64,000 nt of DNA from Desulfurococcaceae archaeon (GCA_023269825.1 JAGDWI010000001.1:306492-370491), one strand, 5' to 3'; shown: positions 1 through 64,000, numbered from the stretch's first letter. Program-made: numbers and translations. Notes: generated by a model not told the origin, from the letters alone.

Positions 1-1219
1 TGTTTCTAATTTTTGCTGCAACTAATACCTCATCTATGACTGTTTCCTCGAAAAACTGGTGTAGAGGAGTTTGGAAAACTATTCCAACATAGTTCGATAA
101 CTCAGTAACGCTTTTTCCACGTGTATCATGGCCATATACAGTAACTATGCCCCTTGTTGGCTTCAATAAGCCATTTAGATGTTTAAGCAGAGTCGTTTTA
201 CCCGCTCCATTAGCACCTATTAATGCAATGACTTCTCCTCGGTTTACTTCTAGATTAATGTTTCTCAAAGCAACTTTGTTGTTGGGGTATTCGTACCATA
301 GATCTCTGATCACAATAACCTTATCTCCATCCTCGTTACTCGTGTCTTCATCGAAACTCGTGTAGTTACGGCAATCATAACTATGAGGGCTACGCATTAA
401 GTTGGTTTCATTAATGAATTCATCGATATCAAGTACTATCTTACTTAATCCAATTTTATGTGATAACTCAGCGGTAACAGGTGTTTCTATGCTTTGATCT
501 CCTTTGATAATTAATTCCCTTACTATATCTCTGGGTTGCCCACTCATAGTAATCGTTTTATTTAGTACTATGAGTTTATCAGCATATTTAACTATGTCAG
601 ATAACCTGTGCTCAAAGACTATTATGGTTATATTATCTTTCTTGTTGAGTTCGTTTAATAAGTTAATGAGGTTCGCGGCGCTGTATGGATCCAAGTGGGC
701 TAACGGCTCGTCAAGTAATAGTATCTTGGGTTTTAGTGCTAGAACACTAGCAATGAGCACTTTTTGCGCTTCACCGCCCGATAATTCCAAGGTGTTCCTT
801 TTCCTCAAGTGCTCTATTCCAAGTTCCTTCATAACTTGGTCTATTCTATCCCTGATGATACTTGGATCTATGTTTAAATTCTCCAGTGTAAACGCTAATT
901 CTTCTTCAACAATCAAATTGACTATTTGGTTCTCCGGTACCTGGAAAACTGTGCCCACTAAGCCAACAATAGATCTAGGGCCTTTCTCAGCTACGTTGAT
1001 CCCATTAATGTAGACACTACCACGCAGTTCGCCACCATAAGAGTGAGGAATTAGCCCAGTTAACACTCTACAAAGTGTTGATTTCCCACCGCCCGAGGGA
1101 CCCGCTATGACCACGAACTCTCCTTCACTTACATCCATGTTAACGTTGATTAATGCAGGTGTTTTCGTCTTCGGGTAATTGTATGTTAAACCCTCAACGC
1201 TCACTATTATTTTAGCCAT
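1..1219 (-). CDS. ECF transporter double ATPase (EcfA-like), 3' end cut by window edge
   Basis: This is the energy-coupling ATPase of an ECF-type uptake system, with two ABC domains on one chain. Reading leftwards from an ATG at 1219, the first domain shows a Walker A (GPSGGGKST) near residue 40, then an LSGGEAQK signature and an LLLDEP Walker B. The second domain begins around residue 295 and has its own Walker A (GANGAGKTT). The frame is still open at base 1, so the C-terminus lies outside the window. It sits 10 bases downstream of the S-component gene (1230-1991) and is probably co-transcribed with it. The T component is not visible and may lie further left. The substrate cannot be read from this protein. 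Confidence 0.88.
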   Translation of the reverse strand, partial: MAKIIVSVEGLTYNYPKTKTPALINVNMDVSEGEFVVIAGPSGGGKSTLCRVLTGLIPHSYGGELRGSVYINGINVAEKGPRSIVGLVGTVFQVPENQIVNLIVEEELAFTLENLNIDPSIIRDRIDQVMKELGIEHLRKRNTLELSGGEAQKVLIASVLALKPKILLLDEPLAHLDPYSAANLINLLNELNKKDNITIIVFEHRLSDIVKYADKLIVLNKTITMSGQPRDIVRELIIKGDQSIETPVTAELSHKIGLSKIVLDIDEFINETNLMRSPHSYDCRNYTSFDEDTSNEDGDKVIVIRDLWYEYPNNKVALRNINLEVNRGEVIALIGANGAGKTTLLKHLNGLLKPTRGIVTVYGHDTRGKSVTELSNYVGIVFQTPLHQFFEETVIDEVLVAAKIRN

Positions 1220-1229
1220 CTCTATTCAT

Positions 1230-1991
1230 CTATACTGGTACCTTATCAACATATAGTATACCGGATAAACCGGGGACTCTCTTAATTGCTTTTACAACGG
1301 GAATAGCTACAGCTGTAACAATTAGAGCTTCAAATATGTATGCTACGAGGTAGTATATAGGACTAACCAAGTATAGGCTTCTAACGAAGTTTAAGTCACT
1401 TAAACCAAAAACACCCTCGTATACTGCTGGAACAGCGAAAATGAAGCATCCAAATGCCTTATCGACTTCTCTTGCTGCGAAAAACAATCCATATAATCCA
1501 ATAATCCTTGTTTTCGCTGAGTTGCTTCTAATGAGCTTAGGGATAAAGGGAGTTATTAATAAAGCAATTATTTTATCATAGAAAGCAATAGTGTAAACAT
1601 ACCATTGCTCTGTCACAGGATAAAATGGAGGTAGAAACATTGAGACAACAATTAGTATAAATAGCAGTATACTTGAAATCCACCATTTCCTAGTTATAAG
1701 TAAATATGCAGCAAGTGCCGATAACGCAGCAGCCGGTATGAATGGGATTCCATAAGGACTAGGAGCTGGTGTCAGAGTCTTAACAGTGTTACCGAGGAGT
1801 ACTGCTAGGGGGCCAGCTAAGGGACCCAGTATTAAACCGAAGATCGGGGACAATGCTGCACCTATATCCATACTAGCTGATGTACCAATTATGGGTAAAC
1901 CTGGTAGGAATAATAAGATGTAGTATAATGCAGCTCCAACTCCAATGAAAGCTACTATATATGCCGGTTTACTTTTTAAACTTGAACTCAT
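1230..1991 (-). CDS. ECF transporter substrate-specific (S) component-like membrane protein
   Basis: A 253-residue very hydrophobic protein with about six predicted membrane segments, a glycine/proline-rich stretch near residues 45-85 (ILGPLAGPLAVLLG), and a short basic N-terminus. Size and pattern match ECF S components, which bind the vitamin or nucleoside-like substrate in the membrane. The double ATPase follows 10 bases downstream, which supports this assignment. Its ATG lies only 11 bases from a perfect palindrome, so transcription is probably repressed by a dimeric regulator, most simply the divergent winged-helix/kinase protein. The substrate is unknown. A kinase neighbour suggests a phosphorylatable vitamin precursor or nucleoside, which is inference. 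Confidence 0.7.
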   Translation of the reverse strand: MSSSLKSKPAYIVAFIGVGAALYYILLFLPGLPIIGTSASMDIGAALSPIFGLILGPLAGPLAVLLGNTVKTLTPAPSPYGIPFIPAAALSALAAYLLITRKWWISSILLFILIVVSMFLPPFYPVTEQWYVYTIAFYDKIIALLITPFIPKLIRSNSAKTRIIGLYGLFFAAREVDKAFGCFIFAVPAVYEGVFGLSDLNFVRSLYLVSPIYYLVAYIFEALIVTAVAIPVVKAIKRVPGLSGILYVDKVPV

Positions 1992-2002
1992 GAAATTTCC
2001 CC

Positions 2003-2016
2003 TGTAACATGTTACA
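2003..2016. promoter_or_regulatory. Perfect 14-base palindrome, candidate operator
   Basis: The sequence TGTAACATGTTACA is its own reverse complement. It lies in the 106-base divergent spacer, 11 bases before the ATG of the S-component gene. A leftward TATA-like element at about 2035-2045 would place the leftward transcription start on or beside the palindrome, so a bound dimer would block initiation. The divergent gene encodes a winged-helix protein with a sugar-kinase domain, the obvious candidate ligand-responsive binder. Confidence 0.6.
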
Positions 2017-2034
2017 CAAGAAAATTTATTTGCT

Positions 2035-2045
2035 CTAAATATAAG
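2035..2045 (-). promoter_or_regulatory. TATA-like box for the leftward ECF genes
   Basis: Read leftwards the sequence is CTTATATTTAG, a reasonable archaeal TATA element. Its centre near 2040 predicts a start site about 25 bases further left, inside or next to the palindrome at 2003-2016. Confidence 0.45.
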
Positions 2046-2058
2046 TTTTTCTAGGGGG

Positions 2059-2070
2059 TTTATAAATATT
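2059..2070 (+). promoter_or_regulatory. TATA box for the winged-helix/PfkB gene
   Basis: TTTATAAATATT is a good archaeal TATA box centred about 34 bases before the ATG at 2098. It predicts a very short leader or near-leaderless transcript, as is usual in Crenarchaeota. Confidence 0.5.
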
Positions 2071-2097
2071 ACTTACCAAGTTTGAGGGCTATAGTTA

Positions 2098-3489
2098 ATG
2101 GCGCAAGTAATTGGAAGCAGGTTCAAAGAACTCTACCCATACGTGGTATTACTACCCACTAGTATCGAGGAGAAAATAGAGTACATAATGTCGCTTTTTT
2201 CATCGCCTGTAACTGTTGAGATATTGAGACTCTTTGAATGGGATAAGGAACTATGTCAAAAAGAAATCATTGTTTCTCTTAGCCAGCACTCAAATAAAAC
2301 AGTTATTAGTTCAATTAGGAAACTCGTATCACTTAATTTACTTGAGGAAAAAGATAAGGTGGAGATTAGAGGTAATCGTAGAGTTAGAGTGAAGTGCTAT
2401 AAGTTAACAGATATTGGTAAATGGTACAATATACTATTCAAGGACATCAATGAACTAGATAGCAAATTATTGCGGGAGGCATTAACGAATCTATCTGTAA
2501 TGTTCATGGCTAAAATACTACCTTTCTCGAATTACCTAAGAGTAAGTTTCATGGATTTCATTAACCAAGTATTGAGTAGCGCTATGGAAAGCGCTGCTAA
2601 ATCCAGGAGACACCTTGAATATGATTTACTAGTGTTTGGTTCTGTAGCACTGGATGTGTACTTGAAACCAGATGTAAGAATGTTCTCTGGAGGCGCAGGT
2701 GCCAACGTTGCATCACTAGCTTCAAACCTCGGGTTGAAAACAGGCTTCATAAGTAAAGTACCCGCTAACATCATTGGATCATATCTACTCGCTGAATTAA
2801 TCAATGAGGGAGTTGATGTGAGTTTATCAATAATGGATCAAGGTGTTGAATTACCAATATGCATCGTGTTTGAACCACTTGAACCCACGCAGTTAAAATG
2901 TACATGTAAGCCTCAAATGGACTTGAGATCTTTACCAGTCATAGATCGAGTCAATGAAGAAATAATTCAAGCATGCAACAACTCGCGATCAATATATCTC
3001 GGTGAAGGAGTAAGTAAAGTGTACTTAGAGTTGCTTAGCAAGATTAATAGAGAGAATAAAATCATAGTTTTCCGTCCGCATAAACTAGTACTCGAGCATT
3101 ATTTTGATGAATTCACGTCAATACTGCACTACTCGCCTATTCTTATCCTAAATGAGGAAAAAGAGCAAATAATGAGACGTAAGGGCATAGAAGTCCCGAG
3201 TGACTTATTCAAGATCGGAGTTAGGGAGTTAATCGTGACAAGAGGGTCAAAAGGCGCAACACTCTACGTGGAGAAAAGTGAACCTAAAACATTCAAGGCT
3301 CCGAGCGTTAACGCAATGAATACCGTTGGTGCAGGCGACGCCTTCTCAGCATCACTAATATACTATTTGCTTAAAAATGAGACAATAGAGGAATCAGTGA
3401 GAAAAGCCGTTTACTTATCTGCATTATCGACAACTCAGTTGAGCTCCAGAAAACACTTAGCTGAATTAAGCAAAACGATTAGCACTTGA
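2098..3489 (+). CDS. Winged-helix DNA-binding domain fused to PfkB-family sugar/nucleoside kinase
   Basis: A 463-residue two-domain protein. Residues about 25-120 form a winged-helix domain, with a basic wing region (IRGNRRVRVKC) and a LTDIGKW helix. Residues about 175-455 are a PfkB/ribokinase-like domain with the glycine-rich region FSGGAGANVAS and the terminal motif TVGAGDAF, whose aspartate (Asp414) is the expected catalytic base. In this family the kinase phosphorylates a sugar, nucleoside or vitamin precursor. Fusion to a DNA-binding domain suggests a regulator that senses, and may still phosphorylate, its ligand. The gene is divergent from the ECF transporter, across a spacer holding a palindrome. 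The regulon and ligand are inference. Confidence 0.82.
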   Translation: MAQVIGSRFKELYPYVVLLPTSIEEKIEYIMSLFSSPVTVEILRLFEWDKELCQKEIIVSLSQHSNKTVISSIRKLVSLNLLEEKDKVEIRGNRRVRVKCYKLTDIGKWYNILFKDINELDSKLLREALTNLSVMFMAKILPFSNYLRVSFMDFINQVLSSAMESAAKSRRHLEYDLLVFGSVALDVYLKPDVRMFSGGAGANVASLASNLGLKTGFISKVPANIIGSYLLAELINEGVDVSLSIMDQGVELPICIVFEPLEPTQLKCTCKPQMDLRSLPVIDRVNEEIIQACNNSRSIYLGEGVSKVYLELLSKINRENKIIVFRPHKLVLEHYFDEFTSILHYSPILILNEEKEQIMRRKGIEVPSDLFKIGVRELIVTRGSKGATLYVEKSEPKTFKAPSVNAMNTVGAGDAFSASLIYYLLKNETIEESVRKAVYLSALSTTQLSSRKHLAELSKTIST

Positions 3490-3649
3490 TCTCCTGCTCG
3501 TTTCGAAGAGGAACAATCGCATGTTTAATGTAGTCATATTGATACAATACATACTCATAGTATTCGCAGACGCATTGTCTCCCAGAATAGTAATGTAGAA
3601 GGGGGAAGTATGCATTGTGAAAAAAATATTTAAAGATAAATTATTTTCT

Positions 3650-5251
3650 TTAACCAACAGCTTTTACTCCTTTTAATAGGTTTGTTTCAGGTACAGATGT
3701 TAGTGGCACAGACTTAGCTATTCCTCTCCTGTAATAGCAGTGTGTACATCTGCCAGTCAGTATGTAGCTTGGTGCACATGCTTTGCATATTCTTGGTGGT
3801 GCAATAGGCGTTTCTGGGTGTAGTGCTACAATGTAAGTGTTAATGGTAGCTGTTACAGGCTCACTTGTGAGTAGGCATGGGAAGTCAGCTAGCCTCATTA
3901 ACGCAGAGAACCTCACTGTTATTGCGCATCCAGGGTACGTGTACCTCTGCGGGTTCATTAACACTGTGTTCTTGTGTATAGGCTCTAATTGCACTTTTAC
4001 ACCAGATATTACTCCGTCCTTACCCCATGGTGATGGTGTAATCGTCTTCCAGCCTCTTAGCAACATGTCCATGAAGTCTACGTTGTGTAATTCGACGGCA
4101 GCACCTCTTAGCGGGGACTTTAATACTAAGTTGTAGAATCTCTTAACAAGTAAGTCAATTATCATTGGTGCACTGAAGCCATCAAGTTCAGCTATGTACG
4201 CTACAGCAGCTGCGAGTGAACCAGTAGCGAGCGACAGTAACTGGTACTCATTCTTTATCTTCTCCTCTTTGAGCCCGGTTTCCAGTGTTGCTTCAAGTAC
4301 GTCGGTTACAGCCTCCATGACCGCCATCACTACATCGTCTTTAGCCATATTGTACATTGATTGAGATATGTGGTGTCCAGCGTCTCCTACACCGTATGCT
4401 GGAACTACACATAGGTTTCCTGGATGTACTCCAGCATCATATGCGGCTTTCACAACGGGTCTAATTCTTGACTCAAATCTCTTCATGTATTCTGCTGGGT
4501 CGAAGCTCTCGTGTCCAGCCTCAGTCATTAATTTCACTTGTGTACCAACAGGGTCTAGCCACATTTCTTTCAGAATTTCGACTTCTTCTTTCAAAGCCTC
4601 GTCGAGGGTCTTACCAGCTTCAATAGCGGCCATGAATTTTGATCCAAACCCGTAGCTTGTGTTCATTCCCCAGCTCTTTGCGGCTAAAATAGTTTCCTTG
4701 TACTTGGGCGCGATGTCTGTTTTATCTAGGATGTATCCAAAGTAGCCTGCCATCCCGCCAACGCTGAACGCGAAGTCTACAACTGTTGTTGGACCATAGT
4801 ATCCCGCGTATTTCTTAATGGCTTCTCTTCCAATAAGGTCTTTTCTCTTCTCAATCTCCTCCACGAATTTTTCAACTGCTTCACGGAACTTGGGATCTAG
4901 TTCATATAGGATCTTCAATACGACCGGTGTCTGGTAATGCTCTACGAATGGGTCATCTTCAGGTCTAATTGTGCTTCCTCGTGCTATCTCCTTGAGGATC
5001 TCATAGTGAGCTAAAACAGCTGTCTTAAATAAATCTATAACCTCCTTCTTCATTTCGCCAACGGGCGCCATTTTCATCGTGGCTTCAACGTAGGGTTTAG
5101 AATCCTCTATTAGGAAGATTCCTCCACGCTTAACTTTTATCACGTTAATATCTGCTCTCTGAGCTGCAACAGCGTCTTCAGCTATCTTTCTAAGGACTTC
5201 TATCGGACGAGTGGGTATTGTGGGTTTAGACGTAGAACTCACCTTTCCCAC
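3650..5251 (-). CDS. DUF2193-like conserved protein with C-terminal Cys4 site
   Basis: A 533-residue soluble, mainly helical protein. It resembles from memory the DUF2193 family of uncharacterised proteins best known from methanogens, for example in the stretches EDDPFVEHYQTP, AAKSWGMNTSYG, VPAYGVGD and AELHNVDFMDM. No search was possible. The C-terminus carries C489-x2-C492-x9-C502-x2-C505, which could bind zinc or an Fe-S cluster. Histidines in GHHISQ and conserved acidic residues suggest an enzyme rather than a structural protein. It lies immediately downstream of mtdB on the same strand, 279 bases away, with its own TATA box. The function is unknown; a role in H4MPT or other C1 chemistry is inferred from the neighbours only. 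Confidence 0.55.
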   Translation of the reverse strand: MGKVSSTSKPTIPTRPIEVLRKIAEDAVAAQRADINVIKVKRGGIFLIEDSKPYVEATMKMAPVGEMKKEVIDLFKTAVLAHYEILKEIARGSTIRPEDDPFVEHYQTPVVLKILYELDPKFREAVEKFVEEIEKRKDLIGREAIKKYAGYYGPTTVVDFAFSVGGMAGYFGYILDKTDIAPKYKETILAAKSWGMNTSYGFGSKFMAAIEAGKTLDEALKEEVEILKEMWLDPVGTQVKLMTEAGHESFDPAEYMKRFESRIRPVVKAAYDAGVHPGNLCVVPAYGVGDAGHHISQSMYNMAKDDVVMAVMEAVTDVLEATLETGLKEEKIKNEYQLLSLATGSLAAAVAYIAELDGFSAPMIIDLLVKRFYNLVLKSPLRGAAVELHNVDFMDMLLRGWKTITPSPWGKDGVISGVKVQLEPIHKNTVLMNPQRYTYPGCAITVRFSALMRLADFPCLLTSEPVTATINTYIVALHPETPIAPPRICKACAPSYILTGRCTHCYYRRGIAKSVPLTSVPETNLLKGVKAVG

Positions 5252-5269
5252 TTATATATCTACTAAGGG

Positions 5270-5280
5270 GTATTTAAACT
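5270..5280 (-). promoter_or_regulatory. TATA box of the DUF2193-like gene
   Basis: Read leftwards the sequence is AGTTTAAATAC, centred about 25 bases before the ATG at 5251. A start site at that distance would coincide with the first codon, so the message is probably leaderless. Confidence 0.5.
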
Positions 5281-5530
5281 TTTAGAAAATGTAAATTCCA
5301 TATATTTATATATCTACGCTTCTAGAAAAATTATTCACACCTATATATGAATAAAATTAATATAACCTAGATACCGTAGATATACAATTGTTTAATCTGT
5401 TTTCAGATAATTACCGTCCACTATTTTAAACGAGTCAAGTGCAAGTAGAGTTATAGGGTGCCACAATTTCAAGCTATTACCAACTGTGTGGAGAATATGA
5501 GGTTTAATAAAAAAGATTTTATTGGAGTAA

Positions 5531-6439
5531 TTAAGGTTTAATAAGTTTTAATGCTGTTTCATAAGCTGCTCTATAGTCCAGTATTCCCTTAGGGGTCTCC
5601 GCAGCTAGTTTGAATAATTCAGCAATTACCTTGTTTTTAAGTGTACCTATTCTTAGTGCACCTACGCCATATACTCCTGGTAGAACTTCTTTGTCTTCGT
5701 CATTGGGTTCTAGTCCCTCTATGCCTGTTGGTGGAACAGCGTTTACGTCAGCTAGCACTCTGCATTTTCCTCCATAGTTTTTGAGAGTCTCGAGATCAAG
5801 GAGTCTGACTCCCGCTGCACCCGTAGCTAACACTATATCAGCGTTCTTAATTACTTCACCTATTTCCTCACGTGTTAATGCTTTTAATCCTTTTACTTTT
5901 TCAGCTTTAATCTCCTCGTTGATTTTCCGCGCTACTTTAACAGCTTTTTCCAGGCTACGAGATGTAATATAAACATTGGCTCCTTCAAGAGCGTATATTG
6001 TTGCAGCTGCGACTCCAACGGGCCCCGTGCCAGCTAGAATAGCTATGTTCTTGTTCTTGAAGTCGCCTAAACCATGTTTCATTAGTAATTCAAGTGTTTT
6101 AGCTACTGCTGCTGCAGCTGTAGTGTTTGCTCCCCGCGGGTCAACTATGATCGTGAACTCGAATGGGGGAAACATGGTTTTCTTAACTGCTTCCACTATT
6201 CTTTCCACTTTCTCTGCATCGTATCCTCCTATGAACATTTTCGTGTATTTCACTCCTTTCGGTCCACGCGGAAACATAGCGTCTTGGACGATTCTAACAG
6301 CGTCCTCTGGTTCAACGTTACCGTAGAGGAATATGTTAGCGTTTGGGAACAGATCTGTGACGAGCAATGGTTCGAATGGGCTTACGTGTTTATCGGTATC
6401 TAGGAAAAGGATTGCGAGTTTTCTCTCTTGTGGAGTCAA
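5531..6439 (-). CDS. mtdB: NAD(P)-dependent methylene-H4MPT dehydrogenase (MtdB/MtdA-like)
   Basis: A 302-residue cytosolic dehydrogenase that should interconvert methylene- and methenyl-tetrahydromethanopterin with NAD(P). The family is visible in the N-terminal substrate domain and in the Rossmann dinucleotide motif GTGPVGVAAATIYALEG near residues 138-154, followed by ITSR. It differs from the F420-dependent Mtd of methanogens, which lacks a classical Rossmann domain. The chosen start is a TTG at 6439 with GGTGAT eight bases upstream. It is transcribed divergently from ftr-fwd-mch across 159 bases, so substrate and product are shared with mch at the other end of that operon. NAD+ versus NADP+ preference cannot be told here. 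Confidence 0.85.
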   Translation of the reverse strand: MTPQERKLAILFLDTDKHVSPFEPLLVTDLFPNANIFLYGNVEPEDAVRIVQDAMFPRGPKGVKYTKMFIGGYDAEKVERIVEAVKKTMFPPFEFTIIVDPRGANTTAAAAVAKTLELLMKHGLGDFKNKNIAILAGTGPVGVAAATIYALEGANVYITSRSLEKAVKVARKINEEIKAEKVKGLKALTREEIGEVIKNADIVLATGAAGVRLLDLETLKNYGGKCRVLADVNAVPPTGIEGLEPNDEDKEVLPGVYGVGALRIGTLKNKVIAELFKLAAETPKGILDYRAAYETALKLIKP

Positions 6440-6598
6440 AGTACTATCACCACTGTTGTTAATTATTCTGATTCATTACTAAAATACTTTCCACAACGCA
6501 CAGATTTAGCTTTTAAACTGCTAAAACAATCATGAAGCATATCTTACCGCAATTTTTATTATCTTTATTAATTATTTTCATTTGGAGAGGGTGAACTT
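6440..6598. promoter_or_regulatory. Divergent promoter region of mtdB and the ftr-fwd-mch operon
   Basis: This AT-rich spacer serves both directions. Rightwards, a T-rich TATA-like stretch (TTTTTATTATC, about 6552-6562) and a strong Shine-Dalgarno (GGAGAGGGTG, 6583-6592) precede the GTG of ftr. Leftwards, a TTTAAAAGC element around 6507-6515 and GGTGAT precede the TTG of mtdB. Opposed promoters this close imply joint control of the C1 genes. I see no clear palindrome. Confidence 0.5.
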
Positions 6599-7534
6599 GT
6601 GTCATTCAAATTCATGGATGTTATAGTAGAGGATACTTTCGCGGAAGCTTTTCCTATGTATGCCACGCGGTTGCTGATAACTGCTTCAACGAGGAAGTGG
6701 GCATATATTGCGGCATCTAAAGCTACTGGTTTCGGTACATCTGTCATCGGTAGTCCAGGCGAGTGCGGCATAGAGGCTTTTATATCACCTAATCTAACTC
6801 CGGATCAAAGACCAGGCATATATATACAGATATATCACAACGACTTAGCTAGTTTAAAGTTTGTTACGTTATCGCGTGTAGGCCAATGTATTTTAACTTG
6901 CCCAACAACCGCGTTGTTCAATGGTCTTCCCAAGATTAAGAGAAAAATGAGTCTAGGTGGAGCGATCGCGAAATTCGGCGATGGCTTCGAGAAAAAGGAC
7001 ACTCTTTATGGTAGAAGTGTCTGGAGAATACCTGTCATGGAGGGAGAGTTCATTATAGAGGACTCTGTTGGAGTAGTGAAAGGAGTTGCTGGTGGGAATA
7101 TCTTAATACTAGCCAAAAACTCGGAAGCGGGTTTGGAGGCCGCTGAGAGAGCAGTGCGGGCAATAAAGAGACATGTTAGAGGCGTAATAACTCCGTTCCC
7201 AGGAGGAATAGTTAGATCGGGGTCTAAGGTAGGATCACTGAAGTACCCGAAGTTAAGGGCAACAACTAATCACCTTTATTGTCCAGTTCTCAAAGGAGTA
7301 GTGAAAGAGACCAGAGTACCAGAGAACGTGAACTCTGTATACGAGATCGTTATTAATGGGTTGAGGAAGGATTACGTAGTGAAAGCCATGGGTGTAGCGG
7401 TTAAAGCAGCTGCATTAGTGCCTGGAGTAGTGTTGATTACTGCTGGTAATTATGGAGGTAAACTTGGACCATACCATATATACTTGAAGGAAGCACTAGA
7501 AGCCTCCAGGGACATTGATGTGAAACCGTGTTAA
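6599..7534 (+). CDS. ftr: Formylmethanofuran:H4MPT formyltransferase
   Basis: This enzyme moves the formyl group between methanofuran (or an analogue) and tetrahydromethanopterin in the cytosol. The 311-residue product is slightly longer than the usual 297 or so. It shows the family N-terminus VEDTFAEAFPMYATRLLIT and the ATGFGTSVIGSPGE region. The conserved C-terminal lobe runs to the end, so the gene is intact. GTG at 6599 is chosen because a strong Shine-Dalgarno lies just before it. It is the first gene of the operon, 30 bases ahead of the fwdDB start. Linkage to fwd and mch makes the H4MPT pathway assignment secure. Confidence 0.93.
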   Translation: MSFKFMDVIVEDTFAEAFPMYATRLLITASTRKWAYIAASKATGFGTSVIGSPGECGIEAFISPNLTPDQRPGIYIQIYHNDLASLKFVTLSRVGQCILTCPTTALFNGLPKIKRKMSLGGAIAKFGDGFEKKDTLYGRSVWRIPVMEGEFIIEDSVGVVKGVAGGNILILAKNSEAGLEAAERAVRAIKRHVRGVITPFPGGIVRSGSKVGSLKYPKLRATTNHLYCPVLKGVVKETRVPENVNSVYEIVINGLRKDYVVKAMGVAVKAAALVPGVVLITAGNYGGKLGPYHIYLKEALEASRDIDVKPC

Positions 7535-7564
7535 AACAAAGTGTTCCAAGTGGGAGGAGTCACT

Positions 7565-9313
7565 ATGAGTAAAACCGAGTTAGAGAAAGCTAAAGCATTC
7601 GTGTTAAACACTGGGAGGTCATTAATGCAGGGTATTAGCATGGAGGAGGAGAGTAAGTGGAGTAAGAAGTACTTTGACGCAGTAGCTGTTGTAGAAATGA
7701 ACCCTATTGATATCTCGAGTCTAGGAGTAAGAGACCGCGTTAAAGTATACAATGAGCATGGCTCAATCGTGTTAAGAGTGAAACCAAGCAACAATGTACC
7801 GCCTGGAACAATATTTATACCTATGGGTCCTTGGGCTAACATGTTGACTGACCCGGAGACAGATGGAACTGGGATGCCTAGATTGAAGGGAGTTAATGTA
7901 TTCGTTGAACCCACGGATGAACCTCTAACCAAACTAATTGATCTCCTTAAAGCACTTGGAGCTAAGCAACTAGAAGTATACATGGAGGATGCTCCGCTGA
8001 AAACAGGGGATAAGAAGGTTGTGGAGAACGTTGTGTGCCCCTTCTGCGGCGATTTATGCGATCACTTGACCATAGAAGTAGACGGTAACAAGGTAGTAAG
8101 AAACATAGGTGGTTGCGCCATATCTTCCGCAAAGTTCCTTAATTACCATAGACACAGGATATTGAGACCCTACATAAGAGAGCAGGGTAGACTAGTAGAA
8201 GTCGACTTAGATAAAGCAATAGATGCCGCCGCCGATATTCTCGCAGAATCAAAGTATCCATTGATTTTTGGACTAGCTAGTACGGACGTAGAGACAAATA
8301 GGTACGCAGTTGAATTAGCTGAATTAACACATGGTGTTGTTGACAATACATCCGTGTTCTGTCACGGGCCAACAGCGCTCGCTGTTCAGGAAGTTGGAGC
8401 CGTGAGGTACACGTTTGGAGTAGCAGTTCACTTAGCTGACTTAGTTATATTCTGGGGCTGTAACCCTCTTGAAGCTCATCCAAACCATGTCGCCAGAGTC
8501 GTTATGCGTGAAGGAAGGTTCGTGAGAGGGAGAAAGGAGAGAAAGATAGTGGTTGTTGATGCGAGGAGAACGCCGACAGCGAATTTAGCAGATTTATTTA
8601 TCCAGATCGAACCCGGAAGAGACTACGAGTTATTGACAGCGCTTAGAATGGCAATCAGGGATCTCGATATTGAGGCTCCGACAGTAGCTGGTGTACCGAG
8701 GGATAAAGTAGTAGAGTTAGCTGAAATGATGAGAACAACTAAGTACGGTGTAATATTCTTTGGCCTAGGTTTAACGATGACTGGTGCTAAGTACAAGAAC
8801 ATTGTAGCCGCGATTAAACTCGTCCAGGAGTTAAACGAGTGGACAAAGTTCGGTATCTTACCGATGAGAGGCCACTACAATGTCGCGGGTTCGAATCAAG
8901 TATCATTGTGGACAACTGGTTATCCATACGCTGTCGACTATGCTAGAGGCTTTCCGAGAATGATTATCGGTATGACGAGCGCAACTGACCTATTGAGTAA
9001 TGGTGATGTAGATGCAGCACTAATAATCGCTAGTGATCCAGTTGCTCATCTCCCAAGGAAAGCCGTTGAGCACTTATCGAAGATACCGGTGATAGTTATT
9101 GATGCAAAGTGGTCTCTAACCACAGCGTTCGCGGACGTGATCATCCCCGGTGCATATGTTGGAATAGAGTGCGAGGGTTCAGCTTATAGATTAGATGAAG
9201 TACCCATCAGGTTGAAGAAAGTAGTTGATCCACCTCCATGTATCTTATGTGATTCAGAAGTCTTGAGGAAACTAGTTGAAAAAGTCAAAGCTAAGAAAGG
9301 TGTGAGTTCATGA
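7565..9313 (+). CDS. fwdB: Formylmethanofuran dehydrogenase, fused D and B subunits
   Basis: A 582-residue natural fusion. Residues about 8-125 are the FwdD molybdopterin-dinucleotide-binding domain (LNTGRSLMQG, FIPMGPWANM, TGMPRLKG). Residues about 155-575 are FwdB, the catalytic molybdenum/tungsten subunit that reduces CO2 to formate or does the reverse. The [4Fe-4S] ligands are visible as Cys158, Cys161, Cys165 and Cys184. Cys266 in CHGPTA is the expected metal ligand, a cysteine rather than selenocysteine. ATG at 7565 is chosen over an in-frame GTG at 7541 because GGGAGGAG lies at 7552-7559. The retained cofactor residues set it apart from bacterial FhcB, which has lost them. The stop overlaps the fwdA start (ATGA). 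Confidence 0.93.
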   Translation: MSKTELEKAKAFVLNTGRSLMQGISMEEESKWSKKYFDAVAVVEMNPIDISSLGVRDRVKVYNEHGSIVLRVKPSNNVPPGTIFIPMGPWANMLTDPETDGTGMPRLKGVNVFVEPTDEPLTKLIDLLKALGAKQLEVYMEDAPLKTGDKKVVENVVCPFCGDLCDHLTIEVDGNKVVRNIGGCAISSAKFLNYHRHRILRPYIREQGRLVEVDLDKAIDAAADILAESKYPLIFGLASTDVETNRYAVELAELTHGVVDNTSVFCHGPTALAVQEVGAVRYTFGVAVHLADLVIFWGCNPLEAHPNHVARVVMREGRFVRGRKERKIVVVDARRTPTANLADLFIQIEPGRDYELLTALRMAIRDLDIEAPTVAGVPRDKVVELAEMMRTTKYGVIFFGLGLTMTGAKYKNIVAAIKLVQELNEWTKFGILPMRGHYNVAGSNQVSLWTTGYPYAVDYARGFPRMIIGMTSATDLLSNGDVDAALIIASDPVAHLPRKAVEHLSKIPVIVIDAKWSLTTAFADVIIPGAYVGIECEGSAYRLDEVPIRLKKVVDPPPCILCDSEVLRKLVEKVKAKKGVSS

Positions 9314-11034
9314 GTGAGATCCTCATCAAAAACGGCATTGTATTCGACCCCCTCAATGGAATAAACGGAGAAACACTCGACATAGCCGTAAAAAACGGCA
9401 AGATAGTTGATCTCTCCCAAATCAATCCTAGTACGGCACTAGTAATAGATGCTAAAGGTAAAGTAGTAATGCCGGGAGGCATAGATATACATAGTCACAT
9501 AGCTGGAGCGAAGGTGAATATCGGTAGGCTGATGAGGCCTGAAGACCATTACTTAACGAATAAACCGCACAAACTACCGATTCGACGAGCGGAAACAGGT
9601 TTAACAGTACCAAATGTTTTCAGAATAGGATACGATTATGCTAGAATGGGTTACACGCTAGTCGTAGAGCCTGCGACTCCGCCAATTAAAACTAGGCATA
9701 CGCACGAGGAACTAGATGATATACCAATAATTGATAAAGCCGCCTTCCTACTAGTTGACTCTAACTGGTTGGCGTTAGATTTGATTACAATGGGTTCAAG
9801 GGAACTGCTTGCAAGTTATTTAGCTTGGTTATTATCCACTACTAAGACTTATTCTCTGAAATTAGTTGACCCCGGTTCCGATATAACCTGGGTTTTAACG
9901 GGTAGAGGTATAGATATAGATGACCAAATCCCAGCATACAATATAACCCCCAGAGACATCATTAGGGAAATGGGTTACGCTGCTCAATTACTGGACCTGC
10001 CTCATAAACTACATATTCACTGTAATAGGTTAGGTTACCCAGGCAACTACTTAACAACTATTAAAACAATGGATATAACGAAAGATATTCCGAGATTAAG
10101 TGATACACCAGTTTTACATGTTACTCATGTTCAGTTCACAGGTTATAAGGGTGATTGCTGGTCAACTCTTGAAAGCGGCGGTGAAGACATAGCTAAAACA
10201 CTGAGAGCAAATCCCCATGTTACACTGGATCTAGGTCAAGTTATTCTTGGTAGACCTTCTACGACGATGACTGCTGATGCTCCATTCGAGTACGTATTGT
10301 ATCATTTAACTAGGTGGAAGTGGGTTAACGCAGACACTGAGGTTGAATCAGCAGCTGGTATCGTACCATATGCTTATAAGAAGCGAAGCTATGTGAACAC
10401 TATTCAGTGGGTTATAGGATTAGAGATTGCGTTGTTAACAAGTGATCCCTGGAGAGTGATACCAACCACTGATCACCCTAACGCTGGGCCATTCAAAGAC
10501 TACCCCGTTATGTTTTCGTGGCTTATTAGTAGGAGAGCGCGCGAAGAATTAATGAAGGAGGTTAATCAACGTGCTCTAAGAAAAGCTGTTCTACCAGCGC
10601 TAGAAACAGAGTTCACACTATATGATTTAGCGATTATGACGAGAGCAGCACCAGCTAAACTACTTGGTTTAGGCAAGTTTAAAGGGCACTTAGGTATTGG
10701 AGCCGATGCGGACATAGCTATTTATGATTTAAATCCGAAGGAAGTAGATCCGAGCAGAGAATACGAGAAATTCGTGAAATCATTTAAGAGAGCCTGGCTG
10801 GTGATCAAGGGAGGGGAAATAGTTGTCAAAGAAGGAGAAATCGTTAAGACAGTGTATGGTAAAACCTATTACGCTGAACCAGAAATACCAGTCGAGTTGA
10901 AGAAAGAGCTGGAAGCATTCCTCGCGAAAAAATTCAAGGAATACTACTCGATCACAAAGGATTCCTTCATAATAAGAGAACATGAACTAAGGAACCCGGT
11001 GAAAATACCCTTGGAAACCAGGATCAAGGGGTGA
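9310..11034 (+). CDS. fwdA: Formylmethanofuran dehydrogenase subunit A
   Basis: A 574-residue amidohydrolase-fold subunit that condenses formate with methanofuran, or hydrolyses formylmethanofuran, at a binuclear zinc site. Metal-site motifs are visible: DIHSH with His61 and His63, HIHCN and HVTHVQ for further histidines, and TTDHPN with Asp388. Length is close to the usual 570 or so. It overlaps fwdDB by four bases and fwdC by four bases, so translation is probably coupled. In known complexes FwdA receives formate through a tunnel from FwdB. The residues needed for this half-reaction look intact. Confidence 0.94.
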   Translation: MSEILIKNGIVFDPLNGINGETLDIAVKNGKIVDLSQINPSTALVIDAKGKVVMPGGIDIHSHIAGAKVNIGRLMRPEDHYLTNKPHKLPIRRAETGLTVPNVFRIGYDYARMGYTLVVEPATPPIKTRHTHEELDDIPIIDKAAFLLVDSNWLALDLITMGSRELLASYLAWLLSTTKTYSLKLVDPGSDITWVLTGRGIDIDDQIPAYNITPRDIIREMGYAAQLLDLPHKLHIHCNRLGYPGNYLTTIKTMDITKDIPRLSDTPVLHVTHVQFTGYKGDCWSTLESGGEDIAKTLRANPHVTLDLGQVILGRPSTTMTADAPFEYVLYHLTRWKWVNADTEVESAAGIVPYAYKKRSYVNTIQWVIGLEIALLTSDPWRVIPTTDHPNAGPFKDYPVMFSWLISRRAREELMKEVNQRALRKAVLPALETEFTLYDLAIMTRAAPAKLLGLGKFKGHLGIGADADIAIYDLNPKEVDPSREYEKFVKSFKRAWLVIKGGEIVVKEGEIVKTVYGKTYYAEPEIPVELKKELEAFLAKKFKEYYSITKDSFIIREHELRNPVKIPLETRIKG

Positions 11035-11906
11035 TTGAGTTGTCTACAGCCACTTACTCCCTATACTTCAAAACTAAACCCATGGTTTTAATTGATGCTA
11101 GGCACTTAACACCAGACGAATTCGCTGGGAAAAAACTAACAGTTATAAAGAACACGGTTATACGGGAAGGAGGAAGAAAAACTAGTCTAAGCGAATTATT
11201 CGACATCGAGGGACCCGAAGTAGCACCAAGCGATCCAGCGCAAATAACGATAATCTTTGAAACAGGATCCAACAAGCTATGTTTCATCGGCTACAAGATG
11301 AGTAAGGGGAAAATAATAGTAAAAGGCGACGCGGGCCACCTAGTGGGCTACAAAATGAAAGGAGGCAGTATACTGGTTGAAGGAAATGCAAGAGACTATG
11401 TTGGTGCAAAAATGAGGGATGGTACAATAGAAATCCGCGGAAACGTTGGGCACAGGCTAGGCGGGAAACTACTCGGAGAAAAACCAGGTAAAGGTATGAG
11501 AGGAGGGACAATAATTGTTCACGGCAACGCTGGGTCAGAGATAGGGGTTGGTATGGAGAAAGGATTCATACTAGTTGAAGGAAACGCGGGTAATTTAACC
11601 GGATCAGATATTATCGGAGGAAGCATAGTTGTTAAAGGAGACAGTGGCATATATCCAGGCGCTGGGATGATTGGAGGAAGAATAATAATAGGTGGAAGAG
11701 TGGAAGCATTATTACCTAGTTTCTATGTTGATTCATTTATACCATCTATTTCAGTTAAGGGAATAAAATTCGATAAACCATTCATGGTTTTCCTCGGAGA
11801 CGTAGTCGTGGGAGGAAAAGGCTTACTATACCTCTCATATAATGAAAACACTGGATTATTAGAGTACTATAGATCATTAATTGAGGAAAGAGGTGTAGAA
11901 GTTTGA
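11031..11906 (+). CDS. fwdC: Formylmethanofuran dehydrogenase subunit C
   Basis: A 291-residue structural subunit resembling the C-terminal beta-helix of glutamate synthase. Successive repeats of the form GG-x-I-x-V-x-G-x-A/D-x-G are visible from about residue 85 to 230 (for example GGSILVEGNA, GGTIIVHGNA, GGSIVVKGD). In characterised complexes FwdC binds both the A and B subunits. The start is either GTG 11031, overlapping fwdA, or TTG 11040, which sits better behind AAGGGGTGA. The stop overlaps the TTG of mch. FwdE, F, G and H are absent nearby, so the electron-transfer partner is not identified. Confidence 0.92.
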   Translation: MIELSTATYSLYFKTKPMVLIDARHLTPDEFAGKKLTVIKNTVIREGGRKTSLSELFDIEGPEVAPSDPAQITIIFETGSNKLCFIGYKMSKGKIIVKGDAGHLVGYKMKGGSILVEGNARDYVGAKMRDGTIEIRGNVGHRLGGKLLGEKPGKGMRGGTIIVHGNAGSEIGVGMEKGFILVEGNAGNLTGSDIIGGSIVVKGDSGIYPGAGMIGGRIIIGGRVEALLPSFYVDSFIPSISVKGIKFDKPFMVFLGDVVVGGKGLLYLSYNENTGLLEYYRSLIEERGVEV

Positions 11907-12859
11907 GTATATCTATGAATAAATTAGCTGTTAAACTAGTCAACGAAATGTTATCTAGGGAAAAAGAACTTGAAGTTACGAGTACGAAGATAGCTGGAGC
12001 AACAATAATTGATGCAGGTATAAAAACACGTTCAAGTTTTGAAGCAGGAGTATATGTGTCGAGAATATGTCTTGGAGGATTAGCGAGAGTTTCAATCACA
12101 GGCTATAAAATCGACGACTACCATATACCGGCGGTTGAGGTTTCAACAGATCACCCGGTGGAAGCATGTTTAGCTTCTCAACTAGCGGGTTGGAGAATAA
12201 ACGTTAAAGAATTCTTCGCTAATGGAAGTGGCCCCGCTAGAGCACTAGCTCGAAAACCCAAGAAATTATTTGAGAGAATAGGTTACAGCGAGGAATCCGA
12301 TGAAGCCGTATTAGTCCTAGAAACAGACAAATACCCAGATGAAGAAGTAGTTAGATACATTAGTGGCGAAGCAAAGATTAAGCCTGATAACTTGTACTTA
12401 GTACTAGTTTCACCTTCAAGCTTAGCTGGCACCGTGCAAGTTAGTGCCCGAATAGTTGAGACAGGGATATTTAAACTCGATACTTTGGGTTTCAATTTAA
12501 AAACCATTGTTTACGGTTACGGAGTATGTCCTGTTGCACCTTTACACGTTAACGCGTTGAAAATGGCCGGTAGATCAAACGATATGTTACTATATGGGGG
12601 AGTAACTTACTATATAGTAGATTACCCCGATGACGCTAAACTAATTGAATATGTGAGTAAAACACCTAGTATATCTTCAAAAGACTACGGTAAATCCTTC
12701 ACTGAACTAGTTGACCAGTATGGATGGGATTTCCTATATAAAGTTGATCCATCAATCTTCGCTCCAGCAGTTGTTATTATTAATAACACTAGAACCGGTA
12801 ACACGTTGTTCTCGGGTAAAATAAACTACGAGCTCCTCAGGAAAGCGTTAACTAGTTAG
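11903..12859 (+). CDS. mch: Methenyl-H4MPT cyclohydrolase
   Basis: This cytosolic enzyme interconverts formyl-H4MPT and methenyl-H4MPT, linking Ftr to MtdB. The 318-residue length is typical. Family stretches seen include LGGLARVSI, VEVSTDHPVEACLASQLAGW near residues 80-98, NGSGPARAL, YGYGVCPVAPLH and LLYGGVTYY. The TTG start at 11903 overlaps the fwdC stop and has GAGGTG seven bases upstream; an ATG at 11915 is the alternative. It is the last gene of the ftr-fwd-mch operon, ending three bases before the convergent ligase gene. Confidence 0.94.
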   Translation: MSISMNKLAVKLVNEMLSREKELEVTSTKIAGATIIDAGIKTRSSFEAGVYVSRICLGGLARVSITGYKIDDYHIPAVEVSTDHPVEACLASQLAGWRINVKEFFANGSGPARALARKPKKLFERIGYSEESDEAVLVLETDKYPDEEVVRYISGEAKIKPDNLYLVLVSPSSLAGTVQVSARIVETGIFKLDTLGFNLKTIVYGYGVCPVAPLHVNALKMAGRSNDMLLYGGVTYYIVDYPDDAKLIEYVSKTPSISSKDYGKSFTELVDQYGWDFLYKVDPSIFAPAVVIINNTRTGNTLFSGKINYELLRKALTS

Positions 12860-12862
12860 TTT

Positions 12863-13765
12863 TTATTTTTTAGCTCTGCTTACAACATACTTCACAATCT
12901 CCAAGGCTATGTCTATGTCAGGGTGAACGCTCTGTAAACCATGCCATCCGGGTTGACTATTAACTTCGAGTATATACAAATTATCCCTTGTTCTAACTAT
13001 GTCGACTCCAGCTATTTCGCATTCAAGTACTTTAGCAGCTCTAATAGCTAAATCTTCAACCTCTGGTTCAACCTTCTTCAATGGTATTGGAGCACCTCCC
13101 CTAGCGATATTGGTTTTCCAGGATCCAGCGGGAGCCTTCCTAATCATAGCGGCTAGTACCTCGTAGCCTAATACGAATACACGTATATCTTCTCCGCGAT
13201 GCTCAATATACTCTTGAAGATAAACTGTGTGTCCAGTGAATTGTAAAGACCGCGTGGCCTCCCACATTACGTCACGGTCGTTTAGAATAAACCGAGTTGA
13301 ACCATGGCCTCTTGATCCAAACATAGGTTTTAAAACAATAAACTTTGAACCCAGAAGATCGACTTTTCTGAGAGCTAGATTCGAGCGCTCGCTCACAATT
13401 GTCTTTGGGACAGGTAACCCATGCTTCTTCAATTCATGTAGTGACCTGAATTTATCCACGCATTTTTCAATGGCTGAGGGCTTATTGAAGACAGGCACTC
13501 CTTGATCTTGTATGGCATATAGTAGATCTATTCTATATATAGCTTGGTCGAGGCTTACTCTGCCAAACGGCCTAATGATTACTGCTGATAAATAATCCAC
13601 GATATCTATGTCGTCTATGTAAACCCTTAAGCGATCATGATCTATAAAGGACAAAACGTCCCTAAATCTGAAACAGAATGGCTTATGATTCAATGATTCA
13701 ATAGCTCTAACGAGATTTCGGGAAGCCCACCCATTAGGGTTCCTCGTCAAAATCCCTATATTCAA
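12863..13765 (-). CDS. RimK-family ATP-grasp glutamate ligase, probably MptN (H4MPT) or CofF (F420)
   Basis: A roughly 300-residue ATP-grasp enzyme. The sequence shows a RimK-like N-terminal domain, a nucleotide-binding region (KFIVLKPMFGSRGHG), LQEYIEHRGEDIRVFVLG, and the metal-binding end ILEVNSQPGWHGLQ. Archaeal members add L-glutamate to tetrahydrosarcinapterin precursors (MptN) or to F420 (CofF). Next to mch, MptN is the more likely reading, but the two cannot be separated by eye. A TATA-like ATTAAATTTAAT around 13789-13800 predicts transcription from about 13770, so TTG at 13765 is preferred to the more upstream TTG at 13786. It converges on mch, with three bases between the stops. Confidence 0.78.
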   Translation of the reverse strand: MNIGILTRNPNGWASRNLVRAIESLNHKPFCFRFRDVLSFIDHDRLRVYIDDIDIVDYLSAVIIRPFGRVSLDQAIYRIDLLYAIQDQGVPVFNKPSAIEKCVDKFRSLHELKKHGLPVPKTIVSERSNLALRKVDLLGSKFIVLKPMFGSRGHGSTRFILNDRDVMWEATRSLQFTGHTVYLQEYIEHRGEDIRVFVLGYEVLAAMIRKAPAGSWKTNIARGGAPIPLKKVEPEVEDLAIRAAKVLECEIAGVDIVRTRDNLYILEVNSQPGWHGLQSVHPDIDIALEIVKYVVSRAKK

Positions 13766-13965
13766 AACAAGCACCCAGAACTGCAACCATTAAATTTAAT
13801 CCTACAATTGTTAACTCTTCTAGAGACTTATTAAATACTAAAACTTTTAACGATGAGTCGTGAATAATCAATAAGTTTTTAATTTACCTAGCTTTATTAA
13901 ACCCCTGTTTTTTTATAGTGATCCATTAAGGCATAATCCTTTAGAGCTATTGAGGTGTAGTAGTC

Positions 13966-14706
13966 ATTACGAGAATAATCTACGTTGAAGCGGAAAACAT
14001 TCCAGATGCGTGGGAGAAGTCACTTGTTCAACTCTCGGAGAAAGGATTAATCATTAACACAGAGTACGGTGAGAAATCCATTGATGCACCAGCTGTCATC
14101 TTAATTACATCTCCTTTCTCGGAGCCCAGAATACATCTCAAAGGAGTAGTAGCTGGATCACTTAAAGGCCTACTTGAATACGTTGACGAAGTCGTTAAAG
14201 GTACACATGATCATCTCGTAGAGAAATATGATTACACATATCACGAGAGATTATTCTCATATAGGCTTCCCTCTGGGGTAGTGATAAATCAAATTGAGAA
14301 AATCATCGAGAAACTCAAGAAAGCACCCTACTCGAGGAGAGCGCAGGCTATAACGTGGCAGCCATGGAAAGACCTTGACCTAGATCACCCTCCGTGCCTT
14401 CAGAGATGTTGGTTTAGAGTAATTGAAGGTAAGCTCGTAATGCACGTACATATGAGAAGTAATGATGCGTTTAAAGCAGCATTCATGAACATGTATGCTT
14501 TCACGGAGTTACAGAGGTATGTAGCTGAGCAAATTAAAGTAGAACCAGGATACTATATGCATGTTGCTGATTCTTACCACGTATATGAACGGGATTGGAA
14601 GTGGTTCAATAAATTCATTGAGCAAATAAAGAACGGTGAATCAAAGAAGAGGTGGATCACCACGCAAGAGTACCTTAAAAAATTAGAGTTAAGTAATATT
14701 GGTTGA
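13966..14706 (+). CDS. thyA: Methanogen-type thymidylate synthase, no AUG/GUG/UUG start visible
   Basis: This protein makes dTMP from dUMP and a methylene-pterin donor, presumably methylene-H4MPT here. The family is visible in the catalytic region DHPPCLQRCWFRV (nucleophile Cys144), in MRSNDAFKAAFMNMYAFTELQ, and in the end HVADSYHVYERDW. Coding sense continues well upstream of the first GTG (14281), through ENIPDAWEKSL and an alpha/beta segment typical of the family. The frame is closed by a stop at 13951. In that stretch there is no ATG, GTG or TTG, so ATT at 13966, eight bases after GAGGTG, is the best start. A one-base assembly error restoring GTG 13955 is possible. Confidence 0.82.
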   Translation: MTRIIYVEAENIPDAWEKSLVQLSEKGLIINTEYGEKSIDAPAVILITSPFSEPRIHLKGVVAGSLKGLLEYVDEVVKGTHDHLVEKYDYTYHERLFSYRLPSGVVINQIEKIIEKLKKAPYSRRAQAITWQPWKDLDLDHPPCLQRCWFRVIEGKLVMHVHMRSNDAFKAAFMNMYAFTELQRYVAEQIKVEPGYYMHVADSYHVYERDWKWFNKFIEQIKNGESKKRWITTQEYLKKLELSNIG

Positions 14707-14740
14707 ATACTAGTCATGCTTCAGGCAACTCCTCTAATAC

Positions 14741-15658
14741 TTAGCTAAGAAGTTTATCTATTTTTATCACTAAAGCAGGGTAATGCTTAATTTTATTCAT
14801 ATCCCTCCATTTTACTTTGTCAAAGCTAGTTCTATGCAGATTCTCCAGCATATCAATCGCGGTTCTACCTAAACCGTGACCCATTGATTTCTCAGCTATT
14901 CGCGCTATTTTAAGTATTCGAGGTAAACCCAGCCAGTAACCATCATACGCTACGGGTGTAGGGTACTCAGTGAACTTGTTTTTAAGCAATTTCCCCAATA
15001 TGTACCCTATACCTCCAAGATCTATAACGCCTTTAACGAACGAGGGCCTTGTGGATATCGCTAGCGAAGATAATTGCTTAGGTTTAAATGTTCTATCGGA
15101 ATCCACAAGCATAACGTTGACGTCTTTATCTATTGTTCTAACTATGTTTTCTCTAATTTCCCTAGCTACTTTATCAGCGTTCCTCAATGGTAGTGAAACG
15201 TAGTAGTACGGCAAGTTAGTGGTATCTACGCCGGCTTCAGAGTATGGTTTAATAAAGTGATGTAGCCCCCCATATTTCAATGATAGTTTCTTATGTGCAG
15301 CTAATTGCTCTAATGGAATTTCCTCGATTAATCGCAGGAATTCATCACCATGTATGAATAAACCATAGAGTACTCGGCTCCATAAATACGCGTTAATGAT
15401 TTTAGTAAAGTACTTGGAAAAAGCGTCTACTCTGATCACGCTTTCATCGTAAATATTCCCCATGGCGACTGAAACCGCTTTCTCAGAAATCACTAATATC
15501 GATCCATTATCTAAGTGTTTTTCATAATTATTGATAATGGCTTTAACTACACTGGTTCCCGGGAACCAGTACTTGAAGGGTTTTTTGACTACTCTTAGAT
15601 GTACGTATTGAACTCTCTTACTTCCAGGTGCTTCAGTGAAATGATTGCAGGTAATCAT
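14741..15658 (-). CDS. CofE-like F420-0:L-glutamate ligase family protein
   Basis: A 305-residue protein related to coenzyme F420-0:gamma-glutamyl ligase, which adds glutamates to F420-0 with GTP. Supporting stretches are NGSILVISEKAVSVAMG near residues 50-66, then GVDTTNLPYYYVSLPLRNADKVAREIRENI and VMLVDSDRTFKP. The metal and nucleotide positions appear only partly conserved relative to methanogen CofE (its usual TDTFGRPW is VDSDRTFKP here). Substrate could therefore be F420 or a related polyglutamylated cofactor. It lies between thyA and mtrH in the C1 region, convergent with thyA. Family assignment is good; exact reaction is not. Confidence 0.68.
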   Translation of the reverse strand: MITCNHFTEAPGSKRVQYVHLRVVKKPFKYWFPGTSVVKAIINNYEKHLDNGSILVISEKAVSVAMGNIYDESVIRVDAFSKYFTKIINAYLWSRVLYGLFIHGDEFLRLIEEIPLEQLAAHKKLSLKYGGLHHFIKPYSEAGVDTTNLPYYYVSLPLRNADKVAREIRENIVRTIDKDVNVMLVDSDRTFKPKQLSSLAISTRPSFVKGVIDLGGIGYILGKLLKNKFTEYPTPVAYDGYWLGLPRILKIARIAEKSMGHGLGRTAIDMLENLHRTSFDKVKWRDMNKIKHYPALVIKIDKLLS

Positions 15659-15760
15659 GCGTAAAAACCAATTCTCAATTTAAAGTGCTTGTACCTTGGA
15701 TTTCCATGGTTAAATTTGTTGTTGATTAAAAATAAAAATATTTAAGCTACTTGGCTTTAA

Positions 15761-16636
15761 CTACAGGTTCAATAAGTTCTCTTGGTTCCTATATAGGTAC
15801 CTGTACGAAGTGTACACTAAGTACGCTGAAGGCAACATGTATTTATGTAATTCTATTGGACCATATAGAACGAAGTCTCCGCCCATTAGTAATGGAGAAA
15901 TATCAGATGTTATTTCCATAGCATCTACTCCTTCTTTACTGTATTTCTGTTTGAAGTGTTTCTTCATCGAGGAAACAGCGTTGTGTGCTCCTGAACCCAC
16001 TGGAAGACCATATTCGTTTTTAATGTGTATCATGGTTCTCAGCGAAATAGATAAGCTAGGTATATCTATGACAAATGTATCCACTAAGGGTGTATCTATC
16101 CCAATAGATGCTAGCTTTGGCAGCATTTCACTGGCGATTTTCAATCTTTCTTTCACATCTATGATTTTATGCGTGTAAAGTAGTAAGACAGCGTACCTAG
16201 CTCCGCGTTCTCTTAGAAAACTTAGTTCTTCATCACTAGTTTTAGGATTTATGGAGTTAATTATTATTCTATCCATTAACCCGACTTCGCTAGCATAGTT
16301 TACTGCTGCTTCCATTACGTCTCTAGATACTGCATCAACGAGGAAGGGTTTACTGGTTAAATTAGCCACGAAATCCATGTACTTGACAATGGCTTTAGGC
16401 GAATCTGAAGCTACATCGATAAGACCAGGTATCCCCGTTTTATCTGAGAGTTCCTCTTGCGAATTAATTAATGACTCTGCTAGCGATTTATCGAATAAAC
16501 CCTCCTTTGAATCCTGGACTAATTTGTGTCCATGATAGAATATGGTGCCGATCATTACTGGTGGATTTGCAGGGAACCCACCTATTCTTACTCCCTTTAG
16601 CTCCAGTATTTTCGGTTGTTTTTTGAATTTAAACAT
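15761..16636 (-). CDS. mtrH: MtrH-family methyl-H4MPT methyltransferase, stand-alone
   Basis: A 291-residue TIM-barrel methyltransferase homologous to subunit H of the Mtr complex, which moves methyl groups between a corrinoid protein and tetrahydromethanopterin. Recognisable stretches are the N-terminal FKKQPKILELKGVRIGGFP, MIGTIFYHGHKLV, TGIPGLIDV, INSINPKTSDEEL, and GSGAHNAVSSMKKH. No MtrA-G subunit or separate corrinoid protein gene is seen in the window. It is single-gene, with a TATA-like AAAAAATATAAG about 40-50 bases upstream. Stand-alone MtrH relatives elsewhere work with soluble corrinoid proteins in methylotrophy or methionine synthesis; which applies here is unknown. Confidence 0.85.
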   Translation of the reverse strand: MFKFKKQPKILELKGVRIGGFPANPPVMIGTIFYHGHKLVQDSKEGLFDKSLAESLINSQEELSDKTGIPGLIDVASDSPKAIVKYMDFVANLTSKPFLVDAVSRDVMEAAVNYASEVGLMDRIIINSINPKTSDEELSFLRERGARYAVLLLYTHKIIDVKERLKIASEMLPKLASIGIDTPLVDTFVIDIPSLSISLRTMIHIKNEYGLPVGSGAHNAVSSMKKHFKQKYSKEGVDAMEITSDISPLLMGGDFVLYGPIELHKYMLPSAYLVYTSYRYLYRNQENLLNL

Positions 16637-17086
16637 GATTTATCACACTTGGAATTTAACAAGATCTATAACTTATATTTTTTAATTAGTGATTATGTGA
16701 ACATGAAACCATATAATTGTTTCAAGTGTAAAAACTCATGGTTACAATGTTTAAGGAGGTTTCAGTGTATAAGATGTACATTAATATGAAAGTGACTTGT
16801 CAGCCGGTCAAGTGCTTGTAGAGATAGAAGCGATTAAAGATTGCGCTGTGAAATTTCACTTTCGAGATTATAGTATACTGATAAATAAATCCATCGCTAA
16901 GAGGGACAGGTGTATATGAGTAAGGGAAGCTATATCCTGAATGAATTAAAAAGCTAGGTTTTTTAGCGTTATCAAAATTATAAATACATATGATCCACGA
17001 ATAACAAAGAATGGGTTCAATACACTAGTATTCGTAGAAGGAGAATTATTTTATTTAATGTTGAAGATGTTTAATTAATAGTTTTT
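16637..17086. other. 450-base gap upstream of mtrH without a confident gene
   Basis: The left end carries the leftward mtrH promoter (TATA-like around 16672-16683). The rest is low-coding, AT-rich DNA. It contains a tiny Cys-rich reading frame (16703-16789), a 44-codon open stretch without a start (from 16785), and a perfect 12-base palindrome GTGAAATTTCAC at 16848-16859. The pattern is compatible with debris of a small lost gene or insertion element. Confidence 0.5.
16703..16789 (+). pseudogene. Possible 28-residue zinc-finger remnant
   Basis: An ATG-initiated frame encodes 28 residues with C6-x2-C9, C16 and C22-x2-C25, ending RRFQCIRCTLI. The RxFxCxxC spacing is like the zinc ribbon of transposases (TnpB or IS1-type InsA), so it may be a fragment of a decayed element. 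It could equally be a real microprotein or chance. No inverted repeats marking an intact insertion sequence were found. Confidence 0.25.
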
Positions 17087-17842
17087 CTATTTTTCCTTGA
17101 AAGATATTTCTATTTCCATAATTGTCTCTGGGACGCCTTTTAGTGATCTAAGCATGCCTTTTATAGTGTTCTTGATGATGCTTTTAACGAAGGGGTTTAG
17201 CGTTATGGGCTCATTGTTTACTTTCACTTCAACAATTGATGCAACCGGGCACCACTCGGCTTTACCTCTGAGATACGCTGATACAAGGTCTCTGCATGTA
17301 GGATATCCACAGGTTTGACAGTTTAATAGACTTGTCTGATTGAGAATAAAACTTATTAACCGTGTCTCTAGGTAATCCGCGAGCTTTGATTCTTCACCAA
17401 TGGTGAAAACAGGTATTTTTAATGATTTCTCGAGTTTGGAATGTGTTACTACTGCTACTACGTTGCTTGTTTTCGCAGTTAACTCCTCAATCTCCTCCTC
17501 TCCTTTAACAATGAGAACTGCTTCCCCGAGTTTACTCTCCTTAAATCCCTCAACTACTACGATTGGTGTTTTCGCATAGTTTAAAGCGTTCTCGAGTAAG
17601 TCTACGTGTTGATTGACATACACGACAGCTGTACCAGGTGCGGAAGCCACTACAATTTCAGCACCGCTTTCAAAGTACTTCTTAGTATCCTTTTCCTCGA
17701 GATCTACGCCGCTTTTACAGTGTTTTATTACACTAACTCTGTAGCCTCTACTAGTTAAAAGTGATACTATTTTTGAGGCCACTGTGGTTTTTCCTCGTTT
17801 TGACTCTGAGGAAACGAATTTAACTATGTAAGGTGTAGGCAT
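17087..17842 (-). CDS. mobB: MobB-like molybdopterin guanine dinucleotide protein with C-terminal Fe-S domain
   Basis: A 251-residue protein. Residues 1-165 form a MobB-type P-loop GTPase domain (SSESKRGKTTVASKIV; later VVVVEGFKESKLGEA), which helps attach GMP to molybdopterin. From about residue 175 there is C175-x2-C178-x4-C, then a later Cys-Pro (EWCPV), a pattern of four-cysteine Fe-S domains (CQTCGYPTC). The same pairing occurs in methanogens. The likely client is the Mo/W dinucleotide cofactor of the Fwd enzyme encoded about 8 kb away. The ATG directly follows the stop of the ECF T gene, so it seems to be the last gene of the transporter operon. Confidence 0.82.
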   Translation of the reverse strand: MPTPYIVKFVSSESKRGKTTVASKIVSLLTSRGYRVSVIKHCKSGVDLEEKDTKKYFESGAEIVVASAPGTAVVYVNQHVDLLENALNYAKTPIVVVEGFKESKLGEAVLIVKGEEEIEELTAKTSNVVAVVTHSKLEKSLKIPVFTIGEESKLADYLETRLISFILNQTSLLNCQTCGYPTCRDLVSAYLRGKAEWCPVASIVEVKVNNEPITLNPFVKSIIKNTIKGMLRSLKGVPETIMEIEISFKEK

Positions 17843-18556
17843 TTAAATCACTTTCATAAATTTAGCTTGTATTAGCGTTATAAATAGAGCCACTGTGAGT
17901 AGTATGATCGTGTGTCTATATGATCTCTCGAGGTTAATCCTCGTTTTAACTGGAATTCTGAGTTTCCAGTAACAGTACTCCTCTGTTAACCAACTAGCCT
18001 CAATTAAACTAGCTACTGCAGGTGGTATTCTCTTCGTAAAAATCTCTCTCTTCGAGTAACCGACCATTAATGAATCCATAAAGTTTCTTAAACCTTGAGG
18101 AATCATTTTCCACAACATTAGAGGAATAACGGCCACTCTTCTGCCTCGTAGAACATATAGTGCATTGTATAACTCTATGGGTGATATTATGTTGAACGAG
18201 AACACTATTCCCATGGATATACCCATGGTTCTAAGCACTATATCTAGGATTTGTAAGACATGCATTTGATAGAAACCTAGCAGTGAAACCAAGTAAGCTG
18301 ATGCTGCAAGTAATAATCCCGTGAAAGCTGATAAACCGAGGATCGCGACAACCCATTCTAAACCCGGAAACATTAATCCGAGAGGAGTTAGAAATGCTAC
18401 GAGTAGATATGAACTACCAGGGTTTCTTGTAATAAGCAGCGTAATTGATAGAATAAACACGGCTTTTGATAGGAAGTGAGCCCGCCTGAAACCCGTGTCT
18501 TCAGCTAAGAACAATGATTTATATACAACCCCTATAAACCAATCTATTATCCCCAC
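17843..18556 (-). CDS. ECF transporter T component (EcfT-like)
   Basis: A 237-residue membrane protein with several hydrophobic segments and the cytoplasmic coupling region typical of EcfT (LYVLRGRRVAVIPLMLWKMIPQ, with a second arginine-rich stretch SKREIFTKR). EcfT connects the ATPase to the S component. It follows the double ATPase by 16 bases and abuts mobB downstream. Its placement between those genes makes the assignment firm even though T components are poorly conserved. Confidence 0.72.
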   Translation of the reverse strand: MGIIDWFIGVVYKSLFLAEDTGFRRAHFLSKAVFILSITLLITRNPGSSYLLVAFLTPLGLMFPGLEWVVAILGLSAFTGLLLAASAYLVSLLGFYQMHVLQILDIVLRTMGISMGIVFSFNIISPIELYNALYVLRGRRVAVIPLMLWKMIPQGLRNFMDSLMVGYSKREIFTKRIPPAVASLIEASWLTEEYCYWKLRIPVKTRINLERSYRHTIILLTVALFITLIQAKFMKVI

Positions 18557-18572
18557 GAGTACTACACCTTGT

Positions 18573-19865
18573 TTACTCCATCTCGAGATTAATTACGCGG
18601 TCAGATGCTTTGATAACTCTTTCATCGTGAGATGCCAGTATTACTGCTTTATCTTCCTCGACCAATGATTCAAGCACCTCGAGAACAGCTCTCGAATTCT
18701 CATTATCTAATCCACCAGTTGGTTCATCTATGAAGTATGCTTCGTAACCAGCGAGGTATGCTGAAGCAATGGCTAATCTCTTGCGTTCACCACTACTGAG
18801 TTTTGATAATGGTTTATCTAAGATGTGCTTAATATTGAATCTCTCAGCGATATCAATGACTTTGCCCTCGTTTAGCCTTGAGGATAAAAGTAGTTCATCA
18901 CGGGGGATAGGCATAGTGAAGTATAGCAAAGGGTTTTCTGGTATATATATGGTTGAACCAGTTCTCTCAATACTGCCTTTGGATGGTTTTAAAACACCTG
19001 CACCTAGTTTAAGAACAGTGGTTTTGCCTGATCCATTTGGCCCAGTGATACATGTAATTAATCCACGTGTAAATTCCTCCGTGAAGTTTCTCAATATGTA
19101 TCTGCCTCCGGGGTATCTAAACCAGGTGTTTTTAAATCTAACAACAACGCCTTTACTCATTCTTTCTCTCCGTTGATTCACAACGGGTAATGCGAACAAG
19201 TCATCGCGCCATGGTCCATAGTATTTAACGTTGCCATTATCCAAGTACAGTATTGTTGGTTGAATATGCTCCCACTGGTATGGATCATGATCTACTACTA
19301 TTACCCCTATGTCCCTGTTTAATGCGACTTTAATGAAGTGCTTCACGATTTTCCTAGCTTCTTGGTCAAGGTACACTAAGGGTTCATCTAGTACGAGTAA
19401 TTTCACGTTTTTGACGAGTGCTTCGAGCCATAAAACGCGCTGTAATTCCCCTGCACTTAAAGTGTATGTGAGTCTATCAGTGAGTTTTGAGATGCCGAGG
19501 GGCGTGAAGTCTACTTCTGCGCAGTTTACTCCATCTAGTGCTAGTGTGTAACATACCTCTGAGTATACACTGTAACCTGTAACTGAGTACCATGGTTCCT
19601 GAGGTATATAGGTCATGAACTTATAGACTTCATCTGGTTTTAACTCACTGATCTCTCTGCCCTCTAATAGTATAGTGCCTTTGAGAAATCCGCCAGCTGC
19701 TTCAAGAGTTCCCGTAATTGCTCTTATGATTGTTGTCTTACCGCTTCCGGATTTACCCGTTATCACGAGAATATCTCCTTTATTTAAGCTGAATTTGATG
19801 TTTTTGGCTTCAAAGCCACCTGGGTAACCACAACGTTCAATATTAACGTCAATCAGTGTAGGCAC
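18573..19865 (-). CDS. ECF transporter double ATPase
   Basis: A 430-residue protein with two ABC domains. Domain 1 has Walker A TGKSGSGKTT near residue 37, signature LSAGELQRV and Walker B LLVLDEP. Domain 2 has TGPNGSGKTT near residue 282, signature LSSGERKRLA and YFIDEPTGGLD. Each has a Q-loop or equivalent and a terminal switch histidine (VVDHD, ASHDE), so both sites look competent. A GTG start at 19865 lies 24 bases after the S gene. This ATPase is distinct from the partial one at 1-1219. Confidence 0.9.
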   Translation of the reverse strand: MPTLIDVNIERCGYPGGFEAKNIKFSLNKGDILVITGKSGSGKTTIIRAITGTLEAAGGFLKGTILLEGREISELKPDEVYKFMTYIPQEPWYSVTGYSVYSEVCYTLALDGVNCAEVDFTPLGISKLTDRLTYTLSAGELQRVLWLEALVKNVKLLVLDEPLVYLDQEARKIVKHFIKVALNRDIGVIVVDHDPYQWEHIQPTILYLDNGNVKYYGPWRDDLFALPVVNQRRERMSKGVVVRFKNTWFRYPGGRYILRNFTEEFTRGLITCITGPNGSGKTTVLKLGAGVLKPSKGSIERTGSTIYIPENPLLYFTMPIPRDELLLSSRLNEGKVIDIAERFNIKHILDKPLSKLSSGERKRLAIASAYLAGYEAYFIDEPTGGLDNENSRAVLEVLESLVEEDKAVILASHDERVIKASDRVINLEME

Positions 19866-19889
19866 GGAGTTAGCACCGCGTCAACTAGT

Positions 19890-20621
19890 TCATTTAATGA
19901 AACCAGCCTTCCTCAACCAAGCAATTATTGGTGTCGAAATAGAGATCCCAGCTATTACTTGGCCGAAGTTAACTGGTATTTCTGCTATTGCTGCAAGGGG
20001 TTCTCTACCCTGCAGAGGGTTGCTCACATAGTACTCGTACAGGAAATACCCTAGTACCATTAAGAGACCAGCTATCGCGAACGAGCATATTTCACCACTA
20101 CTAATATATTTCTTCAATAAGGCAATTAACGCTAATCCACCAATAAATACCCCAATAGATATCCACACCGTAGTTGAAACCTCTACGTAAGGTTGAGTAA
20201 AAGTGAAGAGTAACCATTGACTAGGCCCCACGTATACTCCTCCAGACCATAACATCGTGGAAACCAATAGAAAAGAAAAAGCGTAAACACTGCTCGTTAA
20301 AACTGCTTTGAAAACACCGTGAATCCCTTTTAGTTTCCTCAATAGTAAACCCGCTGCATATCCCTCAACGAACTTAATGATAAGTGTACCCGGTGCGAAC
20401 ACAGCGTAACCCGTAGATAAATCAGCTAAGGAAGCTCCAATACCTCCCGCTAACCCAGCAACCAGTGGAGTTGAAACTATTGCTGCAGTATATATCATTG
20501 ATTCACCTAAATTAAAGTAACCTCCTGTCACAGGCTGATATACTTGGAGAGCAACTGTTGCAGAGTAAACTAAGACGGTAAATAAAACTATGTCTGTGAC
20601 CCGTGTTCTACGTTCACTCAT
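19890..20621 (-). CDS. ECF transporter S component-like membrane protein
   Basis: A 243-residue polytopic membrane protein with a hydrophobic core, the motif FNLGESMIYTAAIVSTPLVAG near residues 36-56, and the S-component-like GGIGASLADLSTGYAVFAPGT. It is first in an S-ATPase-T-mobB order on the minus strand. ECF S proteins decide the substrate. Linkage to mobB raises the possibility of a cofactor precursor or metal, but nothing in the sequence proves it. Confidence 0.7.
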   Translation of the reverse strand: MSERRTRVTDIVLFTVLVYSATVALQVYQPVTGGYFNLGESMIYTAAIVSTPLVAGLAGGIGASLADLSTGYAVFAPGTLIIKFVEGYAAGLLLRKLKGIHGVFKAVLTSSVYAFSFLLVSTMLWSGGVYVGPSQWLLFTFTQPYVEVSTTVWISIGVFIGGLALIALLKKYISSGEICSFAIAGLLMVLGYFLYEYYVSNPLQGREPLAAIAEIPVNFGQVIAGISISTPIIAWLRKAGFIK

Positions 20622-20691
20622 TTAAGCCTCCCTACTTAAGCTAAGACAATATGGGCTTTTAAGGAATCAAATACTGAGCTATAGGTTAAAA

Positions 20692-21237
20692 CTACTTCTT
20701 GATATAGAGCCAGCAAGCCACGCTGTGTTCAGATTCTACCTCTACTAGTGGTGGTTCCTGTCTTCCGCAGATATCCATAGCGTAAGGGCATCTGGGGTGG
20801 AATCTGCAGACAGGTGGTGGATTAATTGGTGATAGTGGTTCGCCTTTTATCGTGATCTTAGTTTTACTTCTGGCGATCCGTGGATCAGGTATTGGAACAG
20901 CTACCAGTAGGAATTTCGAGTAAGGGTGATATGGGTTTTCGAATACATCGCTGGATGGGCCTATTTCAACTACTTTGCCAAGGTGCATGACGGCCATTCT
21001 CGTGCTCATGTATTTAACTACGCTTATGTCGTGGGATATGAACATATATGTCAAGTTGAATTTTCTTTGAAGTTCTCTTAATAACTCCAGGATCTGAGCT
21101 TGAACTGATACATCGAGCGAAGAAGTTGGTTCATCTAGTACCACGAATTTCGGCTTAGTTATTATCGCTCTTAATATTGCTACTCGCTGTTTCTGACCCC
21201 CTGAAAGTTCATTTGGACACCCGCTTTGTAAGATAAA
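20692..21237 (-). pseudogene. Truncated oligopeptide/dipeptide ABC transporter ATPase (OppD/OppF type)
   Basis: The open frame begins abruptly at ABC signature level (PNELSGGQKQRVA, about 21180-21220). It continues through Walker B VVLDEPTSSLD, the switch histidine (ISHDISVVKY), and the C-terminal oligopeptide/HPY cysteine region (CRFHPRCPYAMDIC). The whole N-terminal half with Walker A is missing and a stop codon (21238-21240) precedes the remnant. No other opp genes are nearby. A deletion relic is the simplest explanation; the fragment cannot bind ATP by itself. Confidence 0.82.
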
Positions 21238-21285
21238 TTAATGTGATGAGTAATTTATACTTTTCAGATTCATTGGGAAGAACAA

Positions 21286-21768
21286 TTATTCTTGAATCGT
21301 TACATGGTCTATTTCTTCTATAGGCAGATATGTGTAGCCGTATTTTTCTATTCTTCTCACTAATCGTTTAGTTGTCTTGGAGACCTCTGGGTTGCTGATC
21401 AACTGACTTACTTCAAACCATTTAGCATCTACAGCGTCTCCTCCTGGTTTTAATTCTCCTCTAATTGTTTCAGGATCGAAGAGCAAGTCTGCTATCAAGT
21501 AATGGTACAGTGTTCTACCCTTCTTATCGTAGACTATATTGTTTAAAATCCATAATACTCCTATTGCTTCAGCATCAAGCCCTGTTTCTTCCCTTAGTTC
21601 TCTCTTAGCTGCTTCCACTAGTTTTTCACCTGGTTCTAAGGCACCGCCTGGAATAGACCATTTGCCTTGTCCAGGCGGATGACCTCTTCTAACGAGTAGT
21701 ATCTTATTGTTTTTAATTAAAACAGCTGCAACAGCCGCTATAGCGTACCTTGGATATGTTCTATTCAA
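21286..21768 (-). CDS. Nudix hydrolase
   Basis: A 160-residue Nudix protein. The Nudix box GGALEPGEKLVEAAKRELREETGL (about residues 41-64, with the REx2EE metal residues) is complete, and the N-terminal strand VAAVLIKNNKILLVRRG is typical of ADP-ribose pyrophosphatase or MutT-like members. These hydrolyse nucleoside diphosphate derivatives. The start is ATG at 21768, and the gene is divergent from the flavin reductase gene. The substrate is not predictable. Confidence 0.88.
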   Translation of the reverse strand: MNRTYPRYAIAAVAAVLIKNNKILLVRRGHPPGQGKWSIPGGALEPGEKLVEAAKRELREETGLDAEAIGVLWILNNIVYDKKGRTLYHYLIADLLFDPETIRGELKPGGDAVDAKWFEVSQLISNPEVSKTTKRLVRRIEKYGYTYLPIEEIDHVTIQE

Positions 21769-21868
21769 TTATGACACCTTTCAGCTAATGAAAAATAAAA
21801 AGGGTATTATCTTATTTAATTTCATTCACGTATGTGAATTAAATTAGCCTCGCTCAAGGTGATCACGG

Positions 21869-22624
21869 TTGAATAATAAACCTAGAGTACTCATAATCGA
21901 GGGATCTCCGAGAAAGTATGGTTCATCTGCGCAGTTGGTTCAAGTAGCATTAAGAGGCATCAAAGAAGCCGGTGGAGAAGCAGAGACTTTATTCCTATAT
22001 GACTACTTAATAAAACCATGTATAGGCTGCGTATCAGAGGACACAAAGTACTGTAGGTTCCCCTGTGTTATTGAAGACGATGACTTCAATAAAATAGCTG
22101 AAAAAATCATTGCATCAGATGGATTAATCATAGCAACACCAGTTTACTGGTATGCACCGAGCGGTATGTTAAAGAATTTCATTGACAGGTTAACATGCCT
22201 GGAGAATATGATATTTCACAAAGGCAGAAGTCTACTTGAAGGCAAAGTAGTTGGATTCATAGCTACGGGTCTAGATAGCGGTGTATTCATGGCTATATCT
22301 TACCTGATGGCCGTGTTGAACAGCATGGGTGCGATTGTTGCACCGTGGAGTATGGCTTACTCGCATCTTGAGGATGTATCTAAAGATGAAGGGGCATTGA
22401 AAGACGCTTACAATGTTGGATACTTGGTAGCTGAAACTGTCAAAGCAATTAAACAATATAACTCTAACATAGGGTATAAACCAGATCTAAACACGAAAGA
22501 GCTCGCGGAAATAATAAAGGAATACCGTGTGGAAACAGCGATCGAGAAGAAGAGGAGACTAAGTGAGTTAAGTAAAATGATTCTCAGAGAAGAGTATTAC
22601 ATAGGCGGTTCCTCAAAGCATTGA
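21869..22624 (+). CDS. NADPH-dependent FMN reductase-like / iron-sulfur flavoprotein family
   Basis: A 251-residue flavodoxin-fold protein. The FMN phosphate-binding loop is seen at EGSPRKYGSSAQLV near residues 10-23, and the second flavin contact at TPVYWYAPSGMLKNFIDR near residues 90-107. A compact cysteine set (CIGC, YC, FPC; residues about 50-68) resembles the [4Fe-4S] site of archaeal iron-sulfur flavoproteins. The C-terminal 60 residues form a charged helix. It probably moves electrons between ferredoxin or NAD(P)H and an unknown acceptor. Its end overlaps the convergent gene by 41 bases. The start is TTG at 21869. Confidence 0.8.
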   Translation: MNNKPRVLIIEGSPRKYGSSAQLVQVALRGIKEAGGEAETLFLYDYLIKPCIGCVSEDTKYCRFPCVIEDDDFNKIAEKIIASDGLIIATPVYWYAPSGMLKNFIDRLTCLENMIFHKGRSLLEGKVVGFIATGLDSGVFMAISYLMAVLNSMGAIVAPWSMAYSHLEDVSKDEGALKDAYNVGYLVAETVKAIKQYNSNIGYKPDLNTKELAEIIKEYRVETAIEKKRRLSELSKMILREEYYIGGSSKH

Positions 22625-23288
22625 ATATATTAGTAGAGCTCCATGGTTCAATTCTTCTCTCAAACTTTATTACCTTAATGTTCTTAAGGCCTCTTTTTTC
22701 GAGTTCTTCACGTAGTTTTTCAGGAGTTATCCACTGATCCGGCCCGAGCATTACTACGTCTGGTTTAATGTCAATTATTGGTTTAATGTAATCATTTTCA
22801 TCTCCTAGAACTGCTTTAGCAACGTATTTCACGCTCTCTATTACCTCAAGTCTTTCTCCCTCGTTTAGAGCCGGCTTTCTCCCCTTGAATTTCTCGAAGT
22901 TTTTATCCCTTGAAACCACTACGTATACTTCTCCAATATTCCAAGCTTCTTTGAGGAGAGCTAAGTGTCCTGGGTGAAGGAATTCGAAGCTACCAGCTAC
23001 AAGTACTCTGGGTCTCTTAATTAATTGACTTAACGGCTTCCACTCTACATCCTTCACAAAGTTCATTAATCTAAGAGAATCTAGTAGTCCTTCTGCATAC
23101 GCTATGCACGCTAAGGCTGTGAAGTATTCTTTTTTCTCATAGTAGTACTTAGAGTCGCAAAGATATGCTCTAGCTAAGTCATATATTCTTCTAGCTGCAT
23201 CATTGAGATCGTCTGATTTAACTTTATCTATGAATGTCTCCACGTTGCGAATATAGGCTTTTACTCTGTCCTCTATATCGGTATACAT
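22584..23288 (-). CDS. DUF357 domain fused to cytidylyltransferase-like nucleotidyltransferase
   Basis: A two-domain protein. The N-terminal 75 residues form a helical DUF357 domain (YEKKEYFTALACIAYAEGLLD). The C-terminal part is a nucleotidyltransferase with the catalytic HxGH motif in GSFEFLHPGHLALL and a GPDQW region. The latter resembles archaeal RibL FAD synthetase and glycerol-3-phosphate cytidylyltransferase. ATG at 23288 is preferred over an upstream TTG at 23303 because GAGGAGTG lies seven bases before it and overlaps the TTG. It overlaps the convergent flavoprotein gene by 41 bases. FAD synthesis is possible but unproven. Confidence 0.78.
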   Translation of the reverse strand: MYTDIEDRVKAYIRNVETFIDKVKSDDLNDAARRIYDLARAYLCDSKYYYEKKEYFTALACIAYAEGLLDSLRLMNFVKDVEWKPLSQLIKRPRVLVAGSFEFLHPGHLALLKEAWNIGEVYVVVSRDKNFEKFKGRKPALNEGERLEVIESVKYVAKAVLGDENDYIKPIIDIKPDVVMLGPDQWITPEKLREELEKRGLKNIKVIKFERRIEPWSSTNIFNALRNRLCNTLL

Positions 23289-23391
23289 GTAATCACTCCT
23301 CAATACCTTATAAAATAAAATCTATTCTTAAATTAGGGGATGAAGCTGATCTTGATAAATTTATAAATCCCGCTGCTGAAATAAACGTTTG

Positions 23392-23763
23392 ATGATAAAG
23401 GCGTATCACTCTATGTTCGCTTATGGGGAAAAATATAGGGAACCATTGTTCACGGTTATAGTGCTCGGCGAACCAAATAAAGACACTGTGAGTAAACTAC
23501 ATTACATTTTGAGGACTCGTGGCTTAAACGGTCTTAGAGTATACGTTGTGAAGGATTCTTCGTCATCTAGATTCCTAGAGTCGCTTAGGGACTTTATTTT
23601 CAGTAATCACACCTACACATTAGAGGTATTTACTGCTGAATATGAGCAATTGAGAGAAATCTATGAGAAAGAAGGAGATAGAATAGTTTCAATTCTAGTC
23701 TCAGATAGTAACTTGGTGCAATACGTACCCAGTATACTGAGAAATAAACTGGAGGCGTTGTAG
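23392..23763 (+). CDS. Small protein of unknown function, upstream of radical SAM gene
   Basis: A 124-residue alpha/beta protein I do not recognise. It starts at ATG 23392, 29 bases after a TATA box (AAATTTATAAAT, about 23356-23367), so the message looks leaderless. It has no cysteine and no obvious motif. The order of strands and helices (FTVIVLGEP, LRVYVVKD, IVSILVSD) suggests a single small Rossmann-like domain. It ends directly before the ATG of the radical SAM gene, so the two are surely co-transcribed and may act together. Confidence 0.6.
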   Translation: MIKAYHSMFAYGEKYREPLFTVIVLGEPNKDTVSKLHYILRTRGLNGLRVYVVKDSSSSRFLESLRDFIFSNHTYTLEVFTAEYEQLREIYEKEGDRIVSILVSDSNLVQYVPSILRNKLEAL

Positions 23764-25278
23764 ATGACTTACGATGTAGTAATAACAACTGATAGAACCA
23801 TGATGTCTAATCATCACGGCAAAGAATTCCTTGGTTTCGTAGCTACAGGGCCACCTATTGGTATGCCCGAGAACCTGTGGATGATGATCTGTGCACCCAA
23901 AATAAGAGTTGATGATTCAGGTAGACCCGTGGAGGCTCCATATGGGTTAAGGAAGATTGAAGCAGTGCTACGGGATGCTGGATTCAACGCTGCAATAATA
24001 GACCCAGACCACCTATATAAGTACGTAGACTCCATGAAAGTGATCCTCATTGGACACCACGACTACTTCGCGTATGGTCCACCGAGTAGTGAATGGTGGA
24101 GTTTAACTGGTTTAGAACCAGTTAATAGGAGGAGCTTTATTAGGTTAATGAACAGTGAGCCGATGAGGAAAGCCAAGGAGAAAGGAGCGAGAATAATTGT
24201 GGGCGGCCCAGCAGCATGGCAATGGCTCTACGAGCTTGAATTCATGGATAAATGGGGTGTTGACACAGTCGTTGATGGTGAAGGAGAAAAAGTTACTGTT
24301 GAATTAGTTGAGAAAGCTCTTAGAGGAGAACCTTTACCCAAGTACGTGTATGTTGGAGTAGATAATGTGCCGGGAGTTAACGAAATACCGGTTATAAAAG
24401 GAGCTAGTGTGAATGGCTTGGTTGAAATAATGAGGGGTTGCCCTAGGGGTTGTAAATTCTGCAGCGTTACTCTTAGACCGCTGAGATTCATGCCTCTCGA
24501 GAAGATATTAAGCGAGGTCGAAGTCAACATTAAATCAGGAGTTAAAGGAGTGATTCTCCACAGTGAGGATGTCTTACTCTACCAAGCTGACGGAGTTAAA
24601 CCAAGACCTGACCCAATCATACGATTACATGAAGAAGTATTAAAGAAGATTGGTGAGAGAAGGCATCTTGCATGGGCACACGTGAGTTTAGCGGCTTTGA
24701 AGTACGCTGAGGAAAACTACAAGCTCATTAGTAGATTAATGAATGAATACGTTTTAAATGATTATAGGAGGTTTCTCGGAGTCGAAGTCGGAATAGAAAC
24801 TGGTAGTCCCTCTCTGGCGAGAAAAATCATGGTTGGGAAATCAACACCATACCCTGTTGAGGAATGGCAAGAGATAGTTGTAGATTCTTTTAGAATAATG
24901 CATGAGAACAAAATAATTCCCGCAGCAACCGTTATACTTGGTTTCCCAGAGGAGACCTCTGAGGACGTGGTTAAAACAATAGAGTTAATTGAGAAGCTTA
25001 AACCATACCGGAGCATCATTGTACCAATGTTCTTTGTTCCAATGGGTGTACTGAAAAAGAATAAGTGGTTCATGCGTGAACACTTGAAACCAGAGCACGT
25101 TGAAGCGTTGAAAGTAATGTACGAGCACAGTATTTACTGGTCAGAGGACATCATGAAGTTCTACATGTCATCTCCACTATATCTTCCCGTTAAAGCGGTA
25201 TTGAAGTACTTTATATGGTATGTTAAGAGAAAAGTCAACAAGTACATTGGTGTCTTGGAGGAAATGGTTAAAAAGTAG
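23764..25278 (+). CDS. B12-binding-type radical SAM protein
   Basis: A 504-residue protein. The N-terminal 180 residues look like a cobalamin-binding-like Rossmann domain (VILIGHHDYF, ARIIVGGPAAW, VVDGEGEKVTVEL). The radical SAM core has the cluster motif CPRGCKFC (CxxxCxxC) near residue 225 and later GVEVGIETGSP, a typical SAM-binding strand. The chemistry is unknown: such enzymes methylate, rearrange or thiolate. It has no classic DxHxxG B12 motif, so the cofactor may have been lost. Co-transcription with the preceding 124-residue protein is very likely. Confidence 0.85.
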   Translation: MTYDVVITTDRTMMSNHHGKEFLGFVATGPPIGMPENLWMMICAPKIRVDDSGRPVEAPYGLRKIEAVLRDAGFNAAIIDPDHLYKYVDSMKVILIGHHDYFAYGPPSSEWWSLTGLEPVNRRSFIRLMNSEPMRKAKEKGARIIVGGPAAWQWLYELEFMDKWGVDTVVDGEGEKVTVELVEKALRGEPLPKYVYVGVDNVPGVNEIPVIKGASVNGLVEIMRGCPRGCKFCSVTLRPLRFMPLEKILSEVEVNIKSGVKGVILHSEDVLLYQADGVKPRPDPIIRLHEEVLKKIGERRHLAWAHVSLAALKYAEENYKLISRLMNEYVLNDYRRFLGVEVGIETGSPSLARKIMVGKSTPYPVEEWQEIVVDSFRIMHENKIIPAATVILGFPEETSEDVVKTIELIEKLKPYRSIIVPMFFVPMGVLKKNKWFMREHLKPEHVEALKVMYEHSIYWSEDIMKFYMSSPLYLPVKAVLKYFIWYVKRKVNKYIGVLEEMVKK

Positions 25279-25332
25279 TTATTCTTAATTCCCCTTAAGT
25301 ATGAAGTGGAGAAGAGTTAACGGTGTATTATA

Positions 25333-26838
25333 GTGGATACGTTTTACATAACAACACCAATATATTATCCGAATGCGCCGCCACACATAGGGCATGCTTA
25401 TACAACAATCTTCGCAGATGTTCTCGCAAGATACAAGAGGTTGACGGGTAACAATGTACTGTTTTTAACTGGGAACGATGAGCACGGGTTAAAAATACAG
25501 AAAGTAGCTGAGAAGCAGGGTAAAACACCCAAGGAGTTCACAGATGAAATGGCGGAGTTATTTAAAAAATACTGGTTAAGCCTGGATATAAATTACGATC
25601 ACTTCATTAGAACAACCGATGATTACCATGAGAGAACAGTGAAAGAAGCATTCAATTACATTTACAAGAAGGGTTTAATATATAAAGCTAAGTACGCTGG
25701 ATTCTACTGCGTTGAGTGTGAGAAGTATTACAGTCCAGAAGAATACGTTGAGGTCGATGGAAAACCACACTGTCCACTCCACAATAAGCCACTAGAATAC
25801 ATGGAGGAAGAAACATACTACTTTAAACTAAGCGAGTTCGAAAAGTATTTATTAGACGTGTTAAGTAACAAGGATATAGTTTATCCTCGAAGTTACGCTG
25901 ATGAAGTTTTATCTAAGATCAATAAGGAAGGTTTGAGAGATATATCAATAGCGAGACCCGTGGAGAGAGTATGGTGGGGTATACCTGTTCCCTTCGATGA
26001 GAAATACGTTATCTACGTTTGGTTCGATGCGTTATTAAACTACCTTAGTGCACTAGACTACTTGAACAACAGGGATAAATTCAATAAGTACTGGAGTAAC
26101 GCCCACCACGTCATAGGTAAAGACATATTATGGTTCCACACCGTCGTATGGTTTTCCATACTGAGAGCACTCGACATAGATCCACCTAGGAAAGTGATAG
26201 TTCATGCTTTCCTCACATCCAAGGGAGCAAAAATGAGTAAAAGCGTGGGCAACGTTGTTCCCATAGAGGAATTACTAAGTAGATATGGTTCACCAGATGC
26301 TGTAAGATATGTTTTAATGAGAATTTTCAACATGGATAAAGATAGTGAATTCGACTTCGAACTACTGGACAACATATATAACAGCGAGTTAGCTGATACT
26401 TATGGAAACTTAGTTAGAAGAGCCGGAGTACTCGCGCAGAAGAAAACAGATGGGAAGATCTACAGGAGAAACATTGATTCAAAGATCAGGGACGAGTTGG
26501 AGAACAAACTGAAATCATACATAGACGCTATGGAGAACTATGAAGTATCGAAAGCAGCGTCAATAGCAATAGATACAGCGAGACTTGGTAACCAGTACTT
26601 AAATGATACTAAACCATGGGAGAAGAAAGATCCAAGCAAGGAACTATACACGGTTCTTGAAACCATACGATTAGCTACGATACTGCTCTATCCATTCACA
26701 CCTCGCGCATCTGATCTCGTCGCTAAAGCGTTTGGTTTCACGATTGAGAACCCAAGTAAGGGAGTAGTTGAATCAATTGAAAGATACAATGTATTGAGTG
26801 CTCCAATTCTATTCAAGAAAATAATGTCCAAGAAATAA
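25333..26838 (+). CDS. metG: Methionyl-tRNA synthetase, bacterial-looking short form
   Basis: A 501-residue class I synthetase charging tRNA-Met. It has HIGH exactly (PPHIGHAYTT, residues about 16-25), KMSKS (AKMSKSVGN) and a zinc knuckle (C-x2-C near 130 and CPLH). The N-terminus FYITTPIYYPNAPPHIGHAYTTIFADVLARY is close to bacterial MetG (Thermus/Bacillus-like) rather than the archaeal/eukaryal form, and there is no C-terminal tRNA-binding extension. GTG start. This may be the only MetRS or a second one; the window cannot tell. The gene is intact. Confidence 0.93.
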   Translation: MDTFYITTPIYYPNAPPHIGHAYTTIFADVLARYKRLTGNNVLFLTGNDEHGLKIQKVAEKQGKTPKEFTDEMAELFKKYWLSLDINYDHFIRTTDDYHERTVKEAFNYIYKKGLIYKAKYAGFYCVECEKYYSPEEYVEVDGKPHCPLHNKPLEYMEEETYYFKLSEFEKYLLDVLSNKDIVYPRSYADEVLSKINKEGLRDISIARPVERVWWGIPVPFDEKYVIYVWFDALLNYLSALDYLNNRDKFNKYWSNAHHVIGKDILWFHTVVWFSILRALDIDPPRKVIVHAFLTSKGAKMSKSVGNVVPIEELLSRYGSPDAVRYVLMRIFNMDKDSEFDFELLDNIYNSELADTYGNLVRRAGVLAQKKTDGKIYRRNIDSKIRDELENKLKSYIDAMENYEVSKAASIAIDTARLGNQYLNDTKPWEKKDPSKELYTVLETIRLATILLYPFTPRASDLVAKAFGFTIENPSKGVVESIERYNVLSAPILFKKIMSKK

Positions 26839-26851
26839 GATATGTTAATGG

Positions 26852-27868
26852 GTGTCACATATAGCGGAGGAATACTATGTAGCAATAGATCTCGGGGCAA
26901 CTAAAACGAGGATCGCTCTTTGCGATAAGAATGGAATAATTGAGAAAACCGTGTACTATACTCCAAGGCAGGGAAACGAATACACTATCGCGGAGTCTAT
27001 TCACAGCAAGATAGTTTCAATGTGGGGAAATAAAGTTGATAAAATCAAAGCACTCGGTATCGCTACAATTGGACCACTGGACATAAAGGAGGGCAGAGTA
27101 GTACGTCCAGCCAATGTACCTATTCGAAGTTTCGAGTTACTTAAACCACTCGTGAAAACCCTCAAGAAACCCGTCTACGTTGTCAATGATTGTGTTGCGG
27201 CAGCGTGGGGAGAGAAATACTATGGAGACGCTGTAAACTACGAGAACTTCATATACTTAACTCTAAGCACAGGAGTTGGTGCAGGAGTAGTTGTAGATGG
27301 AAACCTACTTATAGGTAAAATGGGTAATGCACACGAAGTCGGACACATAGTAGTGGACTTCACATCAGATCTACAGTGTGGTTGCGGCGGTAGAGGACAC
27401 TGGGAAGTATTCGCGGGCGGCGCTAACGTGAATAAAGTTCTTAGATACCTAGTTGAGAAAAACAGCTTAAACATCTACTCGGAATTAAAGGAAAAAGTTC
27501 TAAGCGGAGAACAAATAGATGCAAGAAAATTATTTGAATACTACAGAAAAGGAGATCCCTTAGCGAAGAAAGCAGTCGACATATACATCGAGGCAACAGC
27601 GGCTGGAATAGCGTCAATAATCAACGTCTACGACCCCGAGTTAATAACTATAGGGGGAAGCGTGTTCTTAAACAACGTCGACATACTATATGAACCCATA
27701 GTATCCCGCGTAAAAACAAACACGATCACACAACCTCCAATCATTAAACCCACGAGGCTTGGAGACGATGTTGGATTATACGGTGCTTTAGCAATAGCAG
27801 TACATACACCTAGAAAAATAGTTGAGATACAGGGGAAGATGATAAGTAGAATCATTGGAGAAGCATAA
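26852..27868 (+). CDS. ROK-family sugar kinase (glucokinase-like)
   Basis: A 338-residue kinase phosphorylating a hexose with ATP. It has the phosphate-binding motif DLGATKTR near residue 10, the catalytic VVNDCVAAAWGE near residue 115, and the ROK zinc region GHIVVDF...CGCGGRGHWE. The usual final cysteine of CGCGxxGC is a histidine here. In crenarchaea ROK kinases are broad-specificity ATP hexokinases feeding the modified Embden-Meyerhof pathway. GTG start, 13 bases after metG. The 3' end overlaps the convergent membrane protein gene by 17 bases. Confidence 0.88.
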   Translation: MSHIAEEYYVAIDLGATKTRIALCDKNGIIEKTVYYTPRQGNEYTIAESIHSKIVSMWGNKVDKIKALGIATIGPLDIKEGRVVRPANVPIRSFELLKPLVKTLKKPVYVVNDCVAAAWGEKYYGDAVNYENFIYLTLSTGVGAGVVVDGNLLIGKMGNAHEVGHIVVDFTSDLQCGCGGRGHWEVFAGGANVNKVLRYLVEKNSLNIYSELKEKVLSGEQIDARKLFEYYRKGDPLAKKAVDIYIEATAAGIASIINVYDPELITIGGSVFLNNVDILYEPIVSRVKTNTITQPPIIKPTRLGDDVGLYGALAIAVHTPRKIVEIQGKMISRIIGEA

Positions 27869-29252
27869 TAGTGATTGCTTCAACAACTGCAGCTATAAAT
27901 AAAACAAGGACACCTGAAGCAACGTATTTAACGTAGTTTTTAACGCTTGAAAACAAGTACTTTGAAGACATTAATAACAGCGTATACGCCGACAACTCTA
28001 AAATAGAGTGCGGATAAATCAACGTTAAAATACCTACATGTAGACTCCTCAACCCTGCTCCAACAATAGCACCCAATAATAACCCGGCATTTGAAACACC
28101 GTAACCAACAGTTAAACCACCAATATAGGGTATTATTGCAGGAATGGAGACCACTAAGTTATTGGTGAAAATATACATTGATGTGAAAAAGTAATCTCTA
28201 CCTACGCCGACTTCTTGCACCTGTCTACGGAATGATTCAACAATGTAGGTGAATGTTTCATGGCCAATTAATCCCGCTAACATATTGCCAAATATTACTA
28301 TGTATATTAATCCAAGTGTTAGTATGAAATCACGTAACACGCTTGAGCTCTTTCTAGTGATGGCTATTGCGCTGAGGATTAATCCAAATGAGGGAACTAA
28401 TTGGAAAACTGTGTAAAATCCGGGATAACTTAGTACAATGTTTAGAACTATGCCAGCTATTAATAGGAGAACAAGAGCATTTGATGACACACTTGTTTCT
28501 GGTTTACTAGTTGTGAATGATTCAATTGAGCTATCTACGATTCCGCTGGGTGGTGATGGATGACTACCATGTATTAATTCAATGTGTTTATTGAAGATTT
28601 TAGTGAATCTATAGCCCATATACGCTAAGTATATTCCAAACGTTAACAGTATTAAAGCGAGATCAGCAATGAATCTTAATGCATCGTATCTCTTAGTAAA
28701 CTGTTTTCCTAGGAAAACGCTTTCCTCGTTCACGATGTGATCTCTAAGAGTTTTCTCGACAATGTACATTATCACGGGGAAAGATAAGCCTGAAGTTAAG
28801 AAAGCTAATATTAAACCAGTTACAGGTGAAGGTAATGAAGCCCTAAGATACATTGATCTCAAGTACTGAGTTAAACCCTCGAATGTTGATTCACCCTTAA
28901 AGTAGTAGGTTGTAACACTGCTTTCATATATGTGTCTCCTTGTTTTTTCAAGAGCTATATACGATGCGATCATAGATGCTATTGTGTAACCAAGGAATGA
29001 AATAAAACTCCACTGTAGAATCTGTGCACTCAGCAAAGTCTCCAATGGATTGATTTCGGGTAAAGTACCTCCAATGGATCTCAGAAATTGGCCTAATCCA
29101 TAAGATAACAGTATCATTGATATGAACAAGAAAATTGATGGAAGAATTAATGGAGCCGGATTCAACTTACTGAACTCAAATGATTCAATGAGAGATTTCA
29201 ACATTGATTCGTATCGAGAATCCCCTGGTGGTTTCTCCATGACTTCACCCAA
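27852..29252 (-). CDS. Polytopic membrane protein, SpoIIM/DUF95-like C-terminal half
   Basis: A 466-residue protein with two halves. Residues about 30-240 hold four to six hydrophobic segments. The second half (about 270-466) has further segments and the SpoIIM-like signature NMLAGLIGHETF and YPHSILELSAYTLLLMSS, where SpoIIM relatives have a histidine-leucine-glutamate element. Archaeal SpoIIM-like proteins are common and of unknown role, sometimes linked to vesicle or membrane stress functions. The start is at 29252. Confidence 0.6.
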   Translation of the reverse strand: MGEVMEKPPGDSRYESMLKSLIESFEFSKLNPAPLILPSIFLFISMILLSYGLGQFLRSIGGTLPEINPLETLLSAQILQWSFISFLGYTIASMIASYIALEKTRRHIYESSVTTYYFKGESTFEGLTQYLRSMYLRASLPSPVTGLILAFLTSGLSFPVIMYIVEKTLRDHIVNEESVFLGKQFTKRYDALRFIADLALILLTFGIYLAYMGYRFTKIFNKHIELIHGSHPSPPSGIVDSSIESFTTSKPETSVSSNALVLLLIAGIVLNIVLSYPGFYTVFQLVPSFGLILSAIAITRKSSSVLRDFILTLGLIYIVIFGNMLAGLIGHETFTYIVESFRRQVQEVGVGRDYFFTSMYIFTNNLVVSIPAIIPYIGGLTVGYGVSNAGLLLGAIVGAGLRSLHVGILTLIYPHSILELSAYTLLLMSSKYLFSSVKNYVKYVASGVLVLFIAAVVEAITIMLLQ

Positions 29253-29353
29253 CTATACCATTAATTACTACTAATCATGGTGTATTAAATTAAAACACTC
29301 CATTACGAAAACCAAGGTTAAACATACTTGTAATAACACGTAAGCATTTCTGA

Positions 29354-29390
29354 GTAAACAGTTTACGTCACTGTTAATTGAACAGTAAAC
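29354..29390. promoter_or_regulatory. Inverted/direct GTAAAC motifs upstream of the asparaginase gene
   Basis: Three copies of one hexamer lie close together: GTAAAC (29354-29359), its reverse complement GTTTAC one base later (29361-29366), and GTAAAC again (29385-29390). The first pair makes a 13-base odd palindrome. They sit in the 246-base divergent spacer between the SpoIIM-like and asparaginase genes, upstream of a TATA-like TTTATATG near 29444-29451. They look like candidate regulator sites but nothing identifies a protein. Confidence 0.3.
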
Positions 29391-29498
29391 TTGAGGAGCC
29401 CTAATATGATTCTGAACACTATGCCTATACAGAAGCATAAGTGTTTATATGTTTCCACTTAATTACTTGTTCTAGATGTAGTGATGTGGTGTTCGATT

Positions 29499-30485
29499 AT
29501 GGTTAAAGCCCTAATTATTCACGGTGGTGCTGGAGCTTGGAGAATTAGGCCGGGAGTAGATGAAGCCATTGAAGCAGTTAGGAAGTGTACGGGGCACGGC
29601 TGGGAGGTTCTAAGTAGAACTAATAGTGCTTTGGAAACAGTTATTGAGGCAGTTAAATGCATGGAGGATTCTGGTTTCCTTAATGCAGGGTACGGTTCTG
29701 TCCCAAATATTTTAGGGGAGAGAGAACTAGATGCCGGTTTAATGACTTCTACAGGTTTCATGGGTGCAGTAGCAGCTGTTAAAGCAACAAGGAACCCTAT
29801 TTTATTAGCTAGAATAGTGGCTGAGAGGACCCCTCACGTAATTATTGCAGGTGAAAACGCTGATAAACTAGCTTTGATGCATGGTTTACCTCCACTACCA
29901 CCAATGCCTCCACACGTGCTTGAAAGGTATAGGGATTCATTGAAAAGGATTATTGGCGGAGAACAAGTTGATAACTACTACGAGGCACTGAGGAAGTTCA
30001 TAAGTGATAATCAATTATACCGTGAACTAGTGCGTAGTATACTCAGCGTTTACGACACTGTTGGCGCAACAGCTATCGACGATAATGGAGTCTTAGCCGC
30101 TGCCACTAGTACAGGTGGCGTTATATTAAAGCTCCCAGGTAGAGTTGGAGACACTCCAATACCCGGCGCAGGTTTCTATGCAACAAGTACCATAGCTTGC
30201 AGTTCAACGGGGATAGGTGAGTATATTATAAGAACAATGCCTTGCTTAAAACTAAGCCTAGAGTATGAATTAAGCAACAATATGCATCAAGCTTTAAACA
30301 AAGTCATGGAACACGTTGAGAAATCAGTTGGCTCAAATACATTAGGATTCATAGGCGTAGATGCTAAGGGTAGAGTATTCTACGCGTATAACACGGAAGC
30401 CATGTTAATAGGCTATATTAGAAAAGGAGAGATAGTAGTGGATTTGAAACCTGAGCCCAACGTCAACATTGTTCACGTTGAGTAA
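29499..30485 (+). CDS. Type 2 L-asparaginase / isoaspartyl peptidase (Ntn hydrolase)
   Basis: A 328-residue Ntn-type enzyme that cleaves asparagine or beta-aspartyl peptides. It shows the N-terminus IIHGGAGAW, GYGSVPNILGERELDA, and the nucleophile motif DTVGATAID, with Thr187 expected to become N-terminal after autocleavage, then ATSTGGV. ATG at 29499 (MVKAL) is preferred over an in-frame GTG at 29481 because the family begins here. It is followed two bases later by the HAD gene, indicating an operon. Confidence 0.88.
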   Translation: MVKALIIHGGAGAWRIRPGVDEAIEAVRKCTGHGWEVLSRTNSALETVIEAVKCMEDSGFLNAGYGSVPNILGERELDAGLMTSTGFMGAVAAVKATRNPILLARIVAERTPHVIIAGENADKLALMHGLPPLPPMPPHVLERYRDSLKRIIGGEQVDNYYEALRKFISDNQLYRELVRSILSVYDTVGATAIDDNGVLAAATSTGGVILKLPGRVGDTPIPGAGFYATSTIACSSTGIGEYIIRTMPCLKLSLEYELSNNMHQALNKVMEHVEKSVGSNTLGFIGVDAKGRVFYAYNTEAMLIGYIRKGEIVVDLKPEPNVNIVHVE

Positions 30486-30487
30486 GT

Positions 30488-31063
30488 ATGAGTTCGAAGC
30501 AGTGCGTCTTAGTGATAGATGTTGATGGAACAATTATACCAGTTCTCATAGATTTCGAGAAATTGAGGTCAAGGATCCGCGAGATTATAGGCTTAGATCA
30601 CCCGCTTAAACCTCTAGCTGAGAGCTTATCCTATCTACAAATAGGGGAGGAATTAAAACGTAAAGCATGGGATCTAATAGAGATTGAGGAATTGGAATCA
30701 ATTAGTAAACTTAACTTAGGAGATGTCGCGGAAAATATCATCTCAATAAAGAACATTGTGCAAAGCCGGCTAGAAGTACTACTTGTAACCATGAGAAGCA
30801 TGAAATCCACGGAGCAATTATTAACTAAACTCGGACTAGAAGGACTCCTAGGCAAAATTATCACAAGGGATAAGTACCCTAGCAGAGTTCTCCAACTGAA
30901 ATATATCAAGGAACAATATGAAAACGCGAAGATAATCTTCATAGGTGACACATTACACGATGAAGAGGCAGCTCGTGAGTTAAAAATCGAATTCATCAGA
31001 GTCGACAATTATAGGAACCTACCTCTTGCTTTAACTAGAGCTAAGAGCAAGTGTGATATGTAA
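30488..31063 (+). CDS. HAD-superfamily hydrolase
   Basis: A 191-residue haloacid dehalogenase-fold phosphatase. The nucleophile motif IDVDGTIIP (residues about 9-17), the motif II threonine (VTMRSMKS) and the C-terminal GDTLHDEEAA are seen. A Lys in motif III is plausible (LLGKIITRDKY). The cap domain is short. It follows the asparaginase gene by two bases. The phosphorylated substrate is unknown. Confidence 0.82.
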   Translation: MSSKQCVLVIDVDGTIIPVLIDFEKLRSRIREIIGLDHPLKPLAESLSYLQIGEELKRKAWDLIEIEELESISKLNLGDVAENIISIKNIVQSRLEVLLVTMRSMKSTEQLLTKLGLEGLLGKIITRDKYPSRVLQLKYIKEQYENAKIIFIGDTLHDEEAARELKIEFIRVDNYRNLPLALTRAKSKCDM

Positions 31064-31152
31064 CTCTCTAATCAAGCTGAGATAATTAACTCTGCTTACT
31101 TAAATAAAAGTGTTATAATTTTTTGTTTCAGGTGTTTAGGTGTAGCTTAACT

Positions 31153-32358
31153 ATGCAGAAGACCTTGGTGGAGAAAATCAAGAGAAACATTTATCTACTT
31201 AGACTCAACGATAGCGAGGTCAAATACTTTGAGGGTTTATGGTATATACCTGAAGGAATAACATATAATGCATATGTAGCAACGCTACCCGAGGGCGTAG
31301 TTTTATTCGATGGTTGGAAACACGTTTATAGTGAACTATACATTGAAACCCTTAGACAAGTAGTTGATTTAAGTGATATAAAGCACATCGTAGTACACCA
31401 CATGGAGCCTGATCACAGTGGATCCCTCAAACTCTTACTTGAAAAAGTTGAGAATATCACTGTATACGGTCACTCGATTGCTAATTCCTTAATGCAAGCT
31501 TTCTACGGTAGAACAGTAAAATTTAAACCAGTTAATGATGGTGAGAAACTAGCTCTCGGAGGCGGCCATGCCTTATACTTCTATCATACTCCTTGGCTAC
31601 ACTGGCCAGACACTATTATTAGCTACCTGGATAGTGAGAAAGTGTTATTCACATGTGACGTATTCGGCTCCTATGGTATTCCCTCAAGAGTTTTCTATGA
31701 AGATTTACCGAGTGATGAGAAAACAGTGTTCAAGTGGTTTACGCAGAAATACTTTGCTAACGTTATTGGGCACCACGTTGACTGGGTTCCTAAAAACCTT
31801 GACAAGATCTCTAGGTTGAATTTGAACATTGAGTTGATAGCAACAGGGCATGGGCCATTGTACAGAGAAATAAGTTATATCACGAACTTGTATCAGGAAC
31901 TAGGAGCTAAACAAGTATCAAAGAATAAGACAGCAGTAATCTATACGTCAATGTATAGGTTCGTTGAAGAAGCAGTTGAAATAGCTGTAGATGAGTTGAA
32001 GAAGCAGGGCATAGATCCCAGAATCTATAAGTTCACTGATACGTATAGGGATCATGAGAGCGATATCATAGGAGACTTATTTGACGCCGAGAACATTATA
32101 ATAGCGACTTCTACTTATGACGCTGACTTGTACCCAATAGCTAAGTACATTGTTGAATTAATTAAAGCGAAAATCCCGAGCAACAAGAAGATCCTAGTGT
32201 TAACCGTGCATGGATGGGGGCCTGTGGCAGGTAAAAAACTCACTGAGTCCTTAGCGGAGAAAAAGTTTCAAGTCATTGGTTCAATGGAGATCAAGGGTTC
32301 ACCTCGTAGAGAGGAAGCAAAAATCAGAGAAGTAGTAAACAAGTTGATCAGACAATAA
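31153..32358 (+). CDS. Flavodiiron protein (FprA/FDP family)
   Basis: A 401-residue protein with a metallo-beta-lactamase-like diiron domain fused to a flavodoxin domain. The diiron ligands are visible as HHMEPDH near residue 75, a histidine in the TPWLHWPD region, the aspartate in TCDVFGSYG, and the histidine in GHGP. The flavodoxin half starts around residue 255 with TSMYRFVEEAVE. Such proteins reduce O2 or NO; methanogen members take electrons from F420H2. ATG 31153 is preferred to an upstream GTG at 31123. The presence of a CofE homologue makes F420 coupling thinkable. Confidence 0.9.
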   Translation: MQKTLVEKIKRNIYLLRLNDSEVKYFEGLWYIPEGITYNAYVATLPEGVVLFDGWKHVYSELYIETLRQVVDLSDIKHIVVHHMEPDHSGSLKLLLEKVENITVYGHSIANSLMQAFYGRTVKFKPVNDGEKLALGGGHALYFYHTPWLHWPDTIISYLDSEKVLFTCDVFGSYGIPSRVFYEDLPSDEKTVFKWFTQKYFANVIGHHVDWVPKNLDKISRLNLNIELIATGHGPLYREISYITNLYQELGAKQVSKNKTAVIYTSMYRFVEEAVEIAVDELKKQGIDPRIYKFTDTYRDHESDIIGDLFDAENIIIATSTYDADLYPIAKYIVELIKAKIPSNKKILVLTVHGWGPVAGKKLTESLAEKKFQVIGSMEIKGSPRREEAKIREVVNKLIRQ

Positions 32359-32419
32359 TCATGCTGAATGTTAACAATAACTCAAAGAGTTTTTAATGAA
32401 ACCTCAATATTTAACCATG

Positions 32420-33205
32420 TTAAAGCACAGGGTTGGATTCCTCAGTGTAGTAGTCTTCACCACCGGCTACTACTCGCTGTATTGCAGCATATAGGTCGTC
32501 GAAGCCTTCGCCAGACTTATTCGATACTGGTATTGTCTCGAACACCATTAGTTTCTCGAGTATACTTGACACTTCTTCTTGATCCCATATCAACCTAGCG
32601 TCCCTCTCAGAAACTATTTCAGCTGATAACTGATCAGGGTCATCCATCATTTCCAGTATTCTTCTAAGATTACTTGGTTCAAGTAAATCTACTTTGGTCA
32701 AAGTATTTATCAATGGTACTTTTAAGCGAACATAAGTTGATGAAGCAAGAAGTAGCGCGGATAGCAAGTTTGATGGTTGAATAGCATAAGTGGAATCGAT
32801 GAGGAATAATCCAACGGACTTCGCATCCCCAGTTATTGCTCTTAGAACTAGGGGGCCTGTTTGCCTGAAAGCGAATAATTCCATTTGACCAGGGGTATCA
32901 ATGATGACGTAGTTTGTTCTATAACTCCATATTTCTTCCTTTATGTCCTCTACGTTCATCAATAACATATCTATTGAAGCTATTAGTGCTCCATTCGGGC
33001 CCAGACCATTTTTCCTCATCAATTCTCTTGTATCAACGTAGTCTCTCACATCGACGTCTGGTTCATATGGGAGCTCCTCAACAGCTGGATCCAAGTTCAC
33101 TATAATGGAGTCTAATTGATGACTCGTTAAATACGTCTGTAAAACACTTGATAGCGATGTTTTCCCGCTTCCCGCTGTTCCTAATACTATTATGAAGTAA
33201 GGCAC
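32420..33205 (-). CDS. GPN-loop GTPase
   Basis: A 261-residue archaeal GPN GTPase. Walker A LGTAGSGKTS lies near residue 8, the GPNGA loop near residue 70, and the switch DTPGQMELF near residue 100. N/TKxD is seen as TKVDLL. The family acts as dimers and in eukaryotes assists RNA polymerase assembly. It ends next to the radical SAM gene: the two are one base apart and share the strand, so they are co-transcribed (AmrS upstream). Confidence 0.9.
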   Translation of the reverse strand: MPYFIIVLGTAGSGKTSLSSVLQTYLTSHQLDSIIVNLDPAVEELPYEPDVDVRDYVDTRELMRKNGLGPNGALIASIDMLLMNVEDIKEEIWSYRTNYVIIDTPGQMELFAFRQTGPLVLRAITGDAKSVGLFLIDSTYAIQPSNLLSALLLASSTYVRLKVPLINTLTKVDLLEPSNLRRILEMMDDPDQLSAEIVSERDARLIWDQEEVSSILEKLMVFETIPVSNKSGEGFDDLYAAIQRVVAGGEDYYTEESNPVL

Positions 33206-33206
33206 T

Positions 33207-34298
33207 CTACCACCAGACTAATCCCTTATAGTTTACACCATGGAATAATCCCCGGAAATTCAATTTGTAACCGCAAACAGGGCAAGTGAAGTCTTCTTTA
33301 AGCCTCCACTTTGAAATAAAGAATCCTTTTCTCTCAACTACTAGTGTTCCGCACTTCGGGCAATAAGTGTTCTCCAATGGGTGACCCCAGACATTACCTA
33401 TGTAGACATGTTTTAACCCTTCATTCCTCGCTACCTTGGCTAGTTTTTCAAGTGTTTCAACTGGAGTTGGAGGTTTATCTTGGAGCATGTAATCAGGGTG
33501 AAATCTAAGCAAGTGGAATGGTGTTTCCTCGCCGAGGTTGTTTATAATCCAGGATGCAAGGTGCCTGATGTCCTCTATTCTATCACCTATTTCGGGGACA
33601 ACTAGGTTTGTGATCTCTATCCAGAAACCCGCTCTCCTCATCTCGAGAATACTTTCAAATATGGGTTCCGGGTCTGGTACACCCATGATTCTCCTATAAA
33701 ACTCCTTGTTTCCACCACCTTTAAAATCCACGGTGGCTGCGTCTATTAAACCCTGTAGTTCTCTAATCGCTTCAGGCGTCATGTAACCATTAGTCACAAT
33801 AGTGTTAAATAACCCGTTTTGCTTAGCTATTCTCGCGGTATCATACATGAACTCGAAGAATATAGTTGGTTCATTATAGGTATAGCTTATCCCCTGGCAA
33901 CCCGATCGTTTAGCCTGTTCAACAACGTCAACGGGTTCATATGGTTCGCCGAACACTTTACTCCACCTACTTTGACTTAAAACCCAGTTATCGCAGAATT
34001 TGCAGTAGAAGTTGCAGCCAGCTGTCGAAATAGAGAACACTGATGCTCCAGGATGAAAGTGCATTAAGGGCTTCTTTTCTATTGGGTCAGCGTTCGCAGC
34101 AGTCAATAACCCATATACAACGGTATATAATTTACCCTCGTGATTATACCTTACTCCACAAGCCCCAAAAGCACCTGGAACAATGATACACCTCCTATGA
34201 CATAAGTTGCATTTAACTCTGCCATCTCCAATGGGCTCCCATATTCTAGCTTGAGAAACACCTGGTCTATCCAGTTCGAATGATTTAAGTCTATACAT
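33207..34298 (-). CDS. amrS: AmmeMemoRadiSam-system radical SAM enzyme (AmrS-like)
   Basis: A 363-residue radical SAM enzyme. The cluster motif is seen as AGCNFYCKFCDNW (CxxxCxxC) near residue 93, with an upstream cysteine set CNLCHRRC and CGV. The C-terminus has CPKCG...CPVCG, a rubredoxin-like metal knuckle. The AmrS group partners with AMMECR1 and MEMO1-type proteins, whose genes are not in the window. The exact reaction is unknown. Confidence 0.86.
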   Translation of the reverse strand: MYRLKSFELDRPGVSQARIWEPIGDGRVKCNLCHRRCIIVPGAFGACGVRYNHEGKLYTVVYGLLTAANADPIEKKPLMHFHPGASVFSISTAGCNFYCKFCDNWVLSQSRWSKVFGEPYEPVDVVEQAKRSGCQGISYTYNEPTIFFEFMYDTARIAKQNGLFNTIVTNGYMTPEAIRELQGLIDAATVDFKGGGNKEFYRRIMGVPDPEPIFESILEMRRAGFWIEITNLVVPEIGDRIEDIRHLASWIINNLGEETPFHLLRFHPDYMLQDKPPTPVETLEKLAKVARNEGLKHVYIGNVWGHPLENTYCPKCGTLVVERKGFFISKWRLKEDFTCPVCGYKLNFRGLFHGVNYKGLVWW

Positions 34299-34355
34299 GC
34301 TTTAAACGCACCTCTCAATTATTTAACTAGTTTTAATCCAATATATCTCAAGGTG

Positions 34356-35270
34356 ATGGTTTTGTTGACTGTTATCGGTTACCCAGACTACTCGTTGACT
34401 AAAATTATAGTTGAGAAGCTTCAAGCCACTGAGGTAGGCGTTTACGATAAAGTGTTCCCAGATGGAGAATTCTACGTTAGACTCCTTGAACCAGAGAAGA
34501 TTACATCAAGTGTAGCCGTGGTCGTGTCTACATTGTACCCTGAGCAAGAAAAAAGACTACTGAAAACACTTCTCCTAGTGGATGCCGTGAAACGTAGTAA
34601 TCCGGCGAGAACAGTGGCCCTTATTCCATACCTCGCATACTCGAGGCAAGACAAGGTTTTTCTCAACGGTGAACCTGTTTCAGCCTGCCTAATTGTGAGA
34701 ATGTTGAGATCAGCGGGTGTTGATGTTTTATTAACCGTGGATGTACATAGTTTACGCGTGTTGGAGTGCTTCGATGGATCATCAATCAATGTAATGGTTT
34801 CAGATATACTGGTTAAACACGCTTTAAAGCACTCTAGTAACCCTGTTGTAATAGCACCTGATAAAGGAGCACTTGAACGAGCAAGCTTAGCGGCTAAACA
34901 GAATAACCTCGAGTATGATTACCTCATTAAGCAAAGAGACCGAGTGACAGGGGAAGTAAGATACATGCCTAGGGAAATAAACATCGAGGGGAGAGACGTA
35001 ATCATAGTGGATGATATAATTAGTACCGGTGGAACCATAGCTGAGTCATCTAAGATACTGTTAAGGAATGGGGCAAGGAGAATCATAGTTGCTGCAACAC
35101 ATGGGCTCCTAGTGGGAGAAGCAGTTAAGAAACTCGAGTCAGCGGGTGTATCGAAGATAATTCTCGCCGATACACTCGGCGTAAAGCATGATCATCACTT
35201 AATTGAGTACGCTGATATATCTAGTAAGCTAATTGAGGAATTAAATAAAATAGTGTTATCAGGGAAGTAA
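34356..35270 (+). CDS. prs: Ribose-phosphate pyrophosphokinase
   Basis: Makes PRPP from ribose 5-phosphate and ATP for nucleotide, histidine and cofactor synthesis. The roughly 300-residue sequence shows YLAYSRQDKVF near residue 93, the catalytic region KGALERA, and the PRPP-binding loop VIIVDDIISTGGTIAESS near residues 210-227. Length suits the archaeal class. A Shine-Dalgarno (AAGGTGAT) overlaps the first codons, so TTG at 34365 could be the real start. Divergent from amrS. Confidence 0.93.
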   Translation: MVLLTVIGYPDYSLTKIIVEKLQATEVGVYDKVFPDGEFYVRLLEPEKITSSVAVVVSTLYPEQEKRLLKTLLLVDAVKRSNPARTVALIPYLAYSRQDKVFLNGEPVSACLIVRMLRSAGVDVLLTVDVHSLRVLECFDGSSINVMVSDILVKHALKHSSNPVVIAPDKGALERASLAAKQNNLEYDYLIKQRDRVTGEVRYMPREINIEGRDVIIVDDIISTGGTIAESSKILLRNGARRIIVAATHGLLVGEAVKKLESAGVSKIILADTLGVKHDHHLIEYADISSKLIEELNKIVLSGK

Positions 35271-35301
35271 TTAAGTATTTGTATTCAAGGTAAATGAACA
35301 A

Positions 35302-36315
35302 ATGGATGAAGAAGAGAACTCTATTAGGAATAGTAAGTATCAATCATACTTTATTCTGCGTGGAAATAATGAGCACTTAGCTAGAGGCGAGCTCAAAGCA
35401 TTATTGGAAGTCTATGATCCCCATGCCTCGTTGAAATGTTACACGATGATATGCTTGTCGAAAACCAATGTAAGTGTTGCCGGTAGAATAATGAGGAGAG
35501 CTGGATTCATTAAGGAAGCAGGTGTTTTAATTGACGCATATAATGCGTATTCTCTCAGTGATGCTGAAGAAGCTGCATTAATGGTTGAAGATAAAACAGT
35601 ACATGTATCCAACTTGAAGTCAACAGTATCTGACTCAGCAATTAAGAGATTCCTCAGTAAAGCTAGTCTAAGACAGGGTTTTCGAGGAGCAAGGGAGTAT
35701 AGGTTAATATTCTCAGATGGTCTCGCTATTTTGGGGGAAAAAATGTACGTTAATGACTTAAAGAAGTTGATTGAGGATTCAATGAGTAAACCATTTAAAC
35801 GCAGTATTGCTCTAAAACCAGATGTTTCAAGAGTGTTGATCAATTTAACGAGAGCACGTGAAGGAGACACCATATTGGATCCTTTCGCGGGAACCGGTAG
35901 CATATTGATTGAAGCATGGCGTATGGACATATTCCCCCTTGGAGTGGATTTAGACTATGAGTTAACTAAGGGAATGGAGGAGAATCTAAGATACTTTAAG
36001 ACACCATCTATTGTTGTACTGGGGGATTCACGGTACCTGACTTTTAGAGAAGTTGAGCACGTGGCAACAGATCTACCGTACGGTAGAGGAGCTAGTACTC
36101 ACGGAGTCGAGATCAAGGGAGTATATGGTGATTTCATGGCTAATCTCTCAGAGTACTTGTCACCATCGGGTTACGCATGTTTCATGACTCCAATGTGGCT
36201 TGAAGAGTACGTTGATGAACTAATTAGTAGGCATGGGTTAAAGTTGACTGAGAGATATTATGACTACGTTCACGGATCGCTGACTAGAACTATAAACGTG
36301 GTGAGAAAAAGGTGA
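35302..36315 (+). CDS. THUMP/Trm11-type tRNA guanosine N2-methyltransferase
   Basis: A 337-residue methyltransferase of the archaeal TrmG10 (Trm11) family, which makes N2-(di)methylguanosine at tRNA position 10. The SAM site is DPFAGTGSILIEAW near residue 193 and the catalytic motif is DLPYGRG (NPPY-like) near residue 255. The N-terminal 130 residues are a likely THUMP-type region. The C-terminus overlaps the RNase Z start by four bases. Confidence 0.86.
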   Translation: MDEEENSIRNSKYQSYFILRGNNEHLARGELKALLEVYDPHASLKCYTMICLSKTNVSVAGRIMRRAGFIKEAGVLIDAYNAYSLSDAEEAALMVEDKTVHVSNLKSTVSDSAIKRFLSKASLRQGFRGAREYRLIFSDGLAILGEKMYVNDLKKLIEDSMSKPFKRSIALKPDVSRVLINLTRAREGDTILDPFAGTGSILIEAWRMDIFPLGVDLDYELTKGMEENLRYFKTPSIVVLGDSRYLTFREVEHVATDLPYGRGASTHGVEIKGVYGDFMANLSEYLSPSGYACFMTPMWLEEYVDELISRHGLKLTERYYDYVHGSLTRTINVVRKR

Positions 36316-37061
36316 ACGCCAGGATCTTTTTCCTAGGTACGGGTGCGGCGATGCCTATCACGCGGTCACTGCCCTGCATAGCGCTGAGAGTCGACTCAGA
36401 TATCTACCTACTAGACCCAGGTGAAGGGTGTCAAGCTAGAATGTTTAAGCAAGGTTTAAGTCCTATAAAAGTTAAAGCAGTGTTTGTCACGCATGCCCAC
36501 GGTGACCATTATTTTGGTTTACCTGGTTTACTGCAATCGATGACTCTCTCCAATAGAAAAGAGCAACTATTAGTGGCTGGCCCTCAGATGTTTATAGAAT
36601 CTCTATCTCAAATGCTTAAGTCGGGTTGGATTAAACTAGGTTTCAAACTGGAACTATCTATGATTACACCTGATTACAGGTACGTTGACTCGAAAATAGA
36701 GTTGAAAGCGTTCCCAGTTAATCACAGTATTGAATCATATGGTTTCCACATAACGATTGCGAAAAAAACATTGTGCTACACAGGTGACACGTCTCCATCA
36801 GATACCATTGTTGAAAACTGCAGGAACACGGATATATTGATCCACGAATCAACATTCACTAGTCAATACGAAAAAGAAGCTCATGAACAAAAGCACTCAA
36901 CTGCAGCTGATGCAGCTAAAGCAGCGTCTGCAGCAGGAGCAAAAATGCTTATTTTGTTCCACATTAGTGCAAGACATGGTGAGGAAGAAGTGTTCTTCGA
37001 TGCGTTCAGGTTCTTCAAGAACACAATAGTAGCGAGGGATGGAATGATAATTTGCTTATGA
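36312..37061 (+). CDS. rnz: Ribonuclease Z
   Basis: A 249-residue metallo-beta-lactamase endonuclease that trims tRNA 3' ends; necessary because this genome's tRNA does not encode CCA. It shows THAHGDHYFGLPGL near residue 61, CYTGDTSPSD with the metal aspartate near residue 157, and HSTAADAA near residue 196. It is shorter than the usual 300 or so, lacking a long exosite arm. GTG start overlapping the methyltransferase gene. Confidence 0.9.
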   Translation: MNARIFFLGTGAAMPITRSLPCIALRVDSDIYLLDPGEGCQARMFKQGLSPIKVKAVFVTHAHGDHYFGLPGLLQSMTLSNRKEQLLVAGPQMFIESLSQMLKSGWIKLGFKLELSMITPDYRYVDSKIELKAFPVNHSIESYGFHITIAKKTLCYTGDTSPSDTIVENCRNTDILIHESTFTSQYEKEAHEQKHSTAADAAKAASAAGAKMLILFHISARHGEEEVFFDAFRFFKNTIVARDGMIICL

Positions 37062-37124
37062 AACCATGTACTAGGCTCATTGAGGTGTTTTCATCATTTT
37101 TTGGGAACCCTGGATCACATGGGA

Positions 37125-37529
37125 TCATCGCTCCCCGCTGGTTAGATAATTTATTAACTCCTCTATATCCTCAGAGTTGCCGGATACTTCTACTTTTATT
37201 GGCCCTAATGGGGATTCTCTATCACTATCTATCAGCGAGATTTTGCCTGCGAACGCTGCTTGTTTATGTATTAGTATAGTTAGAGAAGAGTCCTCAATTC
37301 TCTTGTACAAGTAGGCTCTTACAGCTGGTTCTATCTGCTGTACTTTAATAGCTTTTCTCAACGGCTCTAAGCACTCTTTTCTATTACACTTCAATAGTAT
37401 AATTTTAAACCCTGTCGTTATCTCTTTTACTTCAAAGTTCTCAAGTATCACTATGGTTGATAGAGCTTTTTTCACTTTTTCAATGTCCTCTGTTGGTCGA
37501 ACCTCTGTCTCAACCAGTATTTCCACCAT
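37125..37529 (-). CDS. UPF0201 RNA-binding-like protein
   Basis: A 134-residue archaeal UPF0201 protein (VETEVRPTEDIEKVKKAL at the start; AAFAGKISLIDSDRESPLGPIKVEV later). The fold resembles ribosomal L5-like RNA-binding domains. The exact role is unknown. It overlaps the UPF0200 kinase gene by 20 bases and is probably co-transcribed with it, an arrangement common in archaea. Confidence 0.85.
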   Translation of the reverse strand: MVEILVETEVRPTEDIEKVKKALSTIVILENFEVKEITTGFKIILLKCNRKECLEPLRKAIKVQQIEPAVRAYLYKRIEDSSLTILIHKQAAFAGKISLIDSDRESPLGPIKVEVSGNSEDIEELINYLTSGER

Positions 37530-38082
37530 GTTCTCTCACCAGCCCTAATAGAATGTTCCTTGCTTTACTTAATGCTTCTTCAATTGTTCCCTCGTTTACA
37601 ACCATGTAATCAGCTAAAGCTATTACATCGCCTAACCCGAAGCTTAACTCAGTCAAATCTCTCCTAGCGAATTCTTCATATGATTCAGGGTCGCCTGGTC
37701 TTTTTCTTGCAAGAAGCCTCTTAAATCTTGCTCGAGGCGAAGCATGCACAGCTACTATAACAGTGTCTCCGTGTCTCCGGAATACTTCCACTTCTTTAAG
37801 GCTTCTAACGCCATCAACTACTACGATTTTCTCGTCACTATGTATTCTCTCAATTGTTTTCAACGCAATGATTTCGTCTCCTCGCTCTATTCTTAAAACC
37901 CTTGAAACATTAACCATTAAATCATGCGTTATTTGACCATACCTCTTTAATGTCTCCTCTCTAACTACATCTCCCATATTGTAGACAGATAACCCAAGTT
38001 CTCTAGCCACTTGAACTACTAAGCTCTTCCCGGAGCCAGGCATTCCAGCTATAAGTATAAATAACCGTTGCACACTAAACAC
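37510..38082 (-). CDS. UPF0200 P-loop kinase-like protein
   Basis: A 190-residue nucleoside-kinase-like protein with Walker A AGMPGSGKSLV near residue 12 and the motif DGVRSLKEVEVFRRHG near residue 92. It resembles dephospho-CoA or adenylate kinases and belongs to the archaeal UPF0200 group, whose substrate is not established. Its GINS-independent placement before UPF0201 is conserved in archaea. Confidence 0.82.
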   Translation of the reverse strand: MFSVQRLFILIAGMPGSGKSLVVQVARELGLSVYNMGDVVREETLKRYGQITHDLMVNVSRVLRIERGDEIIALKTIERIHSDEKIVVVDGVRSLKEVEVFRRHGDTVIVAVHASPRARFKRLLARKRPGDPESYEEFARRDLTELSFGLGDVIALADYMVVNEGTIEEALSKARNILLGLVREHGGNTG

Positions 38083-38235
38083 CTACTCCTCAAGTAGACG
38101 AAAATAGTTAACAACGTACTAATAAACCAATTGTGATGCTTCAAGTACGAAGAGTTAATTCACTTCAACATGCTTAACTCTCCGTTAGATCAATGGGTTA
38201 TAATATTCAAGTAGCAATTATTGTTTTAAGGGCAG

Positions 38236-39156
38236 ATGAGTATGGGTAAGTTAGTAATTTTACCTAAGGAGAAAGTTCAGTACGCCTTTGATCCAGGTAT
38301 TGAACCAGCCGCGTATGCGAAACCAGGTGACATCGTGGAATTTAACACCGTGGACGCTCTTGGTGGACAAATCAGAAGCGAAAAAGACTTAGTTACATCC
38401 ATAGATTTCAATAGAGTAAACCCTGCAACAGGCCCTCTCTACGTTGAAGGCGCTGAACCAGGAGACGCTCTATTAGTGAAAATACTGAGAATAGAGACGT
38501 CAAGCAAAGGATTCGTGGTAACCGCGCCCGGTGCAGGAGCCTTACCTCAAATAATTAGGGAAGCTAGAACAAGAACATGCTACGTAAAAGGAGACTACGT
38601 TGAATTCCTCGGTTTTAATATACCTGCATGGAGAATGATTGGAGTAATAGGCGTTGCATCGAGTGAAAAACCATCAACCGGTACCCCGGGTAGACATGGT
38701 GGTAACTTAGACACTAAGTTCATAACTGAAGGAGCCACTGTTTACCTCCCAGTATACTATCCCGGAGGGTTAATTGGTATTGGGGATCTCCACGCGGTCA
38801 TGGCTCATGGGGAAGTATGCGTAGCTGCCTGCGAAGTTGAAGGTAGAGTACTGGTTGAACTAAGTGTATTGAAAAACAGTGCACCAATATGGCCTATAGT
38901 CGAGTACGGGGACTCAAGCTACATCCTCGTCTCCATGGATACAATAGAAGATTCCTTTAGAGAAGCCGCGGATATCGCAGTTAAACTGCTAAGTAGAGCT
39001 CTAGGTGTTGACTGGGTGGATGCGTACATGTTAGCTAGTCTGACAGTTGACCTCGGTGTGAGTCAACTAGTTGATCCAAGGAAAACAGCATGGGTTAAGA
39101 TACCTAAGTACCTATTGGAGACGAGAAAAGTATTAGAAGCATTAGCATCGCTTTGA
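38236..39156 (+). CDS. Acetamidase/formamidase family protein
   Basis: A 306-residue member of the FmdA_AmdA family, which hydrolyses formamide or acetamide to ammonia and formate or acetate. Seen are NPATGPLYVEGAEPGDALLV near residues 70-89, GRHGGNLDTKF, YPGGLIGIGDLHAVMAHGE near residues 173-191, and the acidic/His residues usual to the family. In this organism released formate could feed the Fwd enzyme, but that is speculation. Start ATG 38236. Confidence 0.85.
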   Translation: MSMGKLVILPKEKVQYAFDPGIEPAAYAKPGDIVEFNTVDALGGQIRSEKDLVTSIDFNRVNPATGPLYVEGAEPGDALLVKILRIETSSKGFVVTAPGAGALPQIIREARTRTCYVKGDYVEFLGFNIPAWRMIGVIGVASSEKPSTGTPGRHGGNLDTKFITEGATVYLPVYYPGGLIGIGDLHAVMAHGEVCVAACEVEGRVLVELSVLKNSAPIWPIVEYGDSSYILVSMDTIEDSFREAADIAVKLLSRALGVDWVDAYMLASLTVDLGVSQLVDPRKTAWVKIPKYLLETRKVLEALASL

Positions 39157-39287
39157 ACAATTTAACCCTAAGATATCGTCTCTAACACTTATTCCCTCTC
39201 TTTTTCCAGGGGCTTAAATCCAAAGTAAAATATATAGCGTGATTTACTCTTAATATTCTTGAAGATTTGTTTAACGGTGTTCACTTG

Positions 39288-39854
39288 ATGAGCGAGTTAA
39301 TTAGGACATTTATCGCCGTGGAGATTGAGAATAGAGATGTTTTAAGGAAACTCATTGAAATAAGGGATCAACTCGTAGCAACAGGTGCCGATATTAAACC
39401 CGTTGAAGATGAGAACATTCACTTAACTATTAGATTCATTGGTGAAATCCCTGCAGGATTAGTTAAGACCCTATGCAACGAGATCAACGGAGTAAAATAC
39501 CAGGTGTTTCAGATGCACGTGAAAGGTGTCGGCGTGTTTCCAAATATTTCTAGGCCTAGAGTACTGTGGGCTGGTGTAGCGGAGGGAGCTGATAAACTCG
39601 TTGAATTAGCTAAAATAGTTGAGACCATAGTGAGAAGACTCGGTGTTCCACCTGAGAGAGAAGAGTTTGTTCCACATATAACGATTGCGAGAGTTAAGGG
39701 TTCGAGAAATATGGATAAATTAGTGAAATTAGTTATAAACCTCGCTGATATGGATTTCGGGTACTCTAATGTAACTGGAATACATGTCAAGAAGAGTGTC
39801 CTAACCCCAAGGGGGCCTGTTTACAGTAACTTGTGCAGTGTGATGCTACAGTAA
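39288..39854 (+). CDS. thpR: RNA 2',3'-cyclic phosphodiesterase (ThpR)
   Basis: A 188-residue 2H phosphoesterase opening 2',3'-cyclic phosphates, historically described as a tRNA ligase. The two HxT/S motifs are seen: HLTIRF near residue 45 and HITIAR near residue 130. ATG 39288 (MSELIRT) is preferred to the in-frame ATG at 39267. It is 20 bases before cca, so both may serve tRNA processing. Confidence 0.88.
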   Translation: MSELIRTFIAVEIENRDVLRKLIEIRDQLVATGADIKPVEDENIHLTIRFIGEIPAGLVKTLCNEINGVKYQVFQMHVKGVGVFPNISRPRVLWAGVAEGADKLVELAKIVETIVRRLGVPPEREEFVPHITIARVKGSRNMDKLVKLVINLADMDFGYSNVTGIHVKKSVLTPRGPVYSNLCSVMLQ

Positions 39855-39877
39855 AGGCTCTCCATTAGTGGTGAATG

Positions 39878-41287
39878 ATGAGTAAGCTGAGTGAGCTTGA
39901 ACAACGTGTTTTACTTAAAATAAAACCTAGGCCAGAGGAGTACTCTCTACTACTATCTACCTATGATAAAATAGCGAATGTTTTAAGGAAAACTCTAAGT
40001 ACTCACGGTATTGAAGCCGACATTACTTTGCAGGGAAGCATAGCGCATGATACCTGGTTATCCGGTGATAGAGACCTCGACATATTTGTTTTGTTTCCAA
40101 GTGATTGGAGTAGAGAAGACTTGGAGAAGAAAGGGTTCTCATTAATCCTTGAAGCTTCGAAAGAACTGGGATACTATGAGTTGAGGTACGCGGAGCACCC
40201 CTATGTTAGAGTCAAATTAGGAGGTGTTGAAGCAGACATAGTGCCTGGTTTAAAACTACTAGACCCTAGTTCCGCTAAAACAGCTGTTGATAGAACACCC
40301 TTCCACACAAGATATGTTAACAGCGTGTTAAACAGTGAATTGAGAGACCATGTTAGGTTATTGAAGAAATTCATGAAAACTATTGGTGTCTACGGCGCGG
40401 AAGTGAAAACAAGGGGATTTAGTGGGTACGCGGTTGAATTACTCGTTATTGCTCACAATGGTTTCAGAAATGTACTAGAAGCAGCATCAAAGTGGAAGCC
40501 ACCAGTATTTATTAATACTCTAGGGGAGAAGTTAACCAAGGATTTAATGAGAGAGCTCAGGTCAAAGTACCCTGATTCATGCGTGTACATGCCAGATCCG
40601 GTTGACCCATTGCGTAATGTAACTGCAAGCGTGAATCTAAGGAGCCTCTCATCTTTTATTATAGCCTCCAGGTGTTACTTAAAGAACCCTGACTCAGTGT
40701 TCTTCGAGGATAACTCGTTGGTTGATTCTTCGAGAATAATTGAATCAATACGTGATAGATGCATAATCTTCATCACGTATAAACTACGAGAAGATCTACC
40801 GCCCGATGTCATATGGGGTGAAGCTTTCAGAGTTTCATCAACTCTGGCTAAGATCCTTGATTTACTTGATTTAAGAGTGATTGATTATTCCGCGTGGACT
40901 AATGAGAGAAATATTGCTGTTATAGGTGTTGAACTAGATGAATGCTACTTAAACAAGTTCAAGCATTACAGAGGCCCGTGCATTGCTCACGAAGAAGAAA
41001 GATTAGTGAATTTTATGAGGAAGCACTTAGGTAAAGGATACGGGCCCTGGGTAACTCATAACGGTTGTCTCGACTCACTTGACAGGAGAACAACCACGGA
41101 TGTTGTGGAACTACTTAGATCCAGGTGGTTAGAGTTCACGGTTTCACCTCACTTTAAACTAGTTAAACCCTCAGTGGAGATAGCAAGCGTTGATGTAGTG
41201 GAGTGGCTTATATCAAGTGGTGCAGGTAAATGGTTAAGGGACTTTGTTTTGAAGACACCGGTTTGGATGGAGAAGTGCATTTCCTGA
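39878..41287 (+). CDS. cca: Archaeal CCA-adding tRNA nucleotidyltransferase
   Basis: A 469-residue class I CCA enzyme adding CCA to tRNA 3' ends. The catalytic region QGSIAHDTWLSGDRDLDIFVLF near residues 50-71 shows the GS-x-H/R-T motif and the DxD metal aspartates. The length is typical of archaea. Consistent with need: the tRNA here lacks an encoded CCA. The next gene starts just six bases after the stop. Confidence 0.92.
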   Translation: MSKLSELEQRVLLKIKPRPEEYSLLLSTYDKIANVLRKTLSTHGIEADITLQGSIAHDTWLSGDRDLDIFVLFPSDWSREDLEKKGFSLILEASKELGYYELRYAEHPYVRVKLGGVEADIVPGLKLLDPSSAKTAVDRTPFHTRYVNSVLNSELRDHVRLLKKFMKTIGVYGAEVKTRGFSGYAVELLVIAHNGFRNVLEAASKWKPPVFINTLGEKLTKDLMRELRSKYPDSCVYMPDPVDPLRNVTASVNLRSLSSFIIASRCYLKNPDSVFFEDNSLVDSSRIIESIRDRCIIFITYKLREDLPPDVIWGEAFRVSSTLAKILDLLDLRVIDYSAWTNERNIAVIGVELDECYLNKFKHYRGPCIAHEEERLVNFMRKHLGKGYGPWVTHNGCLDSLDRRTTTDVVELLRSRWLEFTVSPHFKLVKPSVEIASVDVVEWLISSGAGKWLRDFVLKTPVWMEKCIS

Positions 41288-41292
41288 AATCA

Positions 41293-42033
41293 ATGGATCC
41301 CTATATTACAAGAGTCCTCTGTTTCCCGAGGGATCAATGCAGCGATCTCCATGTTAAAACAAGCACTTTAATTAATGATGGATTCGTGTATCTACTTGAA
41401 ACAGGAGTAGACGTTCATGGTTTAAGACTACTTGGGAGAGGTTACACGGCCGTAGTTACCATAGCTTATCACTCTAAACTCGGATTGGGGTCCTTGAAAT
41501 TACTAAGAGTTGATAGTAGGAGAAGTAGTTTAATTAGGGAAGCAGAATTCATGAAGCAAGCTGAGCCAACTGGTTTACCTCCCAGAGTCTATCTTTACAG
41601 GGATTCATATGTGTTCTACGAGCTACTTCCACCTCATGAATGCAGGTCTTTTACAATTGTTCTAAATGAACTAGTGTCAAGTGGAAAAGTGAATGAATTA
41701 AAAGAACTGCTTCTAAGCACGCTTAAATCACTCCACCACTTGGACTGCCTCGGCATAGATCACAGTGAAATAAATAGACCAGGAGGCCACGTATTCTATT
41801 GTAATGGATTAATCAAAGTAATAGACTGGGAAAGTTCACGTTTATCCAGGAAACCAGTTAATTTAACATCTTTCATATCTTTTCTACTATACAGGTACAA
41901 GTACGCTAGTAAGCTGAGGGAACTCTTGAAGTTTGACTTAGATAAAGTCATTAAAGCTCTTCGCAGATACAAAACCAGTTATAGCTTAGATTCGTTTAAT
42001 GAGATAATTGAAACTATGTTTTCGCGGCTTTAA
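41293..42033 (+). CDS. RIO/Bud32-like predicted protein kinase
   Basis: A 246-residue small kinase-fold protein. The catalytic end shows LGIDHSEINRPGGHVFYCN (HxD-like loop, with the S/E pattern) followed by IKVIDWESS, the expected DFG-equivalent metal aspartate. The glycine-rich loop is weak (LLGRGYTAVV near residue 56). ATG 41293 is chosen because the upstream in-frame extension would lie inside cca. It may act on RNA-related proteins, given its neighbours. Target unknown. Confidence 0.7.
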   Translation: MDPYITRVLCFPRDQCSDLHVKTSTLINDGFVYLLETGVDVHGLRLLGRGYTAVVTIAYHSKLGLGSLKLLRVDSRRSSLIREAEFMKQAEPTGLPPRVYLYRDSYVFYELLPPHECRSFTIVLNELVSSGKVNELKELLLSTLKSLHHLDCLGIDHSEINRPGGHVFYCNGLIKVIDWESSRLSRKPVNLTSFISFLLYRYKYASKLRELLKFDLDKVIKALRRYKTSYSLDSFNEIIETMFSRL

Positions 42034-42277
42034 CCTCCACGGGTTCTAAGTGCCTGTATCGAATACTTGGGGTACTCGGCATCATGGTTCTTATCATGAT
42101 GTAGTCCTTGAAACTATTCCTCGGCAACTCTAGAACTCTCTTACATGAGGGGCATATATGGCCAACCAACTTAATTACTTCGAGGGGTGATGGAGCTCCA
42201 ATATAGCTTTGGCCAACTCCCTTAAACTCATATAGCACGTAGCCGCAGTGTCTACACCTATACCTAATAGGCATCAT
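42014..42277 (-). CDS. Small zinc-ribbon protein
   Basis: An 87-residue protein with C-x2-C near residue 9 (CRHCGY) and a second C-x2-C near residue 43 (CPSCKR). This is a single zinc ribbon, followed by a basic tail. Archaeal proteins of this size often bind RNA polymerase or RNA. Role unknown. Its 3' end overlaps the convergent kinase gene by 20 bases. Confidence 0.72.
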   Translation of the reverse strand: MMPIRYRCRHCGYVLYEFKGVGQSYIGAPSPLEVIKLVGHICPSCKRVLELPRNSFKDYIMIRTMMPSTPSIRYRHLEPVEVKAAKT

Positions 42278-42513
42278 TTAATCCCTCAAATCGATTCAAG
42301 GATTGATACACCTTAACACATAATACTAAAAGCTCGGCCGTATAACATATTAAAAAATCTATGTAAAAAGCCGCATAGAACCTTGAAAAGCGATATTTAG
42401 AAGTTTATTCATTTAAATTAAGAGTTATATCAATACTGCCTTTTAAAAGGAGAGAGGTGGCTAAAAGTATTACACCATGTGAATAGTTTTCAATTCGAAA
42501 AGCTTATTATTAC

Positions 42514-42520
42514 TTTTAAA
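42514..42520 (+). promoter_or_regulatory. TATA box of the tRNA-Pro gene
   Basis: TTTTAAA centred 30 bases upstream of the mature 5' end fits archaeal tRNA promoters with a very short leader. Confidence 0.5.
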
Positions 42521-42546
42521 CGCTTTACAAATAAATAGCCAAGAAG

Positions 42547-42651
42547 GGGGCCGTCGTCTAGCCTGGCTAGGATGCCGGCCTGGGGGGATATCCCCCGTAG
42601 CCAGGAATCCCGGAGCGCCGGTGGTCCCGGGTTCAAATCCCGGCGGCCCCA
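42547..42651 (+). tRNA. tRNA-Pro(GGG) with a ~30-base intron
   Basis: The cloverleaf is read by hand. Acceptor GGGGCCG pairs with CGGCCCC (42644-42650), with discriminator A at 42651. T-arm CCGGG-TTCAAAT-CCCGG lies at 42627-42643. Anticodon stem CCGGC (42575-42579) pairs with GCCGG (42617-42621). The anticodon is GGG at 42582-42584. An insert of about 30 bases (roughly 42586-42615) interrupts the loop near the canonical 37/38 position. It can pair CCC with the anticodon, as expected for a bulge-helix-bulge intron. The exact splice points were not proved. The 3' CCA is not encoded. Confidence 0.85.
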
Positions 42652-42695
42652 TTTATCGCGTAAGTTTTTTAAGCTTGTTTAATAATGGGTCGTGT

Positions 42696-42968
42696 ATGGG
42701 TGAACATGCTTTGAGTGAAACTAGGGAATTAGTATTTGTTGTTAAAGTAGGAGAAAAAGAAGTACCTTTAACTGAGGAAGTGTTAAGGATTGTTAGAGAG
42801 TACATTAGAACACCTATGAGCCTCGAGGAGTTAGCTGAGAAACTTGGTTTAGGTAGCTGGGAAGAAGCATACGAGTTTGTTAAAGCTCTACCACTATGGG
42901 TTATGTGGACTCCTCCATCTCTGTGGGAGTATAGGAGGAAATGGGTTTCATGTAAGACTAGTCAGTGA
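42696..42968 (+). CDS. Conserved-looking small protein of unknown function
   Basis: A 90-residue acidic-then-basic protein starting at ATG 42696, outside the tRNA. A helix-turn-helix-like region (MSLEELAEKLGLGSWEEAYEFVKAL) lies in the middle and aromatic residues (WVMWTPPSLWEYRRKW) close to the end. I do not recognise the family. It sits between the tRNA and the mcm gene, convergent with the latter. Confidence 0.6.
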   Translation: MGEHALSETRELVFVVKVGEKEVPLTEEVLRIVREYIRTPMSLEELAEKLGLGSWEEAYEFVKALPLWVMWTPPSLWEYRRKWVSCKTSQ

Positions 42969-42991
42969 GTTCAGTTTTTGAGTAATTGATT

Positions 42992-45900
42992 CTATTTAAC
43001 CTTTGCTATTTTACCAACTCTTGGCTCATATATTTCGCCGCTTCGTTTAAGCTCCATCAACACTTCCTTCACGAATTCTCTTTCAAATCCTTCTTCTCTC
43101 GCTTTATTGTATAACTCGTTAACCTCTATTTCTCCGCCAACGTCTTCCAGCAGCTTAAATAAGAATTCCACGAATCTCTTCCTCTTCTCTCTCCTCGATG
43201 CTGATACCCCTGATTCAAGTATATCAATGTCTATTCTCCCGCTTTCAACATCAAAGCCTACTCTTGAGAGAGTAGTCATCATTAACCTGATTGCTTCTTC
43301 GGCATCTTCAATTGTGGCTTTCTGCTTTAACGCCATTTTAGCGTGTGCTTCAGTGAGCCTTATCAATGCTTCTAGTTGCCTAGGAGTTATAGCTATTGCT
43401 GAAATAGTTGTTCCTTCACCCGTTGTCAACGATGCTTGTCTCAAGTTAACGTAGAATTCTTCTATTAGCTTAGCTGCTTCGGGTGTTAACTGTGGTCTTA
43501 TGTATCTTCTAGCGTAGCTAACGTATTTTTTGAGTAGCTGGGGATCTATGAATCCTCTTGCTTTCTCTTCCTCGGTGTGAATACCCAGTATGTGTTTAGC
43601 TAGTTTCCTGTCTTGCTCCGATTGCGGGATGTCTTGAACTATGAAAATTAAATCAAATCTCGATAAAATAGTTGGAGGAAGGTCAATGTTCTTACTTACT
43701 GGTTGAGTTGGATCATATCTACCATACTTCGGGTTCCCTGCTGCCAGCACCGATGTTCTAGCATTTAACCTCGCGACAATACCTGCTTTAGCAATACTAA
43801 CTGTTTGTTGTTCTAGTGCTTCGTGAATAGCGCTCCTATCTTCCTCCCTCATTTTATCAATTTCATCAATGCAGTTGTGTACGATTAATCCCTCAGCAAG
43901 GAAATTATGTAATCCGGGAACAAATAGATCATATACGAAGCCATTGTAGTCCACGTATTCTACTTTAACCACTCTATCTAGGTAGTAGTCCCTATTGATA
44001 GCTAATGCTACAAGCTCCCTACTTTTCTTCGAGAGCTTATCATACCCTATTTCCTCAACCGCATTGAGAAGCGTTTCCCTTGTTAATTGTTTACCTGAAG
44101 ACAGAGTTTGCACTACTCCTAGTGCTTCGCTTGTAAGCTCCCTGGTTACGTCATTACTTATTTCTCTAACTATTTCAATGGATAGTCTTCTAGGCACTGG
44201 TTCTTCTTCGGGTAAAGCAAGATCTAGGCCTGGTATATCTACTTTTTCAGCTTTCAAGCTATAGGGTTTAATTACTTGGATAAATTTAAGTAAGTTGGTT
44301 CTACCAGTGATAATTACTTCTGCATTCTCTCCGCGTGATTTAACCTTGGAGTATACATCGAATCTGCGTAGAGCAATTGATAATGCTTTTGCTTCATTCA
44401 TCTTCCTCAAAGTAATAATTGCTTCCACGGTGATAATCGGTTCCTTCTTATTCCTGGTTTGCATAGTGGTTATTGATCCACTCGAGTCAAATAAACCTGC
44501 CATGAAAGCTGCTAAAGTGTTATCTGGGAGTTTCAAGAGGCGCCTTAAGTTCTCTTCAGTGAAGTACCTCGTGATATGGGATAATAGGTGTGAATCTATT
44601 TTAATTTTAATAATAGTGCTCAAGCACTTTGACTCCTCTGACTCAGTGCACTTCGATTTTGAACGCTCTAATACTGGGTTTCTTCCAGTTATTCTCGACA
44701 CTACGTCGAGTAACTTATTAATGTACTTTTCCTCATCTATCTGTTCAATGACGATGAATTCTTTTCCATCAAAGTTCTCGACCCTGCCAACCCTGTGAAC
44801 AAACCCCATTAAGTAACCTAGTTCCGGTGTTACCTTATTTACCGTAAGGTCTTCGATCACGGATTGAATCTTATACTTTAAAGGCCTACTTACTGTGTCA
44901 ACTATTTCCTTACTCTGCTTCAGTAATCCTGCTTTAACATATATTTTATCATCCTCAATCAGTAATTCCCCGTTATGTACTCTTCCTCTGAATCCACTTA
45001 TGATCCTTAAGAGCTCTTCTCCTCCCGGGGTTTCAATGATAACTAGCCAATCTTCGGGTACGATATCTATAATGTATACGTCTTCCACGTTACTCGGGAT
45101 TCTGAGAAGAGATACGAGTGTATCACCCGGTTTAAATGTTCCTGCAGGCCTCCAATTCAAGTTGTCTCCGTCAAGTAAGAGGTGATCAGGCGTCAATATG
45201 ACCTCGTGCCCACTTTCGAGCACTAGTTTCACGAGTTTACCGCTCCATGGTTTCCTCATTATAATAGTGGATTTACTTTTCTCTGATGTTAATTTACAGG
45301 GGTTTAAGCTTACAACCACATGCTCCAAGTAGTTTAACTCCACAGGTTCATTTTTCGTGAAAGCTTTTACTGCTACTTCTTCTTCGAATAATTCACTTAT
45401 TTTAACGTACTCGTTGTCTACGAGTACACGTGTATCTGGGTGTAAGCATGCAACTCCCCCATCAGCTAAAACTAAGGCGCCTGCTTCCAGGTAGTATTCA
45501 CCTGTGAGTTTATCCCTTAACACTGTTGCAGTTAATCCAGCAGCTGTTGAGCCTTTTCCACTAGTGTACAGTCCTCGTGGAGCTAATCTAGCTGTGAACT
45601 GTAGTAACTGTGATTTTGCTGTACCAGGGTCACCTGTTATTAATACATGTATGTCTCCCCTGATCCTCGTCCCGTCGGGAAGCATTTTGGGAGATCCACC
45701 GAAGAGAAGTAGAGCAATAGCCTCCTTGATATCCCAGTAACCATAAATACCCGGCGCTATGCTGGCAACTATTTTCTCCCTGATCCATGGGTCTCTCGCA
45801 AGCTCCCATATCTTCTCCTCATCTTCCCTAGTGATAACTATTTCTTCTAGTACTTTTTCCTGGACATCAATGTGGTTTACATCAATGTAGAAAGCAAATA

Positions 45901-46702
45901 TGCTCCTAGGACCCCTACGGTCAGGTAGGCCTGTGAGAGGTAGAACCCGGAGTATCCCAGTGATTATTACTCTATCTCCAGGCCTAGCAGAGTCCACAAT
46001 GTCGCCGGTTAAAATGGATTCAACTGAGCGCGGTATTTGACCACCAGGCACTTCCTCCGGTTTCTCTTGTATAACTAGTTTCTGCCAGTCAATGAACTCG
46101 CTTTTCTCAACCATTAACTCGAATTTACCGGGTTTCCTGCAGACGGGGCAGTATGCGGGTTTCTCCACTTTATCGGTTATAACTCCTTCAGGCGGGTACT
46201 CGAACTCGTGTTCCTCGAGTTCTGTTATGTGTTTATACACTGCTTTAACTAGCTTTGCATCTACTCTAGTAACTCTGGTTACTATTCCCTCTATTGCGAC
46301 TAGTTTCCCTATGTAATCGCTGTTTAACTCTCTGATCTTCATGATCTTCGGTGGGTTCCTTATCCTAACGTAGAATCTCTTAGCTCGCTTAGCGTACTCG
46401 GGGTTCTCTCTCATAATAATTTCTAGAAGCGCTTGATTAAATGCCTCTAAAACCTCGCTGGGATTATCCACGAGTTTATCAGCTAAATCCTGGTCGAAGA
46501 GTATTAAGTCATCGAAATCCAGTATCAGGCTTCTTTGCCCCATTCTAATTAATTGCCACACTCTCTCATAGTATTTTAACACGCCCTCCTTTGACCTAAA
46601 GTTCTCAATGAAGTTTCTAAATTGTTGAACATAGTCTACGAACGAGCTTGCAACAGAGTCAGACACGTTTCTCAACCTCGAAGATCTTCGAGTTGAAGAC
46701 AT
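42992..46702 (-). CDS. mcm: Replicative MCM helicase precursor with intein
   Basis: A 1236-residue precursor. After removal of a 525-residue intein the helicase is about 711 residues, the usual archaeal size. The N-terminal half has the MCM N-domain with CPVCRK near residue 172. Walker A GDPGTAKSQ lies near residue 354, and the Walker B CIDEID is split by the intein (GGVA before, CIDEIDKM after). The arginine-finger region LSRFDLI follows. The helicase unwinds DNA ahead of the replisome with GINS. A winged-helix-like C-terminus follows. The gins gene lies directly upstream and overlaps by 44 bases. Confidence 0.95.
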   Translation of the reverse strand: MSSTRRSSRLRNVSDSVASSFVDYVQQFRNFIENFRSKEGVLKYYERVWQLIRMGQRSLILDFDDLILFDQDLADKLVDNPSEVLEAFNQALLEIIMRENPEYAKRAKRFYVRIRNPPKIMKIRELNSDYIGKLVAIEGIVTRVTRVDAKLVKAVYKHITELEEHEFEYPPEGVITDKVEKPAYCPVCRKPGKFELMVEKSEFIDWQKLVIQEKPEEVPGGQIPRSVESILTGDIVDSARPGDRVIITGILRVLPLTGLPDRRGPRSIFAFYIDVNHIDVQEKVLEEIVITREDEEKIWELARDPWIREKIVASIAPGIYGYWDIKEAIALLLFGGSPKMLPDGTRIRGDIHVLITGDPGTAKSQLLQFTARLAPRGLYTSGKGSTAAGLTATVLRDKLTGEYYLEAGALVLADGGVACLHPDTRVLVDNEYVKISELFEEEVAVKAFTKNEPVELNYLEHVVVSLNPCKLTSEKSKSTIIMRKPWSGKLVKLVLESGHEVILTPDHLLLDGDNLNWRPAGTFKPGDTLVSLLRIPSNVEDVYIIDIVPEDWLVIIETPGGEELLRIISGFRGRVHNGELLIEDDKIYVKAGLLKQSKEIVDTVSRPLKYKIQSVIEDLTVNKVTPELGYLMGFVHRVGRVENFDGKEFIVIEQIDEEKYINKLLDVVSRITGRNPVLERSKSKCTESEESKCLSTIIKIKIDSHLLSHITRYFTEENLRRLLKLPDNTLAAFMAGLFDSSGSITTMQTRNKKEPIITVEAIITLRKMNEAKALSIALRRFDVYSKVKSRGENAEVIITGRTNLLKFIQVIKPYSLKAEKVDIPGLDLALPEEEPVPRRLSIEIVREISNDVTRELTSEALGVVQTLSSGKQLTRETLLNAVEEIGYDKLSKKSRELVALAINRDYYLDRVVKVEYVDYNGFVYDLFVPGLHNFLAEGLIVHNCIDEIDKMREEDRSAIHEALEQQTVSIAKAGIVARLNARTSVLAAGNPKYGRYDPTQPVSKNIDLPPTILSRFDLIFIVQDIPQSEQDRKLAKHILGIHTEEEKARGFIDPQLLKKYVSYARRYIRPQLTPEAAKLIEEFYVNLRQASLTTGEGTTISAIAITPRQLEALIRLTEAHAKMALKQKATIEDAEEAIRLMMTTLSRVGFDVESGRIDIDILESGVSASRREKRKRFVEFLFKLLEDVGGEIEVNELYNKAREEGFEREFVKEVLMELKRSGEIYEPRVGKIAKVK
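43874..45448 (-). other. Intein within MCM, residues 419-943, with degenerate LAGLIDADG domain
   Basis: The inserted element begins with Cys419 (CLHPDTRV; Block A) and ends with HN before extein Cys944. Block B is seen as GHEVILTPDHLLL with the TxxH-type histidine, and block F as VYDLFVPGLHNFLAEG. So splicing residues look intact. Two LAGLIDADG-like helices are present, LMGFVHRVG and MAGLFDSSG. The acidic catalytic positions are replaced by V and S, so the nuclease may be inactive. Insertion at Walker B of a helicase is a classic intein site. Confidence 0.92.
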
Positions 46703-47249
46703 CTAGTATGGCTTTCAATGTATTGTACAAATGCTTTTCCTCCTCGCTTAGATCTGCAAGTACATCCATTCCAATATCTCCTCCCATCATGCTCAAGATC
46801 TTACTTAGCCTCGTCTTATACAGGTTCCTGGTTGTATTAGATAAACTCGTAATTGATTGAACGATTTGATGCGCTTTACTTAGATCAGTTATCTCCCTAT
46901 ATGTTCTCATCATTGTATTTATTTGCTCCTTAACTCTACTATAGAAGTAGCCCGGCAGCTTCTCGAATTTTAGTTGGCCTCTACTCCGATTCTCGTTGAA
47001 GTATATTCTAGCTACTGTTGTTTCATCAATGGTTTTATCTACTTCTTTAACCCTATTATTCTCATATAGGATTCTGGCAATCCACCTAGGTAAAGTATAC
47101 TCTGCTCCTTTAACTAGTTCAACGTAGTCGTCTTCAATGAATATCCTCAACGGGGACCCAATGTAAGCTGCTTTAACCTCTTCTTCCTCAAAATCCCTGT
47201 TAATGAAACTGATCATGAGTGATCCAAGAAGCTCAATTAAACCATTCAA
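46659..47249 (-). CDS. gins23: GINS complex subunit, probably Gins23
   Basis: A 196-residue replication factor. The protein has an N-terminal small beta region (SPLRIFIEDDYVELVKG) and a C-terminal helical domain, in the Sld5/Psf fold. GINS with MCM and a GAN/RecJ-type factor forms the CMG-like unwinding complex. In Sulfolobus the gins23 gene neighbours mcm, as here, so Gins23 is preferred over Gins15. Overlap of 44 bases with mcm implies one operon. Confidence 0.72.
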   Translation of the reverse strand: MNGLIELLGSLMISFINRDFEEEEVKAAYIGSPLRIFIEDDYVELVKGAEYTLPRWIARILYENNRVKEVDKTIDETTVARIYFNENRSRGQLKFEKLPGYFYSRVKEQINTMMRTYREITDLSKAHQIVQSITSLSNTTRNLYKTRLSKILSMMGGDIGMDVLADLSEEEKHLYNTLKAILDVFNSKIFEVEKRV

Positions 47250-47348
47250 AGCTTAATCCTCCCTGATAATCCAACTACTCTGCCCCCCTTTATTACCCTT
47301 AATTAAAGTATAGTTTTAAGGGGTAGTACCCAGTAAAAGGTGTTCTAT

Positions 47349-48317
47349 TTGAGTGAGCTTCTCTGGGCTGAGAAATACAGGCCTAAATCTCTCGATGAGG
47401 TTATTAATCAAAAGGAAATTGTTGAGAGATTGAGGAAATTCGTATCCGAGAAGAATGTACCCCACATGCTGTTTGCTGGTCCCCCAGGAACCGGTAAAAC
47501 AACTGTTGCACACGCTCTCGCCCACGACTTATATGGCGAAAACTATAGGCAATACATGCTGGAACTTAACGCGTCTGATGAGAGAAAAATAGAGGTTATT
47601 AGAACAAAGGTTAAAGAGTTCGCTAGGTCGAAGATCGCGGGTGAAGTACCATTTAAAATAGTTCTCTTAGATGAAGCAGACAACATGACTGCTGATGCTC
47701 AGCAAGCACTTAGGAGGTTAATGGAGTTATACTCCGCTAACACTAGGTTTATTTTAACAGCTAATTATCCAAGTAAAATAATTGAGCCTATTCAAAGCAG
47801 GTGCGCTGTATTCAGGTTCACTGCGCTCAAGAAAGAAGATGTTGTTTCAAGGTTAAACTACATATGTGAAAATGAGAAAGTGAAATGCCATGTGAAAGCA
47901 CTGGAAACAATATACGATGTATCGGAGGGAGATATGAGAAGAGCTATAAATATTCTACAGGCAGCAGCAGCGGTAGGCGAAGTCACTGAGGAAACAGTGT
48001 TCAAGGTTGTTGGATTAGCACACCCGAAGGAAGTTAGAGAAATGCTTCAACTAGCTTTATCGGGGAGCTTCGTTGAAGCTAGGAAGAAGCTACGTGACCT
48101 GATGATCGCCTATGGGTTAAGTGGTTTAGATATTGTTAAGCAGATTCATAGAGAAATATTCAGCACGGAGATCAAGCTACCTGAAGAACTCAAAGTCATG
48201 ATAGCTGACTATATAGGTGAAATACAGTTCAGGCTTGTTGAAGGAGCAGATGATGAGATACAGTTGAATGCTTTCTTAGCTAGACTCGCCCTAGTAGGTA
48301 GGAAGATAAAGGTGTAG
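47349..48317 (+). CDS. rfcS: Replication factor C small subunit
   Basis: A 322-residue AAA+ clamp-loader subunit that loads PCNA. Walker A GPPGTGKTT near residue 43, Walker B LLDEADNM near 107 and the arginine-finger SRC motif are present. TTG at 47349 (LSELLWAEKYRP) with GGTG upstream is chosen over GTG 47340. The rfcL gene follows in six bases. Together with mcm and gins this is a replication island. Confidence 0.94.
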   Translation: MSELLWAEKYRPKSLDEVINQKEIVERLRKFVSEKNVPHMLFAGPPGTGKTTVAHALAHDLYGENYRQYMLELNASDERKIEVIRTKVKEFARSKIAGEVPFKIVLLDEADNMTADAQQALRRLMELYSANTRFILTANYPSKIIEPIQSRCAVFRFTALKKEDVVSRLNYICENEKVKCHVKALETIYDVSEGDMRRAINILQAAAAVGEVTEETVFKVVGLAHPKEVREMLQLALSGSFVEARKKLRDLMIAYGLSGLDIVKQIHREIFSTEIKLPEELKVMIADYIGEIQFRLVEGADDEIQLNAFLARLALVGRKIKV

Positions 48318-48323
48318 TATTAT

Positions 48324-49613
48324 TTGAGCACTGCTAGGTTGCCCTGGATCATTAAGTATAGGCCTAAACACGTAGATGAAGTAGTGAACCAGGATAAAGC
48401 TAAGCAAGCACTATTAGAATGGCTTAAATCCTGGGATCAAGGTGCACCGGGGAAAAAATCCGTTCTACTACATGGACCACCAGGATGCGGTAAAACCAGC
48501 TTAGTTGAAGCAGTTGCTAGAACCCTTGGCTACGAGTTATTTGAAATGAACGCTAGTGATAGCAGGAGGAAAGAGGATATTGAGAGACTAGCTAAAGTTG
48601 CTTCTCAAACATCCGGTTTGAGAGCCAGGAGAAAGGTAATATTACTCGATGAGGTAGATGGATTAGATCCCAGAGCAGACTTGGGAGGCGTTGAAGCAAT
48701 CCTGGAGGTCATAAGGAATACGAGAAACCCCATAGTTATGACCGCTAATAACCCGTATAGAGAACACTTGAAACCACTAAGAGATGTATCAGAAGTAATA
48801 GCGATGGATAGATTAAGGGAAACAGATGTCGTAACGGTGTTAAAGAGGATTTGTCAAGCGGAGAAACTGCAGTGTGATCAAGAGGCCCTCAAAGAAATAG
48901 CTAAGAGAAGTGAAGGAGACTTAAGAAGCGCGATAAATGATTTAGAGGCTGCAGCGGCCTTCGATGGAAGAGTTACTTTGGAGACAGTGAAAGCTATCTC
49001 AACCTATAGGAACAGGGTTTATGCTCCATGGGAAGCTCTAAGAAAAATATTCTCATCTAAGTACGTGTTTCAAGCACGAGAAGCAATTACGTCTACTGAT
49101 TTAACCCCGGATGAAATGAAGACTTGGATTAACGAGCACATACCATCATGGTACGATAACCCGGAGGAAGCTTGGAGAGCGTATGAAGCTTTAAGTAGGG
49201 CAGACCAGTATTTCGGTAGAATAGTGAAAACTCAGAACTGGGATTTACTATCATACGCTCTCGACATGATGGGCCCAGGAGTAGCTTTCGCTAGGAAAAC
49301 ATATAAAGGTAAATTTGTAGCCTTCAAGATGCCTGAAAGAATCAAGCTATTAGCGGAGACAAGGAAATCCAGAGAATACAGGGAAGCACTAGCAGAGCAC
49401 TTAGCTAAAAGACTACTAACAAGTAAAGCAGCAATAAAATCCGATGTAATACCATATCTCAGAATAATATTTACAAGTAACCCAAAATACGCTGCAGGTA
49501 TAGCGAAAGCCTATGGTTTAACAGAAGAACTAGTAACATGGCTTGCAGGGCCGAGAGCGAAGGAAGTACTAAGTTACTTTAAGAAACCAGCAAGGAAAAG
49601 TAAATCCACGTAG
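48324..49613 (+). CDS. rfcL: Replication factor C large subunit
   Basis: A 429-residue AAA+ partner of RfcS in the clamp loader. Walker A GPPGCGKTS near residue 51, Walker B LLDEVDGL near residue 112 and the C-terminal collar helical region are seen. The end KKPARKSKST is basic but lacks an evident long PIP box. TTG start at 48324, six bases after rfcS. Confidence 0.94.
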   Translation: MSTARLPWIIKYRPKHVDEVVNQDKAKQALLEWLKSWDQGAPGKKSVLLHGPPGCGKTSLVEAVARTLGYELFEMNASDSRRKEDIERLAKVASQTSGLRARRKVILLDEVDGLDPRADLGGVEAILEVIRNTRNPIVMTANNPYREHLKPLRDVSEVIAMDRLRETDVVTVLKRICQAEKLQCDQEALKEIAKRSEGDLRSAINDLEAAAAFDGRVTLETVKAISTYRNRVYAPWEALRKIFSSKYVFQAREAITSTDLTPDEMKTWINEHIPSWYDNPEEAWRAYEALSRADQYFGRIVKTQNWDLLSYALDMMGPGVAFARKTYKGKFVAFKMPERIKLLAETRKSREYREALAEHLAKRLLTSKAAIKSDVIPYLRIIFTSNPKYAAGIAKAYGLTEELVTWLAGPRAKEVLSYFKKPARKSKST

Positions 49614-49774
49614 AATGAAGGCTGTTCCCGCATTCATCCTAATTTTTGGATGCCTCTGCTCAACTCCCCACTGGATTCGTAGAATAAAGACTGCAGTAAT
49701 TCCATTTAGGCAATTTAGGTACACACTCGTTACATTAGATTTACTTTAACTCAGTACTTAATGTCCTCGCTAAA

Positions 49775-51076
49775 TCAGTATCTTCCGTATTTTTCAACAG
49801 CGTTTATGAATGCTCTAATATTTGATAAAGGTGTTTCCCTGGGTAACTCCATGACGCTGGGGGCTATGATGAAGCCTCCTTCTGGTTTAATGTTGCTCAT
49901 TAAGTTCTTCACGTATTCCTCAATTTTATCGTGTGTTCCACTAATCAAAAGCGTGGTAGGTACTCCACCCATTACTGTTGTGTGTCCTTTAAGGGTCTCC
50001 CATACTTTGATGAAGTTTCTTGGTCGCTCAAACCACCCGATACCCCAACTCTTTGGTAGTTCAAGCAAGGTATCTAGGTGAGGAGTGTGATCTCCCTCAA
50101 TCAACATGAAGATCTTGTACCCTTTACTCAGTAACTCATTAATTATTCTTTTCAGGTATGGCCAGTAGAACTCATTGTATAGTTTTGGGGAAAGCATTTC
50201 ATTAAGATGTAGTGGAATTAGAGCTAAAGTCACTGGTGGAATTGGAGGTACAGCTGTTGCAAACTTTAAAATAGGCTTCATCAGGGACTCGCAGGCTAAT
50301 TTGAAATCATCAGGATATCTCCTCATATCAAGTATTGCTCCAGTAGGATTCCTCATGAAGTCTCCAATCATGTCCGCTGGTACATGTGCCGCTGATATTG
50401 GGAACCCGGTGTGGCCTCTTCTACTTAGTTCCGTGAACAGTGTTTTCATGAAGTTAACCATTTTCTGGTACAGTATTCCAATAGTTACAAGTGAAGCATT
50501 CCATTTGGGAGAACCGGGCTTACCGAGACCTGGGCACGCTCTGGGAATGATAGTGCTGTTTATGAATTCCACGGGGTCTTCTATCAAGTACTTGTACTCC
50601 TCTGGCTTCATGAATTCTCCTCCTATGAATTGGGGGTGGTAATCAACTCCTAGTTCTCGTCCAGGCCACTTTGTCCATTTATCTTGAAGTACGTCGTGAA
50701 CAGGGCCCCTAATGAGATCTGGGCCCATGTAAGGTAGAGTTGATTTTAGAAATATGGGGTTATCCGAAAACGCTACGGCTATGATTGATCCCTGTATACC
50801 ATATGGTGCAGATATGAAGGGGAAATCTTGTGGAACCATGGTTGCGAACTTCAAAACGCCTTGGAGGACTCTTTCGCCGTCTTCATAATTATAGGATAAA
50901 TCATACCAGGTAATACCACCATAGTATGGAATAATGTCTCCGCCTAAGCCCCCTACTGGGACTCTATCAGGGGATTTAAGTTCCAAGGCCCTGAGGAGTC
51001 GTTCACTTTTCTCCTTGGCAACTATATCTGGTTCCTCGATTTGCCTCTTGATCAATATATCTACAGGTTCCTGCAT
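49775..51076 (-). CDS. Uroporphyrinogen decarboxylase-fold protein (methyltransferase-like family)
   Basis: A 433-residue TIM-barrel protein of the UROD superfamily, which includes heme decarboxylase and corrinoid methyltransferases (MtaA/CmuA). Family stretches are RVPVGGLGGD near residue 40, IEGDHTPHLDTLLEL and GGVPTTLLISGT. The MtaA zinc ligands (HxC and a distal cysteine) are not visible: where MtaA has HICG and APGC, this has LIEGDHT and APSV. So MtaA-like CoM methyl transfer is unlikely by that chemistry. It is divergent from a sugar ABC transporter, so a role in sugar or methoxy-compound catabolism is possible. Confidence 0.72.
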   Translation of the reverse strand: MQEPVDILIKRQIEEPDIVAKEKSERLLRALELKSPDRVPVGGLGGDIIPYYGGITWYDLSYNYEDGERVLQGVLKFATMVPQDFPFISAPYGIQGSIIAVAFSDNPIFLKSTLPYMGPDLIRGPVHDVLQDKWTKWPGRELGVDYHPQFIGGEFMKPEEYKYLIEDPVEFINSTIIPRACPGLGKPGSPKWNASLVTIGILYQKMVNFMKTLFTELSRRGHTGFPISAAHVPADMIGDFMRNPTGAILDMRRYPDDFKLACESLMKPILKFATAVPPIPPVTLALIPLHLNEMLSPKLYNEFYWPYLKRIINELLSKGYKIFMLIEGDHTPHLDTLLELPKSWGIGWFERPRNFIKVWETLKGHTTVMGGVPTTLLISGTHDKIEEYVKNLMSNIKPEGGFIIAPSVMELPRETPLSNIRAFINAVEKYGRY

Positions 51077-51174
51077 ATAAGGTATACACCAATATTAGAT
51101 TTTAATGTCCTTATATAAATAAATATTTATAAATACTTGGTGAACATTTAATTATGAAGAGGTGTACCCACTAA

Positions 51175-52341
51175 ATGTCTAAGTCATATATTCTAGAAGG
51201 TGTCTCTAAGAGCGTAGTTGCAATCCTCGTCATAGTAATTGTGGCGGTAGTTGCAATCGCCGGAGTTATTCTAATGACTGGGACTAAACCCGCTCCCACT
51301 ACAACAACACCAACTCCCACTGGTGCAAAGGAGATAATCGTAGGTTTCAACGTAGGAGCATATGGTTGGCCTTGGAGAACGCAGCATATTCAAGACTTCA
51401 TTCAATATGCTGAGATATTTAAAGCTAAGGGATTAATTAAAGATTACTATGTAACAGCGTCAGGTCCCGAAGTAAGTGCACAGATCTCAGATATTAGAGG
51501 TCTTATTCAGAAAGGAGTCAATGTCCTAATCATTAACCCTAACTCTCTAACTGGATTAAACCCCGTTATAGAGGAAGCTCACAAGGCAGGAATAATAGTT
51601 GTCGCAACTGATCAACCCATTGATAGCCCATACGTTGTAAACGTGGTCATCGATCACTCGGAGTGGTTTGCCGACATGGCTGAATGGGTTGCTCAACAAC
51701 TCGGCGGCAAAGGCAATATAGTGATCGTTACTGGTATCTCAGGTCACCCAGCTAACATCGCGAGAATGCAGGGTGCTCACGCTGTCTTGCAGAAGTATCC
51801 TGGAATAAAGGTACTTGCTGAAATAGAAGGTGCATGGAACTTCGACATCGCTATGGAGAGAATGACACCCATAATACAGAGATATCGATGCCAAATAGAC
51901 GCTGTCTTGGAGCAAGACGGACACTTCCTGGGTGTATATAAAGCATTCGAGCTAGCTGGAATTAAGCCAGGTGATCCATGCTTCCCGAAGATATGGACCA
52001 TGGATTATACTATAGCCTCACTGAAGATATGGGCGGATATAATGAAAGCTGACCCACAGTTCAAAGGATACGTTAGATTAAATCCACCGGGATACAGCGT
52101 TGACGCATTAAAATTCGCTGTTAGACTCGCCCAGGGATGGCAACTCAACATGAGTCACCCAAGAATAGAGAAGGGTAAAACATATTCAGGTATCACGGTT
52201 TGGTTGCCGCTACCACCAGCTATAACTAATGATGATGTTCCAAAACTACTCGAGGAATACAAGTTCATGGAGGACACGTATCAAATAGATTACTTCGTAC
52301 CCGACGAAATAGTGGATCAGTACTTCATTAAACCTGGATAA
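51175..52341 (+). CDS. Sugar ABC transporter substrate-binding protein (ribose type)
   Basis: A 388-residue extracellular protein. An N-terminal membrane anchor (VVAILVIVIVAVVAIAGVIL, residues about 15-34) precedes a Thr/Pro-rich linker (TTTTPTPT) and a periplasmic-binding-protein fold of the RbsB kind (NVLIINPNSL, VVATDQPI, GHPANIARMQG). It captures a sugar outside the cell and hands it to the permeases. It begins the rbs-like operon; the ATPase gene starts 96 bases later. Confidence 0.88.
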   Translation: MSKSYILEGVSKSVVAILVIVIVAVVAIAGVILMTGTKPAPTTTTPTPTGAKEIIVGFNVGAYGWPWRTQHIQDFIQYAEIFKAKGLIKDYYVTASGPEVSAQISDIRGLIQKGVNVLIINPNSLTGLNPVIEEAHKAGIIVVATDQPIDSPYVVNVVIDHSEWFADMAEWVAQQLGGKGNIVIVTGISGHPANIARMQGAHAVLQKYPGIKVLAEIEGAWNFDIAMERMTPIIQRYRCQIDAVLEQDGHFLGVYKAFELAGIKPGDPCFPKIWTMDYTIASLKIWADIMKADPQFKGYVRLNPPGYSVDALKFAVRLAQGWQLNMSHPRIEKGKTYSGITVWLPLPPAITNDDVPKLLEEYKFMEDTYQIDYFVPDEIVDQYFIKPG

Positions 52342-52437
52342 CTATAGTGTCCAAGTATAAGTTCAATCCATTTTTTTAAAGATTATAAATTTCCCTATAT
52401 GCTTTTAATTAAGAATATGTTATAAAGAGAAGGTTAG

Positions 52438-53949
52438 ATGAATATGGGAGAAATGTGGAGACTTGAGGGTTTAACAAAGAGCTTTGGACCAATAAAAGCT
52501 GTTGAGGATTTTACATGTTCCCTCGAAGAGGGCAGAATATATGGTTTAGTGGGTGGAAATGGTGCAGGTAAAAGTACTCTTGTAAGATTAGTGACAGGTG
52601 TTCTGAAACCGGATAGAGGTAGGATTTTAAAGGAGGGAAAAGAACTCGTAATAAGGTCTCCTAAGGATGCACGCAGGTATGGAATAGCTGCTGCTTACCA
52701 AGAGTTTAGTCTTGTACCAGATTTACCTGTTATTAATAACCTGCTCTTGAACATTGAACCCACGAAACTAGGTTTCATAGATATTGATAGAATGATATAT
52801 AAAGTCGCTGAGTTCATGGATAAATTAGGTGTCAATATTCCATTAGACAAACTAGTTAGAGAACTATCGCCCAGCGAGAAACAAGTAGTTGAAATAGCGA
52901 AATCTTTGATCCTCGAGCCGCAGTTATTATTCCTAGATGAACCCACGAACTATTTATCCGAGGAGCAGAGGGAGGAATTATTTAAAACTATGATTGAAAT
53001 TAAGAACAACGCTAGAACAACTATTGTTTTCATATCTCATAGAATTGAGGAGGTTTTCAGGGTTTCCGATCAAGCAATAGTTTTGAGGAATGGTAGATTA
53101 GTCGACATATATGATCTCGGGAAAGTCAGCATGGATGAAGTCGTTAAAGCCATGGTTGGGGAACTCGCAGAGGAGTTCCGCGGGTACAAATATGTTCCAA
53201 AAGCAGCTGTGGAAGCAGTATCCGGGAAACCTGTAATATCAGTAAGGAACTTAAGTGTAAACGACAAAGTTAAGGATGTTTCATTAGATGTAGGTAGAGG
53301 GGAAATAGTTGGATTAGCAGGACTACTTGGACAAGGCCAATCCGAGTTCTTAAGAGCTATTTACGGGCTTTTACCATATGAAGGTGCTATTTCCCTGGAG
53401 GGTAGAGATGTGAAGATCAATTCTCCTCGTGATGCACTTAAACACGGTATTGTATATGTTTCTGGGGATACGTTGGAAGGAGTGTTTCTACTTAGATCCA
53501 TAAGGGAGAATATATCCTTAATCTTAAACCTATGGAGGGGTTTACATAAACCTGTATTATCTAAACTTGAAAAAGAGCACGCGGTTAAAATGATTAAAAA
53601 ACTGAACATTGCTTGCAGAGATCCTGATCAACCGGTTTTATACTTAAGTGGAGGCAATAGGCAAAAAGTATACTTAGCTCGTGGATTAACAGTGAATCCA
53701 AAAGTCTTACTCCTAGATGATCCGCTTAAAGGGGTTGACATTAGAGCTAAGAAAGAAATACTGAACATAGTTAAAGAACTAGCTGGTGATAAAGCAGTGT
53801 TATTCTTCTCAAGCGATATCAAAGAACTATTACCCATAGTGGATAGAGTACTAGTATTCTTCGAGGGGAGAATCATACGTGAATTCAAAGGAGAAGAGCT
53901 AAGAGAAGATCTAATAATGGAGGCCAGCATTAAGGGAACAGCTGGGTGA
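52438..53949 (+). CDS. Sugar ABC transporter ATPase (RbsA-like, two domains)
   Basis: A 503-residue dual-domain ATPase. Domain 1 has Walker A VGGNGAGKST near residue 37, signature LSPSEKQVV and LLFLDEP. Domain 2 has a degenerate Walker A (GLLGQGQSEF) but a good signature LSGGNRQKV and LLLDDP. That asymmetry is normal in RbsA relatives. ATG with GAGAAGG upstream. It is co-transcribed with the permeases that follow; the permease start overlaps or abuts. Confidence 0.9.
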   Translation: MNMGEMWRLEGLTKSFGPIKAVEDFTCSLEEGRIYGLVGGNGAGKSTLVRLVTGVLKPDRGRILKEGKELVIRSPKDARRYGIAAAYQEFSLVPDLPVINNLLLNIEPTKLGFIDIDRMIYKVAEFMDKLGVNIPLDKLVRELSPSEKQVVEIAKSLILEPQLLFLDEPTNYLSEEQREELFKTMIEIKNNARTTIVFISHRIEEVFRVSDQAIVLRNGRLVDIYDLGKVSMDEVVKAMVGELAEEFRGYKYVPKAAVEAVSGKPVISVRNLSVNDKVKDVSLDVGRGEIVGLAGLLGQGQSEFLRAIYGLLPYEGAISLEGRDVKINSPRDALKHGIVYVSGDTLEGVFLLRSIRENISLILNLWRGLHKPVLSKLEKEHAVKMIKKLNIACRDPDQPVLYLSGGNRQKVYLARGLTVNPKVLLLDDPLKGVDIRAKKEILNIVKELAGDKAVLFFSSDIKELLPIVDRVLVFFEGRIIREFKGEELREDLIMEASIKGTAG

Positions 53950-53957
53950 TCTCCAAC

Positions 53958-54908
53958 ATGAAGAACACTAAACTTCAATTAATTAAAGAGTACATAAACC
54001 TCAAGATAATGCTTACAAGCATTGGTTTCATGCTTGGCATTATAATACTCAACGTCATAGTTAACCCAAGAACGTTAATGTACATTGACTCTATTACTCT
54101 TTTGGCTGTTCCACTAGCATTTCTCGGATTAGCCGAGTTAATTGTTCTAGTTACGGGAGAAGTTGATATGTCTGTGGGAGCTGGTTTAACGCTTGCAAAC
54201 GTAGTATCAGTATACGCTTACCTGTACCACGGCATTGGGGACTATAGATTTATTTTGTTGCATTTAATTATTGGTTTAGCTGTTGGAATAGTAAACGGTA
54301 TTATCGTGGGATTACTACGTGTAAACTCTTTTCTAGGCACGCTGGCAACATCTTCGATATGGTCTGGTTTAGCCTTAGTTATCTTAAATAAACCAGAGGG
54401 GCCTATACCCAACTGGTACTATAGGTTATTCATGGATGGATTGTGGGGTATACCAATGGTGATCATAGGTTTGCTGGCCTCATTACTTATATGGTTGTAT
54501 TTTAGGTTTAATAAGATCTCACTGCACTTCTACGCGTCTGGAAGCAATCCCTACTCAGCATTCATTGCAGGAATAAACGTCAATTTGATCAAATTTATTG
54601 CATTTACATTAAATGGCTTGTTTGTTGGTCTAGCAGCGTTATTTATGACGGGTATAATTGCTTCAGGGGATCCAAAGATAGGGATACCATATACTTTGAC
54701 CGCGATCTTAGCAGCTATTATAGGAGGAGCCAGATTCACAGGTGGCGTTGGGGACGGTGTTGCAACAATCTGCGCAGCAATAGGTTTAACTTTCATGAGA
54801 AACCTGATTTTCTCGCTTGGGGTACCATTCTACCAGCAGGACCTAGTTTACTCAGCTGTTGTTCTAGGTTTACTAGCAGTAGTAATGTACTTGAGGGGTG
54901 GAAGATAA
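53958..54908 (+). CDS. Sugar ABC transporter permease (RbsC family)
   Basis: A 316-residue membrane permease with about eight or nine helices. Family traits are LGLAELIVLVTGEVDMSVGAGLTLANVV near residues 50-77 and AAIIGGARFTGGVGDG near residue 255. ATG 53958 is chosen over GTG 53946 because GGGTGAT lies eight bases upstream. The second permease starts one base after the stop, so the two probably form a heterodimer channel. Confidence 0.85.
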   Translation: MKNTKLQLIKEYINLKIMLTSIGFMLGIIILNVIVNPRTLMYIDSITLLAVPLAFLGLAELIVLVTGEVDMSVGAGLTLANVVSVYAYLYHGIGDYRFILLHLIIGLAVGIVNGIIVGLLRVNSFLGTLATSSIWSGLALVILNKPEGPIPNWYYRLFMDGLWGIPMVIIGLLASLLIWLYFRFNKISLHFYASGSNPYSAFIAGINVNLIKFIAFTLNGLFVGLAALFMTGIIASGDPKIGIPYTLTAILAAIIGGARFTGGVGDGVATICAAIGLTFMRNLIFSLGVPFYQQDLVYSAVVLGLLAVVMYLRGGR

Positions 54909-55868
54909 ATGATTAGTAGACTTAACGTGAACAAATTATTTGAATCAATCAAGTTCAGAACTTATATGAGGTTAGTAACACCCTACATAGTTTTCAGCGT
55001 ACTACTCGTAGTAGGACAAATAATATCACCAGGCTACTTGTCACCAGGTCATCTACAATCGATCCTAGTGCTCGCTGTGCCGCTGGGTTTAATGACGATA
55101 GGAGAAACAATGGTGCTCCTTCTAGGTGGAAACGAGATCGACATATCGGTTGGAGACCAAGCGTCCTGCGCAATGGTTATAAGCGCTTTGCTTCTCCAGT
55201 CACATCCATTATGGTTAGTAATATTAGTAATACTAGCCCAGGGCTTATTATTCGGTGCTTTGAACGGTGTTGGTACAAGGTACCTAAAGATACCTGCATT
55301 GATAATGACTTATATTACGGGACGTTTACTTTACGGGCTAAGCATTGCTATAACGAAAGGTACTGCTCCAGGAATTGCCACCAAAGAGGTAATAGAGCTT
55401 TCATCGTTCCCAACAATAACCATCATATGGCTACTCCTATCCATAGTAGTTATAGTTATTTTATCGAAGACTGTTCTCGGCCGATGCATATACGCTATAG
55501 GTGATAATCCAATAGCAGCCCATAACTCCGGTATACCTATGAATTTGATTGCCGTAATCGTCTACTCATTAAGCGGTGCACTAGGCGCTTTATCAGGATT
55601 GTTCCTACTAGGATTCATCCTGATACCTTCAAGATATGGTTTCGCCTCAGGTTACTCTCTCCAAGCAGTAGTAGCCGCTATCCTAGGCGGTGTTTCAGCT
55701 GGTAGAGGCAATTACATAGGCGCCGTTGGAGGAGTATTAGTACTAACGGTTCTAGATAGCTTCTTCACAATATTTAACATCCCTGAAGCAGAGAGAATGA
55801 TGCTCTACGGTATTACATTAGCAATAATACTATTGGTCTACGGTAGACGTGAGAAGCTGAGAAAATAA
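54909..55868 (+). CDS. Sugar ABC transporter permease (RbsC family), second subunit
   Basis: A 319-residue hydrophobic permease with the same LMTIGETMVLLLGGNEIDISVGDQAS element (about residues 60-85) and GAVGGVLVLTVL near the end. It completes a binding protein-ATPase-permease-permease set. The ATG overlaps nothing and follows the first permease directly. Two permeases of one family are usual for the sugar/nucleoside class of archaeal ABC systems. Confidence 0.85.
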   Translation: MISRLNVNKLFESIKFRTYMRLVTPYIVFSVLLVVGQIISPGYLSPGHLQSILVLAVPLGLMTIGETMVLLLGGNEIDISVGDQASCAMVISALLLQSHPLWLVILVILAQGLLFGALNGVGTRYLKIPALIMTYITGRLLYGLSIAITKGTAPGIATKEVIELSSFPTITIIWLLLSIVVIVILSKTVLGRCIYAIGDNPIAAHNSGIPMNLIAVIVYSLSGALGALSGLFLLGFILIPSRYGFASGYSLQAVVAAILGGVSAGRGNYIGAVGGVLVLTVLDSFFTIFNIPEAERMMLYGITLAIILLVYGRREKLRK

Positions 55869-55887
55869 ACCTTTTTCCTCGCAGTAT

Positions 55888-56604
55888 TCACATAGATCTA
55901 AACATTTTGTTGTTTAGTGTGCGAATAGCCTCTAGTAGATTTATAAGTAAGTTAAATGCCCTGGAAGCATCCTGTTTCGAAAGCACGATTATTGTATCTC
56001 TGTAACTTGATTCAACGTGAACAATGTTTATTCCCTCACTTGATAATATCCCCGTTATATATGAAACTACTCCGGGAGTGTACATGATGTCTTCTGGGCT
56101 AACGATCACTACTGCAGCTAGATCTCTTTGTTCAAGCATTACTTCTTCTCTGTTAACGTATTTTCTAAACAGCTCTATGCTGTTTGAGTCAGTAACTATG
56201 GTTACAGCTGTAGCACTATGCATTACTGCGAGAAACCTAGCGTATTTATAAACTTCTATTACTGCGGGGTAAATTTTATCCATTGCCGTTATTCTAACTA
56301 TGAGTATTGATATATCTGTTTTCAACTCGACACTACTTCTGGACAATATATTAGTAACGCTAGCTGATCTATCATTATCTCTCACGGATTTCAACTCTTC
56401 CATTAAACGAGTCAACGCGATTTTAATGGCTGGTAGCGATACACTTGTTTCCAAGTAGGCTTCAACGGCTGGTTTCAGGAGCTCAGCTGTTTTAGATGGG
56501 CTAATGACTCCTATTTCAACGCACTTCCTCAGAACAGGATCACTCGTAACTAGTTTCTTAACAATAGTTGTAATGGATTTTCTCCGAGACTCAGCATTAA
56601 ACAT
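55888..56604 (-). CDS. ACT-domain protein of unknown role
   Basis: A 238-residue protein. The last 70 residues resemble an ACT ligand-binding domain (IMYTPGVVSYITGILSSEGINIVHVESSYRDTIIVLS). The N-terminal 90 residues are helical and could bind nucleic acid or another protein (RKSITTIVKKLV). Stand-alone ACT proteins often sense amino acids. It is convergent with the sugar permease and divergent from the aminotransferase, which would be a sensible partner for an amino-acid sensor. Confidence 0.6.
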   Translation of the reverse strand: MFNAESRRKSITTIVKKLVTSDPVLRKCVEIGVISPSKTAELLKPAVEAYLETSVSLPAIKIALTRLMEELKSVRDNDRSASVTNILSRSSVELKTDISILIVRITAMDKIYPAVIEVYKYARFLAVMHSATAVTIVTDSNSIELFRKYVNREEVMLEQRDLAAVVIVSPEDIMYTPGVVSYITGILSSEGINIVHVESSYRDTIIVLSKQDASRAFNLLINLLEAIRTLNNKMFRSM

Positions 56605-56693
56605 TCTCCATCACGTCTGGCAGCTCGAACTTCAAAATATATACTTTATATTACAAATAAATGAACAAGATTAAAACGTGTATGTGACTGGAA

Positions 56694-57713
56694 ATGATTA
56701 GATTGCACTTGAATGAATCACCTTATCCACCATCAAGGAATGTGGTAGAATATGTTTCAAAATACGCTGAGTACTTAAACCTATATAAACACGATGACTT
56801 ATACAATGAGCTCATAAAGGAACTGGAATCATATACTAAAGTTGACCATAGCTTCCTCGACATATACCCGGGTTCTGCGGCCGCAGTTACGTTAATGTTA
56901 ACTTACACTAAGATTATTGATTCAGAGCTCGTAATCGTGCACCCAACTTTTCACGCCATTTATAGTTTAGCCAGGAACTATGGCGTAAAATTAGTTCCAG
57001 TTAAACTCGTAGGCGAGTTATTTGAATTAAACCCAAGTGAACTCATCAAGGCCTGCGGTAACCGTGTGGTTTACATCGTTAACCCTAATAATCCAACAAG
57101 CAACATTTTACTGGAGGATCCGGATATTGTTCGCAGAGTATCCAATTTAGCTAGAGCAGTGTTCATTGATGAAGCATACTATGAGTTCTCGGGTATTACT
57201 TTCAAGGACCTTGTATCCGAGCTACCGAATATAGTTATTCTCCGGACTTTTTCCAAAGCTTTCAGTTTAGCGGGAGCAAGATTCGGATACACTATTACAA
57301 GTAGCGAGTTAAAGAAAACAATTAGAAAACTCAGGATCGGATTCGAGGTACCATTATCAACTCAGGCAGCTGCACTGGGAGCATTGAGGGACCTAAACTA
57401 CACTAGAGAAATAATTAGTAAAATAATTGAGACAAGAAGTTGGACTAGGCGGAGACTCGCTGATATAGGGTTAAACAGTGTTGAAAGCAGCACAAACTTC
57501 GTGTTCATTAATATGGGTGAACCATGTGGTAGGGCATGGAGTGAACTAAAAGAAGCTGGAATACTAACAATGTGCTTACAGAACATAGATGATCTGTCTG
57601 AGTATAGTAATTACATGAGAGTCACCATAGGTAAACCCGGGGACATGGAGGTATTCGTCGAAAAAATGAAGCAACTCATTGGATCGCGGGGATCAACCGA
57701 GAATAATGCGTGA
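56694..57713 (+). CDS. PLP-dependent aminotransferase, HisC-like (class I/II)
   Basis: A 339-residue fold type I PLP enzyme. The PLP lysine is within RTFSKAFSLAGARFGY near residue 188; NPNNPTSN near residue 143 and DEAYYEF are the cofactor contacts. Histidinol-phosphate aminotransferase or threonine-phosphate decarboxylase (CobD-like) are the nearest families. No other his or cob gene is nearby, so specificity is open. ATG 56694. Confidence 0.8.
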   Translation: MIRLHLNESPYPPSRNVVEYVSKYAEYLNLYKHDDLYNELIKELESYTKVDHSFLDIYPGSAAAVTLMLTYTKIIDSELVIVHPTFHAIYSLARNYGVKLVPVKLVGELFELNPSELIKACGNRVVYIVNPNNPTSNILLEDPDIVRRVSNLARAVFIDEAYYEFSGITFKDLVSELPNIVILRTFSKAFSLAGARFGYTITSSELKKTIRKLRIGFEVPLSTQAAALGALRDLNYTREIISKIIETRSWTRRRLADIGLNSVESSTNFVFINMGEPCGRAWSELKEAGILTMCLQNIDDLSEYSNYMRVTIGKPGDMEVFVEKMKQLIGSRGSTENNA

Positions 57714-57798
57714 GAATCACGTAGGAATATGGAATATACTAGTATTCGTGGAAAAATTTATTATTATGAACACTATTAATATATACCCGGTGTAACCT

Positions 57799-59022
57799 TT
57801 GCCTGACGTATTGAGAGTAGGATTCATAGGTGCAGGTTTCGTCGCTAAATTCCACGCCAGAGCATTCACCATGGTGAGGAACGCGGTAATAACATCTGTA
57901 TTTTCAAGGACAGCTGAAAGCGCTAAATCCTTGGCATCATACATTGAGGAACTGGGTTTACCTAGGCCGAGGACATATACTGATCTCCACGAATTCTTGT
58001 CAAGTAGGGAGCTAGATGCTGTATGGGTTCTAGTTCCAAATAATTTGAGGGTTGAAGTAACTAAAGCTATTTTCGAGGAGGTTACACAGGGTAAATCTAG
58101 TGTTAGAGCTGTAGCCGTCGAGAAACCACTTGCTCGGAACGTAAGGGAAGCTAGGGAAATGGTTAACCTCGTTGAGAAAGCAGGTCTCCTGCATGGATAT
58201 TTGGAGAACCAGGTTTTCATGCCATCTGTGACTAGAGGTAAAGAAATTATATGGGGACTTGGAGCTAAATACTCTGGTAGACCATACTTAGCTAGAGCTG
58301 CGGAGGAGCATTCTGGCCCTCACAATGCATGGTTCTGGAAGCCAAGCGTATCGGGTGGTGGAGTATTACTTGATATGGGTTGTCACAGTATTGAAGCTTC
58401 AAGATACTTATTAACGAACCCTGGTCTCGACAAGTCTTCTCTTAAACCAAAATACGTTTACGGCGAAATAGGTTTCTTAAAGTGGATTAAGAAGAATTAC
58501 GTTGAAGAATTGAAGAAGAGGTTCAACGTTGAATTCGATAAACAACCAGCTGAGGATTACTCACTAGTAGTAGTCTCTTATGAAGATGAAGAGGGAAGCC
58601 TCGTCATAACGGAAGCTAGAACCTCGTGGTCTTATATCGGTGCGGGACTTAGATTGACTTTCGAGGTATTAGGCCCAGAGTACAGTATGGCTATTAACAC
58701 TCTGCAACCGGAATTATTTACATTCATGAGTAGAAACATCAGGATCCCGCCTACGGAACTGTTTGTCGAGAAGCAGAATGCTGATCAAGGCTTAATGCCC
58801 GTTATACCTGATGAAGCAATAACATATGGTTACCAAGCAGAAGACGCTTACATGGTTGACTCGTTCCTAAGAAATAAGTTGCCTGCCGAGAACTGGTATG
58901 ATGGATTACTAGTGGTGCAATTAATGATGCATGGATACTTATCCGCTGAAACCGGGCGGAGGATAAGATTCGATCCTCAGCAAGTAGAGGATTATATACC
59001 TCCAGTAGCACGTAGCAGATAG
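57799..59022 (+). CDS. Gfo/Idh/MocA-family oxidoreductase
   Basis: A 407-residue NAD(P)-dependent dehydrogenase of sugars or inositol. The Rossmann motif GFIGAGFVAKFHARAF lies near residue 9 and the signature EKPLARN near residue 111. The later MGCHSIEASRYLL has the catalytic-site histidine. Start TTG at 57799, preceded by a TATA-like AATTTATTATT (57754-57764). Near two sugar systems, a role in sugar oxidation is likely but the substrate is unknown. Confidence 0.86.
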   Translation: MPDVLRVGFIGAGFVAKFHARAFTMVRNAVITSVFSRTAESAKSLASYIEELGLPRPRTYTDLHEFLSSRELDAVWVLVPNNLRVEVTKAIFEEVTQGKSSVRAVAVEKPLARNVREAREMVNLVEKAGLLHGYLENQVFMPSVTRGKEIIWGLGAKYSGRPYLARAAEEHSGPHNAWFWKPSVSGGGVLLDMGCHSIEASRYLLTNPGLDKSSLKPKYVYGEIGFLKWIKKNYVEELKKRFNVEFDKQPAEDYSLVVVSYEDEEGSLVITEARTSWSYIGAGLRLTFEVLGPEYSMAINTLQPELFTFMSRNIRIPPTELFVEKQNADQGLMPVIPDEAITYGYQAEDAYMVDSFLRNKLPAENWYDGLLVVQLMMHGYLSAETGRRIRFDPQQVEDYIPPVARSR

Positions 59023-59088
59023 GATTCTTAATTCTACGATTTTTTCCTTATTTCTGCCTTAAATTCTTATAATTAAGTAAGCTTTGAT

Positions 59089-59784
59089 TTAAATGAAGCG
59101 TGCTTTCACCACGGTTCTATTGATCATTTCTCTTAAAGCATTCTCGACATCACCTTTTTTCACAGTGTTTAACAGTACCTCGTAGTCGCTCAGTGATACT
59201 GGGCCTGTTCGGTAAATAGCTAAACCGTTTCCAAAGGTTTCAACGACGTGTCCTAATCCACGATCTACAAGCAGCCTGGTGATCACCCTGATGTCTCTTA
59301 GACTAGGCATAGGGTAATCTGATGGATGCGTATGCGCTGAAAAACATTGCGGTAATCCGGGAACAATTACTTTGTCTTCTTCTCCCTCAGCTATGAAGCC
59401 TCTTCCATCAAATAATACGCCTAAATAGTACTCTATACCGGTCTCTCGTGTTCTAATGGCATACTGCTTGATCTCCTTACGCAGTGTTCTAGCATAGTAG
59501 TCAACAACGCGGTCATACAGTTTTCTCAACTCCATGTCTCCACTCCCCAGCTCGGCTTTGATACCATGCTTATCACTGAATAATCTAGTGCTTTCAACTA
59601 CATCGTACTTGCAGCCAATAGCTTTGAACTCTAACATCATTTCGCTTAGTTTAACGCGGTCAACGTATACTTCACTGCACTCAGCATCCTCAACAATATC
59701 CTCAAGGAAATTAATTACTCGGCAAAGAAACGCTATCATCTCAGTGTGCTTATTCACTATAATATCATGATACTTCGCAACCAA
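59089..59784 (-). CDS. JAMM/MPN+ metalloprotease-like protein with helical N-terminus
   Basis: A 231-residue protein. Its C-terminal half holds a JAMM motif, H-T-H-x7-S-x2-D (HTHPSDYPMPSLRD, near residue 151), preceded by a glutamate-rich strand (AEGEED). In the family the zinc is held by the two histidines and the aspartate, and the enzyme removes ubiquitin-like or other C-terminal tails. The first 110 residues are helical and not recognised. A function in sampylation-like or peptide processing is possible but not shown. Confidence 0.75.
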   Translation of the reverse strand: MVAKYHDIIVNKHTEMIAFLCRVINFLEDIVEDAECSEVYVDRVKLSEMMLEFKAIGCKYDVVESTRLFSDKHGIKAELGSGDMELRKLYDRVVDYYARTLRKEIKQYAIRTRETGIEYYLGVLFDGRGFIAEGEEDKVIVPGLPQCFSAHTHPSDYPMPSLRDIRVITRLLVDRGLGHVVETFGNGLAIYRTGPVSLSDYEVLLNTVKKGDVENALREMINRTVVKARFI

Positions 59785-60015
59785 GATAAATCATCCACTA
59801 AATGACGATACTCAAATAGGGTTAAATTCTGCTTTCAACAGGTATCAATTAACTTATAATGAGTAAATATTAATGATTTGTTCATCAAGTCATTGGGTCA
59901 ACACATATCAACATAAAGTTTCCATATATTGTCTGGGGATATACTTAGAAACACTACACAGCACTCTCTAAAACCGCTGAAAACCTAACAGGTATTATTG
60001 TTATAATAGCAGTAG
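59785..60015. other. Intergenic, mostly decayed sequence
   Basis: AT-rich, with stops in every frame. The rightmost part may be the eroded body of the malF-like gene, whose last 30 codons survive from 60016. I see no RNA gene. Confidence 0.45.
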
Positions 60016-60120
60016 CGATTCACGGCTGATAGTGCAGCTATGGCTGTCCTAATGTTTGCTTTATCTCTTGCAATCGTTATACCGTATTCTCTAACAGCTA
60101 TGAGGAGGTGGTTTAAGTAA
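60016..60120 (+). pseudogene. C-terminal remnant of a MalF-type sugar permease
   Basis: About 34 codons remain: a hydrophobic helix (AAMAVLMFALSLAIVIPYSLTAM) ending RRWFK. This is characteristic of the C-terminus of MalF-like inner-membrane permeases. The stop overlaps the ATG of the following malG-like fragment (TAATG), preserving the original operon junction. The rest of the gene is lost. Confidence 0.65.
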
Positions 60121-60419
60121 TGCCTCGTGGAACTAGAAGAAACTATTTAGAGATGGCCTTAACGTACGAGGTTTTAATCATTATTTCATTCATCTGGCTT
60201 CTCCCATTATATGTTGTAATTGCGGCTGGCTTCAAGAGCAATGTTGAAATATACATTACGAACATACTTCAGCCACCTTCAGACCCCATAATGGATCCAT
60301 GGGTGGAAGCTTGGAATAGTATTTCAAGAGGGTTCTTGAACAGCATCCTGGCATCCATGTCATCAACTTTCCTACCGGTATTGATTGGAATTATGGCTGG
60401 CTACTACTTATCTAGATGA
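60120..60419 (+). pseudogene. N-terminal remnant of a MalG-type sugar permease
   Basis: 99 codons of a MalG-like protein with the first transmembrane helix (YEVLIIISFIWLLPLYVVIAAGFKS), then the periplasmic segment and the start of helix 2 (NSILASMSSTFLPVLIGIMAGYYLSR). The normal length is about 280, so two thirds are gone. It runs straight into a malK-like fragment, indicating an internal deletion. Confidence 0.7.
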
Positions 60420-60420
60420 G

Positions 60421-60591
60421 TTCCGTGGTGCGCAATTATTATTCTTTTCAATATACCCACATATGACGGTATACCAGAATCTCGCTTTCCCCCTTGAAGA
60501 CATGGGTTTAAGCAAGCAAGAGATCGATAAAAGAGTGAGAAAAGTAGATAAGATACTTCATGTAGATCAACTCCTTTTAAAACATTATTAA
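60421..60591 (+). pseudogene. Internal remnant of a MalK-type ATPase
   Basis: About 55 codons in a different frame match the Q-loop/helical region of MalK (SIYPHMTVYQNLAFPLEDMG, then KQEIDKRVRKV). Walker A, signature and Walker B are missing. With the malF and malG fragments it forms a relic of one sugar importer. Confidence 0.68.
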
Positions 60592-60628
60592 GAACGACAT
60601 TATAGATTAATGTGAGGAGATACCCTGT

Positions 60629-61984
60629 ATGTGTGGATCGGTTACTCGTATACCGGTCTTATTTATAGTTAATCCAGAAGGTGCTATAGGTGGTCCTCAA
60701 GCAGCAAGGGAGTGGTTTGATAAAGTAACCAACAGTATTAAAAGTTCTCTTGAGAAATGCTGTAATGAAGTTGAATTCTCATATTACTACGTTAGAGATA
60801 TAGATGACCTCAGGGAAATGCTATATAAGGAGGAAAATGCACCTGGCTACCTGGTGTTCGTGTTAAACTGTATTTCAGGTCTTCTAAGACCAATAATAGA
60901 GATGCGTAAACCATTAATATTGGTAAACGAAACCTACGGTGGCTCAGGAGACTACGTGTTAGAGTACAGTGAAGCTATCGAGAAAGGTTACCCGGTTATA
61001 GGGGTTTCTACTAGGGAACCACAGGATCCCATTTTACTCCGAAGAATGGTTAACTACCTCATTCTACTGGATGAATTACGGAGAACAAGAGTTTTATTCA
61101 TTGTTCCAAAGGCTGTTAATTATTATCTCAACTTAGAGTATCCTTTAAGCGTGGATGTTTATGGTTTATTAAAGCAACTTAGTGCTGTTACTGGGGCATC
61201 TTACATAGTGATGAATTCAGAGGAATTCAGGGAGAAGTTTTACAGTAAAGTAGACTCAGCTGAAGCCGAGGAAGTAGCAAAGAAGTGGATTATGAATAGC
61301 GCTGTAAATCTTGAAAAAGACTATAATGAAATTCTTAGAAGCGCTAAGTTATACCTGGCAATAAAGAAAGCTGCTGAGGAGAAAAAAGCAAACGTTATAG
61401 CATTAGATTGCATTGTACTAAGAAATACGGGTGAATTAGATGCTTGGCCTTGTTTAGCTTATATGCAGTTATGGTATGATGGTTTAATACCTGTCTGTGA
61501 AGCAGATGTATCATCTGCAATAGTCATTATGATTGGTAAGTACCTACTCAACATTAATGGCTTCATAACCGATCCAGCTGTAGATGAGTTAAGGAATGAG
61601 ATAATATATTACCACTGCTATGCTCCAACAAACCCGCTTGGAGGCATTAAACCAGAGTACTCTTACGTAATAACACCAGCTCACCTAGGGGAAAAGAAAG
61701 CTTCCCAAAGAGTCTTATTCAAACCAGGAGTGAAACTCACAGCGGTTGGATTAAGCTTAGATGAGAAAACATTAACTATTCACACCTCTGAATTAATTAA
61801 CTTGGAGGAAAGCATTCACGCGTGCAGCAATAAATTAGTTGCCAGTACCAATGTGCGTAAAATAGTTCTGAATTGGAAACGTCGAAGCGGCTGGCATAGA
61901 GTATTGTTCATTGGTGACTACAGAGAGGAGTTTATTAATGCAGCTAGATTACTAGGTTTGAGAGTACTCGAGGAGGATAAATAG
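60629..61984 (+). CDS. FucI/AraA-fold protein (fucose/arabinose isomerase-like), copy 1
   Basis: A 451-residue protein of the L-fucose isomerase-like fold. Three domains are expected; DIDDLREML and VPKAVNYYLN lie in the first two. The catalytic-type region is NVIALDCIVLRNTGELDAWPCLAYMQLWYDGLIPVCEADVSS near residues 270-311, with the metal glutamate (CEAD). The usual C-terminal GHH motif is GWH here, which differs from the second copy. Such proteins isomerise aldoses to ketoses. Start ATG 60629 with a GAGGAGATA Shine-Dalgarno. Two bases separate it from copy 2. Confidence 0.75.
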   Translation: MCGSVTRIPVLFIVNPEGAIGGPQAAREWFDKVTNSIKSSLEKCCNEVEFSYYYVRDIDDLREMLYKEENAPGYLVFVLNCISGLLRPIIEMRKPLILVNETYGGSGDYVLEYSEAIEKGYPVIGVSTREPQDPILLRRMVNYLILLDELRRTRVLFIVPKAVNYYLNLEYPLSVDVYGLLKQLSAVTGASYIVMNSEEFREKFYSKVDSAEAEEVAKKWIMNSAVNLEKDYNEILRSAKLYLAIKKAAEEKKANVIALDCIVLRNTGELDAWPCLAYMQLWYDGLIPVCEADVSSAIVIMIGKYLLNINGFITDPAVDELRNEIIYYHCYAPTNPLGGIKPEYSYVITPAHLGEKKASQRVLFKPGVKLTAVGLSLDEKTLTIHTSELINLEESIHACSNKLVASTNVRKIVLNWKRRSGWHRVLFIGDYREEFINAARLLGLRVLEEDK

Positions 61985-61986
61985 AG

Positions 61987-63369
61987 GTGGTTGATTTGAA
62001 GTACTATGAACTCTATAATACAAGGTCGATTAGACCAGTATTACAGAGAATTAAAATGAAGAGTGCTCTAGAATACTGGAGCAGCGATGAATTACCAGTA
62101 GCAAAGTATACATGGGTTTATGGCCCCAAGAAGCCAAGAGATCAGGTTAGATCCAGGGAAATACCGCCCGAGAACGTTGAACTCAAAAACCTCGTAGAGA
62201 AAGGAATAGTGTCACTGATGGAACCCGTGGAAATACAAGACGTGTTCGATGTCAATAAGTTATCTGAAGATGCTGATGCATATATTGTTGGCGACATGGA
62301 GGACTGGCTCACTGATGAAGAACTTCTTGAAGCTATAGCACGTAAAGGTAAACCTTTAATAGCTGAATGGGATCAATGGGGGTACAGTGTACATGGAAGA
62401 CTCTCAAGATTTAGATTAAACAGGTTCAAGGGAGCCAAGTACATTGTACCCATGGGCTACGAGGAAGTATACGATGTGATTAGGGCTCTACGTGCACTCA
62501 GATATCTTAAATATCTCAGAGTACTATATATCGGGGAGTATCCTCCTCGAAGCGTGACAGTTCCAAGGGATATATCGCTCGAAGCGATTGAGGGAAAATT
62601 CGGCTTGAAAATTACTAAAATAAACTTGAGCGAGTACCTTGAAGCATTGAAGAAAGTAGAGCCTGAGGAAGCAGGTGAAGTTGCTGATCAATGGATGAGA
62701 AAATACCGTGTCGCGGAGAATTTAAGAAAAGATTTCGCGGACTACGCGAAGATATACATTGGAACAAAGAAACTACTTGAAAAACACAATGCCAATGCAC
62801 TGACGCTGGAGTGCCCCGCTCTCCCAGATATTAAGTATGTTCCTTGCTTGGCTTTCTCCATGTTGCTAGATGAGGGAATACCAGCAGGGTGTGAAGCTGA
62901 TTTACCCGCTCTACTAACTATGATCTTTCTAATGACTGCATCCGGTGACACTGCATTCATGGGTAATCTAAATGAGAACGTTACACACTGGGATATAGAA
63001 CATAATATTGTTACAATAAACCATGACGTCGTTCCCCCGAGTTATAGTTGTCCAGGCTGCAGTTACATTATCAAGGACTACCATGACATGGGAATAGGTA
63101 CAACGCCCTACACTGAACTACAAGCCGGATTAAAAGTTACATTAGCAGGTATGCACTGGAATATGGATAAAATTTGGGCAACACGTGGAGAAGTCATTAG
63201 TACGCATGATACAGTTCACTGCAGGATAACAGTTCGAGTTAAAGTAAGTGATGCGAAGAGAGTGAGTCGTAACGCTTTTGGACACCACATGGTGTTAATT
63301 AGAGGAGACTATGTTAACACATTGAAAACACTGGCTCAACTACTTGATCTAGAGTTCTATGAGTTCTAA
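61987..63369 (+). CDS. FucI/AraA-fold protein, copy 2
   Basis: A 460-residue relative of the preceding protein. It keeps EADLPALLTMIF (metal glutamate), HWDIEHNIVTINHD with candidate metal aspartate and histidines, and the C-terminal AFGHHMVLIRGDYVNTLKTLAQLL, matching FucI ends better than copy 1. GTG 61987 or TTG 61996 could be the start; GAGGTG precedes the TTG at a good distance. The adjacent pair may form a heteromeric isomerase or act on related sugars. They lie in front of a new sugar-binding protein. Confidence 0.76.
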   Translation: MVDLKYYELYNTRSIRPVLQRIKMKSALEYWSSDELPVAKYTWVYGPKKPRDQVRSREIPPENVELKNLVEKGIVSLMEPVEIQDVFDVNKLSEDADAYIVGDMEDWLTDEELLEAIARKGKPLIAEWDQWGYSVHGRLSRFRLNRFKGAKYIVPMGYEEVYDVIRALRALRYLKYLRVLYIGEYPPRSVTVPRDISLEAIEGKFGLKITKINLSEYLEALKKVEPEEAGEVADQWMRKYRVAENLRKDFADYAKIYIGTKKLLEKHNANALTLECPALPDIKYVPCLAFSMLLDEGIPAGCEADLPALLTMIFLMTASGDTAFMGNLNENVTHWDIEHNIVTINHDVVPPSYSCPGCSYIIKDYHDMGIGTTPYTELQAGLKVTLAGMHWNMDKIWATRGEVISTHDTVHCRITVRVKVSDAKRVSRNAFGHHMVLIRGDYVNTLKTLAQLLDLEFYEF

Positions 63370-63424
63370 AGCGAAAAATTGTATACTTACCTATATACCA
63401 TATATATTTCCTATACGCGAAAAG

Positions 63425-63453
63425 ACTTATAAGTTTCTGGATCCTTATATAGT
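63425..63453 (+). promoter_or_regulatory. Promoter region of the second sugar-binding protein gene
   Basis: Two TATA-like stretches (CTTATAAGT near 63427 and CTTATATAG near 63444) and an AAGGTG Shine-Dalgarno lie within the 115 bases before ATG 63485. The gene therefore starts a separate transcript. Confidence 0.4.
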
Positions 63454-63484
63454 ACTTGAAAGGTGTGTTATATAGGCGGATACT

Positions 63485-64000
63485 ATGACTACTCAACCTA
63501 AAGGAATACCCACCTCGGTTTTCATAATTGTTATAATCCTGGTTGCAGTAATAGCGGGAGTAGTGGGATACTTTTCAGCGCCTAAACCCACAGAAGGAGT
63601 TGCACCTGGAGCAACAGCTACAATAACAACCACTCTAACTCAGACCGTAACAACTACTCCAACTCTACCTGGCACCGGGTTAACAATATATTGGATAGGT
63701 GGAGGAGCCGGAGATCCATTCGACGCGAGATTATATAAGGGAGCTACAGATGCAGCTAATCTACTCGGAGTGAAACTAATTTATGTTCACACGGAGTGGG
63801 ATCCAGCAAAAATGGTGGAAGAATTCACTAAGGCGATAGCTGCTCGACCCGATGGAATTGTAGTTATGGGTCATCCCGGTCTCGATGCTCTAAAACCATT
63901 ATTTGAGCAAGCAGCTAATAACGGTATACTCGTAACCCTTGCTAATGTAGATATACCTGAGCTGAGAGAGAAATACTGGTATACTGGGTACGTTGGTCAA
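63485..64000 (+). CDS. Sugar ABC transporter substrate-binding protein, 3' end cut by window edge
   Basis: 172 codons before the window ends. An N-terminal membrane anchor (VFIIVIILVAVIAGVVGYF, residues about 12-30) is followed by a Thr-rich linker (TTTLTQTVTTTPT) and the start of an RbsB-type periplasmic-binding domain (GAGDPFDARLYKGATDAANLLG, DGIVVMGHPG). It belongs to the same class as the protein at 51175-52341 but is divergent in sequence. It likely heads a further sugar transport operon to the right and may supply the tandem isomerases' sugar. Confidence 0.85.
   Translation, partial: MTTQPKGIPTSVFIIVIILVAVIAGVVGYFSAPKPTEGVAPGATATITTTLTQTVTTTPTLPGTGLTIYWIGGGAGDPFDARLYKGATDAANLLGVKLIYVHTEWDPAKMVEEFTKAIAARPDGIVVMGHPGLDALKPLFEQAANNGILVTLANVDIPELREKYWYTGYVGQ

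Follow-up and report, generated by a model that had tools for sequence, protein, structure and literature searches.

The H4MPT-linked pathways of one-carbon (C1) metabolism nearest to the locus studied here are known from bacteria and from archaea. In methylotrophic bacteria, the Fae-MtdB-Mch-Fhc pathway for formaldehyde oxidation has its MtdB, Mch and Ftr steps in common with our locus, while the methyl branch of hydrogenotrophic methanogens shares Fwd, Ftr and Mch with it. Bathyarchaeia are described as having, in Wood-Ljungdahl pathways, an Mtd nearer to the NADH-dependent bacterial enzyme (PMC7886697, 2021), and are alike in joining a bacterial-like dehydrogenase to archaeal Fwd, Ftr and Mch; however, their genomes reportedly encode F420 synthesis as well as CODH/ACS. 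For Crenarchaeota, H4MPT and methanofuran (MFR) genes have been found in some Ignisphaera and other members and not in others, patchy loss has been remarked, and the role of the H4MPT branch in archaea without methanogenesis has been called enigmatic (Chistoserdova 2016, PMC5020050). That study covers close relatives of our organism, but not an Mtd/MtdB exchange, the loss of F420, or a state free of both CODH/ACS and Fae.

Below we report the analysis of a window of 64,000 nucleotides (C2:306492-370491) from the genome of a hot-spring Desulfurococcaceae archaeon, an Ignisphaera-related crenarchaeon (G000; 1.50 Mb, 3 contigs, 96.6% complete), in the setting of a class-wide family survey of 229 genomes, 20 of which were examined further. 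Two genomes belong to the same genus, the sister G104 (92% complete) and G100. Unlike the methylotroph pathway, the genome has no Fae and its Fwd is of archaeal type, with FwdD and conserved FwdB motifs; unlike the methanogen branch, it is without CofD, Mtd, Mer and Mcr; and unlike the Bathyarchaeia, it is without CofD and CdhD/E. McrA (PF02249) is absent from G000 and 17 relatives while detected in both methanogen controls, in agreement with the earlier note, made from the sequence alone, that the host is probably a non-methanogenic crenarchaeon.

On the whole, the six genes mtdB, ftr, fused fwdD-fwdB, fwdA, fwdC and mch are all intact at 5.5-12.9 kb, as proposed in that note and now confirmed by curated-model matches (Table 1). 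From 5.5 kb, mtdB lies on the minus strand, followed by the other five on the plus strand, overlapping or nearly so. Beyond mch come an MptN-like gene, which adjoins mch in most class operons examined, then thyA, a CofE paralogue and an MtrH-family gene. The thyA, the MptN/CofF-type ligase and the CofE relative agree with the previous assignment, and thyA extends beyond the mechanically called ORF: its frame opens near 13954 with no ATG, GTG or TTG before 14281, full-length ThyA relatives stand at the same place in G100 and G143, and translation likely starts at a codon such as the ATT at 13966. The gene formerly called mtrH belongs to the family; as it falls below the subunit's own cut-off, a true MtrH of the Mtr complex was rejected in favour of a relative of Mtr subunit H. 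A true CofE was likewise rejected, and the CofE paralogue accompanies H4MPT modules whether F420 is present or not. On its far side, mtdB is flanked by genes for a DUF2193 protein (just outside the interval of the earlier note and missing from its gene list), a PfkB-domain protein whose N-terminal part has by eye a winged-helix look, and an ECF-like membrane protein. The last stays near DUF2193 in G104, and an ECF S-component gene is also found near the Mtd-type operon of G086; a possible role is cofactor or vitamin uptake linked to the module. The MobB-like protein may possibly serve FwdB. Five relatives conserve this gene set, and one Bathyarchaeota contig has it in rearranged form, which excludes a chance arrangement.

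Table 1. Genes of the C1 module and its surroundings, numbered from the first nucleotide of the window
Feature	Position	Strand	Evidence
ECF-transporter S component-like membrane protein	1230..1991	-	weak Pfam ECF-ribofla_trS match, below cut-off
Protein with C-terminal PfkB-family kinase domain	2098..3489	+	Pfam PfkB 9e-36; syntenic in G104
DUF2193 protein, 533 aa	3650..5251	-	PF09959 3e-210
mtdB, predicted NAD(P)-type methylene-H4MPT dehydrogenase	5531..6439	-	Pfam Mpt_N (PF09176) 8e-19; MtdA 1lu9/6tlk match 2e-57; tree
ftr, formylmethanofuran:H4MPT formyltransferase	6599..7534	+	TIGR03119 1.6e-119
fwdD-fwdB fusion, molybdopterin/tungstopterin catalytic subunit of formyl-MFR dehydrogenase	7541..9313	+	TIGR03129 7e-154; NF042908 3e-31
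fwdA, amidohydrolase-type subunit of formyl-MFR dehydrogenase	9310..11034	+	TIGR03121 3e-213; 8rja_A 8e-173
fwdC	11031..11906	+	TIGR03122 1e-63
mch, methenyl-H4MPT cyclohydrolase	11903..12859	+	TIGR03120 6e-113; tree
MptN-like ATP-grasp glutamate ligase	12863..13786	-	NF040720 8e-68, below equivalog cut-off
thyA-like thymidylate synthase, probable non-ATG start	13966..14706	+	PF00303 3e-20 on part from 14281; upstream frame open
CofE paralogue, F420_ligase family	14741..15658	-	PF01996 4e-13, far below CofE equivalog cut-off
MtrH-family methyltransferase	15761..16636	-	PF02007 2e-74; NF002142 1.5e-93; below TIGR01114 cut-off
MobB-like protein with Fe-S domain (molybdopterin/tungstopterin guanine dinucleotide synthesis)	17087..17842	-	PF03205 1e-19

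The MtdB product has both an Mpt_N domain and a Rossmann domain homologous to MtdA, and its family profile aligns end to end with the M. extorquens MtdA structures, so that the predicted NAD(P)-type stands; the alignment to the NADP-dependent MtdA also places an Arg/Lys pair after the second Rossmann strand. We found no biochemical test of any archaeal MtdB in the literature. Over its full length, FwdB can be aligned with the tungsten enzyme 5t5i_B, and it keeps the CPFCG-LCD cluster cysteines and the CHGP motif, by which it is, as the earlier note had it, probably cofactor-competent, and FwdA aligned with 8rja_A keeps the conserved His, Lys and Asp motifs, the roles of these residues being those generally known for the two subunits. 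The genome has FwdA, B, C and D with the Fe-S and metal-ligand cysteines of FwdB, the FwdD domain forming the N-terminal part of the FwdB ORF. The FwdA profile match is far stronger to 8rja than to 6s6y (3e-80), which we take to be the bacterial Fhc. A bacterial Fhc was rejected, and judged from these alignments FwdA and FwdB belong to the archaeal type of Fwd. The earlier note's comparison with bacterial formaldehyde oxidation is not borne out, with no Fae in the genome and neither the lack of FwdD nor the degenerate FhcB of an Fhc. Between G000 and G104, dN/dS in the module genes is about 0.03-0.09, at synonymous distances that approach or reach saturation, a sign of purifying selection on an operon in use.

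Overall, the survey detects Mch in 21 of the 229 class genomes, and MtdB and DUF2193 in 10 each. By name, the MtdB relatives include Desulfurococcaceae and Ignisphaera MAGs, Bathyarchaeota, a Vulcanisaeta MAG and two Nitrososphaerales contigs (one MAG). Five genomes (G086, G127, G133, G005 and G004) have the F420-dependent Mtd, all with Mch and without MtdB; CofD (PF01933) is found in four of the five and Mer above cut-off in three, while none of the 10 MtdB genomes has CofD, Mtd or Mer, and Mtd and MtdB never occur together among the further-examined Mch genomes. This exclusion, with the absence of CofD from MtdB genomes, indicates that MtdB replaces Mtd where F420 is missing. The gene order tells the same exchange: in G086, G127, G133 and G005 the operon runs ftr-mtd-fwdDB-fwdA-fwdC-mch and then an mptN-like gene, whereas genomes with the window-type MtdB have the same operon minus mtd, with mtdB beside ftr. 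By gene content and order, the module corresponds to the methyl-branch operon of archaea in which MtdB has taken the place of Mtd, and this one-enzyme exchange coincides with the absence of F420 synthesis. An archaeal C1 pathway can in this way be detached from F420 through a single enzyme swap within one operon. Within one genus, G127 and G133 (Mtd, CofD and Mer) against G124, G125, G131 and G132 (MtdB and none of these) provide natural before-and-after pairs. F420-free operons themselves are already known in archaea; what appears to be new is the clean split between Mtd with F420 and MtdB within one crenarchaeal order and genus, as well as the CODH/ACS-free and Fae-free state of the window lineage. 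We found no literature report of either the exclusivity or this trimmed state, part of which the survey of Adam et al. 2019 may contain.

In the MtdB tree (29 sequences), the window enzyme and five crenarchaeal module-type enzymes form a well supported clade, which groups with Bathyarchaeota L026, L028 and L036 and with Nitrososphaerales at weak support; these Bathyarchaeota are among the nearest relatives outside the clade. A second crenarchaeal clade (G100, G126, G129, G143 and Vulcanisaeta) falls among other Bathyarchaeota, and this second type sits away from ftr. The Mch tree places G000 and G104 together with G100 and G143. The simplest reading of the trees, whose deep branches are poorly supported, is that MtdB was transferred at least twice from Bathyarchaeota-like donors. 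In G100, G126 and G129 the second-type mtdB adjoins CODH/ACS-related genes (CdhD-family, RACo, CooC-like and ADP-forming acyl-CoA synthetase-like) and a gene for a 260-aa protein. This protein has no Pfam, NCBIfam or PDB sequence match; its weak predicted model (pLDDT 56) gives MTHFR-like fold matches at E about 5e-4 to 1e-3 and TM about 0.45, mixed with other TIM barrels, and as a tentative lead it could carry the pathway on to the methyl level. It is present in G104 close to mfnF, and is not seen within the 309 kb of G000 that were read.

The genome-wide family searches agree with the view from the locus that mcr, mer and fae are missing. Fae (PF08714) and Mer are absent genome-wide in G000 and G104, F420-type mtd and cofD are absent from the G000 genome, and CdhD/E, the corrinoid subunits of CODH/ACS, are absent in G000 and G104 while present in every other Mch genome among the 20 tested. 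These two are the only Mch genomes examined without both CODH/ACS and Fae. With CdhD/E and Mer both lacking, G000 does not hold an archaeal Wood-Ljungdahl pathway. The genes for making the carriers, on whose presence, for H4MPT, the reading of the earlier note depends, are found in part. Beta-RFAP synthase catalyses the committed step of H4MPT synthesis. TIGR00144, to which most relatives match at E 1e-28 to 1e-47, detects it in neither G000 nor G104; the single weak match of the two genomes is fragmentary and lies inside a galactokinase-like GHMP protein. The MptN relative and the methanofuran genes mfnF, mfnE and mfnB are kept, the latter in G000 about 10-12 kb from mtdB (TIGR03123 2.7e-88 at G000:C2 299909-300958, and PF04476 2.9e-56 nearby). 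With this synthase missing, the carrier may come from outside the cell, be the product of an unrecognised enzyme, or be something other than H4MPT.

Without Fae, Mer and CODH/ACS, the pathway as recognised runs from CO2 at one end to methylene-H4MPT at the other, and such trimming at both ends narrows its purpose to supplying, or clearing, one-carbon units. We therefore consider it probable that the module is an F420-free leg between CO2 with formyl-methanofuran and methylene-H4MPT, supplying ThyA and serine/glycine metabolism; the best reading is neither a Wood-Ljungdahl pathway nor formaldehyde oxidation. FwdABCD would interconvert CO2, methanofuran and reduced ferredoxin with formyl-MFR, Ftr would transfer the formyl group onto H4MPT, Mch would cyclise it to methenyl-H4MPT, and MtdB would interconvert this with methylene-H4MPT in an NAD(P)H-linked step. 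In G000 and G104, the leg would thus exchange C1 units, with CO2 or formate on one side and the methylene pool of ThyA and serine/glycine metabolism on the other, with electrons passing from or to NADPH and ferredoxin, the latter presumably balanced by group-4 membrane hydrogenases. ThyA, whose gene stands with the MptN-like gene beside mch in G000, G100 and G143, is the obvious user of methylene-H4MPT, and serine hydroxymethyltransferase would be another. The assimilatory direction is favoured, although sequence does not fix it. The MtrH relative and a URO-D-type protein hint at an input of methyl groups, which we count against this reading, as we do the undetected beta-RFAP synthase and the 260-aa protein of G104. 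The lineage offers a test case for the H4MPT branch in archaea without methanogenesis, CODH/ACS or formaldehyde activation.

The module may instead run in the other direction, oxidising methylene-H4MPT to CO2 and yielding NAD(P)H and reduced ferredoxin, from which membrane hydrogenases would make H2; the methylene groups would arise by spontaneous condensation of formaldehyde or through the glycine cleavage system, or derive from methyl groups that MtrH/URO-D methyltransferases deliver. This role, which we judge rather unlikely, has several observations in its favour. Eight of the relatives that carry mch also have Fae, and seven of these eight are MtdB-type. In G143 the module is followed by MtrH-like, URO-D and corrinoid genes, and G132 has URO-D and corrinoid genes next to it. 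G000 encodes two [NiFe]-hydrogenase large subunits of membrane type, carrying RxCxxC and DPCxxC motifs, one accompanied by a GltD-like flavoprotein and a ferredoxin. The homologous set is directly upstream of mtdB in G125 and G132, which suggests a link between this set and the module's pools of ferredoxin and NAD(P)H, and it counts in favour of the supply role as well. In G000 and G104, however, with no Fae and no Mer, formaldehyde and methyl-H4MPT have no recognised enzymatic entry to the methylene level. Also distinctly unlikely is that the organism is an H4MPT auxotroph. It would then keep the full enzyme set from CO2 to methylene-H4MPT under selection but no longer make the carrier, taking it or one of its precursors up, perhaps through the ECF-like system encoded next to the module; NAD(P)H would replace F420, and DUF2193 would be an unrecognised partner enzyme.

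Relatives including the same-genus G100 have CdhD/E together with the module, and G000 and G104 are without RFAP synthase, CdhD/E and Fae, as would be expected of a decaying Wood-Ljungdahl remnant, accidentally kept after losing CODH/ACS, F420 and H4MPT synthesis; archaea that have lost the branch only in part are known (PMC9635834). All genes are nevertheless intact in preserved operon order, with dN/dS below 0.1 despite near-saturated synonymous sites, which makes a remnant very improbable. Least credible of all is that genome incompleteness hides fae, cdh and RFAP synthase of a Fae- and CODH/ACS-linked pathway as in Ignisphaera relatives: neither genome is fully complete, but identical gaps would have to arise independently in both, G000 is in only 3 contigs, and its locus corresponding to that of G100, where the mfn genes (mfnF among them) adjoin the second mtdB and the ACS genes, is present and carries other genes instead.

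The DUF2193 protein is 94% identical between G000 and G104, with dN/dS of 0.025. Its gene adjoins mtdB in these two genomes and the H4MPT operon in G005 and Bathyarchaeota L026, it is beside an aquaporin-like gene (assigned by eye) in G125, G129 and G133, and in G126 its neighbour encodes a corrinoid protein, which ties an archaeal orphan family to C1 metabolism. The best match of a fold search against the PDB has only E 0.18 and TM about 0.15, and we propose no function from it. The predicted fold is all-helical (model pLDDT 75.5, pTM 0.82), and numerous His, Asp, Glu and Cys residues are invariant across the aligned sequences. The family has been described as strongly conserved among methanogens and as having cysteines that may bind metal; in M. 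voltae it is reported to be more abundant on pyrite (PMC9431491). DUF2193 may plausibly be a C1 enzyme.

The second type of MtdB, a separate crenarchaeal clade, is adjoined by a conserved protein of 260 aa, near CODH/ACS genes, in genomes without Mer. Sequence searches of Pfam, NCBIfam and PDB gave no match for this protein. Because its predicted fold has weak TIM-barrel/MTHFR-like matches, it is a candidate F420-independent methylene-H4MPT reductase. In addition, two Bathyarchaeota contigs carry another, very divergent MtdB paralogue, arranged head-to-head with a normal MtdB gene.

As for the neighbours of the C1 operon, the CofE paralogue is found with H4MPT modules even where the genome is without CofD, and therefore its substrate is probably a cofactor other than F420. 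The recurrent company of DUF2193 is H4MPT modules and genes for aquaporin-like and corrinoid proteins; its predicted fold is all-helical, with no match in PDB comparison. In two relatives, mtdB is directly preceded by the hydrogenase set, and the Mtd-type operon of the relative G086 has ECF genes close by, as the module of G000 and G104 has ECF-like ones. The relative G132 has, near its C1 operon on L048, a homologue 60% identical to the URO-D-type protein of the window, together with a corrinoid protein gene.

Elsewhere in the window, the MCM helicase ORF appears to contain an intein, starting at CLHPDTRV (after GGVA) and ending at VHN (before CIDEIDKM, the Walker B region).

Coordinates of the features (window positions unless a locus, L, or contig, C, is named; G, genome)
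Feature	Position	Remark
ECF-like transporter genes	1-1991; L149:18720-19998	beside module; window genome (G000); sister (G104)
DUF2193 gene	3650-5251	archaeal orphan family
CofE paralogue	14741-15658	
MCM helicase ORF	42992-46702	1236 aa
URO-D-type methyltransferase homologue, adjoining sugar-type ABC transporter	49775-55868	
260-aa protein	L027; L029; L030/L049; L035	G100; G143; G126; G129
260-aa protein	L151:1459-2226	G104
Divergent MtdB paralogue	L028:8866-9813; L036:1918-2862	Bathyarchaeota
Membrane-type [NiFe]-hydrogenase, GltD-like flavoprotein, ferredoxin	L025:1018-9915; L048:11182-19999	two relatives
Same set	C3:2143-10611 (L012)	G000
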